Source: an uncultured Oscillospiraceae bacterium (lineage in GTDB: Bacteria > Bacillota > Clostridia > Oscillospirales > Oscillospiraceae). From it: a stretch of 57,726 nt of DNA. Under the pieces are notes generated by a model. That model saw only the letters and a program-made list of their open reading frames with translations. It made no database searches and had not been told where the DNA came from. Both the position numbers and the translations under genes were made by a program. Numbering within the stretch: the stretch's first letter is position 1; the number at the start of each line of letters is the position of its first letter. Where the stretch lies: assembly GCA_944383195.1 (NCBI GenBank), contig CALWOP010000003.1:1-57726 (forward strand). Direction: 5' to 3'. This document shows, one piece after another, positions 1 through 57,726 of this stretch.

Positions 1-755
1 CCGTTCAGGTCGGGGGTGAGAATCTTGCCGGCCACCTTGAACATCACGTTCATGGAACCGACCTCTTCAATGTACTTACGGTGCACGCCGTCCAGCCACA
101 GCACCTGGCTGTATCCGGCCTTCTCCGCCCGGTCGCCAGCCCGGAGGGAAGCGGCGTAGTTGCCGCCGGTCTTAGCCATGCCGGTGCCGCCCTTGACAGC
201 GCGGACGTCCTGATCCTCCACATAGATCTTCACAGGGTTCAGACCCTCGGGATAGTAGGCGCCCACGGGGCACACCACCACGATGTACTGCACGTGCTTG
301 GAGGAGTGAACGCCCAGAGCGGCATCCAGACCGATCATAAAGGGACGGATGTACAGGGAGGTGTCTTTCTCAGAGGGCACCCAGTCCTGCTCTACCTTCA
401 CCAGCTCCACGATACCGGCCATGGCCAGCTCTTCAGGGATCTGAGGCAGGCACAGACGCTCAGCGGACTTGTTCATCCGGTCGATGTTGTCCTTGATGCG
501 GAACAGCTGGATGGAGCCGTCGGCGGTACGATAGGCCTTCAGGCCCTCAAAAATTTCCTCGGCGTAGTGGAGCACCTTGGCGGCGGGGTCGATCTGCAGG
601 GGGCCATAGGGGACGATGCGGGGGTCATGCCAGCCCTGTCCCTCATCATAGTCCACCAGGAACATATGGTCGGTCATATTTTTTCCGAACACCAACTTGG
701 AGGAGTCAGGCTTCTCCTTTAATGTAGCCGCTCGGGTGATTTTGATGTTTTCCAT
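1..755 (-). CDS. ilvE: Branched-chain amino acid aminotransferase, C-terminal part outside window
   Basis: Pyridoxal-phosphate enzyme that interconverts branched-chain amino acids and their 2-oxo acids, the last step of Val/Leu/Ile synthesis. About 252 residues are visible; roughly the last 100 of a usual ~350 lie beyond the window edge. The fold-IV aminotransferase features are clear: EEIFEGLKAYR near residues 67-76, and the PLP lysine K195 in GGTGMAKTGGNY, the class II (mammalian-like) BCAT arrangement. The ATG at 755 is preceded by TAGGAGGAATTCCC. It is transcribed away from gdpP from its own promoter. No T-box leader is visible in the ~75-nt 5' UTR. Assignment is confident; only the incomplete 3' end limits it. 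Confidence 0.93.
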   Translation of the reverse strand, partial: MENIKITRAATLKEKPDSSKLVFGKNMTDHMFLVDYDEGQGWHDPRIVPYGPLQIDPAAKVLHYAEEIFEGLKAYRTADGSIQLFRIKDNIDRMNKSAERLCLPQIPEELAMAGIVELVKVEQDWVPSEKDTSLYIRPFMIGLDAALGVHSSKHVQYIVVVCPVGAYYPEGLNPVKIYVEDQDVRAVKGGTGMAKTGGNYAASLRAGDRAEKAGYSQVLWLDGVHRKYIEEVGSMNVMFKVAGKILTPDLN

Positions 756-830
756 GGGAATTCCTCCTAAATCTCGTTTCGTTGTGTCAAAAGCCGTCTC
801 TCCTCCCAACACAGGGGGCGGTTTTCCCTT

Positions 831-859
831 ATTATAGCAGTATTCCCCACCAGGTGCAA
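831..859 (-). promoter_or_regulatory. Sigma-A promoter of ilvE
   Basis: On the minus strand, TTGCAC, a 17-bp spacer and TATAAT. It would start transcription near 824, giving a leader of about 70 nt before the ilvE ATG. It sits back to back with the gdpP promoter. Confidence 0.8.
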
Positions 860-925
860 CGGTTTACCACAGCGCCTGGAAAGATTTTTTATCTGTTTCT
901 TTTCTCAATCCCGTTCTGCCGCCCC

Positions 926-954
926 TTGTTTTCTGACGGATGATCTGCTATAAT
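926..954 (+). promoter_or_regulatory. Sigma-A promoter of gdpP operon
   Basis: TTGTTT, a 17-bp spacer and a consensus TATAAT at 949-954. The -10 box lies downstream of the in-frame ATG at 940, so that ATG cannot be on this transcript. This supports the TTG start at 1012. Confidence 0.8.
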
Positions 955-1011
955 AAAATACCTTTATTGTGTAGTCCCATTCCCTCGGAAAGAAATAAGG
1001 GGGTTATTTTT

Positions 1012-2994
1012 TTGAATCGAAAGCTTAACCAGCTGCTTCAGCCCAGTTTCCGGCTGTATTTTATCTGTCTGATCCTCTTTGCCCTGCTCTCCGCCTTCTA
1101 CTCTTGGGTATTGGCGGTCTCGGAGCTGGTGATCGTGGCCTGTCTGGGACTGTACAGCCGGGAGAGCGCCCACCGCCGGCGCAAGGAGCTGAACAAATAC
1201 CTGGACAGCTTCACCGGAACTGTGGACACCGCCACCAAGGACACCATGGTAAACTCCCCCCTGCCCATGGTATTGTTCCGCCCGGAAAGCGATGATATCA
1301 TCTGGACCAACAACCGCTTTTTGGAGCTCACCGGCCAGAGGGAGCATCTCTTTGATGCCAAGCTGTCCACTCTGATCCCGGATTTTGACACCCGCTGGCT
1401 CATGGAGGGTAAGAGTGAATGCCCCACCGAGGTGGCCTACGGCAACCGCCGTTTTCTGGTCTTTGGCCATCTGGTCCGCACCGGGGGCCGCACCGGAGGC
1501 TTCCTCGCCACCACCTACTGGGTGGATGTCACAGAGTTCTGCCAGATCCGGGATTCCTACGCCGCCACCCGTCCGGTGGCCGCGGTGCTGCTCATTGACA
1601 ACTACGAGGATCTGACCAAAAATCTCACCGACAACGAGCGCTCCAACATCATGCTGGAGATCGACAACCGTTTGGACGCCTGGGTGGCCCAGACGGGCGG
1701 ATTGCTCCGCCGGTATCAGCGGGAACGCTATCTCTTTATTTTTGAAGAACAGTATCTGACCAGGTTTGTGGAATCCAAATTTGATATTTTGGATGCAATC
1801 CATCAGGTGGTCAATCCCAGCGGCATCAACGCCTCCCTGTCCATCGGCATCGGCAAGGACGGGGACAGCTATCAGGAACTGATCAACTTCGCCAATCTGT
1901 CTATCGACATGGCGCTGTCCCGGGGCGGCGATCAGGCGGTCATCCGCAACAAGTTCACCTTTGAATTTTACGGCGGCCGCTCTAAAGAGACGGAAAAGCG
2001 CACCAAGGTCAAAAGCCGGGTCATGGCCAACGCCCTGTCCTCCCTGATTTCCGACTCCTCCCAGATCTTCATCATGGGACATAAATCCCCGGACAACGAC
2101 TCCTTGGGCGCTGCCGCCGGCGTATGCGCCCTGTGCCGGAAAAACGGGGTCCCTGTCCATATCATTCGGGACCCGGGAACCACCCCCGCCCAGGAGCTCA
2201 TCGACAAGCTCTCCCAGCTGCCGGAGTATCACGACTGCTTTCTCTCTCCCCAGGACGCCCTGCTGATCGCGGACACCCGTTCCCTTGCGGTGGTCGTTGA
2301 CACCAACCGCCCTGAACAGGTCCAGGCGCCGGAACTGCTTCAGTCCTGCAATCGGGTGGCAGTCATTGACCACCACCGCCGGGCCGCCACCTATATTGAG
2401 GGTGCGGCGCTCAACTACCATGAGCCTTATGCCTCCTCCGCCTCAGAACTGGTGACCGAACTGCTCCAATATATCATTGAGCCCAACCACCTTCTGCGTG
2501 CGGAGGCGGAGGCCCTGCTGGCAGGTATTGTGCTGGACACCAAAAACTTCACCATGCGCACCGGCGGGCGTACCTTTGAGGCCGCCGCTTTCCTGCGCCG
2601 CTCCGGCGCGGACACAGCCGAGGTCAAAAAGCTCTTCCAGAACGATCTGGCAGGAACCATCGCCAAGTATTCCATCATCCAGAACGCCAAGCTTTACCGG
2701 GAGCACATAGCCATTGCCGTGGCGGACAAGCCTGTGGGACGGGTGACCGCCGCCCAGGCCGCCGACGAGCTGCTCAATATCATCGGCATCGACACCTCTT
2801 TTGTCCTGTCCCAGGATGGAGAGCGAGTCAATATCTCAGCCCGCTCTATGGGTGACACCAACGTCCAGGTCATTCTGGAGCAGCTGGGCGGCGGCGGAAA
2901 CGCTGCGGCGGCAGGCGGTCAGGTAACTGGGAAACCCATTGACCAGGTGGCCGCTGAGCTGTGCCGGGCCATCGACCGATATTTAGAGTCTTAA
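1012..2994 (+). CDS. gdpP: Cyclic-di-AMP phosphodiesterase GdpP (YybT)
   Basis: Membrane-bound phosphodiesterase that hydrolyses the second messenger c-di-AMP to pApA. About 660 residues, the usual size. Order: two N-terminal membrane helices (about 8-50), a PAS-like region, a degenerate GGDEF domain (about 170-310), then DHH and DHHA1 domains. DHH motifs: GHKSPDNDSLGAA near 357, VIDHHRR near 450, and the DHHA1 GGGGNAAAAGG near 625. The start is taken as TTG at 1012, with AAGGGGG just upstream and the promoter -10 at 949-954; an in-frame ATG at 940 lies upstream of the likely transcription start. It leads rplI and dnaB, the order known from Bacillus. Family assignment is very secure; the start is inferred. 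Confidence 0.94.
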   Translation: MNRKLNQLLQPSFRLYFICLILFALLSAFYSWVLAVSELVIVACLGLYSRESAHRRRKELNKYLDSFTGTVDTATKDTMVNSPLPMVLFRPESDDIIWTNNRFLELTGQREHLFDAKLSTLIPDFDTRWLMEGKSECPTEVAYGNRRFLVFGHLVRTGGRTGGFLATTYWVDVTEFCQIRDSYAATRPVAAVLLIDNYEDLTKNLTDNERSNIMLEIDNRLDAWVAQTGGLLRRYQRERYLFIFEEQYLTRFVESKFDILDAIHQVVNPSGINASLSIGIGKDGDSYQELINFANLSIDMALSRGGDQAVIRNKFTFEFYGGRSKETEKRTKVKSRVMANALSSLISDSSQIFIMGHKSPDNDSLGAAAGVCALCRKNGVPVHIIRDPGTTPAQELIDKLSQLPEYHDCFLSPQDALLIADTRSLAVVVDTNRPEQVQAPELLQSCNRVAVIDHHRRAATYIEGAALNYHEPYASSASELVTELLQYIIEPNHLLRAEAEALLAGIVLDTKNFTMRTGGRTFEAAAFLRRSGADTAEVKKLFQNDLAGTIAKYSIIQNAKLYREHIAIAVADKPVGRVTAAQAADELLNIIGIDTSFVLSQDGERVNISARSMGDTNVQVILEQLGGGGNAAAAGGQVTGKPIDQVAAELCRAIDRYLES

Positions 2995-3042
2995 ATTACT
3001 CACACTTTTTTAGAAACGATATTCAATTTGGAGGTTTTGATT

Positions 3043-3489
3043 ATGAAAGTCATTTTGCAGCAGGATGTACGCGGCCAGGGTAAGAAGGGTCAGCTGGTGG
3101 ATGTTTCTGACGGCTACGCCCGCAACTTCCTCCTCCCCAAGAAGCTGGCGGTCATTGCCACGGCCGAGAACCTGAACACCATGAAGCAGCAGGAGAAGGC
3201 CCGCAAGGCCCAGGAGGCCGCCGAGAAGGCTGAGGCCGAGGCCACTGCCAAGAAGCTGGAGGGTCTGATGGTGAAGATCCCCGCCAAGGCCGGAGAGGGC
3301 GGCCGCCTGTTCGGCGCCGTCACTGCCAAGGAAGTGTCCGAGGCCCTTGCGGCCCAGCACGGCGTGAACATCGCCAAGGCCAAGCTGGTACTGGACGAGC
3401 CCATCAAGGCCTGCGGCGGCTACCAGATCAAGGCAAAGCTGGGTTATGAGATCGTGGGCACCGTCAATGTGATGGTGACCGAGGCTTAA
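3043..3489 (+). CDS. rplI: 50S ribosomal protein L9
   Basis: Structural protein of the large ribosomal subunit, bound to 23S rRNA near the L1 stalk. The 148-residue product is full length: MKVILQQDVRGQGKKGQLV and GYARNFLLP at the N-terminal RNA-binding domain, a long charged connecting helix (about 50-75) and the C-terminal domain. Start ATG at 3043, preceded by TTGGAGG. It lies 48 nt after gdpP and 40 nt before dnaB, so the three are probably co-transcribed. Confidence 0.96.
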   Translation: MKVILQQDVRGQGKKGQLVDVSDGYARNFLLPKKLAVIATAENLNTMKQQEKARKAQEAAEKAEAEATAKKLEGLMVKIPAKAGEGGRLFGAVTAKEVSEALAAQHGVNIAKAKLVLDEPIKACGGYQIKAKLGYEIVGTVNVMVTEA

Positions 3490-3529
3490 GTTCCGCGTTT
3501 GAATTTTCCATTGAAAAGCAGGTGACATT

Positions 3530-4885
3530 ATGGCTCTGGGTGAGGAAGAACTGATGCTCCGGCAGCTGCCCCATTCCGTGGAAGCGGAGCAGGCGGTGTT
3601 GGGCTCCATGCTCATCGACCCCCGGTGTGTGCCGGAGGTCATCGACAAGCTGCGCCCGGAGGACTTCTATCTGCAGCAGAACATGGAGATCTACGAGACG
3701 ATCTACTCCATGTTCAACTACTCCCTTACCATTGATCCGGTCACTGTGCTGGAGCACATGAAGCAAAGCGGATATTATGATGAGAACACCTCACGAAGCT
3801 ATCTGCTCCAGCTCATGGATACCACTCCCACAGCGGCCAATGTGAGAGAGTACATCGAGATTCTTAAAGATAAAAGCCTCCTGCGTCGGGTCGCGGAGGC
3901 TGCGGGGGATCTCACTGCTATGATCCAACAGGGCACCGATACCGGTCAGGACATTCTGGAGGCGGCGGAGCAGCGGATCTACGCCATCCGCCAGGGCCGG
4001 GCTGCCCGAGGGCTGACCCCCATTTCCAATGTGCTCATTGATGTATATGACCGCCTGAGCGAACTGGCCGCCAGCGACTCAGTGATTCCAGGGTTATCCA
4101 CTGGTCTGCGGGATCTGGACCGTGCTATCTCAGGTTTGAATAAGTCCGACCTTATTCTTCTGGCCGCCCGTCCCGGTATGGGCAAGACCTCCATGGCCTT
4201 GAACATTCTGCTGGACGCAGGAAAGAAGTCGGGAAAGAACGTGGCGTTCTTCTCCTTGGAAATGAGCCGGGAGCAGCTGGCCCTGCGCCTGATCTCCAGC
4301 GAATGCTTCGTGGACAACAAAAAGTTGGTCACAGGCAAGCTCACCGAGCAGGACTGGGAGAGCGTGGCGGCTGCCGCTGACTCTCTGAACCGCTCCATGA
4401 TCCTCATTGACGATGACTCCTCCGTCACGGTGGCCGATATCAACGCCAAGTGCCGCCGGGTGGAAAACCTGGGTCTGGTGGTCATCGACTACTTGCAGCT
4501 GATGCAGTCAGCAGGCGGAAAAAGCCGCAGCGGAGAAAACCGCCAGCAAATCGTCTCAGACATTTCCCGTTCTTTAAAGATCATGGCCAAGGAACTGAAT
4601 GTCCCGGTGCTGTGTCTCAGTCAGCTCTCCCGTGCCAACGAAAGCCGTACCGACAAGCGCCCCATGCTCTCCGACCTTCGTGAATCGGGCGCCATCGAGC
4701 AGGATGCGGATATTGTATTGTTCCTGTATCGAGAGGGCTATTACAATCGGGACACGGAAAATCCCAACCTGGCCGAATGTATCATCGCAAAAAACCGCCA
4801 CGGAGAGACGGGAACCGTCGAGCTCCAATGGCAGCCGGAATTTACCACCTTTAACGACATGGAGTGGCAGCACACTGAGTTCTGA
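3530..4885 (+). CDS. dnaB: Replicative DNA helicase DnaB
   Basis: Hexameric 5'-3' helicase that unwinds DNA at the replication fork and recruits primase (called DnaC in Bacillus). 451 residues. The N-terminal DnaB domain starts at LPHSVEAEQAVLGSMLID (about 11-28). The RecA-like ATPase domain has Walker A in ARPGMGKTS near residue 213-221, Walker B in LVVIDYLQLM near 318, and the DnaB motif LSDLRESGAIEQDADIVLFL near 383-402. ATG at 3530 is preceded by an AGGTG ribosome-binding site. Third gene of the gdpP-rplI-dnaB set. Confidence 0.96.
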   Translation: MALGEEELMLRQLPHSVEAEQAVLGSMLIDPRCVPEVIDKLRPEDFYLQQNMEIYETIYSMFNYSLTIDPVTVLEHMKQSGYYDENTSRSYLLQLMDTTPTAANVREYIEILKDKSLLRRVAEAAGDLTAMIQQGTDTGQDILEAAEQRIYAIRQGRAARGLTPISNVLIDVYDRLSELAASDSVIPGLSTGLRDLDRAISGLNKSDLILLAARPGMGKTSMALNILLDAGKKSGKNVAFFSLEMSREQLALRLISSECFVDNKKLVTGKLTEQDWESVAAAADSLNRSMILIDDDSSVTVADINAKCRRVENLGLVVIDYLQLMQSAGGKSRSGENRQQIVSDISRSLKIMAKELNVPVLCLSQLSRANESRTDKRPMLSDLRESGAIEQDADIVLFLYREGYYNRDTENPNLAECIIAKNRHGETGTVELQWQPEFTTFNDMEWQHTEF

Positions 4886-4974
4886 CCTCTCCCCTTTCAG
4901 GCGGCAGCGGACCATCCCAACGCAGATGTCCCGGTGTTCTTCCTGTTCATTCTGCGTGTGCTGAGGAGGCCCGT

Positions 4975-6363
4975 ATGCTGAAATCCATGGAAACGTATCT
5001 TCGGGAGCTTTCCCTGATCCCACCGGGCAGCCATGTGCTGTGCGCGGTGTCCGGCGGCGCGGACTCCATCTGTCTGCTCCATGCCCTGTACCATCTGCGG
5101 GAACAGCTTCCTTTCACCCTTTCTGCCGCCCACTATGACCACCGGCTCAGAGGGGAGGAATCCCAGCGTGACAAGCAGTTTGTGGCGCAATTTGTGGCGT
5201 TGTGCTGCGGACCTCAGCGTCTGAAAGACGGCTCTCTTCTTCCCCCGGTACGCCTTTACACCGGCGAGGGGGACGTAGCGGCCCAGGCCAAGCTGCGGGG
5301 AATGGGACTGGAGGAGACTGCCCGGGAGATGCGCTATGCATTCCTGCGCCAGGCCGCTGAGGAAGCGGGGGCTGACCTCATCGCCACCGCCCATACCGCC
5401 AACGACAATGCGGAGACCATTCTCTTTCATCTGGCCCGGGGCAGCGGCCTGCGGGGGCTGGGTGGGATCGCCCCCCAGCGGGATGGGATCATCCGTCCTC
5501 TGCTCACCACGACCCGTCGGGAGGTAGAGGACTATCTGTTTCACTATGCCCTTCCCCATATGGAAGACAGCACCAATGAGGATGACAGCTACACCCGCAA
5601 CCGCATCCGCCATCAAATCATCCCGGTCCTGGAGGATATTTCGCCCGGCTTTTTGTCCCGCATGACACAAGCCGCCGCCCTTCTTCGGGAGGACGAGGCC
5701 TGTCTGACCGACTCAGCCCAAGAATTGGCCGACCAGGCCCGTGAGGAGGAAGACGGCCTGTCCATCCAGGCCGCCTTGCTGGCTCAAGCCCCCGCCCCCA
5801 TTGCCTTTCGTGCCATTCGTCTGTTGCTGGGCCGGCTGTGGGACGGAGATCAGAACTGCGGGAGCGTCCACCTCACAGCGATCTGGAATTTGTGCCGGGA
5901 GGATGATCCTTCCGCCCAAGTCTATCTCCCCCATAACTGTACCGCCCGCCGCTGCTACGGACGTCTGCTGCTTGTCTCCAGGCTTGGCCCCATCCCGCTG
6001 GAACCCGGGCTGCTCCATCTCCCCGGCCAGTTGGAGACGGGAGCCTGGCTCATCACCTGTCAGAGCGAGCCCTATGAGGGGCAGCCTCAGGGCCCCTGGG
6101 AGTTCTGGCTCAGCTTGGATGTGTCTTTGTTGTCTGTCCGGCCTCGGCGCACGGGAGACCGGCTGACGCTTCCCGGGCGGCTTGGTAAAAGCGTAAAAAA
6201 ATGGATGATTCAGGAAAAATTGCCTCGCTTTCAGCGGGACGCTCTTCCTGTTTTTGAGTGCGGAGGGGCGGTTGCCGCCGTGGCTGGCCTTGGGCCAGAC
6301 CGTGCCTTTACCCCACGGCCCGGATGCGGCGCCTGGCACATTTCCGTCACTCCCATCAAATAA
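4975..6363 (+). CDS. tilS: tRNA(Ile)-lysidine synthetase TilS
   Basis: Converts C34 of tRNA-Ile(CAU) to lysidine with ATP, so that the tRNA reads AUA and is charged with isoleucine. 462 residues. The PP-loop ATP-binding motif SGGADS is at about 26-31, followed by the N-type ATPase core (AAHYDHRLRGEES, ATAHTANDNAETILFHLARGS), a linker and a C-terminal TilS domain (RPRRTGDRLTLPGR). ATG at 4975 follows GAGGAGGCCCGT. The order tilS-hpt-ftsH is conserved with Bacillus. No oddities seen. Confidence 0.95.
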   Translation: MLKSMETYLRELSLIPPGSHVLCAVSGGADSICLLHALYHLREQLPFTLSAAHYDHRLRGEESQRDKQFVAQFVALCCGPQRLKDGSLLPPVRLYTGEGDVAAQAKLRGMGLEETAREMRYAFLRQAAEEAGADLIATAHTANDNAETILFHLARGSGLRGLGGIAPQRDGIIRPLLTTTRREVEDYLFHYALPHMEDSTNEDDSYTRNRIRHQIIPVLEDISPGFLSRMTQAAALLREDEACLTDSAQELADQAREEEDGLSIQAALLAQAPAPIAFRAIRLLLGRLWDGDQNCGSVHLTAIWNLCREDDPSAQVYLPHNCTARRCYGRLLLVSRLGPIPLEPGLLHLPGQLETGAWLITCQSEPYEGQPQGPWEFWLSLDVSLLSVRPRRTGDRLTLPGRLGKSVKKWMIQEKLPRFQRDALPVFECGGAVAAVAGLGPDRAFTPRPGCGAWHISVTPIK

Positions 6364-6396
6364 AAATGACGATCAGGCTTTTTCTTTTAAGAAACG

Positions 6397-6405
6397 TGTT
6401 ATAAT
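6397..6405 (+). promoter_or_regulatory. Extended -10 promoter of hpt-ftsH
   Basis: TGTTATAAT, an extended -10 element (TG-n-TATAAT). There is no good -35 element. Transcription would begin near 6412, only 14 nt before the chosen hpt start and past the tilS stop codon. Confidence 0.6.
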
Positions 6406-6425
6406 GGAAAGGAATGAAGGCGCAT

Positions 6426-6968
6426 ATGTTGGAACAGGATATTCAGGAGATTCTTTTTACAGAGGAACAGTTGAAGACTCGCGTGCAGGAGATCGCCCAA
6501 GAGATTCAGCGGGATTATGAGGGCAAGGAGATCATGCTCATCAGCGTGCTTCGGGGCTCTTTCATTTTTATGGCTGACCTGTGCCGGGCCATTGACCTGC
6601 CCTGTACGCTGGACTTTATGTCTGTCTCCTCCTACGGCAGCGGCACCACGTCCAGCGGTCAGGTCCAGATCACCAAGGATCTGTCTGAGGACATTACCGG
6701 CCGCCACATTATTGTGGTGGAGGACATTTTGGACAGCGGCAATACCCTGAGCTATCTGCTGAAGATTCTGGAGCATCGCCACCCCGCCTCCATCCGTCTG
6801 TGTACCCTTCTGGATAAGCCCGACCGCCGCGTGAAGCCGGTGAAGGTCCACTATTCCGGCTTTACCATCCCCGATGCCTTTGTGGTGGGATACGGGCTGG
6901 ATTACGCGGAAAAGTACCGCAACCTGCCTTACATCGGCATTGTAAAGCCCGAGGTCTACGGCGGGTAA
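6426..6968 (+). CDS. hpt: Hypoxanthine phosphoribosyltransferase
   Basis: Purine salvage enzyme joining hypoxanthine or guanine to PRPP to give IMP or GMP. 180 residues from ATG 6426, typical for the family. The PRPP-binding motif IIVVEDILDSGNTL lies at about 95-108; the substrate loop SSYGSGT is near 66-72, and VVGYGLDYAEKYRNLPYIG is near the C-terminus. The in-frame ATG at 6414 is rejected because it would sit almost at the transcription start; AAGG five bases before 6426 fits better. Lies between tilS and ftsH. Confidence 0.94.
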   Translation: MLEQDIQEILFTEEQLKTRVQEIAQEIQRDYEGKEIMLISVLRGSFIFMADLCRAIDLPCTLDFMSVSSYGSGTTSSGQVQITKDLSEDITGRHIIVVEDILDSGNTLSYLLKILEHRHPASIRLCTLLDKPDRRVKPVKVHYSGFTIPDAFVVGYGLDYAEKYRNLPYIGIVKPEVYGG

Positions 6969-6984
6969 GAAAGGATTTTAGCCT

Positions 6985-8856
6985 ATGAGACGCTTTTCCC
7001 CTCGGGACATCACCATGTATCTGATGCTGGCTCTCCTTCTGTTTTTTACCTTTTCCGCCCTGCAGCAGATGGATCAGAGTGACGCTCCCATTTACAGCGA
7101 CATCCGCACCCTTTTTGTCCAGGAGAAAGTGTCCTACTTTGAGCTGAAGGACAATACCCTTACCCTGGTCCTTCGCGGAGAGGACGGCAGCTCCTCTACC
7201 CTGGCCTACCACATTGCCAACCCGGATTGGCTCTATCAGGATCTCCATGAGCTGTGGGAAACCCAGCAGAACGCCGGGCTTCTTCGCTATGACCTGCCCC
7301 AGGGAATGGAGGGCTCCTGGTGGTATAATCTTCTTCCCTATCTGGTGGCGGCGGCGGTGCTGGGATTGTTCTGGTATCTGATGATGCGCCAGCGCGCCGG
7401 AGCCGGCGGAGGGGGCGGCGCCCCCGGCGCTTCCCGTTTTGGCCACGCCCGCACCCGTACTCTGTCCGACCAGGCAAAGAAAGTCACCTTCGATGATGTG
7501 GCTGGGGCCGACGAGGAAAAGGAAGAGCTGCAGGAGATCGTTGAGTTCCTCCGTGACCCCCAAAAGTTTTCCAGCCTGGGGGCCAGAATCCCCAAGGGGG
7601 TGCTGCTGGTAGGCCCTCCGGGCACCGGCAAGACCCTGATTGCCAAAGCTGTGGCTGGAGAGGCCGGAGTACACTTCCTGTCCATCTCCGGCTCTGACTT
7701 TGTGGAGCTCTATGTAGGCGTGGGCGCCAGCCGGGTCCGCGACCTCTTCGACCAGGCAAAAAAAGAGGCCCCTGCCATTGTCTTCATTGATGAGATCGAC
7801 GCGGTAGGCCGCCAGCGCGGCGCCGGCCTGGGCGGCGGCCACGATGAGCGTGAGCAGACCCTGAACCAGCTGTTGGTGGAGATGGACGGCTTTGGCTCCA
7901 ACGAGGGGGTCATCGTTCTGGCCGCTACCAACCGCCAGGATATCCTGGACCCCGCCCTCCTGCGTCCCGGCCGTTTCGACCGGCAGATCTATGTAGGTCT
8001 GCCTGATATCAAGGGGCGGGAAGCCATTTTGAAGGTCCACGCCAAGCAGAAGCCCCTGGCAGAGGACGTGGATCTCAATCAGGTGGCCCGATCCACCGCT
8101 GGCTTTACCGGCGCTGACTTGGAAAACCTTCTTAACGAGGCGGCCTTGCTGGCCGCCCGGGACGACCAGCGCTTTATCACCATGGCTGACCTCCAAAACG
8201 CCATGATGAAAGTCATTGCCGGCCCGGAAAAGCGCAGCCGTGTGGTCACCGACCACGCCAAAAAGCTCACTGCCTACCATGAGGCGGGCCACGCGGTGGT
8301 CATCCATGAGCTGAAGACCCAAGATCCGGTACACCAGATCACCATTGTCCCCCGCGGCCCGGCCGGAGGCATGACCATCTCCCTGCCCTCGGAGGACAAA
8401 TCCTACCTGTCTCGCAAAGAGCTGGAGGAACGCATTGCCGTGTGTCTGGGCGGTCGGGTGGCTGAGCAAATCGTATTGGGGGATATCTCCACGGGAGCCT
8501 CCAGCGATATCCAGAAGGCTTCCCAGATCTCCCGGGCCATGGTCACCAAGTACGGCATGAGCGAAAAGCTTGGTACCATTGCCTATGGAAATGAGAGCGA
8601 TGAGATTTTCATCGGTCGCTCCATGGCACAGGCCCGCACCTATTCCGAGGAAGTAGCCGGGCTCATTGATCAGGAGGTCAAGTCCATTGTGGACCATGCC
8701 TACCATCAGTGTGAGGAGATCCTCTCCCGGTGCCGCCGGGAGCTGGAGGTCACCGCCCGGTATCTGCTGGACCATGAAACGATGGATGCGGAAGTTTTTG
8801 CCAAGGTCTTTGAAGACCCCAACGCTGAAGAATTTGCCCCCTATCAGGAAGCATAA
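6985..8856 (+). CDS. ftsH: ATP-dependent zinc metalloprotease FtsH
   Basis: Membrane-anchored AAA+ protease that degrades misassembled membrane proteins and some regulators. 623 residues. A membrane helix at about 10-27, an extracytoplasmic domain, a second helix at about 115-133, then a Gly-rich linker. AAA domain: Walker A GPPGTGKT near 210, Walker [16 protein letters not shown] near 265, second region of homology [20 protein letters not shown] near 312. The M41 protease motif HEAGH is near 432. ATG at 6985 follows GAAAGGATTTTAGCCT. Ends at a strong shared terminator facing birA. Confidence 0.96.
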
Positions 8857-8895
8857 AAAAGCCCGTTTTGCCATTTGGCAAAACGGGCTTTTTTT
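8855..8895. terminator. Bidirectional terminator between ftsH and birA
   Basis: A 12-13 bp perfect stem (GCCCGTTTTGCCA, 8861-8873, with 8876-8888) flanked by A6 on the left and T7 on the right, so it ends transcription from both convergent genes. The T-run overlaps the birA stop codon at 8894-8896. Confidence 0.92.
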
Positions 8896-9886
8896 ACACA
8901 TATCCATACATCCCACGTACAGAGACCTCTCCGGCAGAAAGCGCTCTTCTGCTCCCGTCCGGCATCTCCACAACCAGACGAAATTCATCGTCGATCTCTA
9001 CTGCCCAGGCCTCCTCCCGGGAAACGGGAGTCACGAGCTGCACCTGGTGACCGGGGGTCAGGCAGTCGGCGCGGTATTTCTCCAAATATTCCGCCTTGTT
9101 CTCCGGGAACTGGGCATACATACGGTCCAGCGCACGGGTCACCTGAATGGCCAACTCCACCCGGCTCACCGGCTTGTCCAGCTGCTGGCTCAGGGAGGTG
9201 GCCATATCCCGAATTTCCGGGGAAAAGTCCTCCGGACGGTGGTTCACATTGATGCCGATGCCTGGTATCAGATACTCCAAGGCGTTGCTTTCGCTCTCCA
9301 GCCCCAGTTCGGTGAGAATTCCCACCAGCTTCTTTCCCCCCAGAATAATGTCATTGGTCCATTTGATCTGGGGACGTACCCCGCAGCAGGCCTCAATACC
9401 ATCGCACACCGCCACCGCCACCCAGGCGGTAAAGTCTGTCACCGCCGCAGGCTCCAGCTTCGGCCGCAATAGGGCGGACAAGTACAGCCCACAGCCCTTG
9501 GGAGACTGGAACGTCCTGCCCAATCGGCCCCGTCCGCCGGTCTGCTCGTCAGAAATGACCACCAGCCCCTCCGGTTCTCCGGCCATGGCTTGACGCTTAC
9601 ACTCGGTGTTGGTAGAGTCCACCGTATCCAGGCACAGCAGTTTCCGCCCGATCAGGCAGCCGCTAAGGGGGCCTGCCAGTTCCCCCGCCCGCAGGCGGTC
9701 AGGCCCCTGTTCCAGGCGATAGCCACGGTTCGGCGCAGAGGAAATAACATATCCCTCCTGCCGCAGCCCCTCAATGGCCTTCCACACGCCTGCCCGGCTG
9801 ATGCCCAGCGCCCGGCTCATGGCCTCCCCTGACAGATATTCTCCCTGCCGCTCCCGCAGCAATGACAGTACATTTTCCCGGCTCAT
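8894..9886 (-). CDS. birA: Biotin operon repressor / biotin-protein ligase BirA
   Basis: Makes biotinyl-AMP, transfers biotin to carboxylase carrier domains and, as a dimer, can repress biotin genes. 330 residues, the long regulatory form: an N-terminal winged helix-turn-helix (about 1-60, SGEAMSRALGISRAGVWKAI), the catalytic domain with VDSTNTE, the biotinoyl-AMP loop GGRGRLGRTF, and KWTNDI, then a C-terminal SH3-like domain. ATG at 9886 follows a GGAGG box. It has its own promoter, back to back with that of the 2-oxoacid oxidoreductase operon. Confidence 0.94.
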   Translation of the reverse strand: MSRENVLSLLRERQGEYLSGEAMSRALGISRAGVWKAIEGLRQEGYVISSAPNRGYRLEQGPDRLRAGELAGPLSGCLIGRKLLCLDTVDSTNTECKRQAMAGEPEGLVVISDEQTGGRGRLGRTFQSPKGCGLYLSALLRPKLEPAAVTDFTAWVAVAVCDGIEACCGVRPQIKWTNDIILGGKKLVGILTELGLESESNALEYLIPGIGINVNHRPEDFSPEIRDMATSLSQQLDKPVSRVELAIQVTRALDRMYAQFPENKAEYLEKYRADCLTPGHQVQLVTPVSREEAWAVEIDDEFRLVVEMPDGSRRALSAGEVSVRGMYGYV

Positions 9887-9915
9887 GGTCCGATCCCTCC
9901 AAAATGATTATTTTC

Positions 9916-9944
9916 ATTATACGAAAGATTCTCGCCATCGTCAA
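9916..9944 (-). promoter_or_regulatory. Sigma-A promoter of birA
   Basis: Minus strand TTGACG, a 17-bp spacer and TATAAT, about 30 bp upstream of the birA start codon. I saw no clear biotin-operator palindrome over it. Confidence 0.85.
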
Positions 9945-10028
9945 CAACGTTACCTTTGCTTTCTCCTCTTTTTTCCCATACGGCTCCGTATTTTCTGTGT
10001 ATTTTGCATAAAATTTATTTTGTTTAAA

Positions 10029-10056
10029 TTGACTTTTTGTGTAAAATATGTATAAT
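10029..10056 (+). promoter_or_regulatory. Sigma-A promoter of the 2-oxoacid oxidoreductase operon
   Basis: TTGACT, a 16-bp AT-rich spacer and TATAAT, 25 bp before the start codon of the first gene. Confidence 0.82.
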
Positions 10057-10081
10057 ATAGGTAGTGATTGGAGGATTTAGT

Positions 10082-10771
10082 ATGGAACTGGAAGGCTCTT
10101 CCTGGATCGATGCGGTCCGGCTCACCGCCCTGGTGGGGCATTTCGGCACAGGCAAGACCGAGGTATCGGTCAATATGGCCCTGGCTCTGGCGGAGCTTGG
10201 GCACAAGGTCACCTTGGCTGATCTGGACGTGGTGGACCCCTACTTTCGTTCCCGGGAGTGCGCAGAGCTGTTTGCCCGGCGTGGTGTAGGGCTCATTACC
10301 AGTTCTCAGGCCTGTGTCAATGCCGATGTGCCCGCCCTTCCCGCCCAGGTTCAGGCCCTATTTGAACCGGAAGCTGGTTTTGGCGTGCTGGATATCGGCG
10401 GAGATGCCTCCGGCGCACGTGTGCTGGCCCGGTATCGCACTGGACTGAGGAAAGCCGGAGTGCGACTTCTTTGCGTGCTCAATGCCAACAGGCCTATGAC
10501 GGATACCGCAGAAAAGGCTGTCACTTATCTGCAAGAAATTCAGGCTGCCGCAGGGTTACCCATTGGGGGCTTGGTGAACAATACCCATCTGTGCGGCCAG
10601 ACGTCTCCCCAGGACATACTGGCCGGAGCGGAACTTGCCCACAGGGTCTCGGACCAGACTGGGATTCCCCTCTTGTGCCACACAGCCGTACAGAACGTGA
10701 GGCATCTTCTGCCCCCGATGGATGAGCCGGTCTTTCCAATCAGGCTATACATGAAGAAACCCTGGGAATAA
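10082..10771 (+). CDS. P-loop ATPase of MinD/ParA type heading the oxidoreductase operon
   Basis: Predicted soluble nucleotide-binding protein, 229 residues. The P-loop is GHFGTGKTE near 17-25, followed by LADLDVVDPYFRSRE (a switch I-like DVVDP) and GFGVLDIGGDASGARVL near 102-118, all typical of the MinD/Mrp/CobQ class of SIMIBI ATPases. ATG at 10082 is preceded by GGAGG with 7-nt spacing; an in-frame ATG at 10064 lies upstream of that site. It is the promoter-proximal gene, 26 nt before the ferredoxin gene, which suggests a role with this enzyme, perhaps in Fe-S or cofactor delivery or as a maturation factor. That role is inference from position only; the substrate is unknown. Confidence 0.82.
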   Translation: MELEGSSWIDAVRLTALVGHFGTGKTEVSVNMALALAELGHKVTLADLDVVDPYFRSRECAELFARRGVGLITSSQACVNADVPALPAQVQALFEPEAGFGVLDIGGDASGARVLARYRTGLRKAGVRLLCVLNANRPMTDTAEKAVTYLQEIQAAAGLPIGGLVNNTHLCGQTSPQDILAGAELAHRVSDQTGIPLLCHTAVQNVRHLLPPMDEPVFPIRLYMKKPWE

Positions 10772-10797
10772 ATTTTTGGGAAAAGGAGGTCTCCCCC

Positions 10798-11007
10798 ATG
10801 GCCATTCACCTGCATTTTGACCGGGATCTCTGCAAGGGCTGCCAGCTGTGCATCTCCCTTTGCCCCAAGCACATTCTGGCTCTGGACAGCGCCCCCAACA
10901 CCAAGGGCTACCGTCCCGCCTGCTGCACGGATGAAGCGGCCTGCATCGGCTGTGCCAGCTGCGCCAAGATCTGCCCGGACTCGGTCATCACCATCACGAA
11001 GGATTGA
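10798..11007 (+). CDS. korD: 4Fe-4S ferredoxin subunit of 2-oxoacid:ferredoxin oxidoreductase
   Basis: Small electron-transfer subunit of 69 residues with two 4Fe-4S cluster motifs, CKGCQLCISLCP (about 12-23) and CIGCASCAKICP (about 42-53). It matches the delta (ferredoxin-like) subunit of four-subunit 2-oxoacid oxidoreductases and passes electrons between the TPP enzyme and free ferredoxin. ATG at 10798 follows AAAGGAGG. It is 13 nt before the alpha-subunit gene. Confidence 0.9.
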   Translation: MAIHLHFDRDLCKGCQLCISLCPKHILALDSAPNTKGYRPACCTDEAACIGCASCAKICPDSVITITKD

Positions 11008-11020
11008 GGAGGGATAGGGG

Positions 11021-12091
11021 ATGCAAAAGCGTGAAATTTGGAAGGGGAGCGAAGCCATTGCCGAAGCCGCCATCCGGGCAGGCTGCCGGTGCTTCTTTGG
11101 CTATCCCATTACGCCTCAAAACGAAATTCCGGAGTATATGTCCCGAATGCTGCCCCAGGCGGGGGGCGTGTTTGTCCAGGCAGAGTCGGAGCTGGCCGCC
11201 ATCAACATGGTCTACGGAGCCGCCGCCTCCGGCGTGCGTGCTATGACTTCCTCCTCCTCCCCCGGCATCAGCCTGAAGCAGGAGGGCATCAGCTACCTGG
11301 TTGGGGCCCAGCTCCCCGCTGTCATCGTCAACGTCATGCGGGGCGGCCCGGGCCTTGGATCAATCCAGCCCTCTCAAGGTGACTACTACCAGGCCACCCG
11401 CGGAGGGGGCAACGGGGACTACCGCACCGTCACACTGGCTCCCGCCACCTTACAGGAAGCGGTAGACCTCATGCAGGACGCCTTTGACATTGCCGACACA
11501 TACCGAAACCCTGTCATGGTGCTGGCCGACGGCCTGATCGGCCAGATGATGGAACCCATCGTCTGGCAGGACCGCCCAGGCCGTTCCCTGCCTCCCAAAA
11601 CCTGGGCCGCGGAGGGCCGCCGGGGCCGGACGCACAACAATTTTGTCACATCCCTGTACATTGGCGCGGAGGAGTGCGAGGAACATAACCTGGAGCTCAA
11701 CCGAAAATACGCCGCTATGGAGGCCAACGAATGCCGTTGGGAGGAACTGATGACAGAAGATGCCCAGCTCATCCTGGTCGCCTTTGGCACCCCCGCCCGG
11801 GTGGCGGAGACCGCTATGCGAAACCTTCGCCAAGAGGGCTGGAACGTAGGCCTGCTGCGGCCCATTACGCTCTGGCCCTTCCCCACCGCCCGGATTCGGG
11901 AGCTGGCAGGAAAATCCCATGTTAAGGCTTTCCTAGACGTGGAAATGAACCTGGGACAGATGCTGGACGATGTGAATCTGGCGGTCAACGGCCAAAGGCC
12001 CGTACACTTCTATGGCCGCTGCGGCGGAGCCGTCCCCCATGTTTCCGAAGTGGAACAGGCTGCGCAGAAAGTGCTGGAGGAGGTGCAGTGA
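11021..12091 (+). CDS. korA: 2-oxoacid:ferredoxin oxidoreductase alpha subunit (VorB/KorA type)
   Basis: Pyrimidine-binding subunit of a TPP-dependent enzyme that oxidatively decarboxylates a 2-oxo acid to its acyl-CoA and reduces ferredoxin. 356 residues. The N-terminal signature GCRCFFGYPITPQNEIPEYM (about 21-40), the central SSSPGISLKQEGISYLVGAQ and RGGPGLGSIQPSQGDY place it with VorB (3-methyl-2-oxobutanoate) or KorA (2-oxoglutarate) subunits; sequence reading alone does not settle the substrate. The C-terminal domain II begins around 245. ATG at 11021 follows GAGGAGGGATAGGGG. Second of three catalytic genes in one transcript. Confidence 0.9.
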   Translation: MQKREIWKGSEAIAEAAIRAGCRCFFGYPITPQNEIPEYMSRMLPQAGGVFVQAESELAAINMVYGAAASGVRAMTSSSSPGISLKQEGISYLVGAQLPAVIVNVMRGGPGLGSIQPSQGDYYQATRGGGNGDYRTVTLAPATLQEAVDLMQDAFDIADTYRNPVMVLADGLIGQMMEPIVWQDRPGRSLPPKTWAAEGRRGRTHNNFVTSLYIGAEECEEHNLELNRKYAAMEANECRWEELMTEDAQLILVAFGTPARVAETAMRNLRQEGWNVGLLRPITLWPFPTARIRELAGKSHVKAFLDVEMNLGQMLDDVNLAVNGQRPVHFYGRCGGAVPHVSEVEQAAQKVLEEVQ

Positions 12092-12092
12092 A

Positions 12093-12842
12093 ATGACCGT
12101 CATCTATCAGAAAACAAAGGGCTTGCAGGACACTCCCCTCCATTACTGCCCCGGCTGCGGCCACGGCATCGTGCATAAGCTCATTGGCGAAGTGCTGGAG
12201 GAACTGGGCCTGCTGGACACTACCGTGGGCATCTGCCCGGTAGGCTGCGCCGTCTTCGCAGGCAGCTACTTCTCCTGCGACTGTATTGAGGCCGCCCATG
12301 GCCGGGCTCCCGCTGTTGCCACCGGGGTCAAGCGGACCCACCCAGATCAGTGTGTATTCACCTATCAGGGGGATGGCGACCTTGCCTCCATCGGCACCGC
12401 GGAGATCGTCCACGCCGCCATGCGGGGAGAAAAAATCACCACCATTTTCATCAACAATGCCATCTATGGCATGACCGGGGGACAGATGGCTCCTACCACC
12501 CTGGTGGGACAGCGAGCCACCACCGCCCCCCTGGGCCGGGACCCTGCTCAGGCGGGATGGCCCATCCGCATGGCCGAGATGCTCTCAACCTTGGAGGGCC
12601 TCGTCTATGCCGAGCGTGTGTGCGTCGTTGACATTCCCCGCCTGAACAAGGCCAAAAAGGCCATCAAGCGTGCCTTTGAGCTCCAAATGGCGGGCAAGGG
12701 TTTTACCTTTGTGGAAGTACTCTCCCCCTGCCCCACCAACTGGGGCATGGAACCGCTGGAAGCCAATCAGTGGCTCATGGAGCATATGGCCGCCTATTAC
12801 CCCCTGGGTGTCGTCAAGGATACGGGAGGTGTGACCGGATGA
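12093..12842 (+). CDS. korB: 2-oxoacid:ferredoxin oxidoreductase beta subunit (TPP-binding)
   Basis: Carries the thiamine-diphosphate site. 249 residues from ATG 12093, one base after the alpha-subunit stop codon; upstream in-frame ATGs lie inside korA and are ignored. YCPGCGHGIVHKL (about 18-30) is the family N-terminal motif. GDGDLASIGTAEIVHAA (about 93-109) followed by FINNAIYGMTGGQMAPTT is the TPP/Mg binding motif. C17-C20 and other cysteines may hold a proximal Fe-S cluster, as in some relatives. Confidence 0.92.
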   Translation: MTVIYQKTKGLQDTPLHYCPGCGHGIVHKLIGEVLEELGLLDTTVGICPVGCAVFAGSYFSCDCIEAAHGRAPAVATGVKRTHPDQCVFTYQGDGDLASIGTAEIVHAAMRGEKITTIFINNAIYGMTGGQMAPTTLVGQRATTAPLGRDPAQAGWPIRMAEMLSTLEGLVYAERVCVVDIPRLNKAKKAIKRAFELQMAGKGFTFVEVLSPCPTNWGMEPLEANQWLMEHMAAYYPLGVVKDTGGVTG

Positions 12843-13378
12843 GAAAAGAAGTGATTCTGGCCGGCTTTGGAGGACAGGGCGTCATGTCCATCGGCAAAAA
12901 TCTGGCCGAAGCCGGTGTGGAGGAAGGACTAGAGGTCTCCTGGGTCCCCTCTTACGGCCCCGAGATGCGAGGGGGCACTGCCAACTGCACGGTCATCCTC
13001 ACGGATGAGCGCATCGGCGCCCCTCTGGTAGACCACCCCACAGAGATCGTCGTCATGAACCGGCCCTCCCTGGCCAAGTTTGAGCCGGTCCTCCGTCCGG
13101 GAGGCACCGCCTTTGTCAATAGCAGCATGATTCCGGAACGGGTCGGGCGCACTGATGTGAGGGCAGTCTATGTCCCCTGCGATGAGATCGCTGAAAAACT
13201 GGGCTCTCCAAAGGTGGGCAACATGGTCATGCTGGGGGCCTATGTGGCCGCCACCCAGGTTTTGAAGGTGGAGACCATCGAAGCCATGATCCACGCCATG
13301 TTCACCGGGCGAAAAGCTGATCTGGTACCTATGAACCTGGCCGCTTTTCATCAGGGGATCGCCTGTGTCACCTTTTAG
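12839..13378 (+). CDS. korC: 2-oxoacid:ferredoxin oxidoreductase gamma subunit
   Basis: 179-residue gamma subunit: AGFGGQGVMSIGKNLAEAG (about 8-26), PSYGPEMRGGTANCTV (about 38-53). This domain binds CoA and closes the active site in the complex. The ATG overlaps the beta-subunit stop by 4 nt (ATGA), indicating translational coupling. Last gene of the operon, followed by a bidirectional terminator. Confidence 0.92.
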   Translation: MRKEVILAGFGGQGVMSIGKNLAEAGVEEGLEVSWVPSYGPEMRGGTANCTVILTDERIGAPLVDHPTEIVVMNRPSLAKFEPVLRPGGTAFVNSSMIPERVGRTDVRAVYVPCDEIAEKLGSPKVGNMVMLGAYVAATQVLKVETIEAMIHAMFTGRKADLVPMNLAAFHQGIACVTF

Positions 13379-13424
13379 CGCACAGAGCCATGGGTACCCT
13401 CGGTAATATCATCACAAACAGTTT

Positions 13425-13466
13425 AAATCCGCACTTGCCTCCTTGGAAGACAAGTGCGGATTTTTG
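13425..13466. terminator. Bidirectional terminator between the oxidoreductase and GLUG-protein operons
   Basis: A 13-bp perfect stem, AAATCCGCACTTG at 13425-13437 with 13451-13463, loop of 13 nt, T-run TTTTTG on the plus strand and AAA/TTT flank on the minus strand. Serves the two convergent operons. Confidence 0.85.
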
Positions 13467-13474
13467 TTGTACGG

Positions 13475-16400
13475 TTACCCCTCTTTAGCCGCCTTTGCAG
13501 CTTTACAGGCGCGCTTTTTTCGTCTAATGACAGACAGCAGCAAACATACTGCCCCAATTCCTCCAATGGCCAGCGCCGCAATGACCACAATGGGAGTCTC
13601 CGCTTCCAGCAGCAGGACAGTTCCCTGCACCGGGCCGGAAAAAACCAGATAACTTCCGTCCAGCACACTGTCAACCCGTTCCCAGCTGCCATCCCGGTAA
13701 ACCGCCACAGCAGGTTTTTTTACTCCTTCCGCCCGCAGGCGCACGGTCAGCGTGTCCGACTGGCTGCCCGTAACCGAGTAGTTCCAGACTGAACGTGCTG
13801 TATACCCCTTGACCCCTTGCTTGGGCTGTTCCCCTTGCTCCACGGTCAGCACCGCCTCCGGCGAGAAGTTCCCCTCCACCAGCAGCTGTGCCACCCCCTC
13901 CTCATCGGCCAGTGTGGAAGTGGGCATGGTAAACTGGACCTGGAGGATCAGGGAACGCCGCAGATTTTGTGTGGGAAACCGCGGCCACTGACCATACTGG
14001 CCGTCTTGCTGGGGGGCTTCCGGTACTTGGCTCATATCCAGGTCTCCTCCATACGTAAAGGGGATCTCTGCCACCGTCTGCCCATTCACTTCAAACCGAT
14101 ATGAGAATGTGAGAAAATCTTCCGGTATGTACTCCAGCTGTGAAAAGGCTTCAAACTCCATGCCCTGGGCAGACTGGGCATAGTCCACTCCGTCCAGCCC
14201 CGCCAGATCTTCCATGAGATAGCGGTTGCCGTTCAGTTCTCCCTCTGCCTGTCCGGCGATGGCGCCCAGATACTCTCCGCTGCTGTTCGCTCGTACCATG
14301 GTACGGCAGTCAGTCATGTCCTGGCCCAGACCGGCTACTCCGCCCAGCCAGCTTTGACCTTTCAGATCAACCAGAGCGGCGCAGCGCTCCACTTTTCCCC
14401 GGGTGCGGCCGGCAATTCCGCCGCAGTAGTCTCCGCCGGTCTCCACGGTACCTCTGGCCACGCAGTCCAAAATCGCGCCCGCCTCACATCGACCCGCCAC
14501 TCCGCCGCCGCTGTCATTTTTTGCGGTGACTGCCCCGTCAAACCGGCAATCCCGCACCACCGCCCGCAGGGTGGCGTACACATCGCTCATCAGCTTCAGG
14601 TCGCCCAGGTCAAACGTGGCCTCTGGGTCATCCCCCAGTTCAGAGGCCACCGTTCCCACGATACCGCCCACGTTGGAGTCTCCCTCCACTGTTCCGGATG
14701 CCCGGCAGCCCTTGATTAGACCGGGTCCCTCCTCCAGTTCATCAGTCAGATCGGTGACGGTAAGCTCCGGTTCCTCTCCAAGTCCGGAAATAGCCTGTCG
14801 CACCGCTTCCATCTGATCCAAAATATCCTGGCTGGTGGCGTGCAGGGCCTGGTTGTCTTCCTGAACCGATTGGGTCATACTGTCCACCCGGTCCTGAATG
14901 GCGGTCAGTTCCCGGTCAATGTCATCCACAGCTGCCTGGGCCTGATCTCCCAGCGTATCGGTATACTCTTTCAGCAGATCTCGAATCCGATCCGCCTGTT
15001 TGCTCACTGCCTCTATGTCCTGCTGGGCAAGGTCCGAAAAATTGCCGCCCGCCCGGTTCAGCGCAGTAAGTGCATCGTAGAGCCGGTCAATCGCCCGGTC
15101 TATATCTTCTTCCGCCTGTCCAACATGGTGTGACGTCCGGTCATAGATATCACTCCATTGGCTGGGCAGTTGGAGCGCCAGGCGTGCAATTTCCTCCAGC
15201 GCCTGGGCGCTGGCCTCCCAGTGTCCCACCAGATCTGTGGAGGGAACCGGAAGCTGAAGCGCCTGCTCGAACGCTCCATCTGCGATCAACCGGGCCACAT
15301 CGGACACGTATTGCTTCCATGTGTCCAGTTCCCGCTCCATCGACTGACGGTGGGTACGGATGATCTGAAGCTGGGTCTGGACATTGGAGACCGTATTCTC
15401 CAGAGCATGGATCGCCTGACCCAAGCCGCTGTCCGCCCCATCCGCAAGGTCGCCCAGCCCAGTCAGCAGGTCCTTCGACTGATCCAGCGCCTCCTGAATC
15501 TGATCTTCTGCCTCATCGGTAAACCACTCCAAGTCCTCCCCCAGTTCGTCCAAGCTTCCACTGATGGCGCTGGTATGCTGATAAAGGGAATCGGACATGG
15601 CACGAAAATCTTCTCTGCCCTCTGTTCCGGCCGCGTAGGTCCGTTCCTGAATGGCAGACAGCGAGTCGTGAATGGCCTGGACATCGTCTACCCCGCTGGT
15701 CACCATGCCGTTGATCTGGTTGGTAAAGTGCTCCAGCTGAGAAAACAAGTCGGCCAGACTCTCTGTAAGCTGTTGGGTGGGAGATTGCCCATAGGTCAAG
15801 CTGGTGTTGGGCTCAAATTGTCCCACGATGCCGCCAACATCCTTGCGGCCTTTGATTGCAGCCGTATTGACACAGCCGGAAACTTCCCCCGACTGCAGTC
15901 CAACGATTCCCCCCATATTATAGCCCACGTGCTGATACCCCACTGCTCCGGAATTGGTACAGTTGTGAATCGTACCCCGGGACAGCCCCGCAATGCCGCC
16001 CACGCTGGTGGGCGTTTCCTGATCGGGCTGGGTGTTCATCTCTCCCCGGTTGCTGCATTCCTCCACGATACCCAGATTTTGCCCCACAAGGCCGCCTACA
16101 TTGTTCACCCCGGTAACCGTGGCAGAGCTGGAACAGCCTGTCAGTCTGCCGTTCTCTCCGTTTTGCCCTACCAGACCTCCCACATCCTCCTGGCCAATTA
16201 CCGAACCCTGCACGCTGCAGCGGCGGACTGTGCCGTGATTTTCTCCTGCCAGCAGTCCAACCTGGCTGGCAGAGCCCTGCGGTTCCAGGTTCCCCTCCAC
16301 GTTCAGGTCTTCCACCACAGCGCATTCCGTCAGAGTACGAAACAGGCCAACCTTGGAGCCCTTTTCCTGAAATGAGAGTCCGGAAATGGTATGTCCATTG

Positions 16401-16654
16401 CCATGAAAGGTCCCCTGAAAAATAGGAACCGGCGCGGCATTTGTACCGCTCAGGTCCAGATCAGCGGTCAATTCCACCGTCAAATCCTGGGACCAGACAT
16501 CCCGGGTACACCCGCGGGCAAAGTCTGCAAAGTCCTGGACAGTGGCAATGGTGAAGGTACCTGTATCTGCGGCGGTTACTGCAATGGGCAGCGTGAGCGT
16601 GCCGAGGAAAGCCAGCACTGCCGCATAGGCGGCTGCTCGTGTCAAACGTCTCAT
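13475..16654 (-). CDS. Large secreted GLUG-repeat / coiled-coil protein with C-terminal membrane anchor
   Basis: Not a named family as a whole. 1059 residues: signal peptide (1-29), first GLUG-type beta-solenoid repeats (about 86-280; NVGGLVGQN, DVGGLVGQN, DVGGIVGQF), a long helical, probably coiled-coil insert (about 290-625), a second GLUG array (about 648-805; NVGGIVG, YCGGIAG, YLGAIAG), a beta-rich region (about 845-1015), one membrane helix (about 1020-1042) and a Lys/Arg-rich tail. It should stand outside the cell, anchored at its C-terminus. The start codon overlaps the stop of the RND transporter gene by 4 nt, so the two are made together. I infer a partner role such as an adaptor or cargo-binding subunit; GLUG proteins are otherwise linked to adhesion. 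Confidence 0.85.
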   Translation of the reverse strand: MRRLTRAAAYAAVLAFLGTLTLPIAVTAADTGTFTIATVQDFADFARGCTRDVWSQDLTVELTADLDLSGTNAAPVPIFQGTFHGNGHTISGLSFQEKGSKVGLFRTLTECAVVEDLNVEGNLEPQGSASQVGLLAGENHGTVRRCSVQGSVIGQEDVGGLVGQNGENGRLTGCSSSATVTGVNNVGGLVGQNLGIVEECSNRGEMNTQPDQETPTSVGGIAGLSRGTIHNCTNSGAVGYQHVGYNMGGIVGLQSGEVSGCVNTAAIKGRKDVGGIVGQFEPNTSLTYGQSPTQQLTESLADLFSQLEHFTNQINGMVTSGVDDVQAIHDSLSAIQERTYAAGTEGREDFRAMSDSLYQHTSAISGSLDELGEDLEWFTDEAEDQIQEALDQSKDLLTGLGDLADGADSGLGQAIHALENTVSNVQTQLQIIRTHRQSMERELDTWKQYVSDVARLIADGAFEQALQLPVPSTDLVGHWEASAQALEEIARLALQLPSQWSDIYDRTSHHVGQAEEDIDRAIDRLYDALTALNRAGGNFSDLAQQDIEAVSKQADRIRDLLKEYTDTLGDQAQAAVDDIDRELTAIQDRVDSMTQSVQEDNQALHATSQDILDQMEAVRQAISGLGEEPELTVTDLTDELEEGPGLIKGCRASGTVEGDSNVGGIVGTVASELGDDPEATFDLGDLKLMSDVYATLRAVVRDCRFDGAVTAKNDSGGGVAGRCEAGAILDCVARGTVETGGDYCGGIAGRTRGKVERCAALVDLKGQSWLGGVAGLGQDMTDCRTMVRANSSGEYLGAIAGQAEGELNGNRYLMEDLAGLDGVDYAQSAQGMEFEAFSQLEYIPEDFLTFSYRFEVNGQTVAEIPFTYGGDLDMSQVPEAPQQDGQYGQWPRFPTQNLRRSLILQVQFTMPTSTLADEEGVAQLLVEGNFSPEAVLTVEQGEQPKQGVKGYTARSVWNYSVTGSQSDTLTVRLRAEGVKKPAVAVYRDGSWERVDSVLDGSYLVFSGPVQGTVLLLEAETPIVVIAALAIGGIGAVCLLLSVIRRKKRACKAAKAAKEG

Positions 16655-19095
16655 GGTGTATGCTCCTCCTGTTCCGCTGGGTCCATCTGCTGATATTTGC
16701 TCTCAATCAACGCATCTACGCTGCCGTGGAGTACCCCTTTAAACTCACCGTCCACAAAACCGGACACGTGCCCCCGGATATGTCCGTCCAAACGCATAGT
16801 GCCCTGGTTAAAGCGCTGCTTGCGATCCCGGTTGAGGGTGATAGCCGTGCGCTCAATGAGGGCATCCCCCAGCATAAGCAGCTGGGGCAGTACTGTCATG
16901 ACCAGAGCAATGGAGGTAACTGTACCTCTGCCCAAGGTCTGACCCACTGAACCAATGGTGGCATCGGTCGAGATCCCGCCAATGAGAAAACCCGCCACCG
17001 CCATGATGGTGCCCGAAGTAAGAATGGTGGGGAAGCTCTGGCTCAGGGCTTCCACCGCCGCCTGCTTGCGCTCCATGACGGTCTTCAGCTCCATATAGCG
17101 GTTGGTGATCACGATGGCATAGTCAATGGTTGCCCCCATCTGGATGGAGCTGACCACCAGATAGCTCAGGAAAAAGAGGTTGGTGTGCGTCAGGACCGGC
17201 ACAGAGAAGTTGATCCAGATGGAGCCCTGAATGGTCAGCACCAACAAAATGGGCAGACCTGCCGATTTGAACGTAAACAGCAGGATTACCATGACGAACA
17301 GCGCGGTGAGAATGCTGATCTTCATGTTATCTCCCGAGAAAGAGCTGGCCAGATCAAAGGCGTTGGTCGAGTTGCCCACCAGGATCACCTGATCTGCGTA
17401 GTATTCCTGGGCAATGGCACGAATCTGGTCCAGCAGGGCGTAGGTTTCCTCCCCTTCGGTGGGGATATCCGCAACAAAAACCAGTCGAGACCAATTCTCC
17501 CCCCGCAGCTGTTCCAGTCCCACATCCAGCTGCTGCTGAAGATCGTCCACCTTGTCCGCCTGCTCTCCCGTCAGACTGACAACGCCCTTGTCCTTTTGTT
17601 CCAAAAGGAACTCAAATACATCGATCAGAGGCACAGAGTAATCATCCGGGTCCTGAAAAATAGCTCCATACTCCTCCACGCTCAAGCCGTAAGCCTGATA
17701 CAACAGGCGGCAAAGCTCAATGTCCACCCCAGCCAGCTCCGAGAACTGACGAGGGTTCATCTCATCGGTGAGCATCCGTCCTTCCTCAACCTCGATGTTG
17801 GCAAGTCCGGTGGCCTGGGTCACCTGAGGAAGCTGAGATACTCGCTCCAAGATATGCTTCTCGCCGTCATAATCTCCCCGGGGCACCAATACCGCAATGG
17901 TATTTTTTGAGCCAAACGTCTCCGCCACCTTTTCATCGGCAATACGCCAATCCGGTTTGTTATCAAAGTCGGTGTCATTGGTATCAAAGACATAGTCGCA
18001 TCGGGCCGAGAGCACTGCCCCCGCCACGACCACCACCAGGAAAACAGGCGGGAGTATGTAGCGCAGCCGGACCACCGCTTTGCCCCAAAACTGGATTTTG
18101 GGAACCAAGCTGCGGTGCCGTGTGCGGTCAATGGGTCCGCTGAACAACATGAGCAGTCCAGGCATCAGCAAAAACACACACAGCATGGAGCACACAATAC
18201 CTTTGGACAGTACAATCCCCATGTCAAACCCAATACGCAGCTGCATAAGCATCAGGGCAATCAGTCCGGAGATGGTGGTCAGGCTGGAGGAGGAGATCTC
18301 CACAATGGCCTTGCTCAATGCGGCAATATCCGCTTCCCTCGGGTCCAGGCCATTGTCCCGCTCCTCCATGTACCGATGGCAAAAGATGATGGCATAGTCA
18401 ATGGCCAAAGCCAGCTGGAGCACCACCGCAATGGAATTGGTAATGAACGAAATGGTACCAAAGATAAAATTGGTGCCCATGTTCAGTACTGCCGCCACAG
18501 CAAAAACGATCAGATAGACGGGGACCTCCATGTAGCTTTTGGAGGTAAACAGCAGCACTACCACGATGACCACCGCCGCGATGGCCAGAATGACAGTCAT
18601 CTCCTTTTGCAGGCTGGCTGACTCATCCCGGCCGATCTGGGTGGAGGGGTAAACATCATAGCCCTCCAGCGCAGAAAGGACCTCATTCATGGCCTCCACA
18701 GTGGCCGGGTCAGTTTCCTCCCCGTCAAAGGAAATGGTAAACAGCGCCGAGGAGTTTTTGTAATGGTCCTCTGTCTCATCAAAGGCCACTTCCGATACCC
18801 CTTGGATGCGCTCCAACTTCTGTGCCAGATTCTGGGCAGTCCCATAGGTGACGTTCGCAACCATCACATTGGCGCTGCCCAGTGTCACAAACTCCTCTTC
18901 CATGATGGTCAGGCCCCGGCGGGTCTCGGTCTGAGGCGGAAGATAGGAGGTGATGTCGTTGTTGACCTGAACTTTGTTGATAGAAGCCGCGCAAAACAAA
19001 AATGCGGCCACAAATACCAGGTAAAATGCCTTTCGTTTGTCTACAATAAAGCGTGCCAGCTTGGTCATGGCACTTTCCGTATGTTTTTCTTGCAT
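16651..19095 (-). CDS. MmpL/RND family exporter
   Basis: Proton-driven membrane transporter of the MMPL branch of the RND superfamily, 814 residues. Two homologous halves, each with a large outer loop and a membrane bundle: first helix at about 20-38, a cluster at about 170-330 and a second cluster at about 560-720. The halves carry the family motifs AIDYAIIFCHRYMEE and TIDYAIVITNRYMEL. The cytoplasmic tail has six tandem x-G-x-hydrophobic tetrapeptides at about 770-793. ATG at 19095 follows GAGG with 7-nt spacing. Placed 12 nt after the TetR gene and overlapping the GLUG gene by 4 nt. Substrate unknown; lipids or amphiphiles are usual for the family. Confidence 0.9.
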   Translation of the reverse strand: MQEKHTESAMTKLARFIVDKRKAFYLVFVAAFLFCAASINKVQVNNDITSYLPPQTETRRGLTIMEEEFVTLGSANVMVANVTYGTAQNLAQKLERIQGVSEVAFDETEDHYKNSSALFTISFDGEETDPATVEAMNEVLSALEGYDVYPSTQIGRDESASLQKEMTVILAIAAVVIVVVLLFTSKSYMEVPVYLIVFAVAAVLNMGTNFIFGTISFITNSIAVVLQLALAIDYAIIFCHRYMEERDNGLDPREADIAALSKAIVEISSSSLTTISGLIALMLMQLRIGFDMGIVLSKGIVCSMLCVFLLMPGLLMLFSGPIDRTRHRSLVPKIQFWGKAVVRLRYILPPVFLVVVVAGAVLSARCDYVFDTNDTDFDNKPDWRIADEKVAETFGSKNTIAVLVPRGDYDGEKHILERVSQLPQVTQATGLANIEVEEGRMLTDEMNPRQFSELAGVDIELCRLLYQAYGLSVEEYGAIFQDPDDYSVPLIDVFEFLLEQKDKGVVSLTGEQADKVDDLQQQLDVGLEQLRGENWSRLVFVADIPTEGEETYALLDQIRAIAQEYYADQVILVGNSTNAFDLASSFSGDNMKISILTALFVMVILLFTFKSAGLPILLVLTIQGSIWINFSVPVLTHTNLFFLSYLVVSSIQMGATIDYAIVITNRYMELKTVMERKQAAVEALSQSFPTILTSGTIMAVAGFLIGGISTDATIGSVGQTLGRGTVTSIALVMTVLPQLLMLGDALIERTAITLNRDRKQRFNQGTMRLDGHIRGHVSGFVDGEFKGVLHGSVDALIESKYQQMDPAEQEEHTP
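16717..16788 (-). repeat. Six tandem x-G-x-hydrophobic tetrapeptides in RND tail
   Basis: DGHI RGHV SGFV DGEF KGVL HGSV, residues about 770-793 of the MmpL/RND exporter. The spacing resembles a short beta-solenoid ladder. It follows the last membrane helix and should be in the cytoplasm. Confidence 0.8.
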
Positions 19096-19107
19096 AGGAT
19101 CGCCTCA

Positions 19108-19680
19108 CTAAATAGGAATAAAGTGCTCCAAATTGGCCAGCAGGTGGCTGCTGGGAAGCGGCTCGTCGCTGTTTAACCACCATCGGATCAGAGAAAGCAT
19201 AGCTCCGGTATAAAAGTGCGCGGCCACCTGGGGATCAACTTGGGGAGACACCGCCCGAAACCGCGGCTGAGAGAGCAGCCTACACAGTTCCCCAGCAGCA
19301 CAGTCTTCCAGGGTATGTGCCTGCACATCTGCTCCACAGTTGAGACAGGCCCGGTACAGCATCCGGCGCTGGGCAAAAAACTCAAATACATTGCGGGCCG
19401 CAGTCAGCAAATACTCCCTTGGACTGCGCTCGGGGTCCTGGGGCAGACAGGTGGCAGCACACTCCTGCTCCATCCCCTCCAGTAAATAGCGCAGCAGCTC
19501 CTGCTTATCATTGAAATGGGCGTAAAAGGTAGTACGGTGGACCATAGCCCGTTGACAGATATCGGTTACCGACAGCTCTTGAAAGGGCTTCTCCTCCAAC
19601 AGTTGAGCCAGCGCCTCTACCAACAGCTTTCGGGTCTTACGCTGACGCAGGTCCAGATGCGCCGCATTTTGATGTTCCAT
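19108..19680 (-). CDS. TetR-type regulator of the RND/GLUG operon
   Basis: 190-residue DNA-binding repressor. The N-terminal helix-turn-helix reads VTDICQRAMVHRTTFYAHFNDKQEL (about 38-62), and the C-terminal ligand domain resembles the TetR_C_8 type. ATG at 19680 is used because GGGAGG lies 7 nt upstream of it; an in-frame ATG at 19695 would precede that site. First gene of the operon, so it probably represses its own promoter and hence the exporter, relieved by an exported or related ligand (inference). Confidence 0.9.
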   Translation of the reverse strand: MEHQNAAHLDLRQRKTRKLLVEALAQLLEEKPFQELSVTDICQRAMVHRTTFYAHFNDKQELLRYLLEGMEQECAATCLPQDPERSPREYLLTAARNVFEFFAQRRMLYRACLNCGADVQAHTLEDCAAGELCRLLSQPRFRAVSPQVDPQVAAHFYTGAMLSLIRWWLNSDEPLPSSHLLANLEHFIPI

Positions 19681-19709
19681 GGTAATTCCTCCCACTGTGG
19701 AATGGAGTT

Positions 19710-19756
19710 ATCATAATACTTTATTCTACATTCGTCAAGATATTATACATTTGTAG
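19710..19756 (-). promoter_or_regulatory. Promoter and candidate operator of the TetR-RND-GLUG operon
   Basis: Minus strand TTGACG (19733-19738), a 17-bp spacer and TATGAT (19710-19715). An interrupted inverted repeat, CTACA at 19726-19730 and TGTAG at 19752-19756, spans the -35 box and could bind the TetR product. The promoter is well supported, the operator only weakly. Confidence 0.62.
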
Positions 19757-19793
19757 TTTTATTTTTTGCGCACACCTTTTTTATGAAATAAAA

Positions 19794-19838
19794 GGCTTTG
19801 AGACAAGTCATTTAAAATAAAACACTTGTCTCAAAGCC
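19794..19838 (-). terminator. 15-bp hairpin, probable terminator for leftward transcription
   Basis: GGCTTTGAGACAAGT (19794-19808) pairs perfectly with 19824-19838 around an AT-rich 15-nt loop. The T-rich run (TTTTATTT) follows on the minus strand, so it would shield the TetR operon from leftward readthrough. The stretch 19839-19990 holds nothing else I recognise. Confidence 0.6.
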
Positions 19839-19990
19839 CGGAAATCAGTTGGTTTCGTCCATATTTGGCACTTAAGTATACCCATGTGCCGTAATAAGTA
19901 ACTAGAAATCATGCTTTTCCGCACAGAGTACACCAAAATATCTTGGACAGTATGAGCGGTAAAGCGAGCGAACTATGGGGCTGCTATAAA

Positions 19991-20112
19991 AAGTCGGAAC
20001 AAGCCGCATAACGCTTGCTCCGACTTGTGTTTGCCTGCCGAAAAAGATGCGCCAGTCTAAGTGCCTGCCCCCAAAACCAAATCGAAGCCCAGCACAAGCG
20101 GGTTCGATTTGG
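19991..20112. repeat. Hairpin-rich intergenic DNA beyond the tRNA-Leu 3' half
   Basis: Two imperfect hairpins: 19991-20004 with 20013-20026 (AAGTCGGA-n-CAAGC and its complement, one mismatch) and 20077-20086 with 20103-20112 (CCAAATCGAA). No start codons with ribosome-binding sites or coding pattern. It lies outside the island, on the old host side of the broken tRNA gene. Function unknown. Confidence 0.55.
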
Positions 20113-20139
20113 AGAGGAAGAGCAAGGGAGCGGGCGGAT

Positions 20140-20199
20140 GACGTCTTTTTTGCCTACGACAAAAAAGACGTCGGAGCAAAGCGGACTTTGCTCCGACGT
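20140..20199 (-). terminator. Terminator of the original tRNA-Leu, in two competing hairpins
   Basis: Read on the minus strand, directly after the tRNA CCA end: a 14-bp stem (ACGTCGGAGCAAAG, 20168-20181, with 20186-20199, 4-nt loop) followed by TTTTTTG, a textbook rho-independent terminator. A second 13-bp hairpin (20140-20152 with 20160-20172) overlaps its 3' arm, so the two cannot form together. Confidence 0.75.
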
Positions 20200-20251
20200 G
20201 GTGCGGGCATGGGGACTCGAACCCCAACGCCGTGAAGTACGAGAACCTAAA
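20199..20251 (-). pseudogene. 3' half of a tRNA-Leu(UAG), left edge of the island
   Basis: On the minus strand: anticodon loop TTTAGGT (20251-20245), anticodon-stem 3' strand TCTCG, a 13-nt variable region, T arm TGGGG/CCCCA around TTCGAGT, acceptor strand TGCCCGC, then ACCA. The sequence stops being tRNA exactly at the loop; upstream (20252 on) it becomes a different sequence. Its missing strand partners are found in the 5' half at 30851-30889, with which all stems pair perfectly. A terminator follows its 3' end. By itself it cannot fold into a tRNA. Confidence 0.9.
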
Positions 20252-20269
20252 GGTGATGTCACCCCAGTG
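20252..20269. repeat. Left inner arm of the candidate attP palindrome
   Basis: GGTGATGTCACCCCAGTG immediately inside the left core. It is the inverted complement of the right inner arm (30836-30853 region) at 16 of 18 positions, leaving TAAA in the centre when the ends are joined. Confidence 0.75.
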
Positions 20270-20303
20270 ACAAACAACAATTCTATTAACCGACATGGTT
20301 CCG

Positions 20304-21424
20304 TCAGTCTGCAACAATGGGCAGACGTTGTCCCAGTCGGGAAAGGAGTTCATTAGTGATCGTGCCGCACCGCCCAGCCACATCTTCTGCCCGAATCACT
20401 TCTCCCCCATCTGTTCCAATGATTGTTGCCACATCACCGGGCTTCACGCAAGGCACATCGGTCACATCCACCATCAGCTGATCCATGCACATTCGCCCCA
20501 CCATAGGACAGCGCGTTCCGTGAAGCAGTACCTCTCCCCCTTGCTGGGACAGGCTGCGAGGCAGGCCGTCGGCATAGCCGATGGTAACCACTGCCAACCT
20601 CCGCATTTGATCCGCCCGAAAGGCCAAGCCGTATCCCGCTCCCTCGCCGGGCAACATGGTACGCACCAAGGCTACCCGGGCGCGCAGGGAAAGCACTGGG
20701 TGCAAATCCAGCTTTCGTTCTGTGGGGGCGTCATTGCTGAAGATACCGTAAAGAGCGATTCCTGCCCGTGCCCAGGAACATGGCTGAGGCGGCAAATTCC
20801 AGATGCCGTAGCTTGCCTGGATGTGGATTTCTCCCGGGTTCATGCCATGGGTCTTGAGCCATCGGACCGCCCCGTAAAACTGTTCTAATTGCGTGTGGGT
20901 AAAGGACACATCCTTCGCTTCCAGGCTGTCCGACACGCATAGATGGGAAAATGTCCCCTGAATATTTAAATTGGGCAATTCATACAGAGGCTTATAGCCT
21001 CATGATCCTCCACCGGAATGCTCAGGCGGTGCATACCGGTATCCAACGCCAGGTGGACTGAGAGCGGCACACCTTGGGCGGCCAGCGCTCGGCCGTGATC
21101 CTCATCCACTACCGTCTGGACGAGCTTCCACCGGCAAATATGGAATGCCATACCCGGCGGCGTGTAGCCCAGAATCAGGATTTTTCCCTGGACACCGGAC
21201 TGGCGCAGAGCGATTCCCTCCTCCAGGCAGGCCACTGCAAAGGCCTTCACTCCCTCTGCCTCCAACCGCCGGGCCACGGGGATTGACCCATGTCCATATG
21301 CGTCAGCCTTCACTACCGACATTAAACGGCAGCCAGGGGCCAGTGCACCCTGAAGCACCCGGGCATTGTGGGCCAGAGCGCTCAGATCCACTTCCCGCCA
21401 GGCCCGACTTGTTTCCTCACGCAT
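20304..21424 (-). pseudogene. Alanine/serine racemase gene with a one-base frameshift
   Basis: Would encode a PLP-dependent racemase of about 373 residues making D-Ala or D-Ser for the van pathway. The 5' part (21424 to about 20992) has the PLP lysine K39 in SVVKADAYGHG and ends early after ...VEDHEAISLCMNCPI. The 3' part (about 20992 to 20304) carries on in another frame with PLYELPNLNIQGTFSHLC, the catalytic tyrosine in GAGYGLAF, and VTIGYADGLPR. Adding one A in GCTATAAGCC (20989-20999) restores a continuous reading frame, so one base has been lost or miscalled. Compared with VanT of known vanG/vanC clusters it lacks the membrane acyltransferase part. The ATG at 21424 overlaps the acetyltransferase stop. 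Confidence 0.85.
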
Positions 21425-21890
21425 ATCCCGTTCCCCCTTCCAAAATCCGGGGCGGCTGGGCCACTACGGTGCATCCCGCCGGAATATTCTGACACACCAC
21501 CGCTCCTGCACCGATCTTTACCCCGTCGCCGATGCGGATATCCCCCACCAGCACCGCACCCGCTCCAATGAGACACCCATTTCCCACAACAGGGGCCCGA
21601 CGGTTTACCTCCCCGATGGTGACATTCTGATAGATCCGACACCCCGCGCCTATGGTGGCGAAACGGGAAATATAGACTCCGTGGAGTCCGTGTGGCAGCA
21701 GCGGTTCTCCCAGGATCACAGCGCCGGGCCCCACATAGCCTCCGTGCCGTCGGGCGCTGCGGTTGAAGAAAAAGGTTAAAATATCCCGGATCATCTTCCG
21801 CTTTGCCCGGTTTCGCAGGCGGTAAAGGCGCCAGAAGCCCGTCATTCTGTCCCCTTTGGACCAGTCGGTAAAAACTTCTCGTAAAGACAC
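21417..21890 (-). CDS. Short serine O-acetyltransferase-like left-handed beta-helix protein
   Basis: 157 residues. Hexapeptide-repeat left-handed beta helix from about residue 55 (GPGAVILGEPLL, IGAGCRIYQNVTIGE, IGAGAVLVGDIRIGDGVKIGAGAVV, ending AQPPRIL), closest to CysE/serine acetyltransferases but without the long N-terminal helical domain of CysE. GTG start at 21890 after GGAGG. It sits between vanXY and the racemase gene, 6 nt after vanXY and overlapping the racemase start by 8 nt. VanT of other vanG clusters has an acyltransferase domain of a different, membrane kind fused to the racemase. Whether this protein makes O-acetylserine or acts on another substrate is unknown. Confidence 0.8.
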   Translation of the reverse strand: MSLREVFTDWSKGDRMTGFWRLYRLRNRAKRKMIRDILTFFFNRSARRHGGYVGPGAVILGEPLLPHGLHGVYISRFATIGAGCRIYQNVTIGEVNRRAPVVGNGCLIGAGAVLVGDIRIGDGVKIGAGAVVCQNIPAGCTVVAQPPRILEGGTGYA

Positions 21891-21896
21891 GTCCGT

Positions 21897-22625
21897 TCAC
21901 CTCCAGGTGGTAACCACAAAGCCGCCGCAGTTGTCCTCCGACACCTGACAGTAGCTCCCGGGTTCTGAGAGCAGATCCTCACGGACTGTCTCGTCACAAT
22001 ACCAGATATGGAATACGTGGGAGGCTGCACAGACAGTCAGAGGCCGCCGGGAATAGTCCCGACGCAGCATCGCCACATATTCCTCCAGAACAAACCCCTG
22101 TTCAGCCATGAATCTTGCATGGGGCACGCCCACATAGCGGAAGTGCCATGGCTCGTGGGCAATGCCAGTGACCGCCTCTTTCCCGGCAGGATAACGCAGA
22201 ATGAAGCCGTAATCCGCCGCCTGCTTCCGGAAGGCGCCGCACACACCGCTATATGGGAAATTGGGGCGGATGAAGTCGATCTCCTCCGATGCCAAACCCA
22301 GATCGATGGCCAGACCGGTTTGATGTTCGCTGCACCCGGGAAGGGCCACATACTGCCGAGTAAATGCCTCTCCCTCCTTGACCAGCGTGTCGTCCCAGAT
22401 GGCCTGCTGCTCTTCTTGGCTGCGCCAGCCAGAGACGGGGACAATTGCTTTTTCTCCCCCCACAGCCCGGATGCAGGCATTGAGGAGCCCTGCCGCCCGC
22501 CGCTCCATCTGAATCTCCGGCCAACGGGGGTTCACGCAGACCAGGTCCGATGCGGTGGAGGTTGGCATGGAGTGGGCAGCGTTTACCAGCAACAGAGCGC
22601 CGGTGGTCCGTGTAAGGGTTCTCAT
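21897..22625 (-). CDS. vanXY: VanXY-type D,D-dipeptidase/carboxypeptidase
   Basis: Zinc peptidase of the M15B family that in vanG/vanC clusters removes D-Ala-D-Ala dipeptide and the terminal D-Ala of precursors. 242 residues. The zinc ligands are visible: SEHQTGLAIDLG with H101 and D108, and EPWHFRYVG with catalytic E158 and ligand H161. A C-terminal extension of about 50 residues ends GGFVVTTWR. There is no signal peptide, so it acts in the cytoplasm. The ATG overlaps the vanG stop by 4 nt (ATGA). Assignment is supported by motifs and by its position right after a VanG-type ligase. Confidence 0.9.
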   Translation of the reverse strand: MRTLTRTTGALLLVNAAHSMPTSTASDLVCVNPRWPEIQMERRAAGLLNACIRAVGGEKAIVPVSGWRSQEEQQAIWDDTLVKEGEAFTRQYVALPGCSEHQTGLAIDLGLASEEIDFIRPNFPYSGVCGAFRKQAADYGFILRYPAGKEAVTGIAHEPWHFRYVGVPHARFMAEQGFVLEEYVAMLRRDYSRRPLTVCAASHVFHIWYCDETVREDLLSEPGSYCQVSEDNCGGFVVTTWR

Positions 22626-23656
22626 ACGCCCACCTCCTCAATGATGCAGGTGATGAGGGTGGTAAAATCCAGGCCCGCCGCTTTCATCATGTTGGGATAA
22701 CGGCTGTGGGCAGTGAAGCCGGGAATGGTATTCACCTCATTGAAGACAATTTCCCCTTCCGGGGTGAGAAACAGGTCCACCCGAGCAAAGTCCTTGCAGT
22801 CTAGGGCTTGGTAGATCGTCTTGGCCGCCGCCTGGATCTCCGCCGCCTTTTGGGGCGGAATGCGGGCGGGGCAGTGGATGGCGGAGGTTTTCAGGGTGTA
22901 CTTCTCTTCAAAGTCGAAGAAGCCCTGGGAGAGTTCGATCTCGTCCACCGCGCCCACAGTGAGCTCATCGGTACCCAGTACGGCACAGCCTCCCTCGAAA
23001 CCTGGGATAGCCTCCTCCAGCAGCAGTTCCCGGTCGTTGGCAAAAGCGGCGGCTGCCGCCCCGGGCAGCCCTTCCGGGCCGGTGACCCGGGTGATACCAA
23101 AGGAGGACCCGGCCCGGACGGGCTTCACGAAGAGGGGATAGCCCAGTTTCGCTGCTGCCGCTTTGATTTCGTCCATCCCCGCGCCTCGGCGGAACACTGC
23201 ACTTCGGGGCACCTTCACTCCGGCCAGGGCGGCCAGCTTGTGGGCCCGGTCCTTGTCCATACACAAGGCAGAGGACAGCGTGCCGCAGCCGATGACCGGG
23301 ATCCCTGCCAACTCCAGCATGCCCTGGAGGGTGCCGTCCTCCCCGTTCTTGCCGTGGAGCACCGGAAAGGCTGCGTCAAAGGGTAGCTGCATGTCGCTGC
23401 CGTCCAACAGGAGCAGATGGGTCACTCCCCGGCTGAGGGCCAGGGTACAAGGGACACATTCAGATCCCTGCCAGCGGTCGGCGGGGATGTTGTCGGGTGC
23501 ACCAGTATAATAGAGCCAGCTGCCGCTCTGAGTGATACCCACCATCAGGGGCTCAAATCGGCTCCGGTCCAGGTGAGTCAGAACCGCGTGGGCCGACTGG
23601 AGAGACACGCCGTATTCGGTGGAACAGCCGCCGAAGAAAATCAAAATCCGTTTCAT
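22622..23656 (-). CDS. vanG: VanG-type D-alanine--D-serine ligase
   Basis: ATP-grasp ligase that forms D-Ala-D-Ser, which replaces D-Ala-D-Ala in peptidoglycan precursors and lowers glycopeptide binding. 344 residues. VLHGKNGEDGTLQGMLELAG (near 94), GCGTLSSALCMDKDRAHKL, VKPVRAGSSFGIT, the omega-loop FFDFEEKYTLKTSAIHCPAR, and FNEVNTIPGFTAHSRYPNMM follow VanG of Enterococcus closely, more than housekeeping Ddl. Start ATG 23656 follows GGGAGG; an in-frame TTG at 23671 overlaps that site. It is preceded by a terminator-like hairpin and candidate VanR sites. It looks intact although its regulator and racemase are damaged. Confidence 0.92.
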   Translation of the reverse strand: MKRILIFFGGCSTEYGVSLQSAHAVLTHLDRSRFEPLMVGITQSGSWLYYTGAPDNIPADRWQGSECVPCTLALSRGVTHLLLLDGSDMQLPFDAAFPVLHGKNGEDGTLQGMLELAGIPVIGCGTLSSALCMDKDRAHKLAALAGVKVPRSAVFRRGAGMDEIKAAAAKLGYPLFVKPVRAGSSFGITRVTGPEGLPGAAAAAFANDRELLLEEAIPGFEGGCAVLGTDELTVGAVDEIELSQGFFDFEEKYTLKTSAIHCPARIPPQKAAEIQAAAKTIYQALDCKDFARVDLFLTPEGEIVFNEVNTIPGFTAHSRYPNMMKAAGLDFTTLITCIIEEVGV

Positions 23657-23670
23657 ATGAAAACCTCCCA

Positions 23671-23716
23671 AAAGAAAATGCCCTGTTTTGGTATCAAAAT
23701 GGTACCAAAACAGGGC
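23671..23716 (-). terminator. Terminator-like hairpin between vanS and vanG
   Basis: 14-bp perfect stem (GCCCTGTTTTGGTA, 23680-23693, with 23703-23716) followed on the minus strand by ATTTTCTTTT, just 15 nt before the vanG start. It separates vanS from the resistance genes or attenuates readthrough into them. Confidence 0.7.
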
Positions 23717-23769
23717 GCTTCATGTATTTGTTTTCTCTTTCGGGGTTCCTGTGATTTTCTCAAAAAATC

Positions 23770-23785
23770 CTTACGATTTTCTTAC
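23770..23785 (-). promoter_or_regulatory. Candidate VanR-type direct repeat upstream of vanG
   Basis: On the minus strand GTAAGAAAATC GTAAGGATTTT: the pentamer GTAAG repeats at exactly 11 bp, the spacing used by OmpR/PhoB-type regulators. It overlaps the vanS stop codon. A matching -10/-35 pair is not clear. Confidence 0.45.
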
Positions 23786-24888
23786 TGGGGTAGGGTGACG
23801 GTGAAGAGCACCTCTTCTCCCTCACTCCGGGCGGTGATGGTGCCGCCGTGGGCCTCCACGATCTCTTTGGCGATGGCCAAGCCCAGTCCGGCGTTTCCGG
23901 TGCGGGTGCCCCGGGAGGCATCCAGGCGAAAAAACTGCTCGAACATCCGGGAGAGCTTTTCCGGGGGGATGGCAGGTCCGGCGTTGCGGAAGGTCATCAC
24001 GATTTTTGCCTCTTCTGTCCGGGCCGCCACTCGAAGAACTGAATCGGAGTAGGCATAGTGGCAGGCGTTGTTGAGCAGATTGTCGAAAACCCGGGCCATC
24101 TTGTCCGGATCACAGACCACCCGCAGCTCTCCGGGCAGGTCCAGCTGGCAGGTCATCCCCCTCTGGGCTAGGACTGGGCCAAACTCGCTGCACATCTGCT
24201 CCAGCATCCGCTTCAGGTCGGTGTCCCCTCTCTCTAGCTCCAAATGGGTGAGGCTGAAGCGGGTTATATCAAAGAATTCATTGATGAGATCCTCCAGCCG
24301 CTCAGCCTTCTCCAGGGCTACACCGGTGTAGCGCGCCCGCATGTCCGGGGAGAGCCCCGGCTCGTCCCGCAGGAGGGTGAGGTAGCCGATGACGCTGGTA
24401 AGGGGCGTTTTCAGGTCATGGGCCAGGTAAACCACCAGGTCGTTTTTCCGCTGCTCGGCGTCTTTGGCAGCCTGAGCGGCCCGGAGAGCCTGTTCCCGAG
24501 CCAGATTCAGCTGGTCCTCGGCACTTTTCAGCCCCTGTGGCAAACGGATCGGGGCATCCGTGGGATGAGCCAGCTCCTCCGCCCCGGAGAGCAGCCACTC
24601 CAGATCCCGGGCAGAGCGTGCAATGAAATAATAGCTGATGGCCACCCAGCCCAGAAGCACCACCACCGTCCCCACCAGAACGATATAGTCCCGCACCCAG
24701 TTCAGAAGCTGATAGAGGGGATTGTTCTCGTACCAGGTAAATCGAGAGCACACCAAGAAGCCCAGCAAAGCCAGGGCGATCACCGCTGTCACCCAGGCAG
24801 CCAGAGTCAACAGGTAAAGCCCCCAAGTGCGAAGACCCGCCCGTTTCCCCCGCTCTTCCCGTTCCGTTGGAATCCTCTGTTTACTCAA
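23782..24888 (-). CDS. vanS: VanS-type sensor histidine kinase
   Basis: Membrane sensor of about 368 residues. Two membrane helices (about 25-47 and 68-90 from the TTG start) flank a short outer loop, as in VanS of vanG/vanC clusters. The HAMP-like linker leads to the phospho-acceptor H-box YLAHDLKTPLTSVIGY (His near 157), N-box DNLLNNACHYAY and G-box GNAGLGLAIAKE. No Met is suitably placed; the TTG at 24888 overlaps the vanR stop (ATTGAGTAA) behind a G-rich stretch and is taken as start. It should phosphorylate VanR, but VanR here has lost its receiver half, so signalling is probably broken. Confidence 0.88.
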   Translation of the reverse strand: MSKQRIPTEREERGKRAGLRTWGLYLLTLAAWVTAVIALALLGFLVCSRFTWYENNPLYQLLNWVRDYIVLVGTVVVLLGWVAISYYFIARSARDLEWLLSGAEELAHPTDAPIRLPQGLKSAEDQLNLAREQALRAAQAAKDAEQRKNDLVVYLAHDLKTPLTSVIGYLTLLRDEPGLSPDMRARYTGVALEKAERLEDLINEFFDITRFSLTHLELERGDTDLKRMLEQMCSEFGPVLAQRGMTCQLDLPGELRVVCDPDKMARVFDNLLNNACHYAYSDSVLRVAARTEEAKIVMTFRNAGPAIPPEKLSRMFEQFFRLDASRGTRTGNAGLGLAIAKEIVEAHGGTITARSEGEEVLFTVTLPQ

Positions 24889-25312
24889 TGGTATACCCCA
24901 CCCCCCACACAGTTTTGATAAACTTCGGCTTGCGGCTGTTCTCATGCATCTTTTCCCGCAAGCGGGCAATATGGCTCATGACTGTATTGTTGCTGTCCAT
25001 ATATTTTTCGCCCCAAGCTGCCTCAAACAGCTCCTCGCTGGATACTACCTGGCTCTGCCGGCTGCACAAGTACCAGAGGATAGAGAATTCCAAAGGCGTA
25101 AGGGAGAGTTCTTCCCCAAAAAGAAAGCACTTATGATTGACTTTGGAAATCTGCAGTCCCCGAATATCGTACTCCTGGGGGATCTCCTCTCCACAGCCAC
25201 TGCTTGGGTTGTAGCGGGTGTAGCGCCGCAGCTGGGTCTTGACTCGCGCCACCAACTCCAGAGGGTTGAAGGGCTTTGTAATGTAGTCGTCCGCCCCCAG
25301 GGTATCAATGGG
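24881..25312 (-). pseudogene. vanR: VanR-type response regulator, 5' part deleted
   Basis: What remains is the end of the receiver domain (LGADDYITKPFNPLELVARV, with the conserved Lys of the KP motif) and a complete OmpR-type winged-helix domain (LSLTPLEFSILWYLC ... NTVMSHIARLREKMHE ... FIKTVWGVGYTIE). The first ~90 residues, including the phosphorylated Asp, are missing. Upstream in the same frame the sequence reads an unrelated MGGRLHRCLRMM, and the promoter of the next plus-strand gene begins within 65 bp. The deletion junction is near 25308. The DNA-binding domain might be made if transcribed from somewhere, but it could not be controlled by VanS. Confidence 0.88.
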
Positions 25313-25374
25313 CATCATCCGCAAACATCTGTGCAGCCGCCCTCCCAATCAATGGACTGCCATGGCCGCACCGG

Positions 25375-25402
25375 TTGCACTTCGGCAAACTTTTTGTATA
25401 AT
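25375..25402 (+). promoter_or_regulatory. Sigma-A promoter of the TetR gene
   Basis: TTGCAC, a 16-bp spacer and TATAAT at 25397-25402, 36 bp before the regulator's start codon. It lies right against the vanR deletion junction. Confidence 0.75.
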
Positions 25403-25437
25403 GGAGTCAACTACAATATTTGAGGGAAGTGAACACC

Positions 25438-25998
25438 ATGTCCACCGCCACAAAGCAGGCTTTGGAGACCTCTTTAAAACGGATGCTTTTAAAAAAGCCC
25501 TTGGATAAGATCACCATACGAGACATTACAGAGGACTGCGGCATCAGCCGCATGACCTTCTACTATCATTTCAAAGATATTTACGACTTGGTCGAGTGGG
25601 TCTGCGTGGAGGACGCTGCCCAGGCCCTGCAAGGAAAAAAGACTTCCTCCACCTGGTCGGAGGGCCTGCTTCAGATTTTTGAAGCAGTGCTGGAAAATAA
25701 GCCCTTTATTCTCAACGCATACCGCTGTATCAGCCGGGATCAGATGGAGAATTTTCTCTTTGCGCTGACCTATGACTTGATTCGCGGCGTGGTAGAGGAA
25801 CAGAGCCAGGGCATCAATATCTCCGAAGCAGACAAGGCATTCATTGCTGAATTCTATAAGTACAGCTTTGTGGGGATCATGCTGGACTGGATCAAACAGG
25901 GAATGCACGCAGATTACCAAACGATTGTGGATAAAATCAGCACTACTATGCGGGGCAATGTCTCCCGCTCCATCAAAAACTTTGCTGACCTGGCATGA
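25438..25998 (+). CDS. TetR-type regulator upstream of oleate hydratase
   Basis: 186-residue regulator with an N-terminal helix-turn-helix (ITIRDITEDCGISRMTFYYHF, about 23-43) and a TetR_C_8/DhaS-like ligand domain. ATG 25438 is preceded by GAGGGAAGTG. It is on the same strand as oleate hydratase, 148 bp upstream, separated by a hairpin. It may control that gene in response to fatty acids; this is inferred from position only. A relationship to dihydroxyacetone-kinase regulators (DhaS) is another possibility from the sequence type. Confidence 0.86.
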   Translation: MSTATKQALETSLKRMLLKKPLDKITIRDITEDCGISRMTFYYHFKDIYDLVEWVCVEDAAQALQGKKTSSTWSEGLLQIFEAVLENKPFILNAYRCISRDQMENFLFALTYDLIRGVVEEQSQGINISEADKAFIAEFYKYSFVGIMLDWIKQGMHADYQTIVDKISTTMRGNVSRSIKNFADLA

Positions 25999-26008
25999 TA
26001 TTTTATCA

Positions 26009-26051
26009 AACCGGACCTGGTGATTAGTTTTTTATCACTGGGCCCGGTTTG
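26009..26051 (+). terminator. Imperfect hairpin after the TetR gene
   Basis: AAACCGGACCTGGTGAT at 26009-26025 pairs with two mismatches to 26035-26051 around a T-rich loop. The T-run after the stem is poor, so termination is likely partial. Confidence 0.5.
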
Positions 26052-26082
26052 TAAATGGTAGAAACCTGCAAAGTGGGGTACT

Positions 26083-26142
26083 ATATAGCCACATTCCATC
26101 AAGCACACTGTAAAAAAGTGATTACCGGAAAGGTGGCTATAT
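26083..26142 (+). promoter_or_regulatory. Inverted repeat enclosing the oleate hydratase ribosome-binding site
   Basis: ATATAGCCAC at 26083-26092 is a perfect inverted repeat of GTGGCTATAT at 26133-26142. The right arm contains the 3' part of the ribosome-binding site AAAGGTGG, five bases before the ATG. An inner CACT/AGTG pair lies in the loop. If transcribed, it would hide the ribosome-binding site. Confidence 0.55.
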
Positions 26143-26146
26143 TCTT

Positions 26147-28114
26147 ATGGCAAAGAATCTTGGAAAATGGACTGCGGCGGCGGCTGGTCTGGCTGGGGCT
26201 GGCGCGGCAGTGGTATTGGCGAAAAAAGCGGCGGCTAAGCGGAGCCCCGAGGAGACCCCCGTATCTGCGCTCAACGATTACCGCAACACAGAGCTGGGCC
26301 GCCACGAGAAAAACGCCAAGGGCATCTACTATACCAGTGGCAACTATGAGGCCTTTGCCCGCCCGGAGAAGCCCGCGGGCGTGGAGGGAAAGAACGCCTA
26401 TATTGTGGGCAGCGGTCTGGCTGCTCTGGCGGCGGCCTGCTTCTTGGTACGGGACGGACAGATGGACGGGTCCCGCATCCACATTCTGGAGGCCATGGAC
26501 GTAGCCGGAGGTGCCTGCGATGGCATTTACGACCCCACCCGGGGCTATATCATGCGGGGCGGCCGGGAGATGGAGGACCACTTTGAGTGCCTGTGGGACC
26601 TGTTCCGCTCCATTCCCTCCCTGGAGAAGCCCGGAGCCTCGGTGCTGGACGAGTTCTACTGGCTCAACAAGCACGACCCCAACTATTCCCTGTGCCGTGC
26701 CACCGTCAACCGGGGGCAGGACGCCCACACGGACGGAAAGTTTAACCTCAGCCAGAAGGGCTGTATGGAGATCGTTAAGCTCTTCATGACCCCCGACGAG
26801 GACCTGTACGACAAGACCATCGAGGACGTCTTTGACGATGAGGTATTTTCCTCCACCTTCTGGCTCTATTGGCGCACCATGTTCGCCTTTGAGAACTGGC
26901 ACTCTGCTTTGGAGATGAAGCTCTATTTCCAGCGCTTCATCCACCACATTGCCGGCCTGCCTGATTTCAGCGCCCTGAAATTTACCCGCTATAACCAGTA
27001 TGAGTCCCTCATTCTGCCCATGAAGAAGTACCTGGAGGAGGCCGGGGTGGACTTCCAGTTCGGTGTGGAGGTGACCAATGTTCTCTTTGACATCAAGGGG
27101 GGCAGAAAGGTAGCCACCGCTATCGAGTGCAAGGTCAAGGGCGTGGAACAGGGCATCGTGCTCACCGAGAACGACCTGGTTTTTGTCACCAACGGGTCCT
27201 GTACCGAGGGGACCATCTACGGCGACCAGGACCACGCCCCCAACGGGGACGCCGAGGTGCGCACCAGCGGCTGCTGGAGCCTGTGGAAGAACATCGCCAA
27301 GCAGGACCCGGCCTTTGGCCATCCGGAGAAGTTCTGTTCTGATGTGGCCAAGACCAACTGGGAGTCGGCCACCATCACTACCCTAGACGACAAAATCCTG
27401 CCCTATATCAAAAACATCTGCCAGCGGGACCCCCGGACCGGCAAGGTGGTCACTGGCGGTATCGTCAGCTGCCAGGACTCCAAGTGGCTGCTGAGCTGGA
27501 CCATCAACCGTCAGGGACAGTTCAAAGAGCAGGAGCCGGAGAAGGTCTGTGTCTGGGTATATGGCCTCTTCACCGATGTGCCCGGCGACTTTATCCGAAA
27601 GCCCATGAAGGAGTGTACCGGCAAGGAGATCACTCAGGAGTGGCTCTACCACTTGGGTGTGCCGACGGAGCTGATCCCCCAGCTGGCCGAGGAGAGCGCG
27701 GTGTGCGTGCCCACCATGATGCCCTATATCACCGCCTTCTTTATGCCTCGGACTAAGGGAGACCGTCCCGACGTGATTCCTGACGGCTGTGTAAACTTTG
27801 CCTTCCTGGGCCAGTTTGCCGATACGCCCCGGGATACGGTGTTTACCACCGAGTACTCCGTGCGCACCGCCATGGAGGCCGTCTACGGCCTGCTGGGTGT
27901 GGACCGGGGCGTGCCTGAGGTATGGGGCAGCGTATACGACATCCGCTGCCTGCTGGACAGCTCGGTGTGTCTGATGGACGGCAAGTCCCCCTTGGACATG
28001 GAACTGCCCGGCCCGCTGAATTTGCTGAAAAAACCGGCCCTCAAGCTGATTCGTGGCACGGTGGTAGAAAAGGTACTGCGGGACCACAACATCCTCCGGG
28101 AGGAAATGGAGTAA
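26147..28114 (+). CDS. ohyA: Oleate hydratase (myosin-cross-reactive antigen family)
   Basis: FAD-dependent enzyme that adds water to the cis-9 double bond of oleate and related unsaturated fatty acids, giving 10-hydroxy fatty acids; thought to detoxify them in gut bacteria. 655 residues. After a hydrophobic, Ala-rich N-terminal helix (about 9-32) come YEAFARPEKPAGV, the dinucleotide-binding YIVGSGLAALAAACFLVRDG (about 85-104), RGGREMEDHFECLWDLF and KFTRYNQYESLILPM, all typical of the family. The N-terminal helix is not in most described enzymes and suggests membrane attachment. It lies between two TetR genes in the island and ends at a strong terminator. Confidence 0.93.
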   Translation: MAKNLGKWTAAAAGLAGAGAAVVLAKKAAAKRSPEETPVSALNDYRNTELGRHEKNAKGIYYTSGNYEAFARPEKPAGVEGKNAYIVGSGLAALAAACFLVRDGQMDGSRIHILEAMDVAGGACDGIYDPTRGYIMRGGREMEDHFECLWDLFRSIPSLEKPGASVLDEFYWLNKHDPNYSLCRATVNRGQDAHTDGKFNLSQKGCMEIVKLFMTPDEDLYDKTIEDVFDDEVFSSTFWLYWRTMFAFENWHSALEMKLYFQRFIHHIAGLPDFSALKFTRYNQYESLILPMKKYLEEAGVDFQFGVEVTNVLFDIKGGRKVATAIECKVKGVEQGIVLTENDLVFVTNGSCTEGTIYGDQDHAPNGDAEVRTSGCWSLWKNIAKQDPAFGHPEKFCSDVAKTNWESATITTLDDKILPYIKNICQRDPRTGKVVTGGIVSCQDSKWLLSWTINRQGQFKEQEPEKVCVWVYGLFTDVPGDFIRKPMKECTGKEITQEWLYHLGVPTELIPQLAEESAVCVPTMMPYITAFFMPRTKGDRPDVIPDGCVNFAFLGQFADTPRDTVFTTEYSVRTAMEAVYGLLGVDRGVPEVWGSVYDIRCLLDSSVCLMDGKSPLDMELPGPLNLLKKPALKLIRGTVVEKVLRDHNILREEME

Positions 28115-28155
28115 TTTCCCCCTCTTCTCTCTTCATTACAATCCTACTTGCCTCT

Positions 28156-28192
28156 GGGGCGGCGTTTGATCACGCCGCCCCTTGCTTTTTTC
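28156..28192 (+). terminator. Terminator of oleate hydratase
   Basis: GGGGCGGCG (28156-28164) pairs with CGCCGCCCC (28173-28181), followed by TTGCTTTTTT. Confidence 0.88.
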
Positions 28193-28317
28193 TAGACCAT
28201 GAGGTAAAATAAAGACAAAATTTAAAAGATAACTTTATTAGGGGCGAGAACATACCAAAGGTTGCTTATTCCGACGCGGACCGGGAAGGAGTTCGTAGCG
28301 CGCTCATCACCACCGCA

Positions 28318-28881
28318 TTGGAGCTGATGTCCCGGCAAGGTGTCCAGCATACCACTGTGGAACAGGTCTACAAGGCCGTTGGCATTTCCCGCACCTTTTT
28401 CTACACCTTTTTCCCTTCCAAAGAGGACCTGATTGTAGAAACACTGTATTTCCAGCAGCCCAAGCTCCTCGCCTATGCCCAGCATCTGATGGAGGACCCA
28501 GCCTTGGACTGGCGGGAAGGTGTGGCCCAATTTCTCACCACCTGCTGCTATGGAGAGCGGAGCGGTATCGCCACCCTGACGGTGGAGGAGCAGCAGTTGA
28601 TTTTCCGCCGCTTATCTCCCGAGAGCTACCGGATCTTTCGGACCAAGCAGGCCCGCCTGTTTGATGATCTTCTGTCCTGTTTTGGGGTGCAGCCAAGTCC
28701 AGAACGGACCAGTTTATTTACCAATCTCTGTCTGGCTGTGATTATTTTTCGCCATGCGATCCCCGACACCCTACCTCTGTTTGTCCCGGAAGCTGCCGAC
28801 CAGACCACACAGATTCAAATTCACGCCATTGTGGACTGCCTGGAAGCGTTTCGCCGCCAGGATCAAACCGCTTCGTTGTGA
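28318..28881 (+). CDS. Second TetR-type regulator, start codon uncertain
   Basis: Regulator of at least 187 residues, given here from the TTG at 28318. The helix-turn-helix reads TTVEQVYKAVGISRTFFYTFFPSKEDL; the C-terminal domain is all-helical. A normal TetR first helix (REGVRSALITTALELM) continues in frame upstream of this TTG, to a good ribosome-binding site AGGGGCG at 28240-28246. Seven bases after it, where ATG is expected, the codon is ATA (28252). Either translation starts at ATA, or the start codon has been lost and a shortened protein starts at TTG. Downstream of oleate hydratase on the same strand; role unknown. Confidence 0.8.
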   Translation: MELMSRQGVQHTTVEQVYKAVGISRTFFYTFFPSKEDLIVETLYFQQPKLLAYAQHLMEDPALDWREGVAQFLTTCCYGERSGIATLTVEEQQLIFRRLSPESYRIFRTKQARLFDDLLSCFGVQPSPERTSLFTNLCLAVIIFRHAIPDTLPLFVPEAADQTTQIQIHAIVDCLEAFRRQDQTASL

Positions 28882-28890
28882 CGCTGCATT

Positions 28891-28937
28891 ATCCGCTGAA
28901 ACAACTATATTTGCCCTTGTTTCAGCGGATATTCTTT
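28891..28937 (+). terminator. Terminator of the second TetR gene
   Basis: A 14-bp perfect stem, ATCCGCTGAAACAA (28891-28904) with 28917-28930, followed by ATTCTTT. Confidence 0.7.
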
Positions 28938-28980
28938 CCGTTTAATAAAGATATTTTTCTATTTTTATCTTTCTTTCTGT

Positions 28981-29003
28981 GCCGCCTTCGGGCGGCATTT
29001 TTT
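28981..29003 (+). terminator. UUCG-tetraloop terminator
   Basis: GCCGCC-TTCG-GGCGGC followed by ATTTTTT; the T-run reads into the stop codon of the convergent NIF3-like gene. Confidence 0.8.
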
Positions 29004-29334
29004 ATATTCCGACTTGATACAGGGGGATCACATTGATCACCGGCTCCTCATAGGGGTGCACGGCCTTGACCGCCGCCAGTGTCTCCTCCAGCTTCTCTCT
29101 TCGGCAGGTAACCTCTACTTCCAGTTCCTGTTCCGTGCTCAGCGCTCCCACCTGCCCCAGATAGGGCTGGCTTCCCGCCAAGGGCCGCCAGCAACTGGTG
29201 ACCGGACTGTAAGACAGACAGCTGTCATAACTGCAGATATGTCCTGCATCGGCCTGCTGTAATGCTTGCTGAAGGGCAAGCAAGTGACTCTCGGGAATAA
29301 AAATCTCCAATTTGCAACAGGAAATCTCGATCAT
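29002..29334 (-). CDS. NIF3/YqfO-type PII-like small protein
   Basis: 110 residues, matching the inserted CutA/PII-like domain of NIF3 (DUF34/YqfO) proteins as a stand-alone form: N-terminal KLEIFIPESHLLALQQALQQADAGHI and the C-terminal signature VKAVHPYEEPVINVIPLYQV. Such domains form trimers and may bind metals or small ligands; the cellular role is not known. ATG at 29334 follows AGAAGGG; the longer in-frame extension upstream has no such signal and is not used. Single gene, between two transcription terminators. Confidence 0.8.
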   Translation of the reverse strand: MIEISCCKLEIFIPESHLLALQQALQQADAGHICSYDSCLSYSPVTSCWRPLAGSQPYLGQVGALSTEQELEVEVTCRREKLEETLAAVKAVHPYEEPVINVIPLYQVGI

Positions 29335-29404
29335 GGTTTCTTTCCCTTCTCTCTGGCACAAATGATAGAATGTGTACTTTATTGTACCACATCTCCCGAA
29401 CTTA

Positions 29405-29447
29405 TGAAAAGAAAGCCCGGACACGGAAGCTGTCTCCGTGTCCGGGC
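29405..29447 (-). terminator. Terminator of the YczE-type gene
   Basis: A 13-bp perfect stem, GCCCGGACACGGA (29415-29427) with 29435-29447. On the minus strand it is followed by TTTCTTTTC. Confidence 0.85.
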
Positions 29448-29461
29448 CGCTTGATGTTCGG

Positions 29462-30109
29462 TTATAAATACCGCTTGGCAAAGGCCTCCATGGGACGGTT
29501 GATTTGCTTGGCCACCAGACCCACACAGATGGCCGCCGCCACAGTGCCCTCCCGCACCCCTTCCAGCTGTCCCAGGAAAAGGAAGGATAGGGTACTGGCA
29601 ATGACCACCAGTGTTACGTCAAAGCCCACCTTGGCGTTGGCAAATTTCAGCGGAAATACCTTGCACAGGGCCAGTACCATCCCTTCGCCCGCTAGAGCGA
29701 CCACGTTGGCGGTGACCTCAAAGCTGACACCTACCCCAACCAGAAGAATTCCTATCACACACAGTACCCACTGCATGAGATAGGAATCGACAGACACCCC
29801 CTGGATCGCCAAGACACTGAAATCAGTTAAGGCTCCAAAGATCAGGGCCACCGGCAGCTGCATGAGCTGGATGGGATCATAGCGGCGGCGCAGAAGCAGA
29901 ATTTGCAGACAAATAAGGACCACGTGCATGGCAATGGTAGCGGTACCCACAGTAAGGGGCGTCAGCAGGCTGAGCACATAGGGCAGACTGGAAATGGGTG
30001 AGGTACCCAGCCCCGCCTTGATGGAAAAGGCCACACCAAAGGCCATAATGGCCAGCCCCACACACAGGAGCACATACCGCTTGACCTGTCCCAAAATCCC
30101 TGTTTTCAT
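29462..30109 (-). CDS. YczE/YyaS-type integral membrane protein
   Basis: 215 residues with five or six membrane helices (about 10-30, 48-72, 80-102, 108-130, 155-178). GVAFSIKAGLGTSPISSLPYVLSLL near 25-49 is typical of the YczE/YitT-like group (BCR, YitT family). Members are often next to antibiotic or regulatory genes but no transported substrate is established. ATG at 30109 has a moderate ribosome-binding site. It has its own consensus promoter and terminator; last protein gene before the island's tRNA-Leu. Confidence 0.82.
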   Translation of the reverse strand: MKTGILGQVKRYVLLCVGLAIMAFGVAFSIKAGLGTSPISSLPYVLSLLTPLTVGTATIAMHVVLICLQILLLRRRYDPIQLMQLPVALIFGALTDFSVLAIQGVSVDSYLMQWVLCVIGILLVGVGVSFEVTANVVALAGEGMVLALCKVFPLKFANAKVGFDVTLVVIASTLSFLFLGQLEGVREGTVAAAICVGLVAKQINRPMEAFAKRYL

Positions 30110-30192
30110 TCCGTGGATTCCTTCCCTCCGGCTCTAAGAGGGGCTCTCAGCCTCTTTCCTGAGTCTTTTTCTAACAACTTATCATAACATTT

Positions 30193-30220
30193 ATTATAGT
30201 CCTTTCCGCTTCCCTGTCAA
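30193..30220 (-). promoter_or_regulatory. Sigma-A promoter of the YczE-type gene
   Basis: Minus strand TTGACA, 16-bp spacer, TATAAT. The remaining stretch to the tRNA-Leu terminator (30221-30386) shows nothing recognisable. Confidence 0.8.
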
Positions 30221-30381
30221 GATGACAGGAACAGAGCAAAGAATCGCCAAGTGGCTCATCTTTCATAGTGACGGGGTGTCCAGTACACCGCCGCCGCATT
30301 TGGCACTGGGCTGTCTGTCTCCAACGCAGTTTGAGGCAAGTCTCCTGGCACCTCGGGCAGCATAATGGATGTATCTGCAAA

Positions 30382-30428
30382 AAGAAAAGCTACATTTCAG
30401 CCTCGTTTATAAGGCTAAAATGTAGCTT
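30382..30428 (-). terminator. Terminator of the intact tRNA-Leu
   Basis: AAGCTACATTTCAGCC (30387-30402) pairs with 30413-30428, one G-U/mismatch, followed on the minus strand by TTTTCTTTTT. Confidence 0.85.
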
Positions 30429-30434
30429 CCAACT

Positions 30435-30520
30435 TGGTGCGGGCGGCGGGACTCGAACCCGCACACCACTGAGGTAACGGAACCTAAATCCGTCGAGTCT
30501 ACCAATTCCACCACGCCCGC
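30435..30520 (-). tRNA. tRNA-Leu(UAG), intact copy carried by the island
   Basis: 86 nt with encoded CCA. Acceptor GCGGGCG/CGCCCGC, D loop GAATTGGTAGA, anticodon stem ACGGA/TCCGT around TTTAGGT (anticodon UAG), long class II variable arm with ACC/GGT stem, T arm GCGGG/CCCGC around TTCGAGT. The D stem GTG/CTC has a central U-U mismatch. It reads CUN leucine codons, the same as the broken tRNA whose halves border the island, and so can replace it. Confidence 0.95.
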
Positions 30521-30835
30521 AAATATGAGCGGCAGGGCTTCCTGTCGCTATTTTATTGCCCTCTGTTTTTACACGGCGAGGGAACCGAGGCGGAGCGCAT
30601 TGCTTGATCCGCGTATAAAAACAGGACGAGCCTGCTTTTACCTGGTTGATGGCAAATTTCTTCACTGAGGTGACAGCACCTAAATCCTGCACGTCTGCCA
30701 ATTCCGTCATACCCGCATATTCACTTTCCCTCTATTTTTACTCGGGGAGGAGATACCTGAGGCAAAGCGTTGCGCTTGACCCGTGTCTATAAAAACAGGC
30801 CAACCCTGCTTTTACCTAATTGATGGGGAATCTTT
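30521..30835 (-). repeat. Two homologous copies of the island's right-end sequence
   Basis: Segments 30521-30662 and 30717-30835 align over about 110 bp (shared runs include GGTAAAAGCAGG, CCTGTTTTTATA, ATCAA on the minus strand) at roughly 70-80% identity by eye. Each contains an inverted repeat CTGTTTTTA ... TAAAAACAG (or TAAAAATAG) and each ends, on its right, at the same core plus 15-nt trailer joined to a tRNA-Leu 5' half. Confidence 0.75.
30678..30716 (-). pseudogene. Orphan 5' half of another tRNA-Leu(UAG)
   Basis: Minus strand: acceptor strand GCGGGTA, TG, D stem ACG/CGT around GAATTGGCAGA, anticodon-stem strand CAGGA, loop TTTAGGT, then the non-tRNA trailer GCTGTCACCTCAGTG (30677-30663). 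Structurally sound but different from both other tRNA-Leu copies. Its 3' half (which should contain TCCTG and TACCCGC) is not in this window. Confidence 0.82.
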
Positions 30836-30850
30836 CACTGAGGTGACAGC
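30836..30850. repeat. Right inner arm of the candidate attP palindrome
   Basis: CACTGAGGTGACAGC immediately inside the right core. Together with the first three core bases it is the inverted complement of 20252-20269 at 16 of 18 positions. Identical to 30663-30677 next to the orphan half. Confidence 0.75.
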
Positions 30851-30889
30851 ACCTAAATCTCGCATGTCTACCAATTCCATCATGCCCGC
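30851..30889 (-). pseudogene. 5' half of the split tRNA-Leu(UAG), right edge of the island
   Basis: Minus strand: acceptor GCGGGCA, TG, D stem ATG/CAT around GAATTGGTAGA, G, anticodon strand CGAGA, loop TTTAGGT, then the trailer GCTGTCACCTCAGTG. Joined at the loop to the 3' half at 20199-20244 it gives an 85-nt tRNA in which every stem pairs: GCGGGCA/TGCCCGC, CGAGA/TCTCG. The upstream flank (GCCGCTCATATTT) is shared with the intact copy at 30435-30520. Confidence 0.9.
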
Positions 30890-31077
30890 AAATATGAGCG
30901 GCAAATAGTTCCCGCCGCTATTTTGCAATCCCCTCAAGTCAGGATAAAGCCAAGCGTGCATCACTGCCATTTCCTCTTTTAGGCACGCTTAGCTTTCATC
31001 ATACACAACATCAGGCAAAAAGTCAATTCATCTGCGGTAATTTCATTCTGACTTTGAGCCGCAGCACGCAGTACCTG

Positions 31078-31485
31078 CTACGAAAAATCTTTTGCCAGGG
31101 CTTCCACCGCATCTGTCACGTAGGCGCTCAAGGGCTTCTCCGCTACCCCGGCCACCAAAACGCCGCAGTTGTTCATGGGAATCAAATATTTTTTTCCGTG
31201 GCAACTGCCCACCGCCTCGGCCATCACCGGGGTAACCTCGCCCAAAATCGCGTTGGCTACCACGATCCCTATCGGGCCCAGCACTCCATCCGCATCAGCC
31301 ACCGCTCGAACCACCGGATTTTCCCCCGTTGCGCCAAAATCTGCTCCCGCTTTCAACATGGCCGAAGTCGCCAGCGCATTGGTCCCAATGGCATAAAGAT
31401 CCGCCTGTGGCAAACGGGCACGCACCGCCGTTACCAACAGTTGGCCCAATCGGCCGCCCTGCCCGTCAATAATCACAAGTTTCAT
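31078..31485 (-). CDS. DUF3842 family protein
   Basis: 135 residues, a conserved small Firmicutes protein. The N-terminus MKLVIIDGQGGRLGQLLV looks like a nucleotide-binding beta-strand and Gly-rich loop, and the C-terminal half has YLIPMNNCGVLVAGVAEKPL with a conserved NNC. Function unknown; often near metabolic genes. ATG at 31485 follows GGAGGAGCACAT. Confidence 0.82.
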   Translation of the reverse strand: MKLVIIDGQGGRLGQLLVTAVRARLPQADLYAIGTNALATSAMLKAGADFGATGENPVVRAVADADGVLGPIGIVVANAILGEVTPVMAEAVGSCHGKKYLIPMNNCGVLVAGVAEKPLSAYVTDAVEALAKDFS

Positions 31486-31541
31486 ATGTGCTCCTCCACA
31501 CCCTCTCCCCTGTCGCTCATAGACTGAAGCGGGGTGCTTTT

Positions 31542-31730
31542 ATGTTTTCGTTCCATGGTGCAAATAACAGTCAGCTTCTCACCGCAGCTACGGCCTTTTC
31601 CATTACATTAGCCCAAGTGCAAAGCCCCACTCAGCTCTCAAGAATGGCCGCCTTTTTCACCTTGGTGGGAGACACTTTGGCACTGCTGGCGCTTGAACCT
31701 GAAGAAACTGATGTCTCCAAAGAGGGTTGA
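31542..31730 (+). CDS. Small DUF6774-like protein
   Basis: 62 residues: SQLLTAATAFSITLAQVQSP followed by LSRMAAFFTLVGDTLALLAL. The pattern (a helix, then ...AAFFT-x-x-GDTLA-x-x-A) resembles the small DUF6774 proteins of gut Clostridia. ATG at 31542 has GCGGGGTG five bases upstream. It stands alone between two minus-strand genes. Family match is from memory and the gene is short, so confidence is moderate. It may act in the cytoplasm; no signal or clear membrane helix. Confidence 0.55.
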   Translation: MFSFHGANNSQLLTAATAFSITLAQVQSPTQLSRMAAFFTLVGDTLALLALEPEETDVSKEG

Positions 31731-31734
31731 CGAT

Positions 31735-32586
31735 TCACAGCCCCAGATAGTCTCGGATCTCCTCCATGCGGTCCACAGTCATCTGATAGCCCTCAGCCCA
31801 CAGCAGACGAAGTTTCTCCGTATCCCGCTCAATCCGTCCCACGCCCAAGGTAGACTCCGGCGCAATGACCAGCACTTTTCCCTCCCGCTCCATCGCAAAC
31901 AGCTGTTCCCGGTTCTGATTATATCGCTTGGCACGGGTTTCCATGGTCCTGACAAATTTGGGATACTGTTTATAGTGCTTACGGATGAGCCGCAGCATCT
32001 GATCCGGCTTGCGCTGATAGCTTCGAGGGCGAGTCAGGACCACGACCACCCGATCGCATCCCTGATCCAGGGCCCGCTGCCAGGGGATGGAGTCTGCGGC
32101 TCCTCCGTCCAGGTACGGCTGGCCATTGATTTGGTAGATGGGGAACAGTATCGGCATGGCACAGGTAGCTTGCAAAAGCCGGGATTCTTTATCGTCCCGG
32201 GGTACGGGCAGATAGTCCGCCTTTCCCGTATTCAGATTGGTGACCACCGCCTCCACCTGGCCAGGATAAGCGGCAAAAGTATCATAATCAAAGGGGATCA
32301 ATTCGTTGGGAATGGTATCATAGGCAAATTTCAGGCCAAAATAGCTGCGGTTCTTCTTATCTACCAGGTTATTCATCCCCATATACCGCTTATCCGGGGC
32401 GTAGCGGGTCACCACTTCCAGGTTTCGCCTCGGCTGCCGGGACACATAGCTTACCCCATAGGCAATACCCGCAGAGACGCCGACCACATAATCGGTCATA
32501 ATATTCCCGTCCAGCAGCGCGTCACACACACCGCTGGAAAAAATCGCCCGAAGAGCGCCGCCCTCCAGTACCAAACCAGTCTTCAT
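31735..32586 (-). CDS. Patatin-like phospholipase
   Basis: 283 residues, a serine hydrolase with Ser-Asp dyad: oxyanion loop VLEGGALRAIFSSGVCDALL (about 6-25), nucleophile elbow GVSAG (about 36-40) and the DGG catalytic Asp motif YLDGGAADSIPW (about 157-168). Close to the bacterial YjjU-like group that acts on lipid acyl esters. Soluble, no signal peptide. It has its own promoter, divergent from the xpaC operon. Physiological substrate unknown. Confidence 0.9.
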   Translation of the reverse strand: MKTGLVLEGGALRAIFSSGVCDALLDGNIMTDYVVGVSAGIAYGVSYVSRQPRRNLEVVTRYAPDKRYMGMNNLVDKKNRSYFGLKFAYDTIPNELIPFDYDTFAAYPGQVEAVVTNLNTGKADYLPVPRDDKESRLLQATCAMPILFPIYQINGQPYLDGGAADSIPWQRALDQGCDRVVVVLTRPRSYQRKPDQMLRLIRKHYKQYPKFVRTMETRAKRYNQNREQLFAMEREGKVLVIAPESTLGVGRIERDTEKLRLLWAEGYQMTVDRMEEIRDYLGL

Positions 32587-32626
32587 GGAAAGCTCCTTTC
32601 TTCTTGTACCTTATTTCATAGGCCAT

Positions 32627-32656
32627 ATTATACTCCTACTGTGTCCCTTTTGTAAA
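32627..32656 (-). promoter_or_regulatory. Promoter of the patatin gene
   Basis: Minus strand TTTACA, 18-bp spacer, TATAAT. Confidence 0.65.
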
Positions 32657-32671
32657 TACTGCCCTAAATTC

Positions 32672-32701
32672 TTGACACTCCCCTGCTCTAAGAGGTAGAA
32701 T
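32672..32701 (+). promoter_or_regulatory. Promoter of the xpaC-telA operon
   Basis: TTGACA, 18-bp spacer, TAGAAT, 33 bp before the xpaC start codon. Confidence 0.7.
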
Positions 32702-32733
32702 AGACCAAGCAATGCCATCCGGGAGGTATCGGA

Positions 32734-33462
32734 ATGAAGACCCACAAAAAAGTTTCTGTCATCCCCATCTATCTGGTAGGACTGACATGGCTTGTATATG
32801 CCCTGCTGTTTCCCCTATACGCCCCCATCCACTACATCTTATGCGCAGGGGCGTCTGTACTGATCTTCATCATTGGGAAGGCCATCTTCCCGGATAAGGT
32901 CTATCAGACCGTGGAGGACAAAGAGAAAACCGCCCAGGAAAAAGCCCAGGCGGAACAGAAGAAGGCAGAAGAAGAACCGCTTTCCAAAGATCCCCAGGTA
33001 GCCGCCCTGCAAAAAGAACGGGCCCGTGCGATTTCGGAGATGCGCCGACTCAACGACGCTATTCTGGATGAGAAAATCTCCGCCCAGATCGACCATCTGG
33101 AGGAAGTCACCGGAAAGATCCTGGATCAGGTCATCCAGCAGCCCAAAAAACAGCCCCAGATCCGCCGCTTTTTGGACTATTACCTGCCTACCACCCTCAA
33201 ACTCCTCAATGCCTATGACCGCATGGATTCCGTTGGAGTGTCAGGCAGCAATATTGACGCCACCAAGGTGAAAGTAGAGAAGATGCTGGACACCGTGTGC
33301 CGGGCCTTTGACAAGCAGCTGGACGCCCTGTTCGGCGAGGAGGCCCTGGACATCTCCACCGACATCACTGTCATGGAAAACCTGCTGGCCCAGGAGGGAC
33401 TAGCAGGCATGGACATAAACGAAAACAAGACGAGCAGCGACGGTATCAATCTGGAACTGTAA
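32734..33462 (+). CDS. xpaC: XpaC-like protein (5-bromo-4-chloroindolyl phosphate hydrolysis family)
   Basis: 242 residues: two N-terminal membrane helices (about 8-28 and 31-50) then a Lys/Glu-rich helical region and an XpaC domain (YYLPTTLKLLNAYDRMDS near 149-166, followed by KVEKMLDTVCRAFDKQLDALF). Family members are found with TelA and are thought to help with cell-envelope stress or toxic anion resistance; the original hydrolase name is historical. ATG at 32734 follows GGGAGG. First gene of a four-gene set. Confidence 0.85.
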   Translation: MKTHKKVSVIPIYLVGLTWLVYALLFPLYAPIHYILCAGASVLIFIIGKAIFPDKVYQTVEDKEKTAQEKAQAEQKKAEEEPLSKDPQVAALQKERARAISEMRRLNDAILDEKISAQIDHLEEVTGKILDQVIQQPKKQPQIRRFLDYYLPTTLKLLNAYDRMDSVGVSGSNIDATKVKVEKMLDTVCRAFDKQLDALFGEEALDISTDITVMENLLAQEGLAGMDINENKTSSDGINLEL

Positions 33463-33472
33463 GGAGGTCTTT

Positions 33473-33694
33473 ATGGGCAATTACCGGAACATGATAAGCA
33501 AAACGGAATGTCTTATCACCGCACTGGTCTGGTCCGTGATCCCTGCCCTGCAAATCATCTTCTTTCTGATTTATGGCCGCACCATTGGAACGAGCGGTGT
33601 GGTTTACTGTGTGCTGCTTCTGCTGCTTCAGCTCTCCGCCGCCGTCTTTCACTGGTACCGCTATATGACCTATGATAAAAAAGCAAATCGATAA
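33473..33694 (+). CDS. Small two-helix membrane protein in the xpaC-telA operon
   Basis: 73 residues with two membrane helices (about 13-34 and 42-62) and charged ends. No family recognised. ATG at 33473 has AAGGAGG seven bases upstream, which begins right at the xpaC stop codon, so it is a real, probably co-translated gene. Its position between xpaC and telA suggests it belongs to the same membrane assembly. Confidence 0.8.
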   Translation: MGNYRNMISKTECLITALVWSVIPALQIIFFLIYGRTIGTSGVVYCVLLLLLQLSAAVFHWYRYMTYDKKANR

Positions 33695-33723
33695 TTGTAT
33701 TTTGGAATTAGGAGGAACCCCAC

Positions 33724-34929
33724 ATGAGTGATGAACTGAACCTGACCCCGGAGCTCACCCTGGACCCCGCCGGCTCTGCCGCCGCTCAGGCCCCCGCTCC
33801 GGAGCTGACTCTGGACCCGACTCCCGCTGCCGACACAGCCAGCGCCGAGGAGCAGGCTGCCATTCAAAAGGAGCGGGACGCCAACGCCGTGAAGCTGGAT
33901 GAATCCATGCTCAGCGAGGCCGAGCGGAAAATGGTGGACGAGTTCTCCCAGAAGATTGACGTCACCGACTCCAACCTGGTGCTCCAGTACGGCGCCGCCG
34001 CCCAGAAAAACATCGCCGCATTCTCGGAAAGCGCCCTGAACAACGTCAAGACCAAAGACCTGGGCGAGGTAGGCGAGGCCCTGTCCTCCCTGGTGGTGGA
34101 GCTGAAGAACTTTGGCGACGATGAGGAGAAAAAGGGCGGTCTCTTTGGCTTTTTCCAGAAGAAGAGAAACGAGCTGGAGGCCATGAAGGCCAGCTATTCC
34201 AAGGCTGAAACCAATGTGGACAAGATCGTCAAGGTGCTGGAAAACCATCAGGTCACCCTGATGAAAGACATCGCCATGTTCGACCAGATGTATGAGCTCA
34301 ACACCAAGTATTATAAAGAGCTCACCATGTATATCCTGGCCGGCAAGAAACGCCTGGAGTATCTGCGCACCCACGACCTGGCTGAGCTGAAAAAGAAAGC
34401 CGAGGAGACCGGCGCCCAGGAAGATGCCCAGGCCTACAACGACTACGCCAATCTGTGTGCCCGGTTCGAGAAGAAGCTCCATGACCTGGAGCTGACCCGG
34501 ATGATCTCCATCCAGATGGGCCCACAGACCAGGCTTCTGCAAAATAATGACACCCAGATGCTGGAGAAGATCCAGTCCTCTCTGGTGAACACCATCCCCC
34601 TGTGGAAGAGCCAGATGGTGCTGGCTCTGGGCCTGGAACACGGCCGTCAGGCCACCGCCGCCCAGACCGCTGTCACCGACATGACCAATGAACTGCTGAA
34701 AAAGAACGCGGATATGCTCAAGATGGGCACCATCGAGACCGCCCGGGAAGCCGAGCGCAGCGTGGTCTCCATCGAGACCCTCCAGCACACCAATCAGCAG
34801 CTTATCTCCACCCTGGATGAGGTGATGAAGATCCAGACGGAAGGCGCTCAAAAGCGAAAAGAGGCAGAGGCGGAGCTGGGCCGCATCGAGGGCGAGCTGA
34901 AGCAGAAACTGCTGGAATTAAAGGGTTAA
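33724..34929 (+). CDS. telA: TelA-type toxic anion resistance protein
   Basis: 401 residues, mostly helical and soluble. A low-complexity Ala/Pro-rich N-terminus with two ELTLDP repeats (about 10-32) precedes the TelA domain (SALNNVKTKDLGEVGEALSS, GGLFGFFQKKRNE, MFDQMYELNTKYYKELTMYI, MGPQTRLLQNNDTQMLEKIQ). First noted with tellurite resistance; in Firmicutes linked to envelope stress and some antibiotics. ATG at 33724 follows AGGAGG. Between the small membrane protein and a TPM-domain protein. Confidence 0.93.
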   Translation: MSDELNLTPELTLDPAGSAAAQAPAPELTLDPTPAADTASAEEQAAIQKERDANAVKLDESMLSEAERKMVDEFSQKIDVTDSNLVLQYGAAAQKNIAAFSESALNNVKTKDLGEVGEALSSLVVELKNFGDDEEKKGGLFGFFQKKRNELEAMKASYSKAETNVDKIVKVLENHQVTLMKDIAMFDQMYELNTKYYKELTMYILAGKKRLEYLRTHDLAELKKKAEETGAQEDAQAYNDYANLCARFEKKLHDLELTRMISIQMGPQTRLLQNNDTQMLEKIQSSLVNTIPLWKSQMVLALGLEHGRQATAAQTAVTDMTNELLKKNADMLKMGTIETAREAERSVVSIETLQHTNQQLISTLDEVMKIQTEGAQKRKEAEAELGRIEGELKQKLLELKG

Positions 34930-34933
34930 CGCT

Positions 34934-36022
34934 ATGAAATTTTTTCGTAAAACCTGGGTGGCCGTAGTATTGTCCCTGGTCATGATCGTAGGAGCAGTGG
35001 CCATTGGACAGCTCAAGGACCAGGGACCCGCCACCACCAGTCCCAAGGAGCTGGGACTGGACAGCTCCCTGTCCACTTCCCAGTATGAACAGTATCTCAT
35101 GGATGAGGCCGGAGTCCTCTCCTCCACGGAAGAAAAACGAATTTGTCTCTACAACGCCAACTGGGTCCAGCGCTACGACAGTCTCATTGCCGTGGCGGTA
35201 CTCAGCAGCGTAGACGGGACCGTGGAGGACTATGCCTATGAGTTAAGCACCCGGATGGAACTGGCCAGTACCGATGCTGTGCTGGTCATCGAAACGTCCA
35301 GCGGGAACAGTTATCTGGCTGTGGGTCCCGATTATCCCATGGGGGATAATCAGATCACCTCCTACATGAACAGCTACCTTTACGCCGATGTCATGAACCA
35401 GAAATATGGTGTTGGAATACTCAATCTGTTCCAGAACATCAATGAGTACTATGTCTCTGAGTTTGGGCTGGGGTATCTGGATAACAGCAGCTTCTCCCAT
35501 TCCCCATCCAAAGCTCTGGTGGGAATTGTCATGCTGGTAGTGGCTGTACTGATCGTAGCCTCTCTCATGGATTCCATTCGCTATACTACCTACCGCAGCC
35601 GGTACTTCGGCGTGGTCAATCCCCCTGTTATGTTCCGCCCCATCCTGTTCTGGCATGGTCCGGGCTCCGCCTGGTACCGTCGGCGCTGGCATCGGCCTCC
35701 TCCCCCGCCGCCTCCCGGAGGCCCCCGAGGTCCAGGGGGTGGATTTGGTGGATTTGGCGGCTTTTCCGGTCCTGGAGGTGGCGGTTTCTCCGGCGGCAGT
35801 CGGGGCGGCGGCTTCGGCGGCCGGGGCGGCGGCTTCTCCGGCGGCAGTCGGGGGGGCGGCTTCTCCGGCGGCAGTCGGGGTGGCGGCTTCTCCGGCGGCC
35901 GGGGCGGCGGCTTCTCCGGCGGCAGTCGGGGCGGCGGCTTCTCCGGCGGCCGGGGCGGTGGCTTCTCCGGCGGCCGGGGCGGCGGCTTCGGCGGCGGCCG
36001 GGGCGGCGGCTTCGGCCGGTAA
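34934..36022 (+). CDS. TPM-domain membrane protein with long Gly/Arg/Ser-rich tail
   Basis: 362 residues: N-terminal membrane helix or signal anchor (about 8-26), a TPM (YgcG-type) outer domain (about 50-190; MDEAGVLSSTEEKRI), a second membrane helix (about 195-215), a Pro-rich spacer and a 100-residue tail of repeated GGGFSGG(S)RG units. TPM proteins are envelope stress or photosystem-repair related; YgcG-like members often end in Gly-rich tails. The start codon is 4 nt after the telA stop. By topology the tail should be cytoplasmic if both helices span, but this is not certain. Confidence 0.87.
   Translation: MKFFRKTWVAVVLSLVMIVGAVAIGQLKDQGPATTSPKELGLDSSLSTSQYEQYLMDEAGVLSSTEEKRICLYNANWVQRYDSLIAVAVLSSVDGTVEDYAYELSTRMELASTDAVLVIETSSGNSYLAVGPDYPMGDNQITSYMNSYLYADVMNQKYGVGILNLFQNINEYYVSEFGLGYLDNSSFSHSPSKALVGIVMLVVAVLIVASLMDSIRYTTYRSRYFGVVNPPVMFRPILFWHGPGSAWYRRRWHRPPPPPPPGGPRGPGGGFGGFGGFSGPGGGGFSGGSRGGGFGGRGGGFSGGSRGGGFSGGSRGGGFSGGRGGGFSGGSRGGGFSGGRGGGFSGGRGGGFGGGRGGGFGR
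35735..36019 (+). repeat. Tandem repeat encoding the Gly-rich tail
   Basis: Imperfect GC-rich units of 21-27 bp (GGCGGCTTCTCCGGCGGC plus CGGGGC or AGTCGGGGC) repeated about ten times. It opens long but meaningless frames on both strands and is likely to vary in copy number. Confidence 0.85.
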
Positions 36023-36047
36023 TGTCCCTTTCTCTGCATATTTTTTC

Positions 36048-36084
36048 TACGGACTGCCCGCATAAGGGTAGTCCGTATTTATTT
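36048..36084 (+). terminator. Terminator of the xpaC-telA-TPM operon
   Basis: TACGGACTGCCC (36048-36059) pairs with 36066-36077 (one mismatch), followed by TTTATTTT. Confidence 0.85.
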
Positions 36085-36175
36085 TGCAAACTCTCTCCAG
36101 CCGCCAAAATTTGGGACATACCCCTCCCTCTCCCTGCATAGGATGGAATCAACAAACGATAGGGGTGTTGCTTCC

Positions 36176-36805
36176 ATGCAGAACAACCGAAATCAAAATA
36201 AGATTTTCCTCCGGGGACGGCTTGCCGGCTCCCCTGTCCCGTCTCACATCAACCACGCCATTCAATACGTAGTTCTACCTCTCACCGTCTCCCGCCTGTC
36301 CGGAGCTGAGGACTGTCTCAATGTAATTGCCGCCGAGCCGCTGTTAGAGGGACTGGATCTTTACAAGGGCGCTCCGCTCACAGTGGTGGGAGAGGTCCGC
36401 ACCTTCAACAATCGAAGCGGTGTGGGCAGCAAACTGGTCATCAGTGTGTTTGCCAAGGAACTCAGCCAAGAGGAGGGCCCGGACGAAAACCGTCTGATCC
36501 TGTCCGGGACGCTCTGCAAGGCCCCCTCGCTGCGTTCCACCCCTTTGGGGCGGACTATATGCGACATGATCCTGGCGGTCAACCGTCGCTACGGCCGAGC
36601 GGACTACTTACCCTGTATTGCCTGGGGCAGTCTGGCTTACCACTGCGGGACGATGGAAGTGGGGCATCACTTCAGTCTGGCCGGACGGCTTCAGAGCCGG
36701 CGCTATACCAAGCAGGTCGAGGGACACGCCCAGGAGCGCACCGCATTTGAAGTTTCTGTTATGAACCTTATTCCATATGAGGAAGAATCCCCCGTCTGCC
36801 GTTGA
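36176..36805 (+). CDS. Single-stranded-DNA-binding-like protein with two OB folds
   Basis: 209 residues in two SSB-type OB-fold halves. The first (about 8-98) begins NKIFLRGRLAGSP and contains YKGAPLTVVGEVRTFNNRSG; the second (about 107-205) begins NRLILSGTLCKAPSLRSTP and contains LAVNRRYGRADYLPCIAWG, the usual SSB strand pattern. There is no acidic SSB C-terminal tip. ATG 36176 is chosen, with AGGGG upstream; ATG 36143 is also possible and adds 11 residues. Not the main replication SSB by size; role unknown. Confidence 0.78.
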   Translation: MQNNRNQNKIFLRGRLAGSPVPSHINHAIQYVVLPLTVSRLSGAEDCLNVIAAEPLLEGLDLYKGAPLTVVGEVRTFNNRSGVGSKLVISVFAKELSQEEGPDENRLILSGTLCKAPSLRSTPLGRTICDMILAVNRRYGRADYLPCIAWGSLAYHCGTMEVGHHFSLAGRLQSRRYTKQVEGHAQERTAFEVSVMNLIPYEEESPVCR

Positions 36806-36830
36806 CAATCGCTCTTCTTCCGGGTATGAT
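36802..36830 (+). promoter_or_regulatory. Sigma-A promoter of cysK
   Basis: TTGACA, 17-bp spacer, TATGAT. The -35 box overlaps the stop codon of the SSB-like gene. Confidence 0.82.
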
Positions 36831-36862
36831 GAAAACAACTTAACCCGGAAAGGATGATCCCC

Positions 36863-37792
36863 ATGTCTCAGATCTATACCAGCGTTGACCAACTCGTTGG
36901 CGGCACACCCCTGCTGCGTCTGTCCCGGATGGAGGCGCAGTTTGGCTGGAACGCCACAGTATTGGGCAAACTGGAATACCTCAATCCCGCCGGTTCTGCC
37001 AAAGACCGCCTGGCCCTGTCCATGATTCAGGATGCCGAAGCCAGGGGAGTTTTGAAGCCCGGAGGCACCATTATTGAACCTACCTCTGGCAATACCGGCA
37101 TCGGTCTTGCCATGGTGGCTGCCGTTCGCGGTTATCGGGTCATCCTCACCATGCCTGACTCTATGAGCGCCGAGCGCCGCAGACTTCTGGCCGCCTATGG
37201 GGCAGAGCTGATCCTCACACCTGGCAGTCTGGGAATGCAAGGTGCGGTGGAAAAGGCGGAAGAGCTGCGCGCTTCTATTCCCGGCAGTTTTATCCCCCAG
37301 CAGTTTGAAAATCCCGCCGGCCCCGCCGCCCACTACCGCACCACCGGCCCGGAGATCTGGAGAGATACCGATGGAACCGTTGATATCCTGGTCGCCAGCG
37401 TGGGCACAGGCAGTACCCTGTCTGGAACCGGCCGCTTTTTGAAGGAGCAGAATCCCGGTCTCCAAGTCTACGCAGTGGAGCCCGATGCCTCTCCCCTCCT
37501 CTCCGGCGGGCAGGCTGGCCCCCACGGGATTCAGGGCATTGGGGCCAATTTTATTCCCAAGGCCTTGGACCGTTCGGTCTATGATCATGTCATCCGGGTC
37601 ACCGATGAAAATGCCTATCAAATGGGGCGGGAAGTGGTCCGCCGAGAAGGGATTCTGGTGGGCATCTCCTCCGGAGCCGCCCTGTGGGCCGCGGGAGAGC
37701 TGGCCCGGCAGAAAGAAAACGCCGGGAAAACCATTGTGGTCATCCTGCCGGACTCGGGAGACCGTTACCTGTCTTCCCAAATGTTTCTTTGA
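36863..37792 (+). CDS. cysK: Cysteine synthase (O-acetylserine sulfhydrylase)
   Basis: PLP enzyme making cysteine from O-acetylserine and sulfide. 309 residues. The PLP lysine is in LNPAGSAKDRLAL (K near 41), the substrate loop TSGNTGIGLAMVA is near 70-82, the phosphate-binding GTGSTLSGT is near 176-184, and GISSGAALWAA is near 265. ATG 36863 follows AAAGGA with 8-nt spacing; an in-frame ATG at 36854 overlaps that site. Its own promoter and downstream hairpin make it a single-gene unit. It could use O-acetylserine from the short acetyltransferase in the island, although nothing ties them directly. Confidence 0.93.
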   Translation: MSQIYTSVDQLVGGTPLLRLSRMEAQFGWNATVLGKLEYLNPAGSAKDRLALSMIQDAEARGVLKPGGTIIEPTSGNTGIGLAMVAAVRGYRVILTMPDSMSAERRRLLAAYGAELILTPGSLGMQGAVEKAEELRASIPGSFIPQQFENPAGPAAHYRTTGPEIWRDTDGTVDILVASVGTGSTLSGTGRFLKEQNPGLQVYAVEPDASPLLSGGQAGPHGIQGIGANFIPKALDRSVYDHVIRVTDENAYQMGREVVRREGILVGISSGAALWAAGELARQKENAGKTIVVILPDSGDRYLSSQMFL

Positions 37793-37847
37793 CCAAAGCC
37801 GCTCTGGGCTGCTCTGAACGAAAGGCAGTAAAACAGGCGGTAACAAA

Positions 37848-37888
37848 ATACCCCCTGATGTAGGAAAAGAAACTACATCAGGGGGTAT
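37848..37888 (-). terminator. 16-bp perfect hairpin
   Basis: ATACCCCCTGATGTAG (37848-37863) pairs with 37873-37888. The T-rich run (TTTTGTT) follows on the minus strand. It may close the etfA remnant's old leftward transcript; the plus side has no T-run. Confidence 0.65.
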
Positions 37889-37932
37889 TATCATGGAAAA
37901 CGAACTAATACGTATGTATAACGGCAGCCGAA

Positions 37933-38047
37933 TCACAGCGTTTGCCTGGCTTTATAGGCCCGGATGGCTTCTGTCAGCTTTGGCACAATGGCCTTCAAGT
38001 CCCCGACGATCCCCAGGTCCGCAGCGAGGGCATGCAGTGGTTCATAG
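37933..38047 (-). pseudogene. Remnant of an electron-transfer flavoprotein alpha subunit (3' end)
   Basis: About 37 codons: PLHALAADLGIVGDLKAIVPKLTEAI then RAYKARQTL and a stop. ADxGIVGD-x-x-x-(I/V)-(V/L)-P-x-L is the C-terminal FAD-domain motif of EtfA. Upstream the frame runs into terminator hairpins with no further EtfA sequence. The region 37793-38121 otherwise holds only hairpins. A gene relic is the best reading; a chance match is possible given its length. Confidence 0.55.
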
Positions 38048-38074
38048 CCCTCCGCTCCGCAGGAGGGCTTTTTT
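38048..38074 (+). terminator. Short rho-independent terminator
   Basis: AGCCCTCC and GGAGGGCT around an 8-nt loop, followed by TTTTTTG on the plus strand. Confidence 0.7.
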
Positions 38075-38076
38075 GA

Positions 38077-38119
38077 CAAAGTGAGGGAATTGGAGCTAAG
38101 CTCCAATTCCCTCACTTTG
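38077..38119. terminator. 21-bp palindrome downstream of ispF
   Basis: 38077-38097 is perfectly complementary to 38099-38119 with a single-base centre (CAAAGTGAGGGAATTGGAGC and its complement). It starts 3 nt after the ispF stop and probably ends the ispD-ispF transcript, though T-runs are weak on both sides. Confidence 0.6.
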
Positions 38120-38121
38120 GT

Positions 38122-38604
38122 TTATGTTCGAACGATCACTGCCACAGCATGGGCGGCCATTCCCTCACCGGAGCCGGTAAAGCCCAGCTTTTCCTCTGTT
38201 GTGGCTTTCACATTGACTCGCTCAGCCTCCACCTCCATGGCCGCCGCCAGACACTGTCGCATGGCAGGAATATAGGGGGCCAGCTTGGGCCGCTGGGCCA
38301 GAACAGTGGCATCTACATTGCCCACACACCAGCCCCGCTCCCGCAGCAGAGCGATCACATGCTCCAGTAATTTGATGCTGTCCGCTCCGGCATAGGCCGG
38401 GTCGGTATCGGGGAAGTGCTGTCCGATATCCCCCAGCCCCGCCGCCCCCAGCAAGGCGTCCATCACTGCATGGGTCAGCACATCCGCGTCTGAGTGCCCC
38501 AGCAGGCCCAGTTCAAACGGGATCTCCTGCCCGCCCAGAATCAGCTTTCGTCCTGTGGTCAGGCGGTGAACATCATATCCGTGTCCCATTCGCAAGTCCG
38601 TCAT
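38122..38604 (-). CDS. ispF: 2-C-methyl-D-erythritol 2,4-cyclodiphosphate synthase
   Basis: Fifth step of the MEP isoprenoid pathway, forming MEcPP with loss of CMP. 160 residues, full length. [10 protein letters not shown] with metal ligands D11 and H13, [20 protein letters not shown] (metal ligand His near 45), and the C-terminal [20 protein letters not shown] are the family motifs. The start overlaps the ispD stop by 4 nt. Confidence 0.96.
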
Positions 38605-39335
38605 AGTCTTCCCTCCCCTCTGGCCTGTAAGATCGCCTCCCCCAGCACCAGATCCAAAGGAGTGGTAATCTTAATGTTCTCCCGGCTCCCCTCTGTCAGG
38701 GTCACCTTTTTGCCCAGACGTTCCACCGCTCCGCAGTCATCCGTAAGCAGTTCCCCATCTTCCAGCGCCTTCTGCGTGGCGGCACGTATGAGGCCCGCCT
38801 CAAATACCTGTGGCGTCTGGACGGCCCGGAGGCAGGAGCGGTCGATCGTCTCCACGCTCAAGCCATCCTCCCACCGCTTTATGGTATCGATCACGGGAAC
38901 GGCCGGTGCGGCGGCTCCGGACCGGGCCGCTGCCGCCACCGCCTCTTCTATGACCTGCTGGGTAACCAGCGGTCTGGCTCCGTCATGGATGGCAATGAGT
39001 TCCGCCTCTGGGTCTGCCTCCCTCAGTCCAGCCTGGACCGAGTGAATACGTTCTTTGCCCCCTACGATGACCTTGCGCACCTTATCCAAGGCAAAAACCT
39101 TGCAAAGACGGCTCACCTCCACCAGCAGATCCTCCCGTGTGACCACGATCACCTCTCCCACAACGGGACAATCCTGAAAGGCGTAGAGGGTATGTACCAG
39201 TACGGGCATCTCCCCCAGGGGAGTGAGCACTTTATCGATCCCCTCCATCCGGCGGGCAGACCCGGCGGCCACTACCACCGCCGAACACAGGGGCGTGGCG
39301 GGCTTTTTCTTCCTTTTTGAAAACAGTCCGGCCAT
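38601..39335 (-). CDS. ispD: 2-C-methyl-D-erythritol 4-phosphate cytidylyltransferase
   Basis: Third step of the MEP pathway, coupling MEP with CTP. 244 residues: the nucleotidyltransferase N-terminus [20 protein letters not shown] (about 18-37), [10 protein letters not shown] near 114-123, and the C-terminal [12 protein letters not shown]. An extra basic stretch [10 protein letters not shown] leads the N-terminus. Placed 72 bp after carD and overlapping ispF, the same pairing as in many Firmicutes. Confidence 0.95.
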
Positions 39336-39407
39336 AGAAAAACCTCCCGTCCATAAAAGAAGGGACCGCAGGGCCCCCTCGTTCTATCATATTGAGCTGT
39401 GGGACAA

Positions 39408-39884
39408 TTATGCCAAAGCGGTGTTCAGCGCTTCTTCCGCGCACTCGTAGCTGACACTTTTGGCCAGAACGATCTCTGAGATCAGGATCTGCTTGGCCGA
39501 GTGCAGCATCTTCCGCTCCCCGGTAGACAGGCCCTTGGCATGGTCCCGGGCCGTAAGGCCCTTGATGACCCAGGCCACCTCAAACAGATCTCCGCTTTTC
39601 ATGCGTTCCATATTTTCTCGGTAACGATGGTTCCAGTTGGAGGTCATTTCGACCTGAATATTGGGAATGGCGGCCAAAATGCGGTCAGCCTGCGCCCCAT
39701 CCACAATCGGCCTCACACCGATCTCCTCACTGCTCTCTGTGGGGATCATCACCACCATGGAGCGGTTGGTCAGTCTTAGAATATAGTAATCCCGCATGAC
39801 CCCATTCACTTTCTTCTGGACGATGCTCTCTACCACGCCCGCCCCATGCATGGGGTGGACTACCTTATCCCCCACCTGAAACAC
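39408..39884 (-). CDS. carD: CarD-family transcriptional regulator
   Basis: 158 residues, an RNA-polymerase-binding protein with an N-terminal Tudor-like RID domain (VFQVGDKVVHPMHGAGVVESI) and a C-terminal helical DNA-binding domain (AKGLSTGERKMLHSAKQILISEI). These proteins stabilise open promoter complexes. The GTG at 39884 is chosen because GAGG lies six bases upstream and family members start just before FQVGD; the open frame extends 28 codons further up to an ATG without a ribosome-binding site. Preceded by a consensus promoter and followed by ispD. Confidence 0.9.
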   Translation of the reverse strand: MFQVGDKVVHPMHGAGVVESIVQKKVNGVMRDYYILRLTNRSMVVMIPTESSEEIGVRPIVDGAQADRILAAIPNIQVEMTSNWNHRYRENMERMKSGDLFEVAWVIKGLTARDHAKGLSTGERKMLHSAKQILISEIVLAKSVSYECAEEALNTALA

Positions 39885-39939
39885 CCTGAACCTCACTTTC
39901 TCCGTCACCAAAGCTATTTTTTCCGCGCTACTGTGATGT

Positions 39940-39968
39940 ATTATAGCAATTTTATCCCAAAATTGCAA
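39940..39968 (-). promoter_or_regulatory. Sigma-A promoter of carD-ispD-ispF
   Basis: Minus strand TTGCAA, 17-bp spacer, TATAAT. It lies inside the longer open frame, which supports the downstream GTG start of carD. Confidence 0.8.
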
Positions 39969-40020
39969 GTAAGAAACCGGATTTCAGGAAAATTTTACAT
40001 TTTATCAGATAAAATTTACA

Positions 40021-40053
40021 AAAAAAGCCGGCTGCGTAAGCAGCCGGCTTTTT
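40021..40053. terminator. Terminator of the ispH-rpsA operon
   Basis: GCCGGCTGC-GTAA-GCAGCCGGC (40027-40048) flanked by A6 and T5. On the minus strand it ends the operon beginning at 45545. Confidence 0.9.
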
Positions 40054-40057
40054 CATC

Positions 40058-42013
40058 TTACTCCTCGGAAGCGGGCTCCTCAGCAGCCTCTTCCTCAGCG
40101 TTGCCCTCCAGCAGGGCACGGATGGACAGGGAGATCTTCTTGTTCTCCATATCCACATCGGTGATCTTCACGTCCACCTTGTCGCCCTCGGCCACCACAT
40201 CGCCGGGCTTCTCCACCCGGTGATCGGCCAGCTGGGAGATGTGGATCAGACCGTCCACGCCGGGCACGACCTCAGCAAAGGCGCCGAAGGTCATCAGCTT
40301 GACGATGCGCACATTGGCGGTATCGCCCACCTTGTAGGTGCTGGTAAACACAGTCCAGGGGTCCTGGCTGTGATCCTTCATGCCCAGGGAGATCTTCTTC
40401 TTCTCCTTATCGGCGGCAATGACATACACCTCGACAGTGTCGCCCACCTTCACCACCTCGGAGGGGTGCTTGATGCGGGACCAGGACAGCTCGGAGATGT
40501 GAACCATACCGTCCACGCCGCCGATGTCAACAAAGGCGCCATAGGAAGTCAGGGACTTCACAGTGCCGGTGTAGCGCTTGCCCTCTTCGATCTCAGCCCA
40601 GACCTTCTCGGCGGCAGCGGCACGCTCAGCGCGCAGCACACGGCTGATGGAACCCACCACACGGCGGCGGGCACGATTGACCTCAGTGATGACCAGACGG
40701 ACGCGCTGTTTGAGCAGGTCGGTCATGGGAGCCTCACGGGGCAGGCCAGTCTGGGAAGCGGGCACGAACACCCGAACACCCTTGACGGAGACAACCACGC
40801 CACCCTTGTTATCCTCGGTGACGACACCCTCCACCACGGTCTCATTCTCACGGGCGGCCTCGATCTCTTCCCAGCCCTTGTTGATGTCCAGGCGGCGCTT
40901 AGACAGCTTCACCAGGCAGTCACGATCGCTGACCTGCATAACGATGGACTCGATCTCATCGCCAACCTTCACCAGATCCTCCACCTTGGCGTTGGGATCG
41001 TCGGTCAGCTCGGACAGGGCAATGTAGCCGGGGTACTTGATACCCAGCTCGACCTGAACTTCGGTGGGCGTGATGGCCACAACGGTACCGGTAACCTTAT
41101 CTCCATTATTTAAAGTTTTGATCGACTCCTCCAGCAGCTCCGCGAAGGATTTTTCGATCTCCATGATTTCATCGCTCATTTTGTCATAGACCTCCTTTAT
41201 TATCCACGCGGGCGTAGATGCGCCCGCCGTGATGCCGACCATATTCGCCTTGGGCAGTTGACTCAGCTCCAGATCTTCCGCCCGCTCAATGAGCAGGACG
41301 TGGGGGCAAAATTCCCCGCAAATTTCCGCAAGACGCTTGGTATTGGAGCTGTGCCGATCTCCAACCACCACCATCAGCTCACACTTTTGAGCCAGCTGAC
41401 GTGCCTCCTCCTGGCGTTTTGATGTCGCTCCACATATTGTATCAAAAAATTCTGCGTTTGTACACTCTTTTTTTGCTTTTTTCACGCACCCTTCCCAAAT
41501 TTTCTTGGTCGAGGTGGTCTGAGAAACAAAGGTCAGGGGGCGTTCTTTCCGTTCAGGAGCTTCTGACAGCCAGCGCTCCAGCTCCTCCTCCCCGGACACC
41601 ACCACCGGCGAACGGCACCAGCCCGCAATGGCCAATACCTCCGGGTGGTCGGGCGTGCCTACAATCACCGGCTGCCGCCCTCTCTGCTCCGCTTCTTCCA
41701 CGATCTGATGAATCCGGGTCACATTGGGACAGGTGGCATCCAGGATCTCAATGCCACGCTCCTCCAGTCCCTGATGTACCGCTCGGCTCTCTCCGTGGGA
41801 GCGGATGATGACCGCGCTGCCCTCCGGTACGTCCTCCGGCTGTTTCACTGCATATAGGCCCTGAGCTGCCAAGTGATCCACTACATCCCGATTATGGATA
41901 ATGGAACCCAGCATTACACAGGGCGTCTTTTGTGCGGCAGTCCGCTCGGCCAGCTCTACTGCCCGGCGCACGCCATAACAAAATCCCGCAGATTTCGCAA
42001 GTATTACTTTCAT
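40058..42013 (-). CDS. ispH: Fused HMBPP reductase (IspH) and ribosomal protein S1
   Basis: 651 residues with two functions. Residues 1-280 are IspH, the Fe-S enzyme of the last MEP step: the three cluster cysteines are in AGFCYGV (C12), DATCPNV (near 96) and FDTICGAT (near 193), with the substrate SHGES motif near 74. From about 305 come four S1 RNA-binding domains (GDKVTGTVVAITPTEVQVEL; VVEGVVTEDNKGGVVVSVKG; GKRYTGTVKSLTSYGAFVDI; GDTANVRIVKLMTFGAFAEV), then an acidic tail. The fusion is known in several Clostridia and would supply S1. ATG at 42013 overlaps the plsC stop by 4 nt. Confidence 0.95.
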   Translation of the reverse strand: MKVILAKSAGFCYGVRRAVELAERTAAQKTPCVMLGSIIHNRDVVDHLAAQGLYAVKQPEDVPEGSAVIIRSHGESRAVHQGLEERGIEILDATCPNVTRIHQIVEEAEQRGRQPVIVGTPDHPEVLAIAGWCRSPVVVSGEEELERWLSEAPERKERPLTFVSQTTSTKKIWEGCVKKAKKECTNAEFFDTICGATSKRQEEARQLAQKCELMVVVGDRHSSNTKRLAEICGEFCPHVLLIERAEDLELSQLPKANMVGITAGASTPAWIIKEVYDKMSDEIMEIEKSFAELLEESIKTLNNGDKVTGTVVAITPTEVQVELGIKYPGYIALSELTDDPNAKVEDLVKVGDEIESIVMQVSDRDCLVKLSKRRLDINKGWEEIEAARENETVVEGVVTEDNKGGVVVSVKGVRVFVPASQTGLPREAPMTDLLKQRVRLVITEVNRARRRVVGSISRVLRAERAAAAEKVWAEIEEGKRYTGTVKSLTSYGAFVDIGGVDGMVHISELSWSRIKHPSEVVKVGDTVEVYVIAADKEKKKISLGMKDHSQDPWTVFTSTYKVGDTANVRIVKLMTFGAFAEVVPGVDGLIHISQLADHRVEKPGDVVAEGDKVDVKITDVDMENKKISLSIRALLEGNAEEEAAEEPASEE

Positions 42014-42666
42014 TTGATCTGTTCCCCCAGAGCATGGACACGGTCCAGCAAGTCATGGGCAATGGCCTGAAGCTCCTCAGCTGTCGGCTTTCTTCCGGCA
42101 AACGAGGGCATATAGGGCTCACCGATCACTACGGTATTAAAGCGAAACAGCCGCTTTTTGGGCTGGATGTAAACCGGCAGCAGAGGCACCCCTGTCCGGG
42201 CGGCAAAAAGCGCCGCGCCGGTTTTGGCCTCTACGTGCTCTCCTTCATGGACCCGGGTCCCCTCAGGAAACATGAGCAGCTTATCCCCGTCTTTCAGGAC
42301 TTTCAGCGCCGTCTTCACCGCTTTCATATCTGCCGCCCCCCGGTCCACACCGAATACCCCGGCCTTGGACAGCAGCCATCCAATGAGAGGGACCCGCATG
42401 ATCTGGATCTTGGCCATGGCCCGCATGGGGTATTTATGCCCAAAGGCAAACACCACATAAAAGGGGTCGCCGGCAGTGGTATGGTTGGGACAGATAACCG
42501 CAGGGCCCTCTGGAATGTTTTCCCGTCCAATGGCCTTGACCGGACGAAAAAGATTGAAAAAGGGCCAAATGACTGCATATAAGAAATGGAACATAGCGTC
42601 CATTTCTCTGCGCCGGTTTCCGTCTTCCCGCAGCAGGGCGCTATTTTCCTTCACTTCTTCACTCAC
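42010..42666 (-). CDS. plsC: 1-acyl-sn-glycerol-3-phosphate acyltransferase
   Basis: Second acylation of phosphatidic acid synthesis, at the membrane. 218 residues. The catalytic NHTTAGD (HX4D, near 61-67), FPEGTR (near 133) and VPLLPVYI are PlsC motifs; one N-terminal hydrophobic stretch (about 25-40). Overlaps both cmk and ispH by 4 nt, so the order cmk-plsC-ispH/rpsA is one coupled operon, as in related Clostridia. Confidence 0.92.
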   Translation of the reverse strand: MSEEVKENSALLREDGNRRREMDAMFHFLYAVIWPFFNLFRPVKAIGRENIPEGPAVICPNHTTAGDPFYVVFAFGHKYPMRAMAKIQIMRVPLIGWLLSKAGVFGVDRGAADMKAVKTALKVLKDGDKLLMFPEGTRVHEGEHVEAKTGAALFAARTGVPLLPVYIQPKKRLFRFNTVVIGEPYMPSFAGRKPTAEELQAIAHDLLDRVHALGEQIK

Positions 42667-43340
42667 AGATTGATCTTCTCCTTTACCAACTGGAGCAGGG
42701 CCTCCAGGCTCTGTTCCAGATTCAGCTGGGTCGTGTCCAGCAAGGCCGCATCCTCTGCCCGCCGCAGGGGGGCGATGGGACGCTGCTCATCCTGTTTATC
42801 CCGCTGTATGATATCCCGCAGGATCGTGTCAAACTCCGCCTGCTGTCCCCGCTGACGAAGCTCCAGAACACGGCGCTTGGCTCTGGCCTCAGGGGCGGCA
42901 GTGAGGAAGATCTTCACATCCGCTTCCGGCAAGACCACTGTTCCAATGTCCCGGCCATCCATGACAACGCTGTGTTCCCGGGCCTGCCTGCGCTGGAAAT
43001 CCAGCAAAAAATCCCGCACCGCGGGAATCGCCGATACCTTTGAGGCAAGGCCGGAAACCTGATGCTCCCGGATCGCCTTTGACACATCCTCACCGCTCAG
43101 GAACATCCGCTGTTCTCCGTCCTGACCATAGTCCATACGGATGTCCAAGGTCCCCAGAAGCTGGGACACCTTGCCCACATCCTCCGTGGCAATTCCTGCC
43201 CGGAGCACAGCCAGGGCCACTGTGCGGTAAATCGCCCCGGTGTCTACATATAAAAATCCCAATGCTCTGGCCAGCTGCCGGGCCAGGGTACTTTTCCCCG
43301 CTCCAGCCGGGCCGTCAATGGCGATGCTCTTCTTTTCCAT
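42663..43340 (-). CDS. cmk: Cytidylate kinase
   Basis: Phosphorylates CMP/dCMP with ATP. 225 residues. P-loop IDGPAGAGKSTLARQLA (about 7-23), DTGAIYRTVAL, the CMP-binding SGEDVSKAIREHQVSGLASKVSA and MDGRDIGTVVLP are typical. ATG 43340 follows AGAGGAAGCTT; an upstream in-frame ATG has no such signal. Confidence 0.95.
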   Translation of the reverse strand: MEKKSIAIDGPAGAGKSTLARQLARALGFLYVDTGAIYRTVALAVLRAGIATEDVGKVSQLLGTLDIRMDYGQDGEQRMFLSGEDVSKAIREHQVSGLASKVSAIPAVRDFLLDFQRRQAREHSVVMDGRDIGTVVLPEADVKIFLTAAPEARAKRRVLELRQRGQQAEFDTILRDIIQRDKQDEQRPIAPLRRAEDAALLDTTQLNLEQSLEALLQLVKEKINL

Positions 43341-43428
43341 AAGCTTCCTCTTTCCACAAACCATACTTCACATCTCGTGCCATACCCGCAGCCTATAGCC
43401 TGGGGTTCCCGTGTAGGACTAGGAGGCA

Positions 43429-44685
43429 CTATTCCTTCCCCAGCAGATACGCCGCCGCGTATTCCCCGGCCGCCCGGCCGGTCGCCCAGGCAATTTGCAG
43501 ATTAAATCCGCCGGTATAGGCATCTACATCCAGCAGCTCACCAGCAAGATACAATCCCTTTACCTTCTTAGAAGCCATTGTCTTGGGATCTACCTCTCCC
43601 ACTTTGACTCCGCCGGACGTCACAATGGCTTCCGCAATGGGACGCGGAGCGGAAATGGGCACAGGGAACGCTTTCAGTAATTCTAACAGACGGCGGCGCT
43701 CCTCCCGTGTCACATCATGGGCCTTCTTTTCGCCGGAAATTTCGGTACACTGGAGGATCACGGGAATCATCAGCCGGGGCAACAGGGTCCCCATCAGGTT
43801 GTTCATGTCCCGGTTGGCGCCCTGACTCAATTCCCGCACCAGTCGGGCGTCTAATGCCTGCTCATCCAAGGCGGGCTTCAGATCGATGAAGCAGGTGTAT
43901 TGCTCCCGGTCAAAATTGCGCATATGGGCGCTGGCGGAGAGGACCAGCGGGCCGGACAGACCAAAGTGCGTAAAGAGCATCTCTCCCTGCTCCCGGTACA
44001 AAGTCTTCCCTTTCTGGTTTTTCACCGTCAGCATCACATTTTTCAATGCCAGACCCTGCATACGTCCGCAAAACGCCTCCGGCGACTCCAGCGGCACCAG
44101 AGAGGGCTTTGGCTCTACCACGGTATGCCCTGCCGAAGCGGCCATTTGGTGCCCGTCGCCGGTGGAGCCGGTGGCCGGATAGGAAACTCCTCCCGTGGCC
44201 AAAATTACGGCTCCAGGCTCCAACGGTCCTTGTTCCGTATCCAAGCCCACCACTTTTTCTTCCTCCACCCGCAATCCAGTGACCCGGGTCTGGAGGACAG
44301 GAACCTTACACCGCTTCAATTCATAATAGAGGGCGTCAATGATATCAGCGGCCTTGTCTGATTGCGGAAAGACCCGGTTGCCCCGTTCCACTTTCAGAGG
44401 CACACCTAAATCCTCAAAAAACCGCTCCACATAGTCCGGAGGCGTATGGTTCACGCAGCTGTATAAAAACTTTCCATTTCGGGGGGTAGCGGCCAGCACT
44501 TCCTCGGATGTGCAGTGATTGGTCACATTACACCGGCCTTTCCCGGTGATGTACAGTTTACGCCCCAGTTTGGGGTTGCGTTCCACCAGTATCACCGGAC
44601 AGCCGATTCGGGCAGCGCAGATCGCCGCCATCATCCCGGCCGCCCCGCCGCCAACTACGTATAGTTTGTTCTGATCTCCAGTCAC
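43429..44685 (-). CDS. HI0933/BaiN-type FAD flavoprotein
   Basis: 418-residue NAD(P)/FAD-dependent oxidoreductase. The FAD dinucleotide motif YVVGGGAAGMMAAICAAR is near 8-25; GRKLYITGKGRCNVTN near 43-58 and ILATGGVSYPATGSTGDG near 166-183 identify the HI0933 family (BaiN-like, YhiN). GTG at 44685 is used; it overlaps the stop of the rpiR gene by 2 nt and GGTGGAG precedes it. Its reaction in this organism is unknown; bile-acid reduction is only one described member. Conserved neighbour of cmk in Clostridia. Confidence 0.88.
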   Translation of the reverse strand: MTGDQNKLYVVGGGAAGMMAAICAARIGCPVILVERNPKLGRKLYITGKGRCNVTNHCTSEEVLAATPRNGKFLYSCVNHTPPDYVERFFEDLGVPLKVERGNRVFPQSDKAADIIDALYYELKRCKVPVLQTRVTGLRVEEEKVVGLDTEQGPLEPGAVILATGGVSYPATGSTGDGHQMAASAGHTVVEPKPSLVPLESPEAFCGRMQGLALKNVMLTVKNQKGKTLYREQGEMLFTHFGLSGPLVLSASAHMRNFDREQYTCFIDLKPALDEQALDARLVRELSQGANRDMNNLMGTLLPRLMIPVILQCTEISGEKKAHDVTREERRRLLELLKAFPVPISAPRPIAEAIVTSGGVKVGEVDPKTMASKKVKGLYLAGELLDVDAYTGGFNLQIAWATGRAAGEYAAAYLLGKE

Positions 44686-45545
44686 TGCTCCACCTTCTCG
44701 TATACGCCGTATTCCTCCCAAATCTCCTCCAGCGTCCGGAAGGTATGGGCCAAATCGTCATTTTTCCGCTGGCTGACTGCCACCAAAAGGGCGTTGACCA
44801 GACTGAGCGGAGCCACCAGCGAGTCTACAAAGGAAGCCATATCGCTGCGGGCTTTCAACGTATACTGCGAGATGGGCGCGAGAGGAGACGCCTCACTGTC
44901 TGTAATGGCCACAGTGGTCGCTTTCCGATCTCGGGCAAAACTCATAGCCTGTACGGTACGGCTGGAATACCGGGGGAAGCTGACACCGATGACCACGTCC
45001 CCCTCCCCAACTCGCAGCAGGCTCTCAAATACCTCACTGGACGTATTAGCAGACACCAGACACACATTTTCAAAAATCAAGTTAAAGTAGAAATGCAGAA
45101 ACGAGGCAATGGCAGCCGAAGAACGCACACCGATGATGTAAATCTTTCTGGCGGAGACAATGGCGTCCACCGCCTTTTCAAAGTTCTCCCGATCCAGTTC
45201 TTCTAGTGTCACACGGATCTTTTCAATGTCTGACTGAAGCACCATGGACAACAGGTCCTGATCCCCAAGGCGGTCATTTGTCACCTCAATGCGCTGCACC
45301 GAGGTAAGGCGGTTGCGGATCATTTTTTGCAGGGACTTCTGCATATCCGGGTATCCATCATATCCCAGCTCCGCAGCAAAGCGCACCACGGTGGATTCGC
45401 TGACCCCTACTTTCTTTCCCAAACGGCTGGCCGTCATAAAGGCGGCCTTATCGTAGGACTCAAGAATAAAATTAGCGATTTTTTTCTGTCCCTTAGAAAA
45501 TGTATGGATATTTTCCTGAATAACGGCCAGAATATCACGATTCAT
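44682..45545 (-). CDS. RpiR/MurR-type regulator
   Basis: 287 residues: an N-terminal RpiR helix-turn-helix (ASRLGKKVGVSESTVVRFAAELGYDGYP, about 39-66) and a C-terminal SIS sugar-phosphate-binding domain (IYIIGVRSSAAIASFLHFY, VVIGVSFPRYSSRTVQAM). It usually senses a phosphosugar. It is coupled to the flavoprotein gene downstream. The ligand cannot be told from sequence. ATG 45545 follows GGAAGTG. The 140 bp upstream hold no clear promoter. Confidence 0.9.
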   Translation of the reverse strand: MNRDILAVIQENIHTFSKGQKKIANFILESYDKAAFMTASRLGKKVGVSESTVVRFAAELGYDGYPDMQKSLQKMIRNRLTSVQRIEVTNDRLGDQDLLSMVLQSDIEKIRVTLEELDRENFEKAVDAIVSARKIYIIGVRSSAAIASFLHFYFNLIFENVCLVSANTSSEVFESLLRVGEGDVVIGVSFPRYSSRTVQAMSFARDRKATTVAITDSEASPLAPISQYTLKARSDMASFVDSLVAPLSLVNALLVAVSQRKNDDLAHTFRTLEEIWEEYGVYEKVEQ

Positions 45546-45686
45546 TCCATTTCACTTCCTGTGTCATTCCCCAGATCAACCGGTCCATCTGAAGTTGTTC
45601 TCTTTTTATCATGGTTCCCGCTCTTTGACCGTATTTGTAATGATACTCGTTTACCGAAAAAAATGCAAGGAAATTTTGCAGGAATT

Positions 45687-46439
45687 TCATTTTCCCTGCA
45701 AAACTCCCTTTGTCTTTTCATGGGCCCACCCCTCGGAAAGGGAGAGCACTTCCTGCTGTGTCAAATTTCTCCACTGACCGGGTCTCAAATTTTGATCCAA
45801 CAGCAGCGCCCCTTCCCGGATGCGCTTCAGACGCAGCACGGTCAGCCCCGCCTGAGCGCACATCCGGCGCACCTGCCGGTTTTTTCCCTGGTGGATGGTA
45901 ACTGACAGCTGGGTCACCCCGCCGCTGCTCCGTCCGCGGCGTACCTTTGCCGGGGCAAGCCGCTCCCCATCCAGTTCCATAGAGGAAGACAGCACGGGCA
46001 GAGCCTTTTCCACGTTACCCGTCACCCACACCAAATATTCCTTCTCCACCTCATGGCTGGGGTGAAGAAGCCGCTGGGTCAGCTCTCCGTCGTCGGTGAG
46101 GATCAGCAGCCCCTCAGAGTCCAGATCTAACCGCCCCACCGGCCACACCCGTCTGCCGCAGCCTGACACCAGCTGTGCCACCGTTTTACGGCCCTTCTCA
46201 TCCGAGAGAGTGGTCACATACCCCCTGGGCTTATGCAGCATCAGATAAGTCTGCGTCCCCGCCAGGCGCAGTGCTCGTCCGTCCACGGCCACCTCGTCCC
46301 GGTCCAAGTCTGCCCGGTCACCCAGATGGGCCTTTTCTCCATTCACGGTCACCCGTCCGGCGGTGATCCACTCCTCCGCCTTACGCCGGGAGGCCAGACC
46401 ACAGGCGGAGATCAGTTTTTGCAGCCGCTCCTCCACCAA
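45687..46439 (-). CDS. rluB: rRNA pseudouridine synthase (RluB/RsuA family)
   Basis: Isomerises a uridine in rRNA. 250 residues: N-terminal S4 RNA-binding domain (ERLQKLISACGLASRRKAEEWI, about 4-25) and the catalytic domain with the Asp in GRLDLDSEGLLILTDDG (about 102-118), then IHQGKNRQVRRMCA near 182. It follows dacF by 19 nt as the last gene of the scpA operon. Confidence 0.93.
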   Translation of the reverse strand: MVEERLQKLISACGLASRRKAEEWITAGRVTVNGEKAHLGDRADLDRDEVAVDGRALRLAGTQTYLMLHKPRGYVTTLSDEKGRKTVAQLVSGCGRRVWPVGRLDLDSEGLLILTDDGELTQRLLHPSHEVEKEYLVWVTGNVEKALPVLSSSMELDGERLAPAKVRRGRSSGGVTQLSVTIHQGKNRQVRRMCAQAGLTVLRLKRIREGALLLDQNLRPGQWRNLTQQEVLSLSEGWAHEKTKGVLQGK

Positions 46440-46458
46440 ACCATCCTCTCTTTCTCAC

Positions 46459-47565
46459 CTAAAGCGCGGCAATCCGCGCCAGGATTTTTTCGATCCAATG
46501 ACCGGACTGTACCCGGTCAGCCGTCGCCGCTTCTCCGGTCTCCAGGGGCACACGCCCTACTTCTTCCCCATTCAGCCGACACACGATCTCGCCTACCTTC
46601 TTCCCTTCTGCCACCGGAGCAGTCAGGCTGGTGCAGTCCAGGCACAGCTGAGTTTCTATCTGCTCGCCCTCTTTTAAGGCAACGCTCAGCTCCTCCCCGG
46701 CTCGCAGTGGGCACACAGGAACAAGGCTCCCCTCCACCGGCAGCTGGCCCACGCTCTCCCCGGCCTGCGCCACGGTCTGGAGCCGGTAGGAAGAAAATCC
46801 CCAGTCAAAAAGGGCGGCATGGTCCGCCCAGTCGTTTGGATCGCTGAGTGTCACGCAGATGAGCGTCATCCCATCCCGCTCCGCCGCTGACACCAGGGTA
46901 CGCCCCGCCTTTTCCGTGTAGCCGGTTTTCAGGCCGATACACCCCTCGTACTGCCAGAGAAGTTTATTGTGGTTGGTAAAGCTCCGCCCACCTAGGGAAA
47001 TGGATTTGGTGGAAACCATCTCCCTCAGCGTTTCATTTTCCAGACAGGCTTGGGCCAACAGGGCCATATCATAGGCAGAGGAATAATGGGCTTCGTCATT
47101 GAGCCCGTTTGGGTTTACAAAATGGCTGTTTTCCATCCCCAGCGCCCTTGCTTTTTCATTCATCCGGGCTACAAAGGACTCTTCCGAGCCTCCACAGACC
47201 TCTGCCACCGCCAGAGCGGCATCATTTCCCGAGCGCAGGAGCATCCCATAAAGAAGAGTCTCCAGTGTCAGCGTCTCCCCCTCCCGCAGGTAGATGGAAG
47301 ATCCCTCCACCCCCACCCACTCCGGGGCCACTGTGACCTCCTGGGACAGCTCCACCCCCGACTCCAGCGCCACCAGAGCGGTCATCAGCTTGGTGATACT
47401 GGCAATGAGGCGCTGGTCGTGGATGTTGTGCCCATAGAGGACACGGCCGCTGCCGGCATCCATCAAAACGGCGGCCTGGGCGCTGGTGTTTACCGCCCCC
47501 GCTTTCCCGGCACAGCCAAACAGCAGGCTCAGCGCCAGCACTCCGCCAGCCAAACGCAGTTTCAT
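46459..47565 (-). CDS. dacF: D-alanyl-D-alanine carboxypeptidase (DacF type)
   Basis: Penicillin-binding low-molecular-weight carboxypeptidase (peptidase S11) that trims peptidoglycan stem peptides. 368 residues. Signal sequence with a possible lipobox (LSLLFGC); active-site SITKLM (SxxK, near 53), SGN near 116 and KTGYTEKAG near 220, then a C-terminal beta domain (PBP5_C). ATG 47565 follows AGGGGTG; a longer in-frame start without a ribosome-binding site is not used. In sporulating Firmicutes DacF affects spore cortex cross-linking, which fits the neighbouring ytfJ. Confidence 0.92.
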   Translation of the reverse strand: MKLRLAGGVLALSLLFGCAGKAGAVNTSAQAAVLMDAGSGRVLYGHNIHDQRLIASITKLMTALVALESGVELSQEVTVAPEWVGVEGSSIYLREGETLTLETLLYGMLLRSGNDAALAVAEVCGGSEESFVARMNEKARALGMENSHFVNPNGLNDEAHYSSAYDMALLAQACLENETLREMVSTKSISLGGRSFTNHNKLLWQYEGCIGLKTGYTEKAGRTLVSAAERDGMTLICVTLSDPNDWADHAALFDWGFSSYRLQTVAQAGESVGQLPVEGSLVPVCPLRAGEELSVALKEGEQIETQLCLDCTSLTAPVAEGKKVGEIVCRLNGEEVGRVPLETGEAATADRVQSGHWIEKILARIAAL

Positions 47566-47653
47566 AAGGTCACCCCTATCTCTTTGGTTCCACCTTATTC
47601 TTCCGCGCATTTCCCCTGCTTATGGCGGGAAATTTTTTCTGCTTATATGGGAT

Positions 47654-48061
47654 TTATTCCTGAAATTCCTTTTTTTCCTTTTGGCTCTGGATAAAATCCG
47701 TCACCTTATCCACCACCTCGGGCACCATGTCAATGACCCGATCCATGGTGGTAATGGGCGCGCCGCCTACCGGAAGCATCTTCACCGTTCCCTCCCGGAT
47801 CACCAAAAACGCCACCGGCTCCAGCTTTGCGCTGGCGGCGCTTCCGCCGCCGAAGTTTTTGTCCGCGCCGGCCTGCTTGGTGGAAAACTCCGTACCGCCG
47901 CCGCCCACACCGATGGACATCCGGGACACAGGGATCAAGGTGACTCCCTCCGCCTGGATGGGTGTGCCAATGATCACGTCGGCGTCAGCCATGGCCCGCA
48001 CCTGCTCCATGGTATCCTGCATCAGCCGGCCGAGGGGATTTTTCTTCTCCTGGTTTTCCAT
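47654..48061 (-). CDS. ytfJ: GerW/YtfJ sporulation protein
   Basis: 135 residues. The signature ADVIIGTPIQAEGVTLIPVSR followed by the Gly-rich GVGGGGTEF and the C-terminal PVGGAPITTMDRVIDMVPEV are typical of the GerW (YtfJ) family, a spore protein needed for normal germination in Bacillus. Soluble. Three nt after the DUF2953 gene, so translated from the same mRNA. It is a marker that the organism or its ancestors form spores. Confidence 0.93.
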   Translation of the reverse strand: MENQEKKNPLGRLMQDTMEQVRAMADADVIIGTPIQAEGVTLIPVSRMSIGVGGGGTEFSTKQAGADKNFGGGSAASAKLEPVAFLVIREGTVKMLPVGGAPITTMDRVIDMVPEVVDKVTDFIQSQKEKKEFQE

Positions 48062-48064
48062 AAA

Positions 48065-48691
48065 TCAGACCGCCTTTCTTTCCTTTTCTCTGGTACTCCG
48101 CCGCCCTTTGACGGCAGCCAATTTCGATAGGCCTTTCCGGCCAAAGTAAAGCCCCAGCCATACAGCCTGTCCCACTTTTATGGACATGGCCCCTGAGGCA
48201 TATAGTGTGGTATGCTCCGATTCAAAATCCAGCTCCACCCGTGCCCTGCCGTCTTTCACATGGAATGCCTGTGTAAGCGGCAGCCACAACGTCCCCAGGG
48301 CAGCGTTGGCATAGCCGTAGGCCATGGCCGCATCGGCGGGGTCGTGGGCTCCCGCCCGCAGCACCAGCTCCAACTGATCCACACGGAGCTTTTTGCGAAA
48401 CTGCCCGGCCGCTTCCAGCGCCAGGGGCAGCAGTTCCCGTACATACTCCAGCGCTCCGCCAGCGGGGGTCGGAGCCGTCTGAGCGGGAGGCTTTTCCGGC
48501 TCTTGTGTCTTTTCCTCCCGCACAGGCTTTTTTCTGCCTGGTTTACGGGGCCAAACTTTCCACCACACCGGGCCCAGCCGAATCCAAGCCGCGGCCCCCT
48601 GGGCGGTATATTCCCCCCGCACACCAACTCTTAGCTGCCCCAGCAGGAAGAAAACCGCCAGAATGGCAGCCAGGATCACAAGGCCGCTCAC
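48065..48691 (-). CDS. DUF2953 membrane-anchored protein
   Basis: 208 residues: one N-terminal membrane helix (about 3-20), a Pro/Lys-rich linker (about 48-77) and a C-terminal DUF2953 region (LELVLRAGAHDPADAAMAYGYANAALGTL). Family members sit beside scpB and ytfJ in sporulating Clostridia and Bacilli; function unknown. The ATG overlaps the scpB stop by 4 nt. Confidence 0.85.
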   Translation of the reverse strand: MSGLVILAAILAVFFLLGQLRVGVRGEYTAQGAAAWIRLGPVWWKVWPRKPGRKKPVREEKTQEPEKPPAQTAPTPAGGALEYVRELLPLALEAAGQFRKKLRVDQLELVLRAGAHDPADAAMAYGYANAALGTLWLPLTQAFHVKDGRARVELDFESEHTTLYASGAMSIKVGQAVWLGLYFGRKGLSKLAAVKGRRSTREKERKAV

Positions 48692-49308
48692 GGCTGTTCA
48701 ACCGGGTCTTCCGGTCCCTCCCCGTCCTGCTGTTCCGCCTGCCTTAAGCGGGCCAGACTGTTTTCCAGCTCCAGCGTCATCTGGCTGCCCTCCTGGGTGG
48801 AACTGGGCAGCTCGGGCAGCTCCTCAAGGCTGGATAGGCCAAAGGAGCGCAGAAAATTTTTCGTGGTGCGAAACTGCATAGGCCGTCCGGGAACCGCCAG
48901 TCGGCCCGCTTCTTCAATCAGTTCCCGCTCCAGCAGCAGCCCCACCGTATAGGAGCTGTCCACCCCGCGCACCTGATCCACATAGGCACGGGTCACCGGC
49001 TGATAGTAGGCGATGATGGCCAGCACCTCCAGAGCAGGCTGGGACAGGCGGGCAGGTTTGCGGCTCTCCAGGGTCTTCCGGATGTAAGGGGCATACTCCG
49101 GGGCGGAGCACAGCTGATAGCTGGTGTCCAGCTTCAGAAGGCGGATCCCCCGGCGGTCGTAGCTATATTTGTCCATCAGACGCTGGGCCACCGCGTCCAA
49201 GGTGGGCCGGTCCACCTCCAGCCCCAGGCACAGCCGCTCCACGGCCACCGGCTCACCGGCGGCAAACAGTACCCCTTCCAGGGCGGATTCCAACTCTTTT
49301 AGTTCCAA
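48688..49308 (-). CDS. scpB: Segregation and condensation protein B
   Basis: Winged-helix kleisin-associated subunit of the SMC-ScpAB condensin that organises the chromosome. 206 residues with two winged-helix domains (ALEGVLFAAGEPV near 9-21; ARLSQPALEVLAIIAYYQPVTRAYVDQVRG near 86-115). A C-terminal acidic tail. It starts 12 nt after scpA. Confidence 0.95.
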   Translation of the reverse strand: MELKELESALEGVLFAAGEPVAVERLCLGLEVDRPTLDAVAQRLMDKYSYDRRGIRLLKLDTSYQLCSAPEYAPYIRKTLESRKPARLSQPALEVLAIIAYYQPVTRAYVDQVRGVDSSYTVGLLLERELIEEAGRLAVPGRPMQFRTTKNFLRSFGLSSLEELPELPSSTQEGSQMTLELENSLARLRQAEQQDGEGPEDPVEQP

Positions 49309-49320
49309 TGGGCTGCCTCC

Positions 49321-50121
49321 TTACTCGCTGTCGGCGGTAAATTTGATTTCTTCCATTTCCTCAGCTTGGGTGCAGGTAACGGTACAGTCTTCCTCGGTTC
49401 CGGCCAGGCGCAGACGGTGGGCCTTACATAATTCCAGTACCGCCAGGAACGTGGCCACGATCTCAGACCGGCTGCGGTTGCCCTTGAACAGGGCCCGGAA
49501 GCGGGTCACGCCGAAGCGGACCAGCCGCTGAAGGATCTCCCCAGCCTTGTCGGCCACCGGGTAGGGCTCCCGCCCCACAATGCCTTGAAACGCCGACACC
49601 GGAGGGGGCAGCTTATTGTCTGAGCGGCTGAGCACCGCGGTCATTGCCCGCAGAAGATCCTGCTTGTCGTGCACATACCGATATGCCTTATCCGGCTGAA
49701 TGGCCTCCGGCACCTTAGTCAGATAATCCTGGCCAATCTGAAAACAGCCGTCCAGAGCCGGAACCACCGCTTTGATTTTCAGGTAGTTTTCGTTGCGCTG
49801 ATGGGCCTCCAGGGTGGCAATGAGCTGTTCCATCTCGCTCATGGCCTCTTCATCGTGAATGGACAGGAGCATTCTGGTTTTAATATAGATCAGATGGGAG
49901 GCCATGGTGACAAATTCGCTGGCCACCTCCAGGTCCAGCTCCTTGCGCTTGTTCATCCAGTCCAGATACTGGTCCAGAAGCAAAGAGATCTGGATATCTT
50001 TGATCTCCATCTTATTTTTGCTCAGAAGGTGCAAAATCAAATCCAGGGGGCCTACAAAATCTTCCAGATTTTCTTCTTTGGCCTTTACCACCCCTTCCAG
50101 GTGGTAAATGGGCGTATCCAC
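49321..50121 (-). CDS. scpA: Segregation and condensation protein A (kleisin)
   Basis: Kleisin that bridges the SMC heads with ScpB. 266 residues: N-terminal FVGPLDLILHLLSKNKMEIKDI (about 22-43) contacting the SMC neck, a central linker, and the C-terminal winged helix (RFRALFKGNRSRSEIVATFLAVLELCK). First gene of the scpA-scpB-DUF2953-ytfJ-dacF-rluB operon. Confidence 0.95.
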   Translation of the reverse strand: MDTPIYHLEGVVKAKEENLEDFVGPLDLILHLLSKNKMEIKDIQISLLLDQYLDWMNKRKELDLEVASEFVTMASHLIYIKTRMLLSIHDEEAMSEMEQLIATLEAHQRNENYLKIKAVVPALDGCFQIGQDYLTKVPEAIQPDKAYRYVHDKQDLLRAMTAVLSRSDNKLPPPVSAFQGIVGREPYPVADKAGEILQRLVRFGVTRFRALFKGNRSRSEIVATFLAVLELCKAHRLRLAGTEEDCTVTCTQAEEMEEIKFTADSE

Positions 50122-50158
50122 AAAGCAGGCCTCCTCTCAGGCAAAATGAGTTCAGAAT

Positions 50159-50187
50159 ATTATACCAGTTTGCCCGTAAAAACACAA
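50159..50187 (-). promoter_or_regulatory. Sigma-A promoter of the scpA operon
   Basis: Minus strand TTGTGT, 17-bp spacer, TATAAT, 38 bp upstream of the scpA start. Confidence 0.75.
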
Positions 50188-50272
50188 GAAAAAGAAACAG
50201 TTCTTCCTACAACGCAGCATCAATCATCCCACGTTTGTGATAGTTCTGTTACCTATTGTAACCGCTTTTTCC

Positions 50273-50301
50273 TTGAACCCGTCTTTTTTCTCTGATACGA
50301 T
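50273..50301 (+). promoter_or_regulatory. Promoter of the lipoprotein gene
   Basis: TTGAAC, 17-bp spacer, TACGAT. The later TTGACA at 50333-50338 overlaps the ribosome-binding site and is not a promoter element. Confidence 0.65.
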
Positions 50302-50351
50302 GATTTTAAGAACAAAGCTCTGAAAAAAACCGCTTGACAGGAGGTAACGTC

Positions 50352-51059
50352 ATGAAAACGCTTCGTATTGTCTCAGCTCTGGCGTGTGCAGCCGCTCTTC
50401 TCGCCGGCTGCGCCCAAAATGCAGCTTCTCCCTCTTCCTCGTCAGGTTCCTCCTTTGCTTCCAACCAATCGTCCAGCTTCACCGCCTCCTCTGCCACTTC
50501 TCTCAACGAGGATATCCTTGCCTCCCGATATATCGACATATCCACACTTCCCATGCTGGATCTGGATGTGGAAGAATCGGTCCAATTTGATGACCGTACT
50601 CTAGTTCTGGAAGACAGTATAGACAATGAGCTGGAATACTTGGTCTATCAGACCTACTATTACAAGACATCTGCCGATTTTACCGCCCGCCAGGACCTGT
50701 TGGGAGACAATGAATCCCTCCAAGTCTCCAACCGCAGCGAAGAAAAGAACTTTAAAAGCGGCAAATATATGACCAGTATCACGCTCCACGCTTTAAATAC
50801 TCTGACTTATGAGGATCTGGAGCATACGGCGGCTTATGTCAAAGAGGATTTGCTCAAACAAATCGATCAATCTGCCCTGACCGAATATGCCATCGTTCAG
50901 GTTGACTTGGACTGGACCTACTCCCAGGCCCAGTTGGAAGCTGGCCCTCAGTTGGGGGAAGGCCGGTATCTGCGCTATTTCCTGTTGGGGAAGACAGAAA
51001 AAATCCCCGAATTTCGCTGGTATGAGCTATATTGGGATGATTTTCTGGAAGAAGCGTAA
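50352..51059 (+). CDS. Predicted lipoprotein of unknown function
   Basis: 235 residues. Signal sequence with lipobox LLAGC (cleavage before Cys near 18), a Ser-rich linker (about 24-46) and a soluble domain of about 185 residues with no family I recognise. It is acidic and has many Tyr/Asp (YYYKTSADF, DWTYSQAQLE, FRWYELYWDDF). ATG 50352 follows GGAGGTAACGTC. Single gene with its own promoter and a bidirectional terminator; expected on the outer face of the membrane. Confidence 0.8.
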   Translation: MKTLRIVSALACAAALLAGCAQNAASPSSSSGSSFASNQSSSFTASSATSLNEDILASRYIDISTLPMLDLDVEESVQFDDRTLVLEDSIDNELEYLVYQTYYYKTSADFTARQDLLGDNESLQVSNRSEEKNFKSGKYMTSITLHALNTLTYEDLEHTAAYVKEDLLKQIDQSALTEYAIVQVDLDWTYSQAQLEAGPQLGEGRYLRYFLLGKTEKIPEFRWYELYWDDFLEEA

Positions 51060-51116
51060 AAGACTTAACCTCTCCTTTTCCGTCCGCACGGCTTTTTCGG
51101 ACCTCTGTACATACCA

Positions 51117-51156
51117 AAACCCCCGACTCCGTATTGAGCGGAGCCGGGGGTTTCCT
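51117..51156. terminator. Bidirectional terminator between the lipoprotein gene and engB
   Basis: AAACCCCCGACTCCG (51117-51131) pairs with 51139-51153, one mismatch, with A and T runs on the two sides. Confidence 0.85.
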
Positions 51157-51749
51157 TATGCCTTTATGCCGGATAAAATCGCCCGGAGCAGTTCATCTCG
51201 TCCGGTCCCCTTCTCCGCGGAGAAAGGGATGAGCACGGCGTTTTCCTCCAGCTGCAAAGTCTCCCGGACAAGCTGAAGATTGGGCTCGATCTCGCTCTTT
51301 TTCAGCTTGTCCAGCTTGTTGGCTACCACAATGAGCGGACAGCCGGTGTCCCTAAACCACTGGGCCATGGTGCAGTCATCGGCGGTAGGTTTATGCCGGG
51401 AATCCACGATCATGACCCCCAGAGTCAACAGGTCGGGTCGGGCAAAGTAGTCCTCCATCAGCTTGCCCCACCTGTCCCGCTCCGCCTTGGACACCTTGGC
51501 GTAGCCGTAACCGGGCAGATCCACCAGATAGAATGCACCGTCAATTTTAAAATAGTTGATATGGATGGTTTTTCCCGGAGCAGCCCCCACCCGGGCAAAG
51601 TTCTTCCGGTTCAAAAGCCGGTTGATAACCGAGGACTTGCCCACGTTGGACCGGCCCGCAAAAGCCACCTGGGGCAGGCCGTCTTCCAGAAAATTTTTGG
51701 GAGAAACGGCGGAGAGGACAAACTCCGCCTTTTGTACGTTCACAGCCAT
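51156..51749 (-). CDS. engB: Ribosome-biogenesis GTPase EngB/YsxC
   Basis: Essential GTPase of large-subunit assembly. 197 residues. G1 AGRSNVGKSS (about 31-40), G2 with GKTIHINYF, G3 DLPGYGYAKV near 76, G4 NKLDKL near 143. ATG 51749 follows AAGGAGG; the frame upstream belongs to the lon end. The lon-engB pair is conserved in Firmicutes. Confidence 0.95.
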   Translation of the reverse strand: MAVNVQKAEFVLSAVSPKNFLEDGLPQVAFAGRSNVGKSSVINRLLNRKNFARVGAAPGKTIHINYFKIDGAFYLVDLPGYGYAKVSKAERDRWGKLMEDYFARPDLLTLGVMIVDSRHKPTADDCTMAQWFRDTGCPLIVVANKLDKLKKSEIEPNLQLVRETLQLEENAVLIPFSAEKGTGRDELLRAILSGIKA

Positions 51750-51762
51750 GGCTTCTCCCTCC

Positions 51763-54198
51763 TTATTGCCGGGGCCGCCGGGCATCTCTGCCTTTCACCG
51801 GAACCGTTGGGATGGAAATGGGTTCCTCCTTTTTCTCCGCAGCTGGCAGCTCCACTACCTCTGCGGGACGGTTCAGCGCAGCAGCAAGCACTTGATCCGC
51901 CCGCTCCACCAGAATGAACTGGAGGGCCTTTCGTACCGTCTGGTCGATCTCCTCCAGATCCTTTTCATTATCGGCGGGGATGATCACAGTCTTGATTCCA
52001 TTGCGGAAAGCGGCCATAGTCTTTTCCTTCAATCCACCGATGGGCAGCACCCGTCCGCGGAGGGTGACCTCGCCGGTCATGGCAATGCCCCGGCGTACCG
52101 GCCGCCCTGTGAGGGCCGAGACCATAGCAGTGGTGATGGCGATACCGGCGGAAGGCCCGTCCTTGGGGACGGCTCCCTCGGGGAAGTGGACATGGATGTC
52201 CTTCTCCTTGTAGAAATCGGTGGGGATTCCCAGCCGGTCAGACTGGCTGCGGATGTAGCTGAGGGCGGCGTGGGCCGACTCCTTCATCACATCTCCCAGA
52301 TTGCCGGTAAGCTCCACTTTGCCCGAGCCTGGAATCACGTTGACTTCCACTTCCAGAAGCTCCCCGCCCACCGAAGTCCAGGCAAGGCCGTTGACCACGC
52401 CCACACGCTCCTCCAGAGCCTGGCGCTCGGGGTGGTATCGGGGGATACCCAGATATTCTTCCAGGTCTTTTTCTGTGATACGGATCGTCTTCACATCGTC
52501 CGTGACCACCTTCATTGCGGCCTTCCGGCACAGACCGGCCAGCCGTCGCTCCAGCACACGCACGCCGGATTCCCGGGTGTAGGCGGAAATGATCTCCCTC
52601 AATGCCCCGTCAGACACCTTCAGCTGTGCCTTGGTCAGACCATGGCGCTTAAGCTCCTTGGGCAGCAGGTGCTTTTTGGCTATCTGCACCTTCTCCTCAT
52701 CGGTGTAGCTGCCCAGCTCAATGACCTCCATCCGGTCCAGCAGGGGGCGGGGAATGGTGTCCAGACTGTTGGCCGTGGTGATAAACATGACCTCAGACAG
52801 GTCAAAGGGAATTTCCAGGAAGTTATCCCGGAAGGTTCCATTCTGCTCCCCGTCCAATACCTCCAGCAAAGCCGAAGCGGGGTCGCCCCGGTGGTCATGA
52901 CCCAGCTTGTCGATTTCGTCCAGCAGCATCAGGGGATTGCAGCTGCCGCACTGGTTGATGGCAGAGATGATCCGTCCGGGCATAGCGCCCACATAGGTCT
53001 TCCGGTGGCCCCGGATCTCCGCCTCATCGCTGACGCCGCCCAGAGAGAGCCTTGCCAGCTTCCGGTTCATGGCCCGGGCCATGGACATGGCGATGGAGGT
53101 CTTACCTACGCCCGGGGGGCCCACCAGGCAGATGACCTGCCCTTTCAATTCCGGAGCCAGCTGTTTGACAGCCACAAACTCCAAAATGCGCTCTTTCACT
53201 TTCTCCAGGCCATAGTGGTCCTGGTCCAGCGCCTTGCGCACAGCGGCCACGCTGACTTTCTCCTTGGTCTTTACCCCCCAGGGCAGTTCCAGACATATGT
53301 CAAGATAGTTGCGCAGCACCGTTCCCTCAGAGGAGCCATAGGACTGCTTGGCCAGACGGCCCAGCTCTTTGGTGAGCTTCTCCCGTACCTGGTCAGGGAG
53401 GTCAGTCTTGGCGATCTTCTGCCGGTACTCCTCTATTTCATCGGCTCCTTCGCCCTCCCCCAGCTCATTCTGGATGGCTTTCATCTGCTCCCGCAGATAG
53501 TAATCCCGCTGGTGGTCGGCCATCTGCTCCCGGGCCTTGTTCTGGATCTCGTTGTCCAGAGCAAGGATCTCCACTTCCCGCTCCAGCAGCTTATGAAGCT
53601 TCTCCAGCCGCTTGGCAGGACGCAGCTCCTCCAGGATAGCCTGCTTGTCGCTGTTGCGCATGGGAATATTCTGGGCGATATAGTCTGCGATATGGCCGGG
53701 GTCCTGGCTGGCCAGCACATGAATGATCAGATCGGGAGCGAGCTTGGGTGCCAACTCCGCATATTGTTGGAACAGGTCATAGGTGGCGCGCATCAGCGCT
53801 TCGGTCTTGGCTGAGCTTCGGGCGGGCGCCTCCTGGACGGGGATTTCCTGCACTTCCGCCTCCAGGCTGGGCTCAGTGCGCAGCAGCTGGAGCATACGGC
53901 CCCGGCTCTGCCCCTCTACCATGACCCGCACATTATCTCCGGGCATACGGAGGATCTGCCGGATATTGGAAATGGTGCCGATCTGGTAGAGGTCTCCCAG
54001 CTCCGGCTCCTCCACGCCAATATCTTTTTGTCCCACCAGAAAAATCGGGCTTCCGGCGCTCATGGCAGTCTCCAGCGCTTTGATGGAGATGTCCCGGGAC
54101 ACCTCAAAATGGATCAGTACATTGGGAAACACTGTCAGTCCCCGCAGGGCAATGACAGGCATGGTGGTGGTATGGAGCACATCCCATTCTTTGCTCAT
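51763..54198 (-). CDS. lon: ATP-dependent protease Lon
   Basis: Soluble AAA+ protease removing damaged and regulatory proteins. 811 residues: N-terminal LON domain ([20 protein letters not shown], about 13-32), coiled segment, AAA domain with Walker [14 protein letters not shown] near 350 and Walker [12 protein letters not shown] near 415, then the Ser-Lys protease domain with the catalytic Ser in [10 protein letters not shown] near 675 and the Lys near 718. ATG 54198 follows GAGAGGAAGTGAA. Downstream of clpX beyond a terminator-like hairpin, upstream of engB. Confidence 0.96.
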
Positions 54199-54228
54199 AA
54201 CATTTCACTTCCTCTCAGGGGTACATAA

Positions 54229-54277
54229 AAGCACAGCGCCCCCGGCTCCGCCGTTCCGGGGAGACCGCGGGGCGCCT
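54229..54277 (-). terminator. Terminator-like hairpin between clpX and lon
   Basis: GCGCCCC (54238-54244) pairs with GGGGCGC (54271-54277) around a GC-rich inner stem; on the minus strand it is followed by GCTTTTATG. Probably partial. Confidence 0.5.
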
Positions 54278-54288
54278 GTATGGATTTT

Positions 54289-55611
54289 TTAACCGGCACT
54301 GGTCCCGGGCATACCCGCTCCCCGGTCCAACTGCGCGCTTGCCTTGCCCAGCTTGGGCCGCTGGGTCCGGTTAACATCCCACTGAAGCTCCGGCGCTTCC
54401 CCATCGGTCACGCAGGCCGGGGTGATGATCACCTTCACAATGGTGGGATCGGAGGGCACATCATACATCACCTTTGTCATGATGTCTTCCAGCACAGCCC
54501 TCAAGCCTCGAGCGCCGATGCCGCGCTCTACCGCCCGGTCTGCGATGGCCTCCAGAGCCTCCTGGGTAAATTCCAGCTCCACCTGGTCGTACTCCAGCAG
54601 CTTCTGATACTGCTTGACCAGCGCGTTCTTGGGCTCGGTGAGGATCTTTACCATCTGGTCCCGGTCCAGGGATTCCAGCGTCGTGACCACCGGCAGGCGG
54701 CCCACCAGCTCGGGGATGATGCCGAACTTCAGCAGGTCCTGGGGCTGGATCTCTTTCATCAGCTCGCCCACATTCCGCTCCTTGCGGCTTTGGATCTCGG
54801 CCCCAAAGCCCAGAGAGCGCTTATCCAGGCGGTGCTCAATGATTTTATCAATGCCGTCAAAGGCGCCGCCGCAGATGAAGAGGATATTCCGGGTGTCGAT
54901 CTGAATAAACTCCTGGTGAGGATGCTTCCGGCCGCCCTGGGGCGGGACGTTGGCCACAGTGCCCTCCAGGATCTTCAGCAAGGCCTGCTGCACGCCTTCG
55001 CCGGACACGTCACGGGTAATGGAGGTATTCTCGCTCTTCCGGGCGATCTTATCCATCTCATCAATGTAGATGATCCCCCGCTCAGCCAGCTCGATGTCAT
55101 AATCGGCTGCCTGCACCAGACGCAGGAGAATATTCTCCACGTCATCGCCCACGTAGCCCGCCTCGGTAAGGGTGGTGGCGTCGGCAATGGCAAAGGGAAC
55201 TTTCAGCACTCGGGCCAGGGTCTGGGCAAAGAGGGTCTTCCCGCAGCCGGTAGGACCCATGAGGAGGATGTTGCTCTTCTGCAGCTCCACATCCTCTCCC
55301 CCGCCAAAGTAAATACGCTTATAGTGGTTGTATACCGCCACGGACAGGGCTACTTTGGCCTTCTCCTGTCCGATAATATACTGGTCCAGAACGGCGTGGA
55401 TCTCTTTGGGGGTGGGCAGGGCATCGGGGATTTCTCCCACGTTGCCCATGTCATCGTCCAGCAGGAGCCCTTCGGCTCCCATGGCCTCCATACAGAGATT
55501 GACACACTCATCACAGATATATACGCCGGGACCGGCGATCATCCGTTTGACCTGATCCTGATGCTTGCCGCAAAAGGAACAGTGGATGCTTTTTTCATCG
55601 TTGCGAGCCAT
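54289..55611 (-). CDS. clpX: ClpX, ATPase subunit of ClpXP protease
   Basis: AAA+ unfoldase feeding proteins to ClpP. 440 residues: N-terminal zinc finger ([10 protein letters not shown] ... CDECVNLC; Cys near 11, 14, 33, 36), Walker A GPTGCGKT near 113, Walker [12 protein letters not shown] near 178, and the ClpP-binding IGF-like loop SLGFGAE near 262. It follows clpP by 27 nt in the same operon. Confidence 0.96.
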
Positions 55612-55638
55612 TGCTACACCTCGTTCTCGGGAATAAAA

Positions 55639-56220
55639 TCAGCGCTTTTCGATCACCTTGTCGATAAGGCCATACTCCATGGCCTCCTGGGCGGTCATAA
55701 AGTTGTCTCGCTCACAGTCGGCGGTGACCACTTCGATGGGCTTGCCGGTATTTTCGGCCAGGATGCGGTTCATTCTGGTCTTCACCACTTCCAAGCGCTT
55801 GAGATGGATGGCCATATCGGTGATCTGGCCCTGGGTTCCGGCAGAGGGCTGATGGATCATGATCTCCGCATTGGGCAGCGCCAGACGCTTGCCCTTTGTG
55901 CCCGCAGCCAGAAGGAACGCGCCCATAGAGGCGGCCATACCGATGCAGATGGTGGACACATCGCACTTCACATACTGCATGGTGTCATAGATGGCCATGC
56001 CGGCGGTCACTGAGCCGCCCGGACTGTTGATGTAGAACTGAATGTCCTTGTCCGGGTCCTGGGCCTCCAGATACAGCAGCTGGGCTACGATCAGAGAAGC
56101 GGTGGTGTCATTGACTTCTTCCGACAACATGATGATGCGGTCGTTGAGCAGACGGGAGAAAATGTCATAGGAGCGCTCGCCCCGGTTGGTCTGCTCTACT
56201 ACATAAGGAACTAAACTCAT
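55639..56220 (-). CDS. clpP: ClpP, proteolytic subunit
   Basis: Tetradecameric serine protease. 193 residues: the catalytic Ser in [11 protein letters not shown] (near 96), His in MIHQPSAG (near 121) and Asp near 170 (TADCERD). ATG 56220 follows AAAAGGAG. Its upstream region carries a CIRCE element over the promoter, so it is probably under HrcA. First gene of clpP-clpX. Confidence 0.96.
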
Positions 56221-56315
56221 CTTCGATACTCCTTTTTAGGCAAGATACCAAAGTATACCCCGTTCCAGGAAAAAACAATCCCAAAGTACGGGTTTGGTAT
56301 GGATCGGTTTCTGTC

Positions 56316-56345
56316 GTTTTAGCACTCATGCCTTTTGAGTGCCAA
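56316..56345 (-). promoter_or_regulatory. clpP promoter overlapped by a CIRCE (HrcA) operator
   Basis: CIRCE inverted repeat TTAGCACTC-9 nt-GAGTGCCAA at 56319-56345, one base from the consensus. On the minus strand TTGGCA (56345-56340), an 18-bp spacer and TAAAAC (56321-56316) form a promoter almost wholly covered by the operator. Confidence 0.88.
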
Positions 56346-56454
56346 GGTTCAGTTATGATAATAACCGCTTCCCCGCAAAAAATCAACCCCCGATTTTGAA
56401 AAACGGAGGTTTATTGAAAATGTTTACGCCGCGTTCATATCTGTCCCATAAATA

Positions 56455-56490
56455 TGGTCACACCCGGGGCGGCAGCGGGCCGCCCCGGGT
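56455..56490 (-). terminator. Terminator-like hairpin after tig
   Basis: ACCCGGGGCGGC (56462-56473) pairs with 56479-56490 around AGCGG. T-rich DNA on the minus side is weak (ATATTTATG). The stretch 56346-56454 shows nothing else. Confidence 0.6.
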
Positions 56491-56501
56491 CTGTGTTTTC
56501 T

Positions 56502-57726
56502 TTACTCAGCCTTGGGCTCCTCAGCGGACTCCTCAGCCTCTTCCTCCGCCTTCTTGGCGGTCTTCTTGGGGGCGGCCTTCTTCTTGGCCTTGGTGGCCTT
56601 GGCAGAATCCACCACCAGCTTGCTGGCCTTACGCATAACCAGATCGTGCTTCAGGTCCTCAGCGGGAACAGCAGCCTTCACCTGTTCGGCAGGGATGTTG
56701 TACTGCTCGGCCAGGCGCTTGATCTCCTCCTCGTACTCCTCGTCGGTGATCTCCAGGTTCTCAGCCTTAGCCACCGCGGTGAGGGCCAGCTCCATCTGCA
56801 CCTGCTTGAGCGCAGTGGGACGGGCGGAAGCGCGGATCATCTCGGCGTTGGTGCCCATCATCTTGTGGTAGTCCTCCATGGAGATGCCCTGGCTCTGGAG
56901 ACGCATGGCATAGTCATCCATGAGGCGGTCGATCTGGACCTCGATCATGCCGTCGGGGATCTCACACTCCATGTTGGCCACCAGCTGCTCCATGACCTGG
57001 TTCTCAAAGTCGCTCTGGGCCTGCTGAGTGCGCCGCTCGGTGAGCTTGGCCTCCAGGTCCTTGCGGAAGTCAGCCAGAGTCTCAAACTCGGACACATCCT
57101 TGGCAAACTCGTCGTCCACCTCGGGGGCCTGGGGCTCCTTGACCTCATTGACCTTCACGTGGAAGACCACAGCCTTGCCGGCCAGCTCAGCGTGGTAATC
57201 CTCGGGGAAGGTGATGTCGATGTCCTTCTCCTCGCCGGCCTTCATGCCGATGACCTGCTCTTCAAAGCCGGGAACGAACATTCCGGCGCCCAGCTTCAGC
57301 TCGTAGTTCTCGCCCTTGCCGCCCTCAAAGGGAGTGCCGTTGTCAAAGCCCTCAAAGTCGATGACGGCGGTGTCGCCCTTCTTGGCCTTGCGCTTGACGC
57401 TGACCAGGCGGGTAGCCCGGTCGATGTAGGGCTGCATCTCGGCGTCCACGTCCTTCTCGGTGACCTTGACCTCCTCCTTGGGAGCGCTCAGGCCCTTGTA
57501 CTCGCCCAGCTTCACCTCAGGGCGGACAGACACCAGGGCTTTAAAGGTAAAGCCCTCCTTGCCGACCTCCACGATCTCCATCTTGGGGTAGCCCACATCG
57601 TCCAGACCCTGCTCCTTCACAGCCTCTTCATAGGCGGCGGGGTACACGGCATTGATGGCCTCCTCGTAGAACACGCCGGAGCCGTACATACCTTCAATGA
57701 TCTTCCGGGGAGCCTTGCCCTTGCGG
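56502..57726 (-). CDS. tig: Trigger factor, N-terminal end outside window
   Basis: Ribosome-bound chaperone with peptidyl-prolyl isomerase activity. About 408 codons are visible; the ribosome-binding domain is cut by the window edge (the frame continues upstream as RKGKAPRKIIEGMYGSG). PPIase (FKBP) domain: VIDFEGFDNGTPFEGGKG, GMFVPGFEEQVIGM, ITFPEDYHAELAG. Then the C-terminal chaperone arms. A 30-residue tail alternates Lys/Ala- and Glu-rich segments (KAKKKAAPKKTAKKAEEEAE), longer than in most trigger factors. tig-clpP-clpX is a standard order. Confidence 0.95.
   Translation of the reverse strand, partial: RKGKAPRKIIEGMYGSGVFYEEAINAVYPAAYEEAVKEQGLDDVGYPKMEIVEVGKEGFTFKALVSVRPEVKLGEYKGLSAPKEEVKVTEKDVDAEMQPYIDRATRLVSVKRKAKKGDTAVIDFEGFDNGTPFEGGKGENYELKLGAGMFVPGFEEQVIGMKAGEEKDIDITFPEDYHAELAGKAVVFHVKVNEVKEPQAPEVDDEFAKDVSEFETLADFRKDLEAKLTERRTQQAQSDFENQVMEQLVANMECEIPDGMIEVQIDRLMDDYAMRLQSQGISMEDYHKMMGTNAEMIRASARPTALKQVQMELALTAVAKAENLEITDEEYEEEIKRLAEQYNIPAEQVKAAVPAEDLKHDLVMRKASKLVVDSAKATKAKKKAAPKKTAKKAEEEAEESAEEPKAE

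What the first reader, a model, noticed from the sequence alone, without database searches (positions are those of the whole stretch)
20199..30889. A tRNA-Leu(UAG) gene split in its anticodon loop by a 10.6-kb island
Seen in sequence: the 3' half (20199-20251) and the 5' half (30851-30889) are on the same strand in the right order. Both contain the loop TTTAGGT. Joined there they give an 85-nt tRNA with acceptor GCGGGCA/TGCCCGC, D stem ATG/CAT, anticodon stem CGAGA/TCTCG and T stem TGGGG/CCCCA, all perfect. A terminator follows the 3' half. Chance pairing of four stems from DNA 10 kb apart is very unlikely. Integration into tRNA genes usually restores the gene from attP; here it does not. The island therefore breaks a tRNA gene, and must make up for it.
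Basis: seen in the sequence. Interest (0 to 1): 0.95.

Follow-up and report, generated by a model that had tools for sequence, protein, structure and literature searches.

The report
Mobile DNA that swaps a tRNA
In this gut bacterium a tRNA-Leu gene is cut in two in its anticodon loop and a complete, different tRNA-Leu gene with the same anticodon sits just inside the break; relatives show the same layout around elements with paired serine recombinases, which likely break the cell's own gene and supply a working substitute as they integrate.

Summary
The split tRNA-Leu(UAG) is real: 3' half 20199-20251, 5' half 30851-30889, 7/7 acceptor and 5/5 anticodon-stem pairs. 10 of 26 same-genus loci fetched have an uninterrupted 85-nt gene directly after the same neighbour gene. 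G012, a one-contig genome, has the same plan elsewhere, and there the replacement is the only UAG gene by our pattern. A scan of public genomes gave 77 hits: 61 carry the 5' half, 47 of those an intact tRNA-Leu(UAG) downstream, 16 are ladders. In 10 of 10 loci with both ends the 3' half fits a 5' half. 16 of 40 genomes with the site encode the serine recombinase, 14 of 16 inside an element end. A relative does the same to tRNA-Leu(CAG). Best reading: mobilizable elements break tRNA-Leu and bring a whole replacement, likely read from the captured host promoter; each replacement is a new target, so insertions stack. The window is a relic of at least two insertions without recombinases. Recombination, transcription and excision are untested.

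The parts
30998..31026 (-). promoter-like site TTGACT-17-TATGAT upstream of the outermost 5' half; likely the captured host tRNA promoter
   Evidence: same kind of site before uninterrupted relatives' genes
30851..30889 (-). 5' half 'a' of the broken tRNA-Leu(UAG), ends in TTTAGGT
30836..30853 (-). right arm GGTGCTGTCACCTCAGTG (first insertion), overlaps the GGT of half 'a'
30678..30716 (-). 5' half 'b', a second broken tRNA-Leu(UAG) of different sequence
30663..30680 (-). right arm GGTGCTGTCACCTCAGTG (second insertion)
30435..30520 (-). intact tRNA-Leu(UAG), the replacement
   Evidence: ARAGORN; only intact UAG match in the 87% complete genome
30384..30428 (-). terminator-like hairpin and T-run after the replacement (by eye)
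29462..30109 (-). DUF6198 / YczE-like membrane protein
25420..28881 (+). TetR (25420-25998), MCRA-family protein (26147-28114), TetR (28318-28881)
23782..25348 (-). VanS-like kinase (23782-24969) and C-terminal part of a VanR-like regulator (in ORF 24881-25348)
   Evidence: VanS below the curated cut-off
21897..23671 (-). VanG-type ligase (22622-23671, above its curated cut-off) and VanXY-like protein (21897-22625, below)
20304..21424 (-). VanT-like racemase read in two frames (20966-21424 and 20304-20978); one frame in G012; not mended
20252..20269 (-). left arm CACTGGGGTGACATCACC, near inverted copy of the right arm
20199..20251 (-). 3' half of the broken tRNA-Leu(UAG), fits half 'a' best
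20157..20197 (-). terminator-like hairpin and T-run after the 3' half (by eye)

Best explanation
The tRNA-Leu(UAG) gene here is split in its anticodon loop and an intact tRNA-Leu(UAG) of different sequence lies 331 nt inside the break, which is likely the remnant of at least two insertions of a mobilizable element whose paired large serine recombinases are predicted to cut in that loop and whose end carries a complete replacement tRNA predicted to be read from the broken gene's promoter. Shown: the halves, arms and replacement, the uninterrupted relatives, the same plan in many genomes, and recombinase genes inside many fuller elements. Inferred: that these recombinases do the joining, that transcription runs through the 5' half into the replacement, and that the cell depends on it. 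Because the replacement has the same anticodon loop it is a fresh target, so a later element can insert into it; this leaves a ladder of 5' halves. In the window the recombinases are gone, so the host would be left with the foreign tRNA.
For: Halves fit in 10 of 10 loci with both ends (acceptor 7/7 in 10, anticodon stem 5/5 in 9, 4/5 in G117); the replacement's own 5' part fits less well in 9 of 10. Uninterrupted genes at the site in relatives. 61 of 77 scan hits have the tRNA 5' half, 47 of 61 an intact tRNA-Leu(TAG) downstream within 3 kb. In G012 the replacement is the only intact UAG match. Six of ten paired loci carry the recombinase pair, one a remnant; 16 of 40 genomes with the site encode it, 14 of 16 on the inner side of an element end on the same contig. 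Promoter-like sites before the outermost half in 29 of 59 loci against 2.6% of shuffles, not above chance in the spacers: 4 of 47 against 4.7%, 1 of 19 against 5.0%. Same plan on tRNA-Leu(CAG) with a 55.7% identical recombinase. The window's replacement is identical in both halves to a tRNA broken in G121.
Against: No recombinase in the window, G012 or the locus of G121, and none at E<=1e-120 in 64 same-genus genomes, 10 of which match the right end (in several genomes only 22 candidates were scored). 24 of 40 genomes with the site lack it. No joined-end form in viral contigs, 250 loci or 400 genomes. The 3' partner of half 'b' was not found. G125 has two UAG genes by pattern, and in G017 a replacement has decayed while a UAG gene stands elsewhere, so the replacement is not always the only one. 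3 of 61 loci show no intact tRNA in the stretch held.
Confidence: 0.87

Rival explanations
1. An ordinary tyrosine-integrase island at a tRNA gene: the intact tRNA at 30435-30520 is the target restored by attP, 20199-20251 is the displaced 3' fragment, and the 5' halves are unrelated debris.
For: An intact tRNA at one end and a 3' fragment at the other is the usual signature (PMC4383910, passages); 40 nt of the two are 80% alike.
Against: The 3' half fits the 5' half better than the intact gene in 9 of 10 loci; the 5' halves all end at one place and continue into a conserved arm; the enzymes found in the fuller elements are serine recombinases; no tyrosine integrase was met among the ORFs scanned.
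Confidence: 0.04
2. A DDE transposon with inverted-repeat ends that duplicates the four bases TTTA of its target.
For: Ends are inverted repeats and TTTA stands at both sides in the window.
Against: In G116, G117 and G125 the left side reads CTTAGG and the right TTTAGG, so the repeat is not a copy of the target; in these loci it lies in one tRNA position only; no DDE transposase was met among the G105 proteins scanned.
Confidence: 0.03
3. Tandem duplication and decay of tRNA-Leu genes without any mobile element.
For: Halves lie in tandem; 10 of 65 neighbouring pairs are identical over 39 nt.
Against: 42 of 65 neighbouring pairs match at 34 or fewer of 39 positions; breaks always fall at TTTAGGT in the pattern-selected loci; matching 3' halves lie 5 to 34 kb away behind an inverted arm; recombinases lie between. 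The pattern selects for the break point, so that point alone is weak.
Confidence: 0.03
4. A working split tRNA whose two transcripts are joined.
For: Perfect stems between the halves.
Against: An intact gene with the same anticodon lies beside the halves in 10 of 10 paired loci; in G012 the broken half's loop reads TTTCGGT; half 'b' has no 3' partner found.
Confidence: 0.02

Closest known systems
Genomic islands in tRNA/tmRNA genes (Islander, PMC4383910; passages seen)
   Same: Site-specific insertion in the anticodon loop of a tRNA gene; displaced tRNA fragment marks one end.
   Different: Those use tyrosine integrases and restore the gene with a fragment in attP; here the gene stays broken and a whole different tRNA gene is brought. 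[quoted passage not shown]
Integrative and mobilizable elements with serine recombinases (PMC5704250; passages seen)
   Same: Large serine recombinase, relaxase, insertion inside a gene that stays broken.
   Different: The genes broken there are described as dispensable; here it is a tRNA gene and a replacement is carried; two recombinases instead of one.
Archaeal tRNA-Thr disruption (Sugahara 2012, PMC3293823; outline, section 6 and part 1 of section 7 read)
   Same: A 5' tRNA fragment lies upstream of an intact tRNA with a putative recombinase between them.
   Different: One archaeal population; explained there by restoration from attP with gain of an intron; no matching 3' half, no replacement by another tRNA, no ladder.
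Cassette chromosome recombinases CcrA/CcrB
   Same: Two adjacent serine recombinases of about 430 and 550 aa; Ccr models are among the best NCBIfam matches.
   Different: About 59-78 bits against cut-offs of 700-900; other target gene (recalled).

Membership tests
Island in a tRNA gene, Islander type | Insertion in a tRNA gene, displaced fragment at one end | tested here: met
Island in a tRNA gene, Islander type | Target gene restored by a fragment in attP | tested here: not met
   3' half fits the 5' half better than the intact gene in 9 of 10 loci
Island in a tRNA gene, Islander type | Tyrosine integrase | tested here: not met
   G105 enzymes are serine recombinases; none of either kind in the window ORFs scanned
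Integrative mobilizable element with serine recombinase | Large serine recombinase genes | tested here: met
   fuller relatives; window copy: not found
Integrative mobilizable element with serine recombinase | Relaxase | tested here: met
   G105 PF03432, similar proteins in 4 more of 10 loci; not in the window
Integrative mobilizable element with serine recombinase | Excision and transfer | not testable with these tools
   no joined-end form found
SCC element (CcrA/CcrB) | Recombinases above the Ccr curated cut-offs | tested here: not met
DDE transposon | Identical target duplication at both ends | tested here: not met
   CTTAGG against TTTAGG in G116, G117, G125
Functional split tRNA | Halves are transcribed and joined | not testable with these tools
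   no RNA data; decayed halves and an intact gene argue against

The most novel reading that the evidence does not exclude
In many gut Clostridia the CUA-reading tRNA has thus become mobile DNA, replaced again and again, with the ladder of broken halves as the record of each takeover; a sister lineage does it with tRNA-Leu(CAG).
Probability: 0.7. Interest if true: 0.9.

Novelty: new variant of a known kind. Interest (0 to 1): 0.85.

Why it matters
Islands in tRNA genes are described as harmless because they restore the gene, and serine recombinases as not known to target tRNA genes (PMC4383910, passages). Here a core gene is broken and exchanged for the element's own version. If true, a core tRNA is a horizontally moving part, tandem tRNA fragments in these genomes are explained, cargo such as defence genes gains a way to stay put, and serine recombinase pairs with a defined palindromic end site and a natural landing site become available for study.

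Tried and rejected
Tyrosine-integrase island, DDE transposon, tandem duplication and split-tRNA readings: see rivals. A recombinase in the window interval was sought among the ORFs given to Pfam and NCBIfam and by tblastn and not found (not every ORF was scanned). The joined-end pattern was not found in viral contigs, the 250 loci then held or 400 family genomes with up to 2 mismatches. The recombinase was not found in viral contigs; plasmid and phage records gave hits under 60% identity only, one of them useful. A 3' partner for half 'b', and a second left end beyond vanT in G122 (about 2 kb of contig left), were sought and not found. 8 literature searches found no description of this arrangement; the library holds only openly licensed PMC papers. 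PMC12884075, PMC8371274 and PMC10083194 were seen as passages and do not describe it there. A still older 5' half upstream of 'a' (about 30960-30990) is suspected by eye only.
Full report
What is there. In transcription order (minus strand) the window shows: a promoter-like site TTGACT-17-TATGAT (31026-30998); a 5' half of tRNA-Leu(UAG), 'a' (30889-30851); the letters GGTGCTGTCACCTCAGTG; a spacer; a second 5' half of different sequence, 'b' (30716-30678), followed by the same letters; a spacer; an intact tRNA-Leu(UAG) (30520-30435); about 10 kb of genes; and CACTGGGGTGACATCACC followed directly by TTTAGGT and the 3' half of a tRNA-Leu (20251-20199). The 3' half pairs 7/7 and 5/5 with 'a', 7/7 and 4/5 with 'b', 7/7 and 3/5 with the 5' part of the intact gene, G-T allowed.

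The gene was once whole. Of 26 same-genus loci fetched round the neighbour gene DUF3842 (20, 6 of the 11), 10 have an uninterrupted 85-nt tRNA-Leu(TAG) directly downstream on the same strand; L080 has one on the other side; several contigs end there or show other genes. Half 'a' differs from the gene of L066 at 1 of 39 positions. L183, a contig of another assembly, is 99.8% identical to window 27650-30735, which speaks against an assembly error on that side.

The same plan elsewhere. G012, a one-contig genome, holds a 5' half (L085:6529-6567), the right arm, an intact tRNA-Leu(TAG) of another type (6632-6716), a vanG cluster 90.8% identical to the window's, the left arm and a 3' half (12950-13002) identical over 53 nt to the uninterrupted gene of L069. 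By a 30-letter pattern with up to 3 mismatches its only UAG-loop match besides the broken half is the replacement; G007, a one-contig genome without the right-end pattern, has one uninterrupted gene; in the window's own genome (87% complete) the replacement is the only intact UAG match (the listing was cut, but these genomes are fully listed). Exceptions: G125 has two UAG genes by this pattern.

How common. The right-end pattern matches 10 of 64 genomes of the genus; in G017 the 5' half is not preserved. A scan of species genomes hit 77 stretches. 61 of 77 have the tRNA 5' half upstream; their records are named as Clostridia. The other 16, all but one (Pseudobutyrivibrio) outside Clostridia, have none; about 30 chance hits would be expected (own arithmetic, even base use). 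Of the 61, 47 have an intact tRNA-Leu(TAG) within 3 kb downstream on the same strand, 11 end within 250 nt, 3 show none in the stretch held; 45 have one 5' half, 15 two, 1 four. These are stretches, not genomes, and a few share a record. Of 65 neighbouring pairs of copies 42 match at 34 or fewer of 39 positions and 10 are identical.

Both ends. 40 of the 61 loci's genomes were searched for the left end and 17 matched; 23 of the 40 were searched for right-end coordinates; 8 have both on one contig in the right orientation. With the window and G012 this makes 10 loci of about 5 to 34 kb. In 10 of 10 the 3' half fits a 5' half 7/7 in the acceptor stem, with 5/5 anticodon-stem pairs in 9 and 4/5 in G117; the replacement's own 5' part fits less well in 9 of 10, equally in G105. 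In G121 the 3' half fits the third of four 5' halves, and that broken tRNA is identical in both halves to the window's intact replacement: newcomer in one genome, victim in another.

Who does it. Six of the ten loci (G097, G105, G114, G117, G122, G125) encode two adjacent serine recombinases of about 420-430 and 550-600 aa. For G105, Pfam finds resolvase, recombinase and zinc-ribbon domains, a MobA/VirD2-like relaxase and an AAA domain; five of the six have a similar relaxase and six a similar AAA protein. G116 keeps a C-terminal remnant. Of 40 genomes with the site 16 encode the larger recombinase or part of it; in 14 of 16 it lies on the same contig as an element end and on its inner side; G092 and G107 could not be placed. 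None was found in 64 genomes of the window's genus at E<=1e-120, with only 22 candidates scored in several; so there the sites seem to be relics. G105 carries proteins like Avs2 and PDC-S37/Hhe. The left core is CTTAGG in G116, G117 and G125 where the right is TTTAGG, which fits exchange between two different sites and not a target duplication. That the recombinases carry out the exchange is inferred.

How the replacement is expressed. In 80 loci given to one script, some from the same genome twice, a promoter-like site scores 10 or more of 12 before the outermost 5' half in 29 of 59 (single-base shuffles 2.6%), in 4 of 47 spacers before the replacement (4.7%) and in 1 of 19 between halves (5.0%). 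So polymerase likely starts at the host promoter and runs through the broken half into the replacement. From wobble rules (recalled) tRNA-Leu(UAG) is needed for CUA codons, so a break without replacement should be lethal.

A second target. OY725838.1, labelled plasmid 4 of Subdoligranulum variabile (109,843 bp), holds one recombinase 55.7% identical to that of G105 and the same plan on tRNA-Leu(CAG): a 5' half ending in TTCAGGT followed by AATGAAACCTCAGG (L252:16507-16545), an intact tRNA-Leu(CAG) (L252:16680-16766), and a 3' half from L251:32246 preceded by a near inverted copy of the arm, about 39 kb away.

What the window is. At least two insertions: one broke 'a' and brought 'b', the next broke 'b' and brought the gene at 30435-30520. 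Only the 3' half that fits 'a' is left; recombination between two left ends would remove the inner 3' half and the older element in one step (inference). The vanG cluster lies inside here and in G012 but just outside the 3' half in G122 (81% identity), so whether it came as cargo is open.

Comparison. [quoted passage not shown] A review of mobilizable elements (PMC5704250, passages) has serine-recombinase elements interrupting dispensable genes. Sugahara 2012 (PMC3293823, outline, section 6, part 1 of section 7) is the closest precedent. Eight searches found no report of elements that break a tRNA gene and carry a full replacement.

Limits. No circle or joined-end form was found; there are no RNA, recombination or viability data; many genomes are incomplete; counts of UAG genes rest on a pattern. 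The genus is that of Pseudoflavonifractor phocaeensis An901, judged by equal coordinates of G060 and G103.

Noticed in passing
window 20304-21424: The VanT-like racemase reads in two frames here while the G012 homologue is one frame; described only.
   Followed up: no
L247 (G122) 1311-6292: A vanRSG-XY-T cluster 81% identical to the window's lies just outside the 3' half instead of inside the element.
   Followed up: partly
L119:4502-5164, L118:6277-7005, L065:5200-5511: An ORF without Pfam match lies between the right arm and the replacement tRNA in several elements, in the same orientation.
   Followed up: partly
window 20066-20251: The trailer after the tRNA 3' end recurs after other tRNA genes of the genus, e.g. 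tRNA-Pro in L076.
   Followed up: no
L235:1542-5858, L236:4479-9119, L238:9875-12412: Cargo next to the element ends resembles anti-phage proteins: Avs2, PDC-S37/Hhe, and a weak Avs5-like SIR2 protein.
   Followed up: partly
OY725838.1 (L251, L252): A tRNA-Leu(CAG) gene split and replaced sits on a record labelled plasmid.
   Followed up: partly
L116:4690-4950 (G017): A right arm without its 5' half is followed by a decayed tRNA copy, while an intact UAG-type match lies elsewhere in that genome.
   Followed up: no
L085:17979-18022 (G012): A weaker second match to the tRNA 3' half (79% over 47 nt) lies about 5 kb past the element's 3' half.
   Followed up: no
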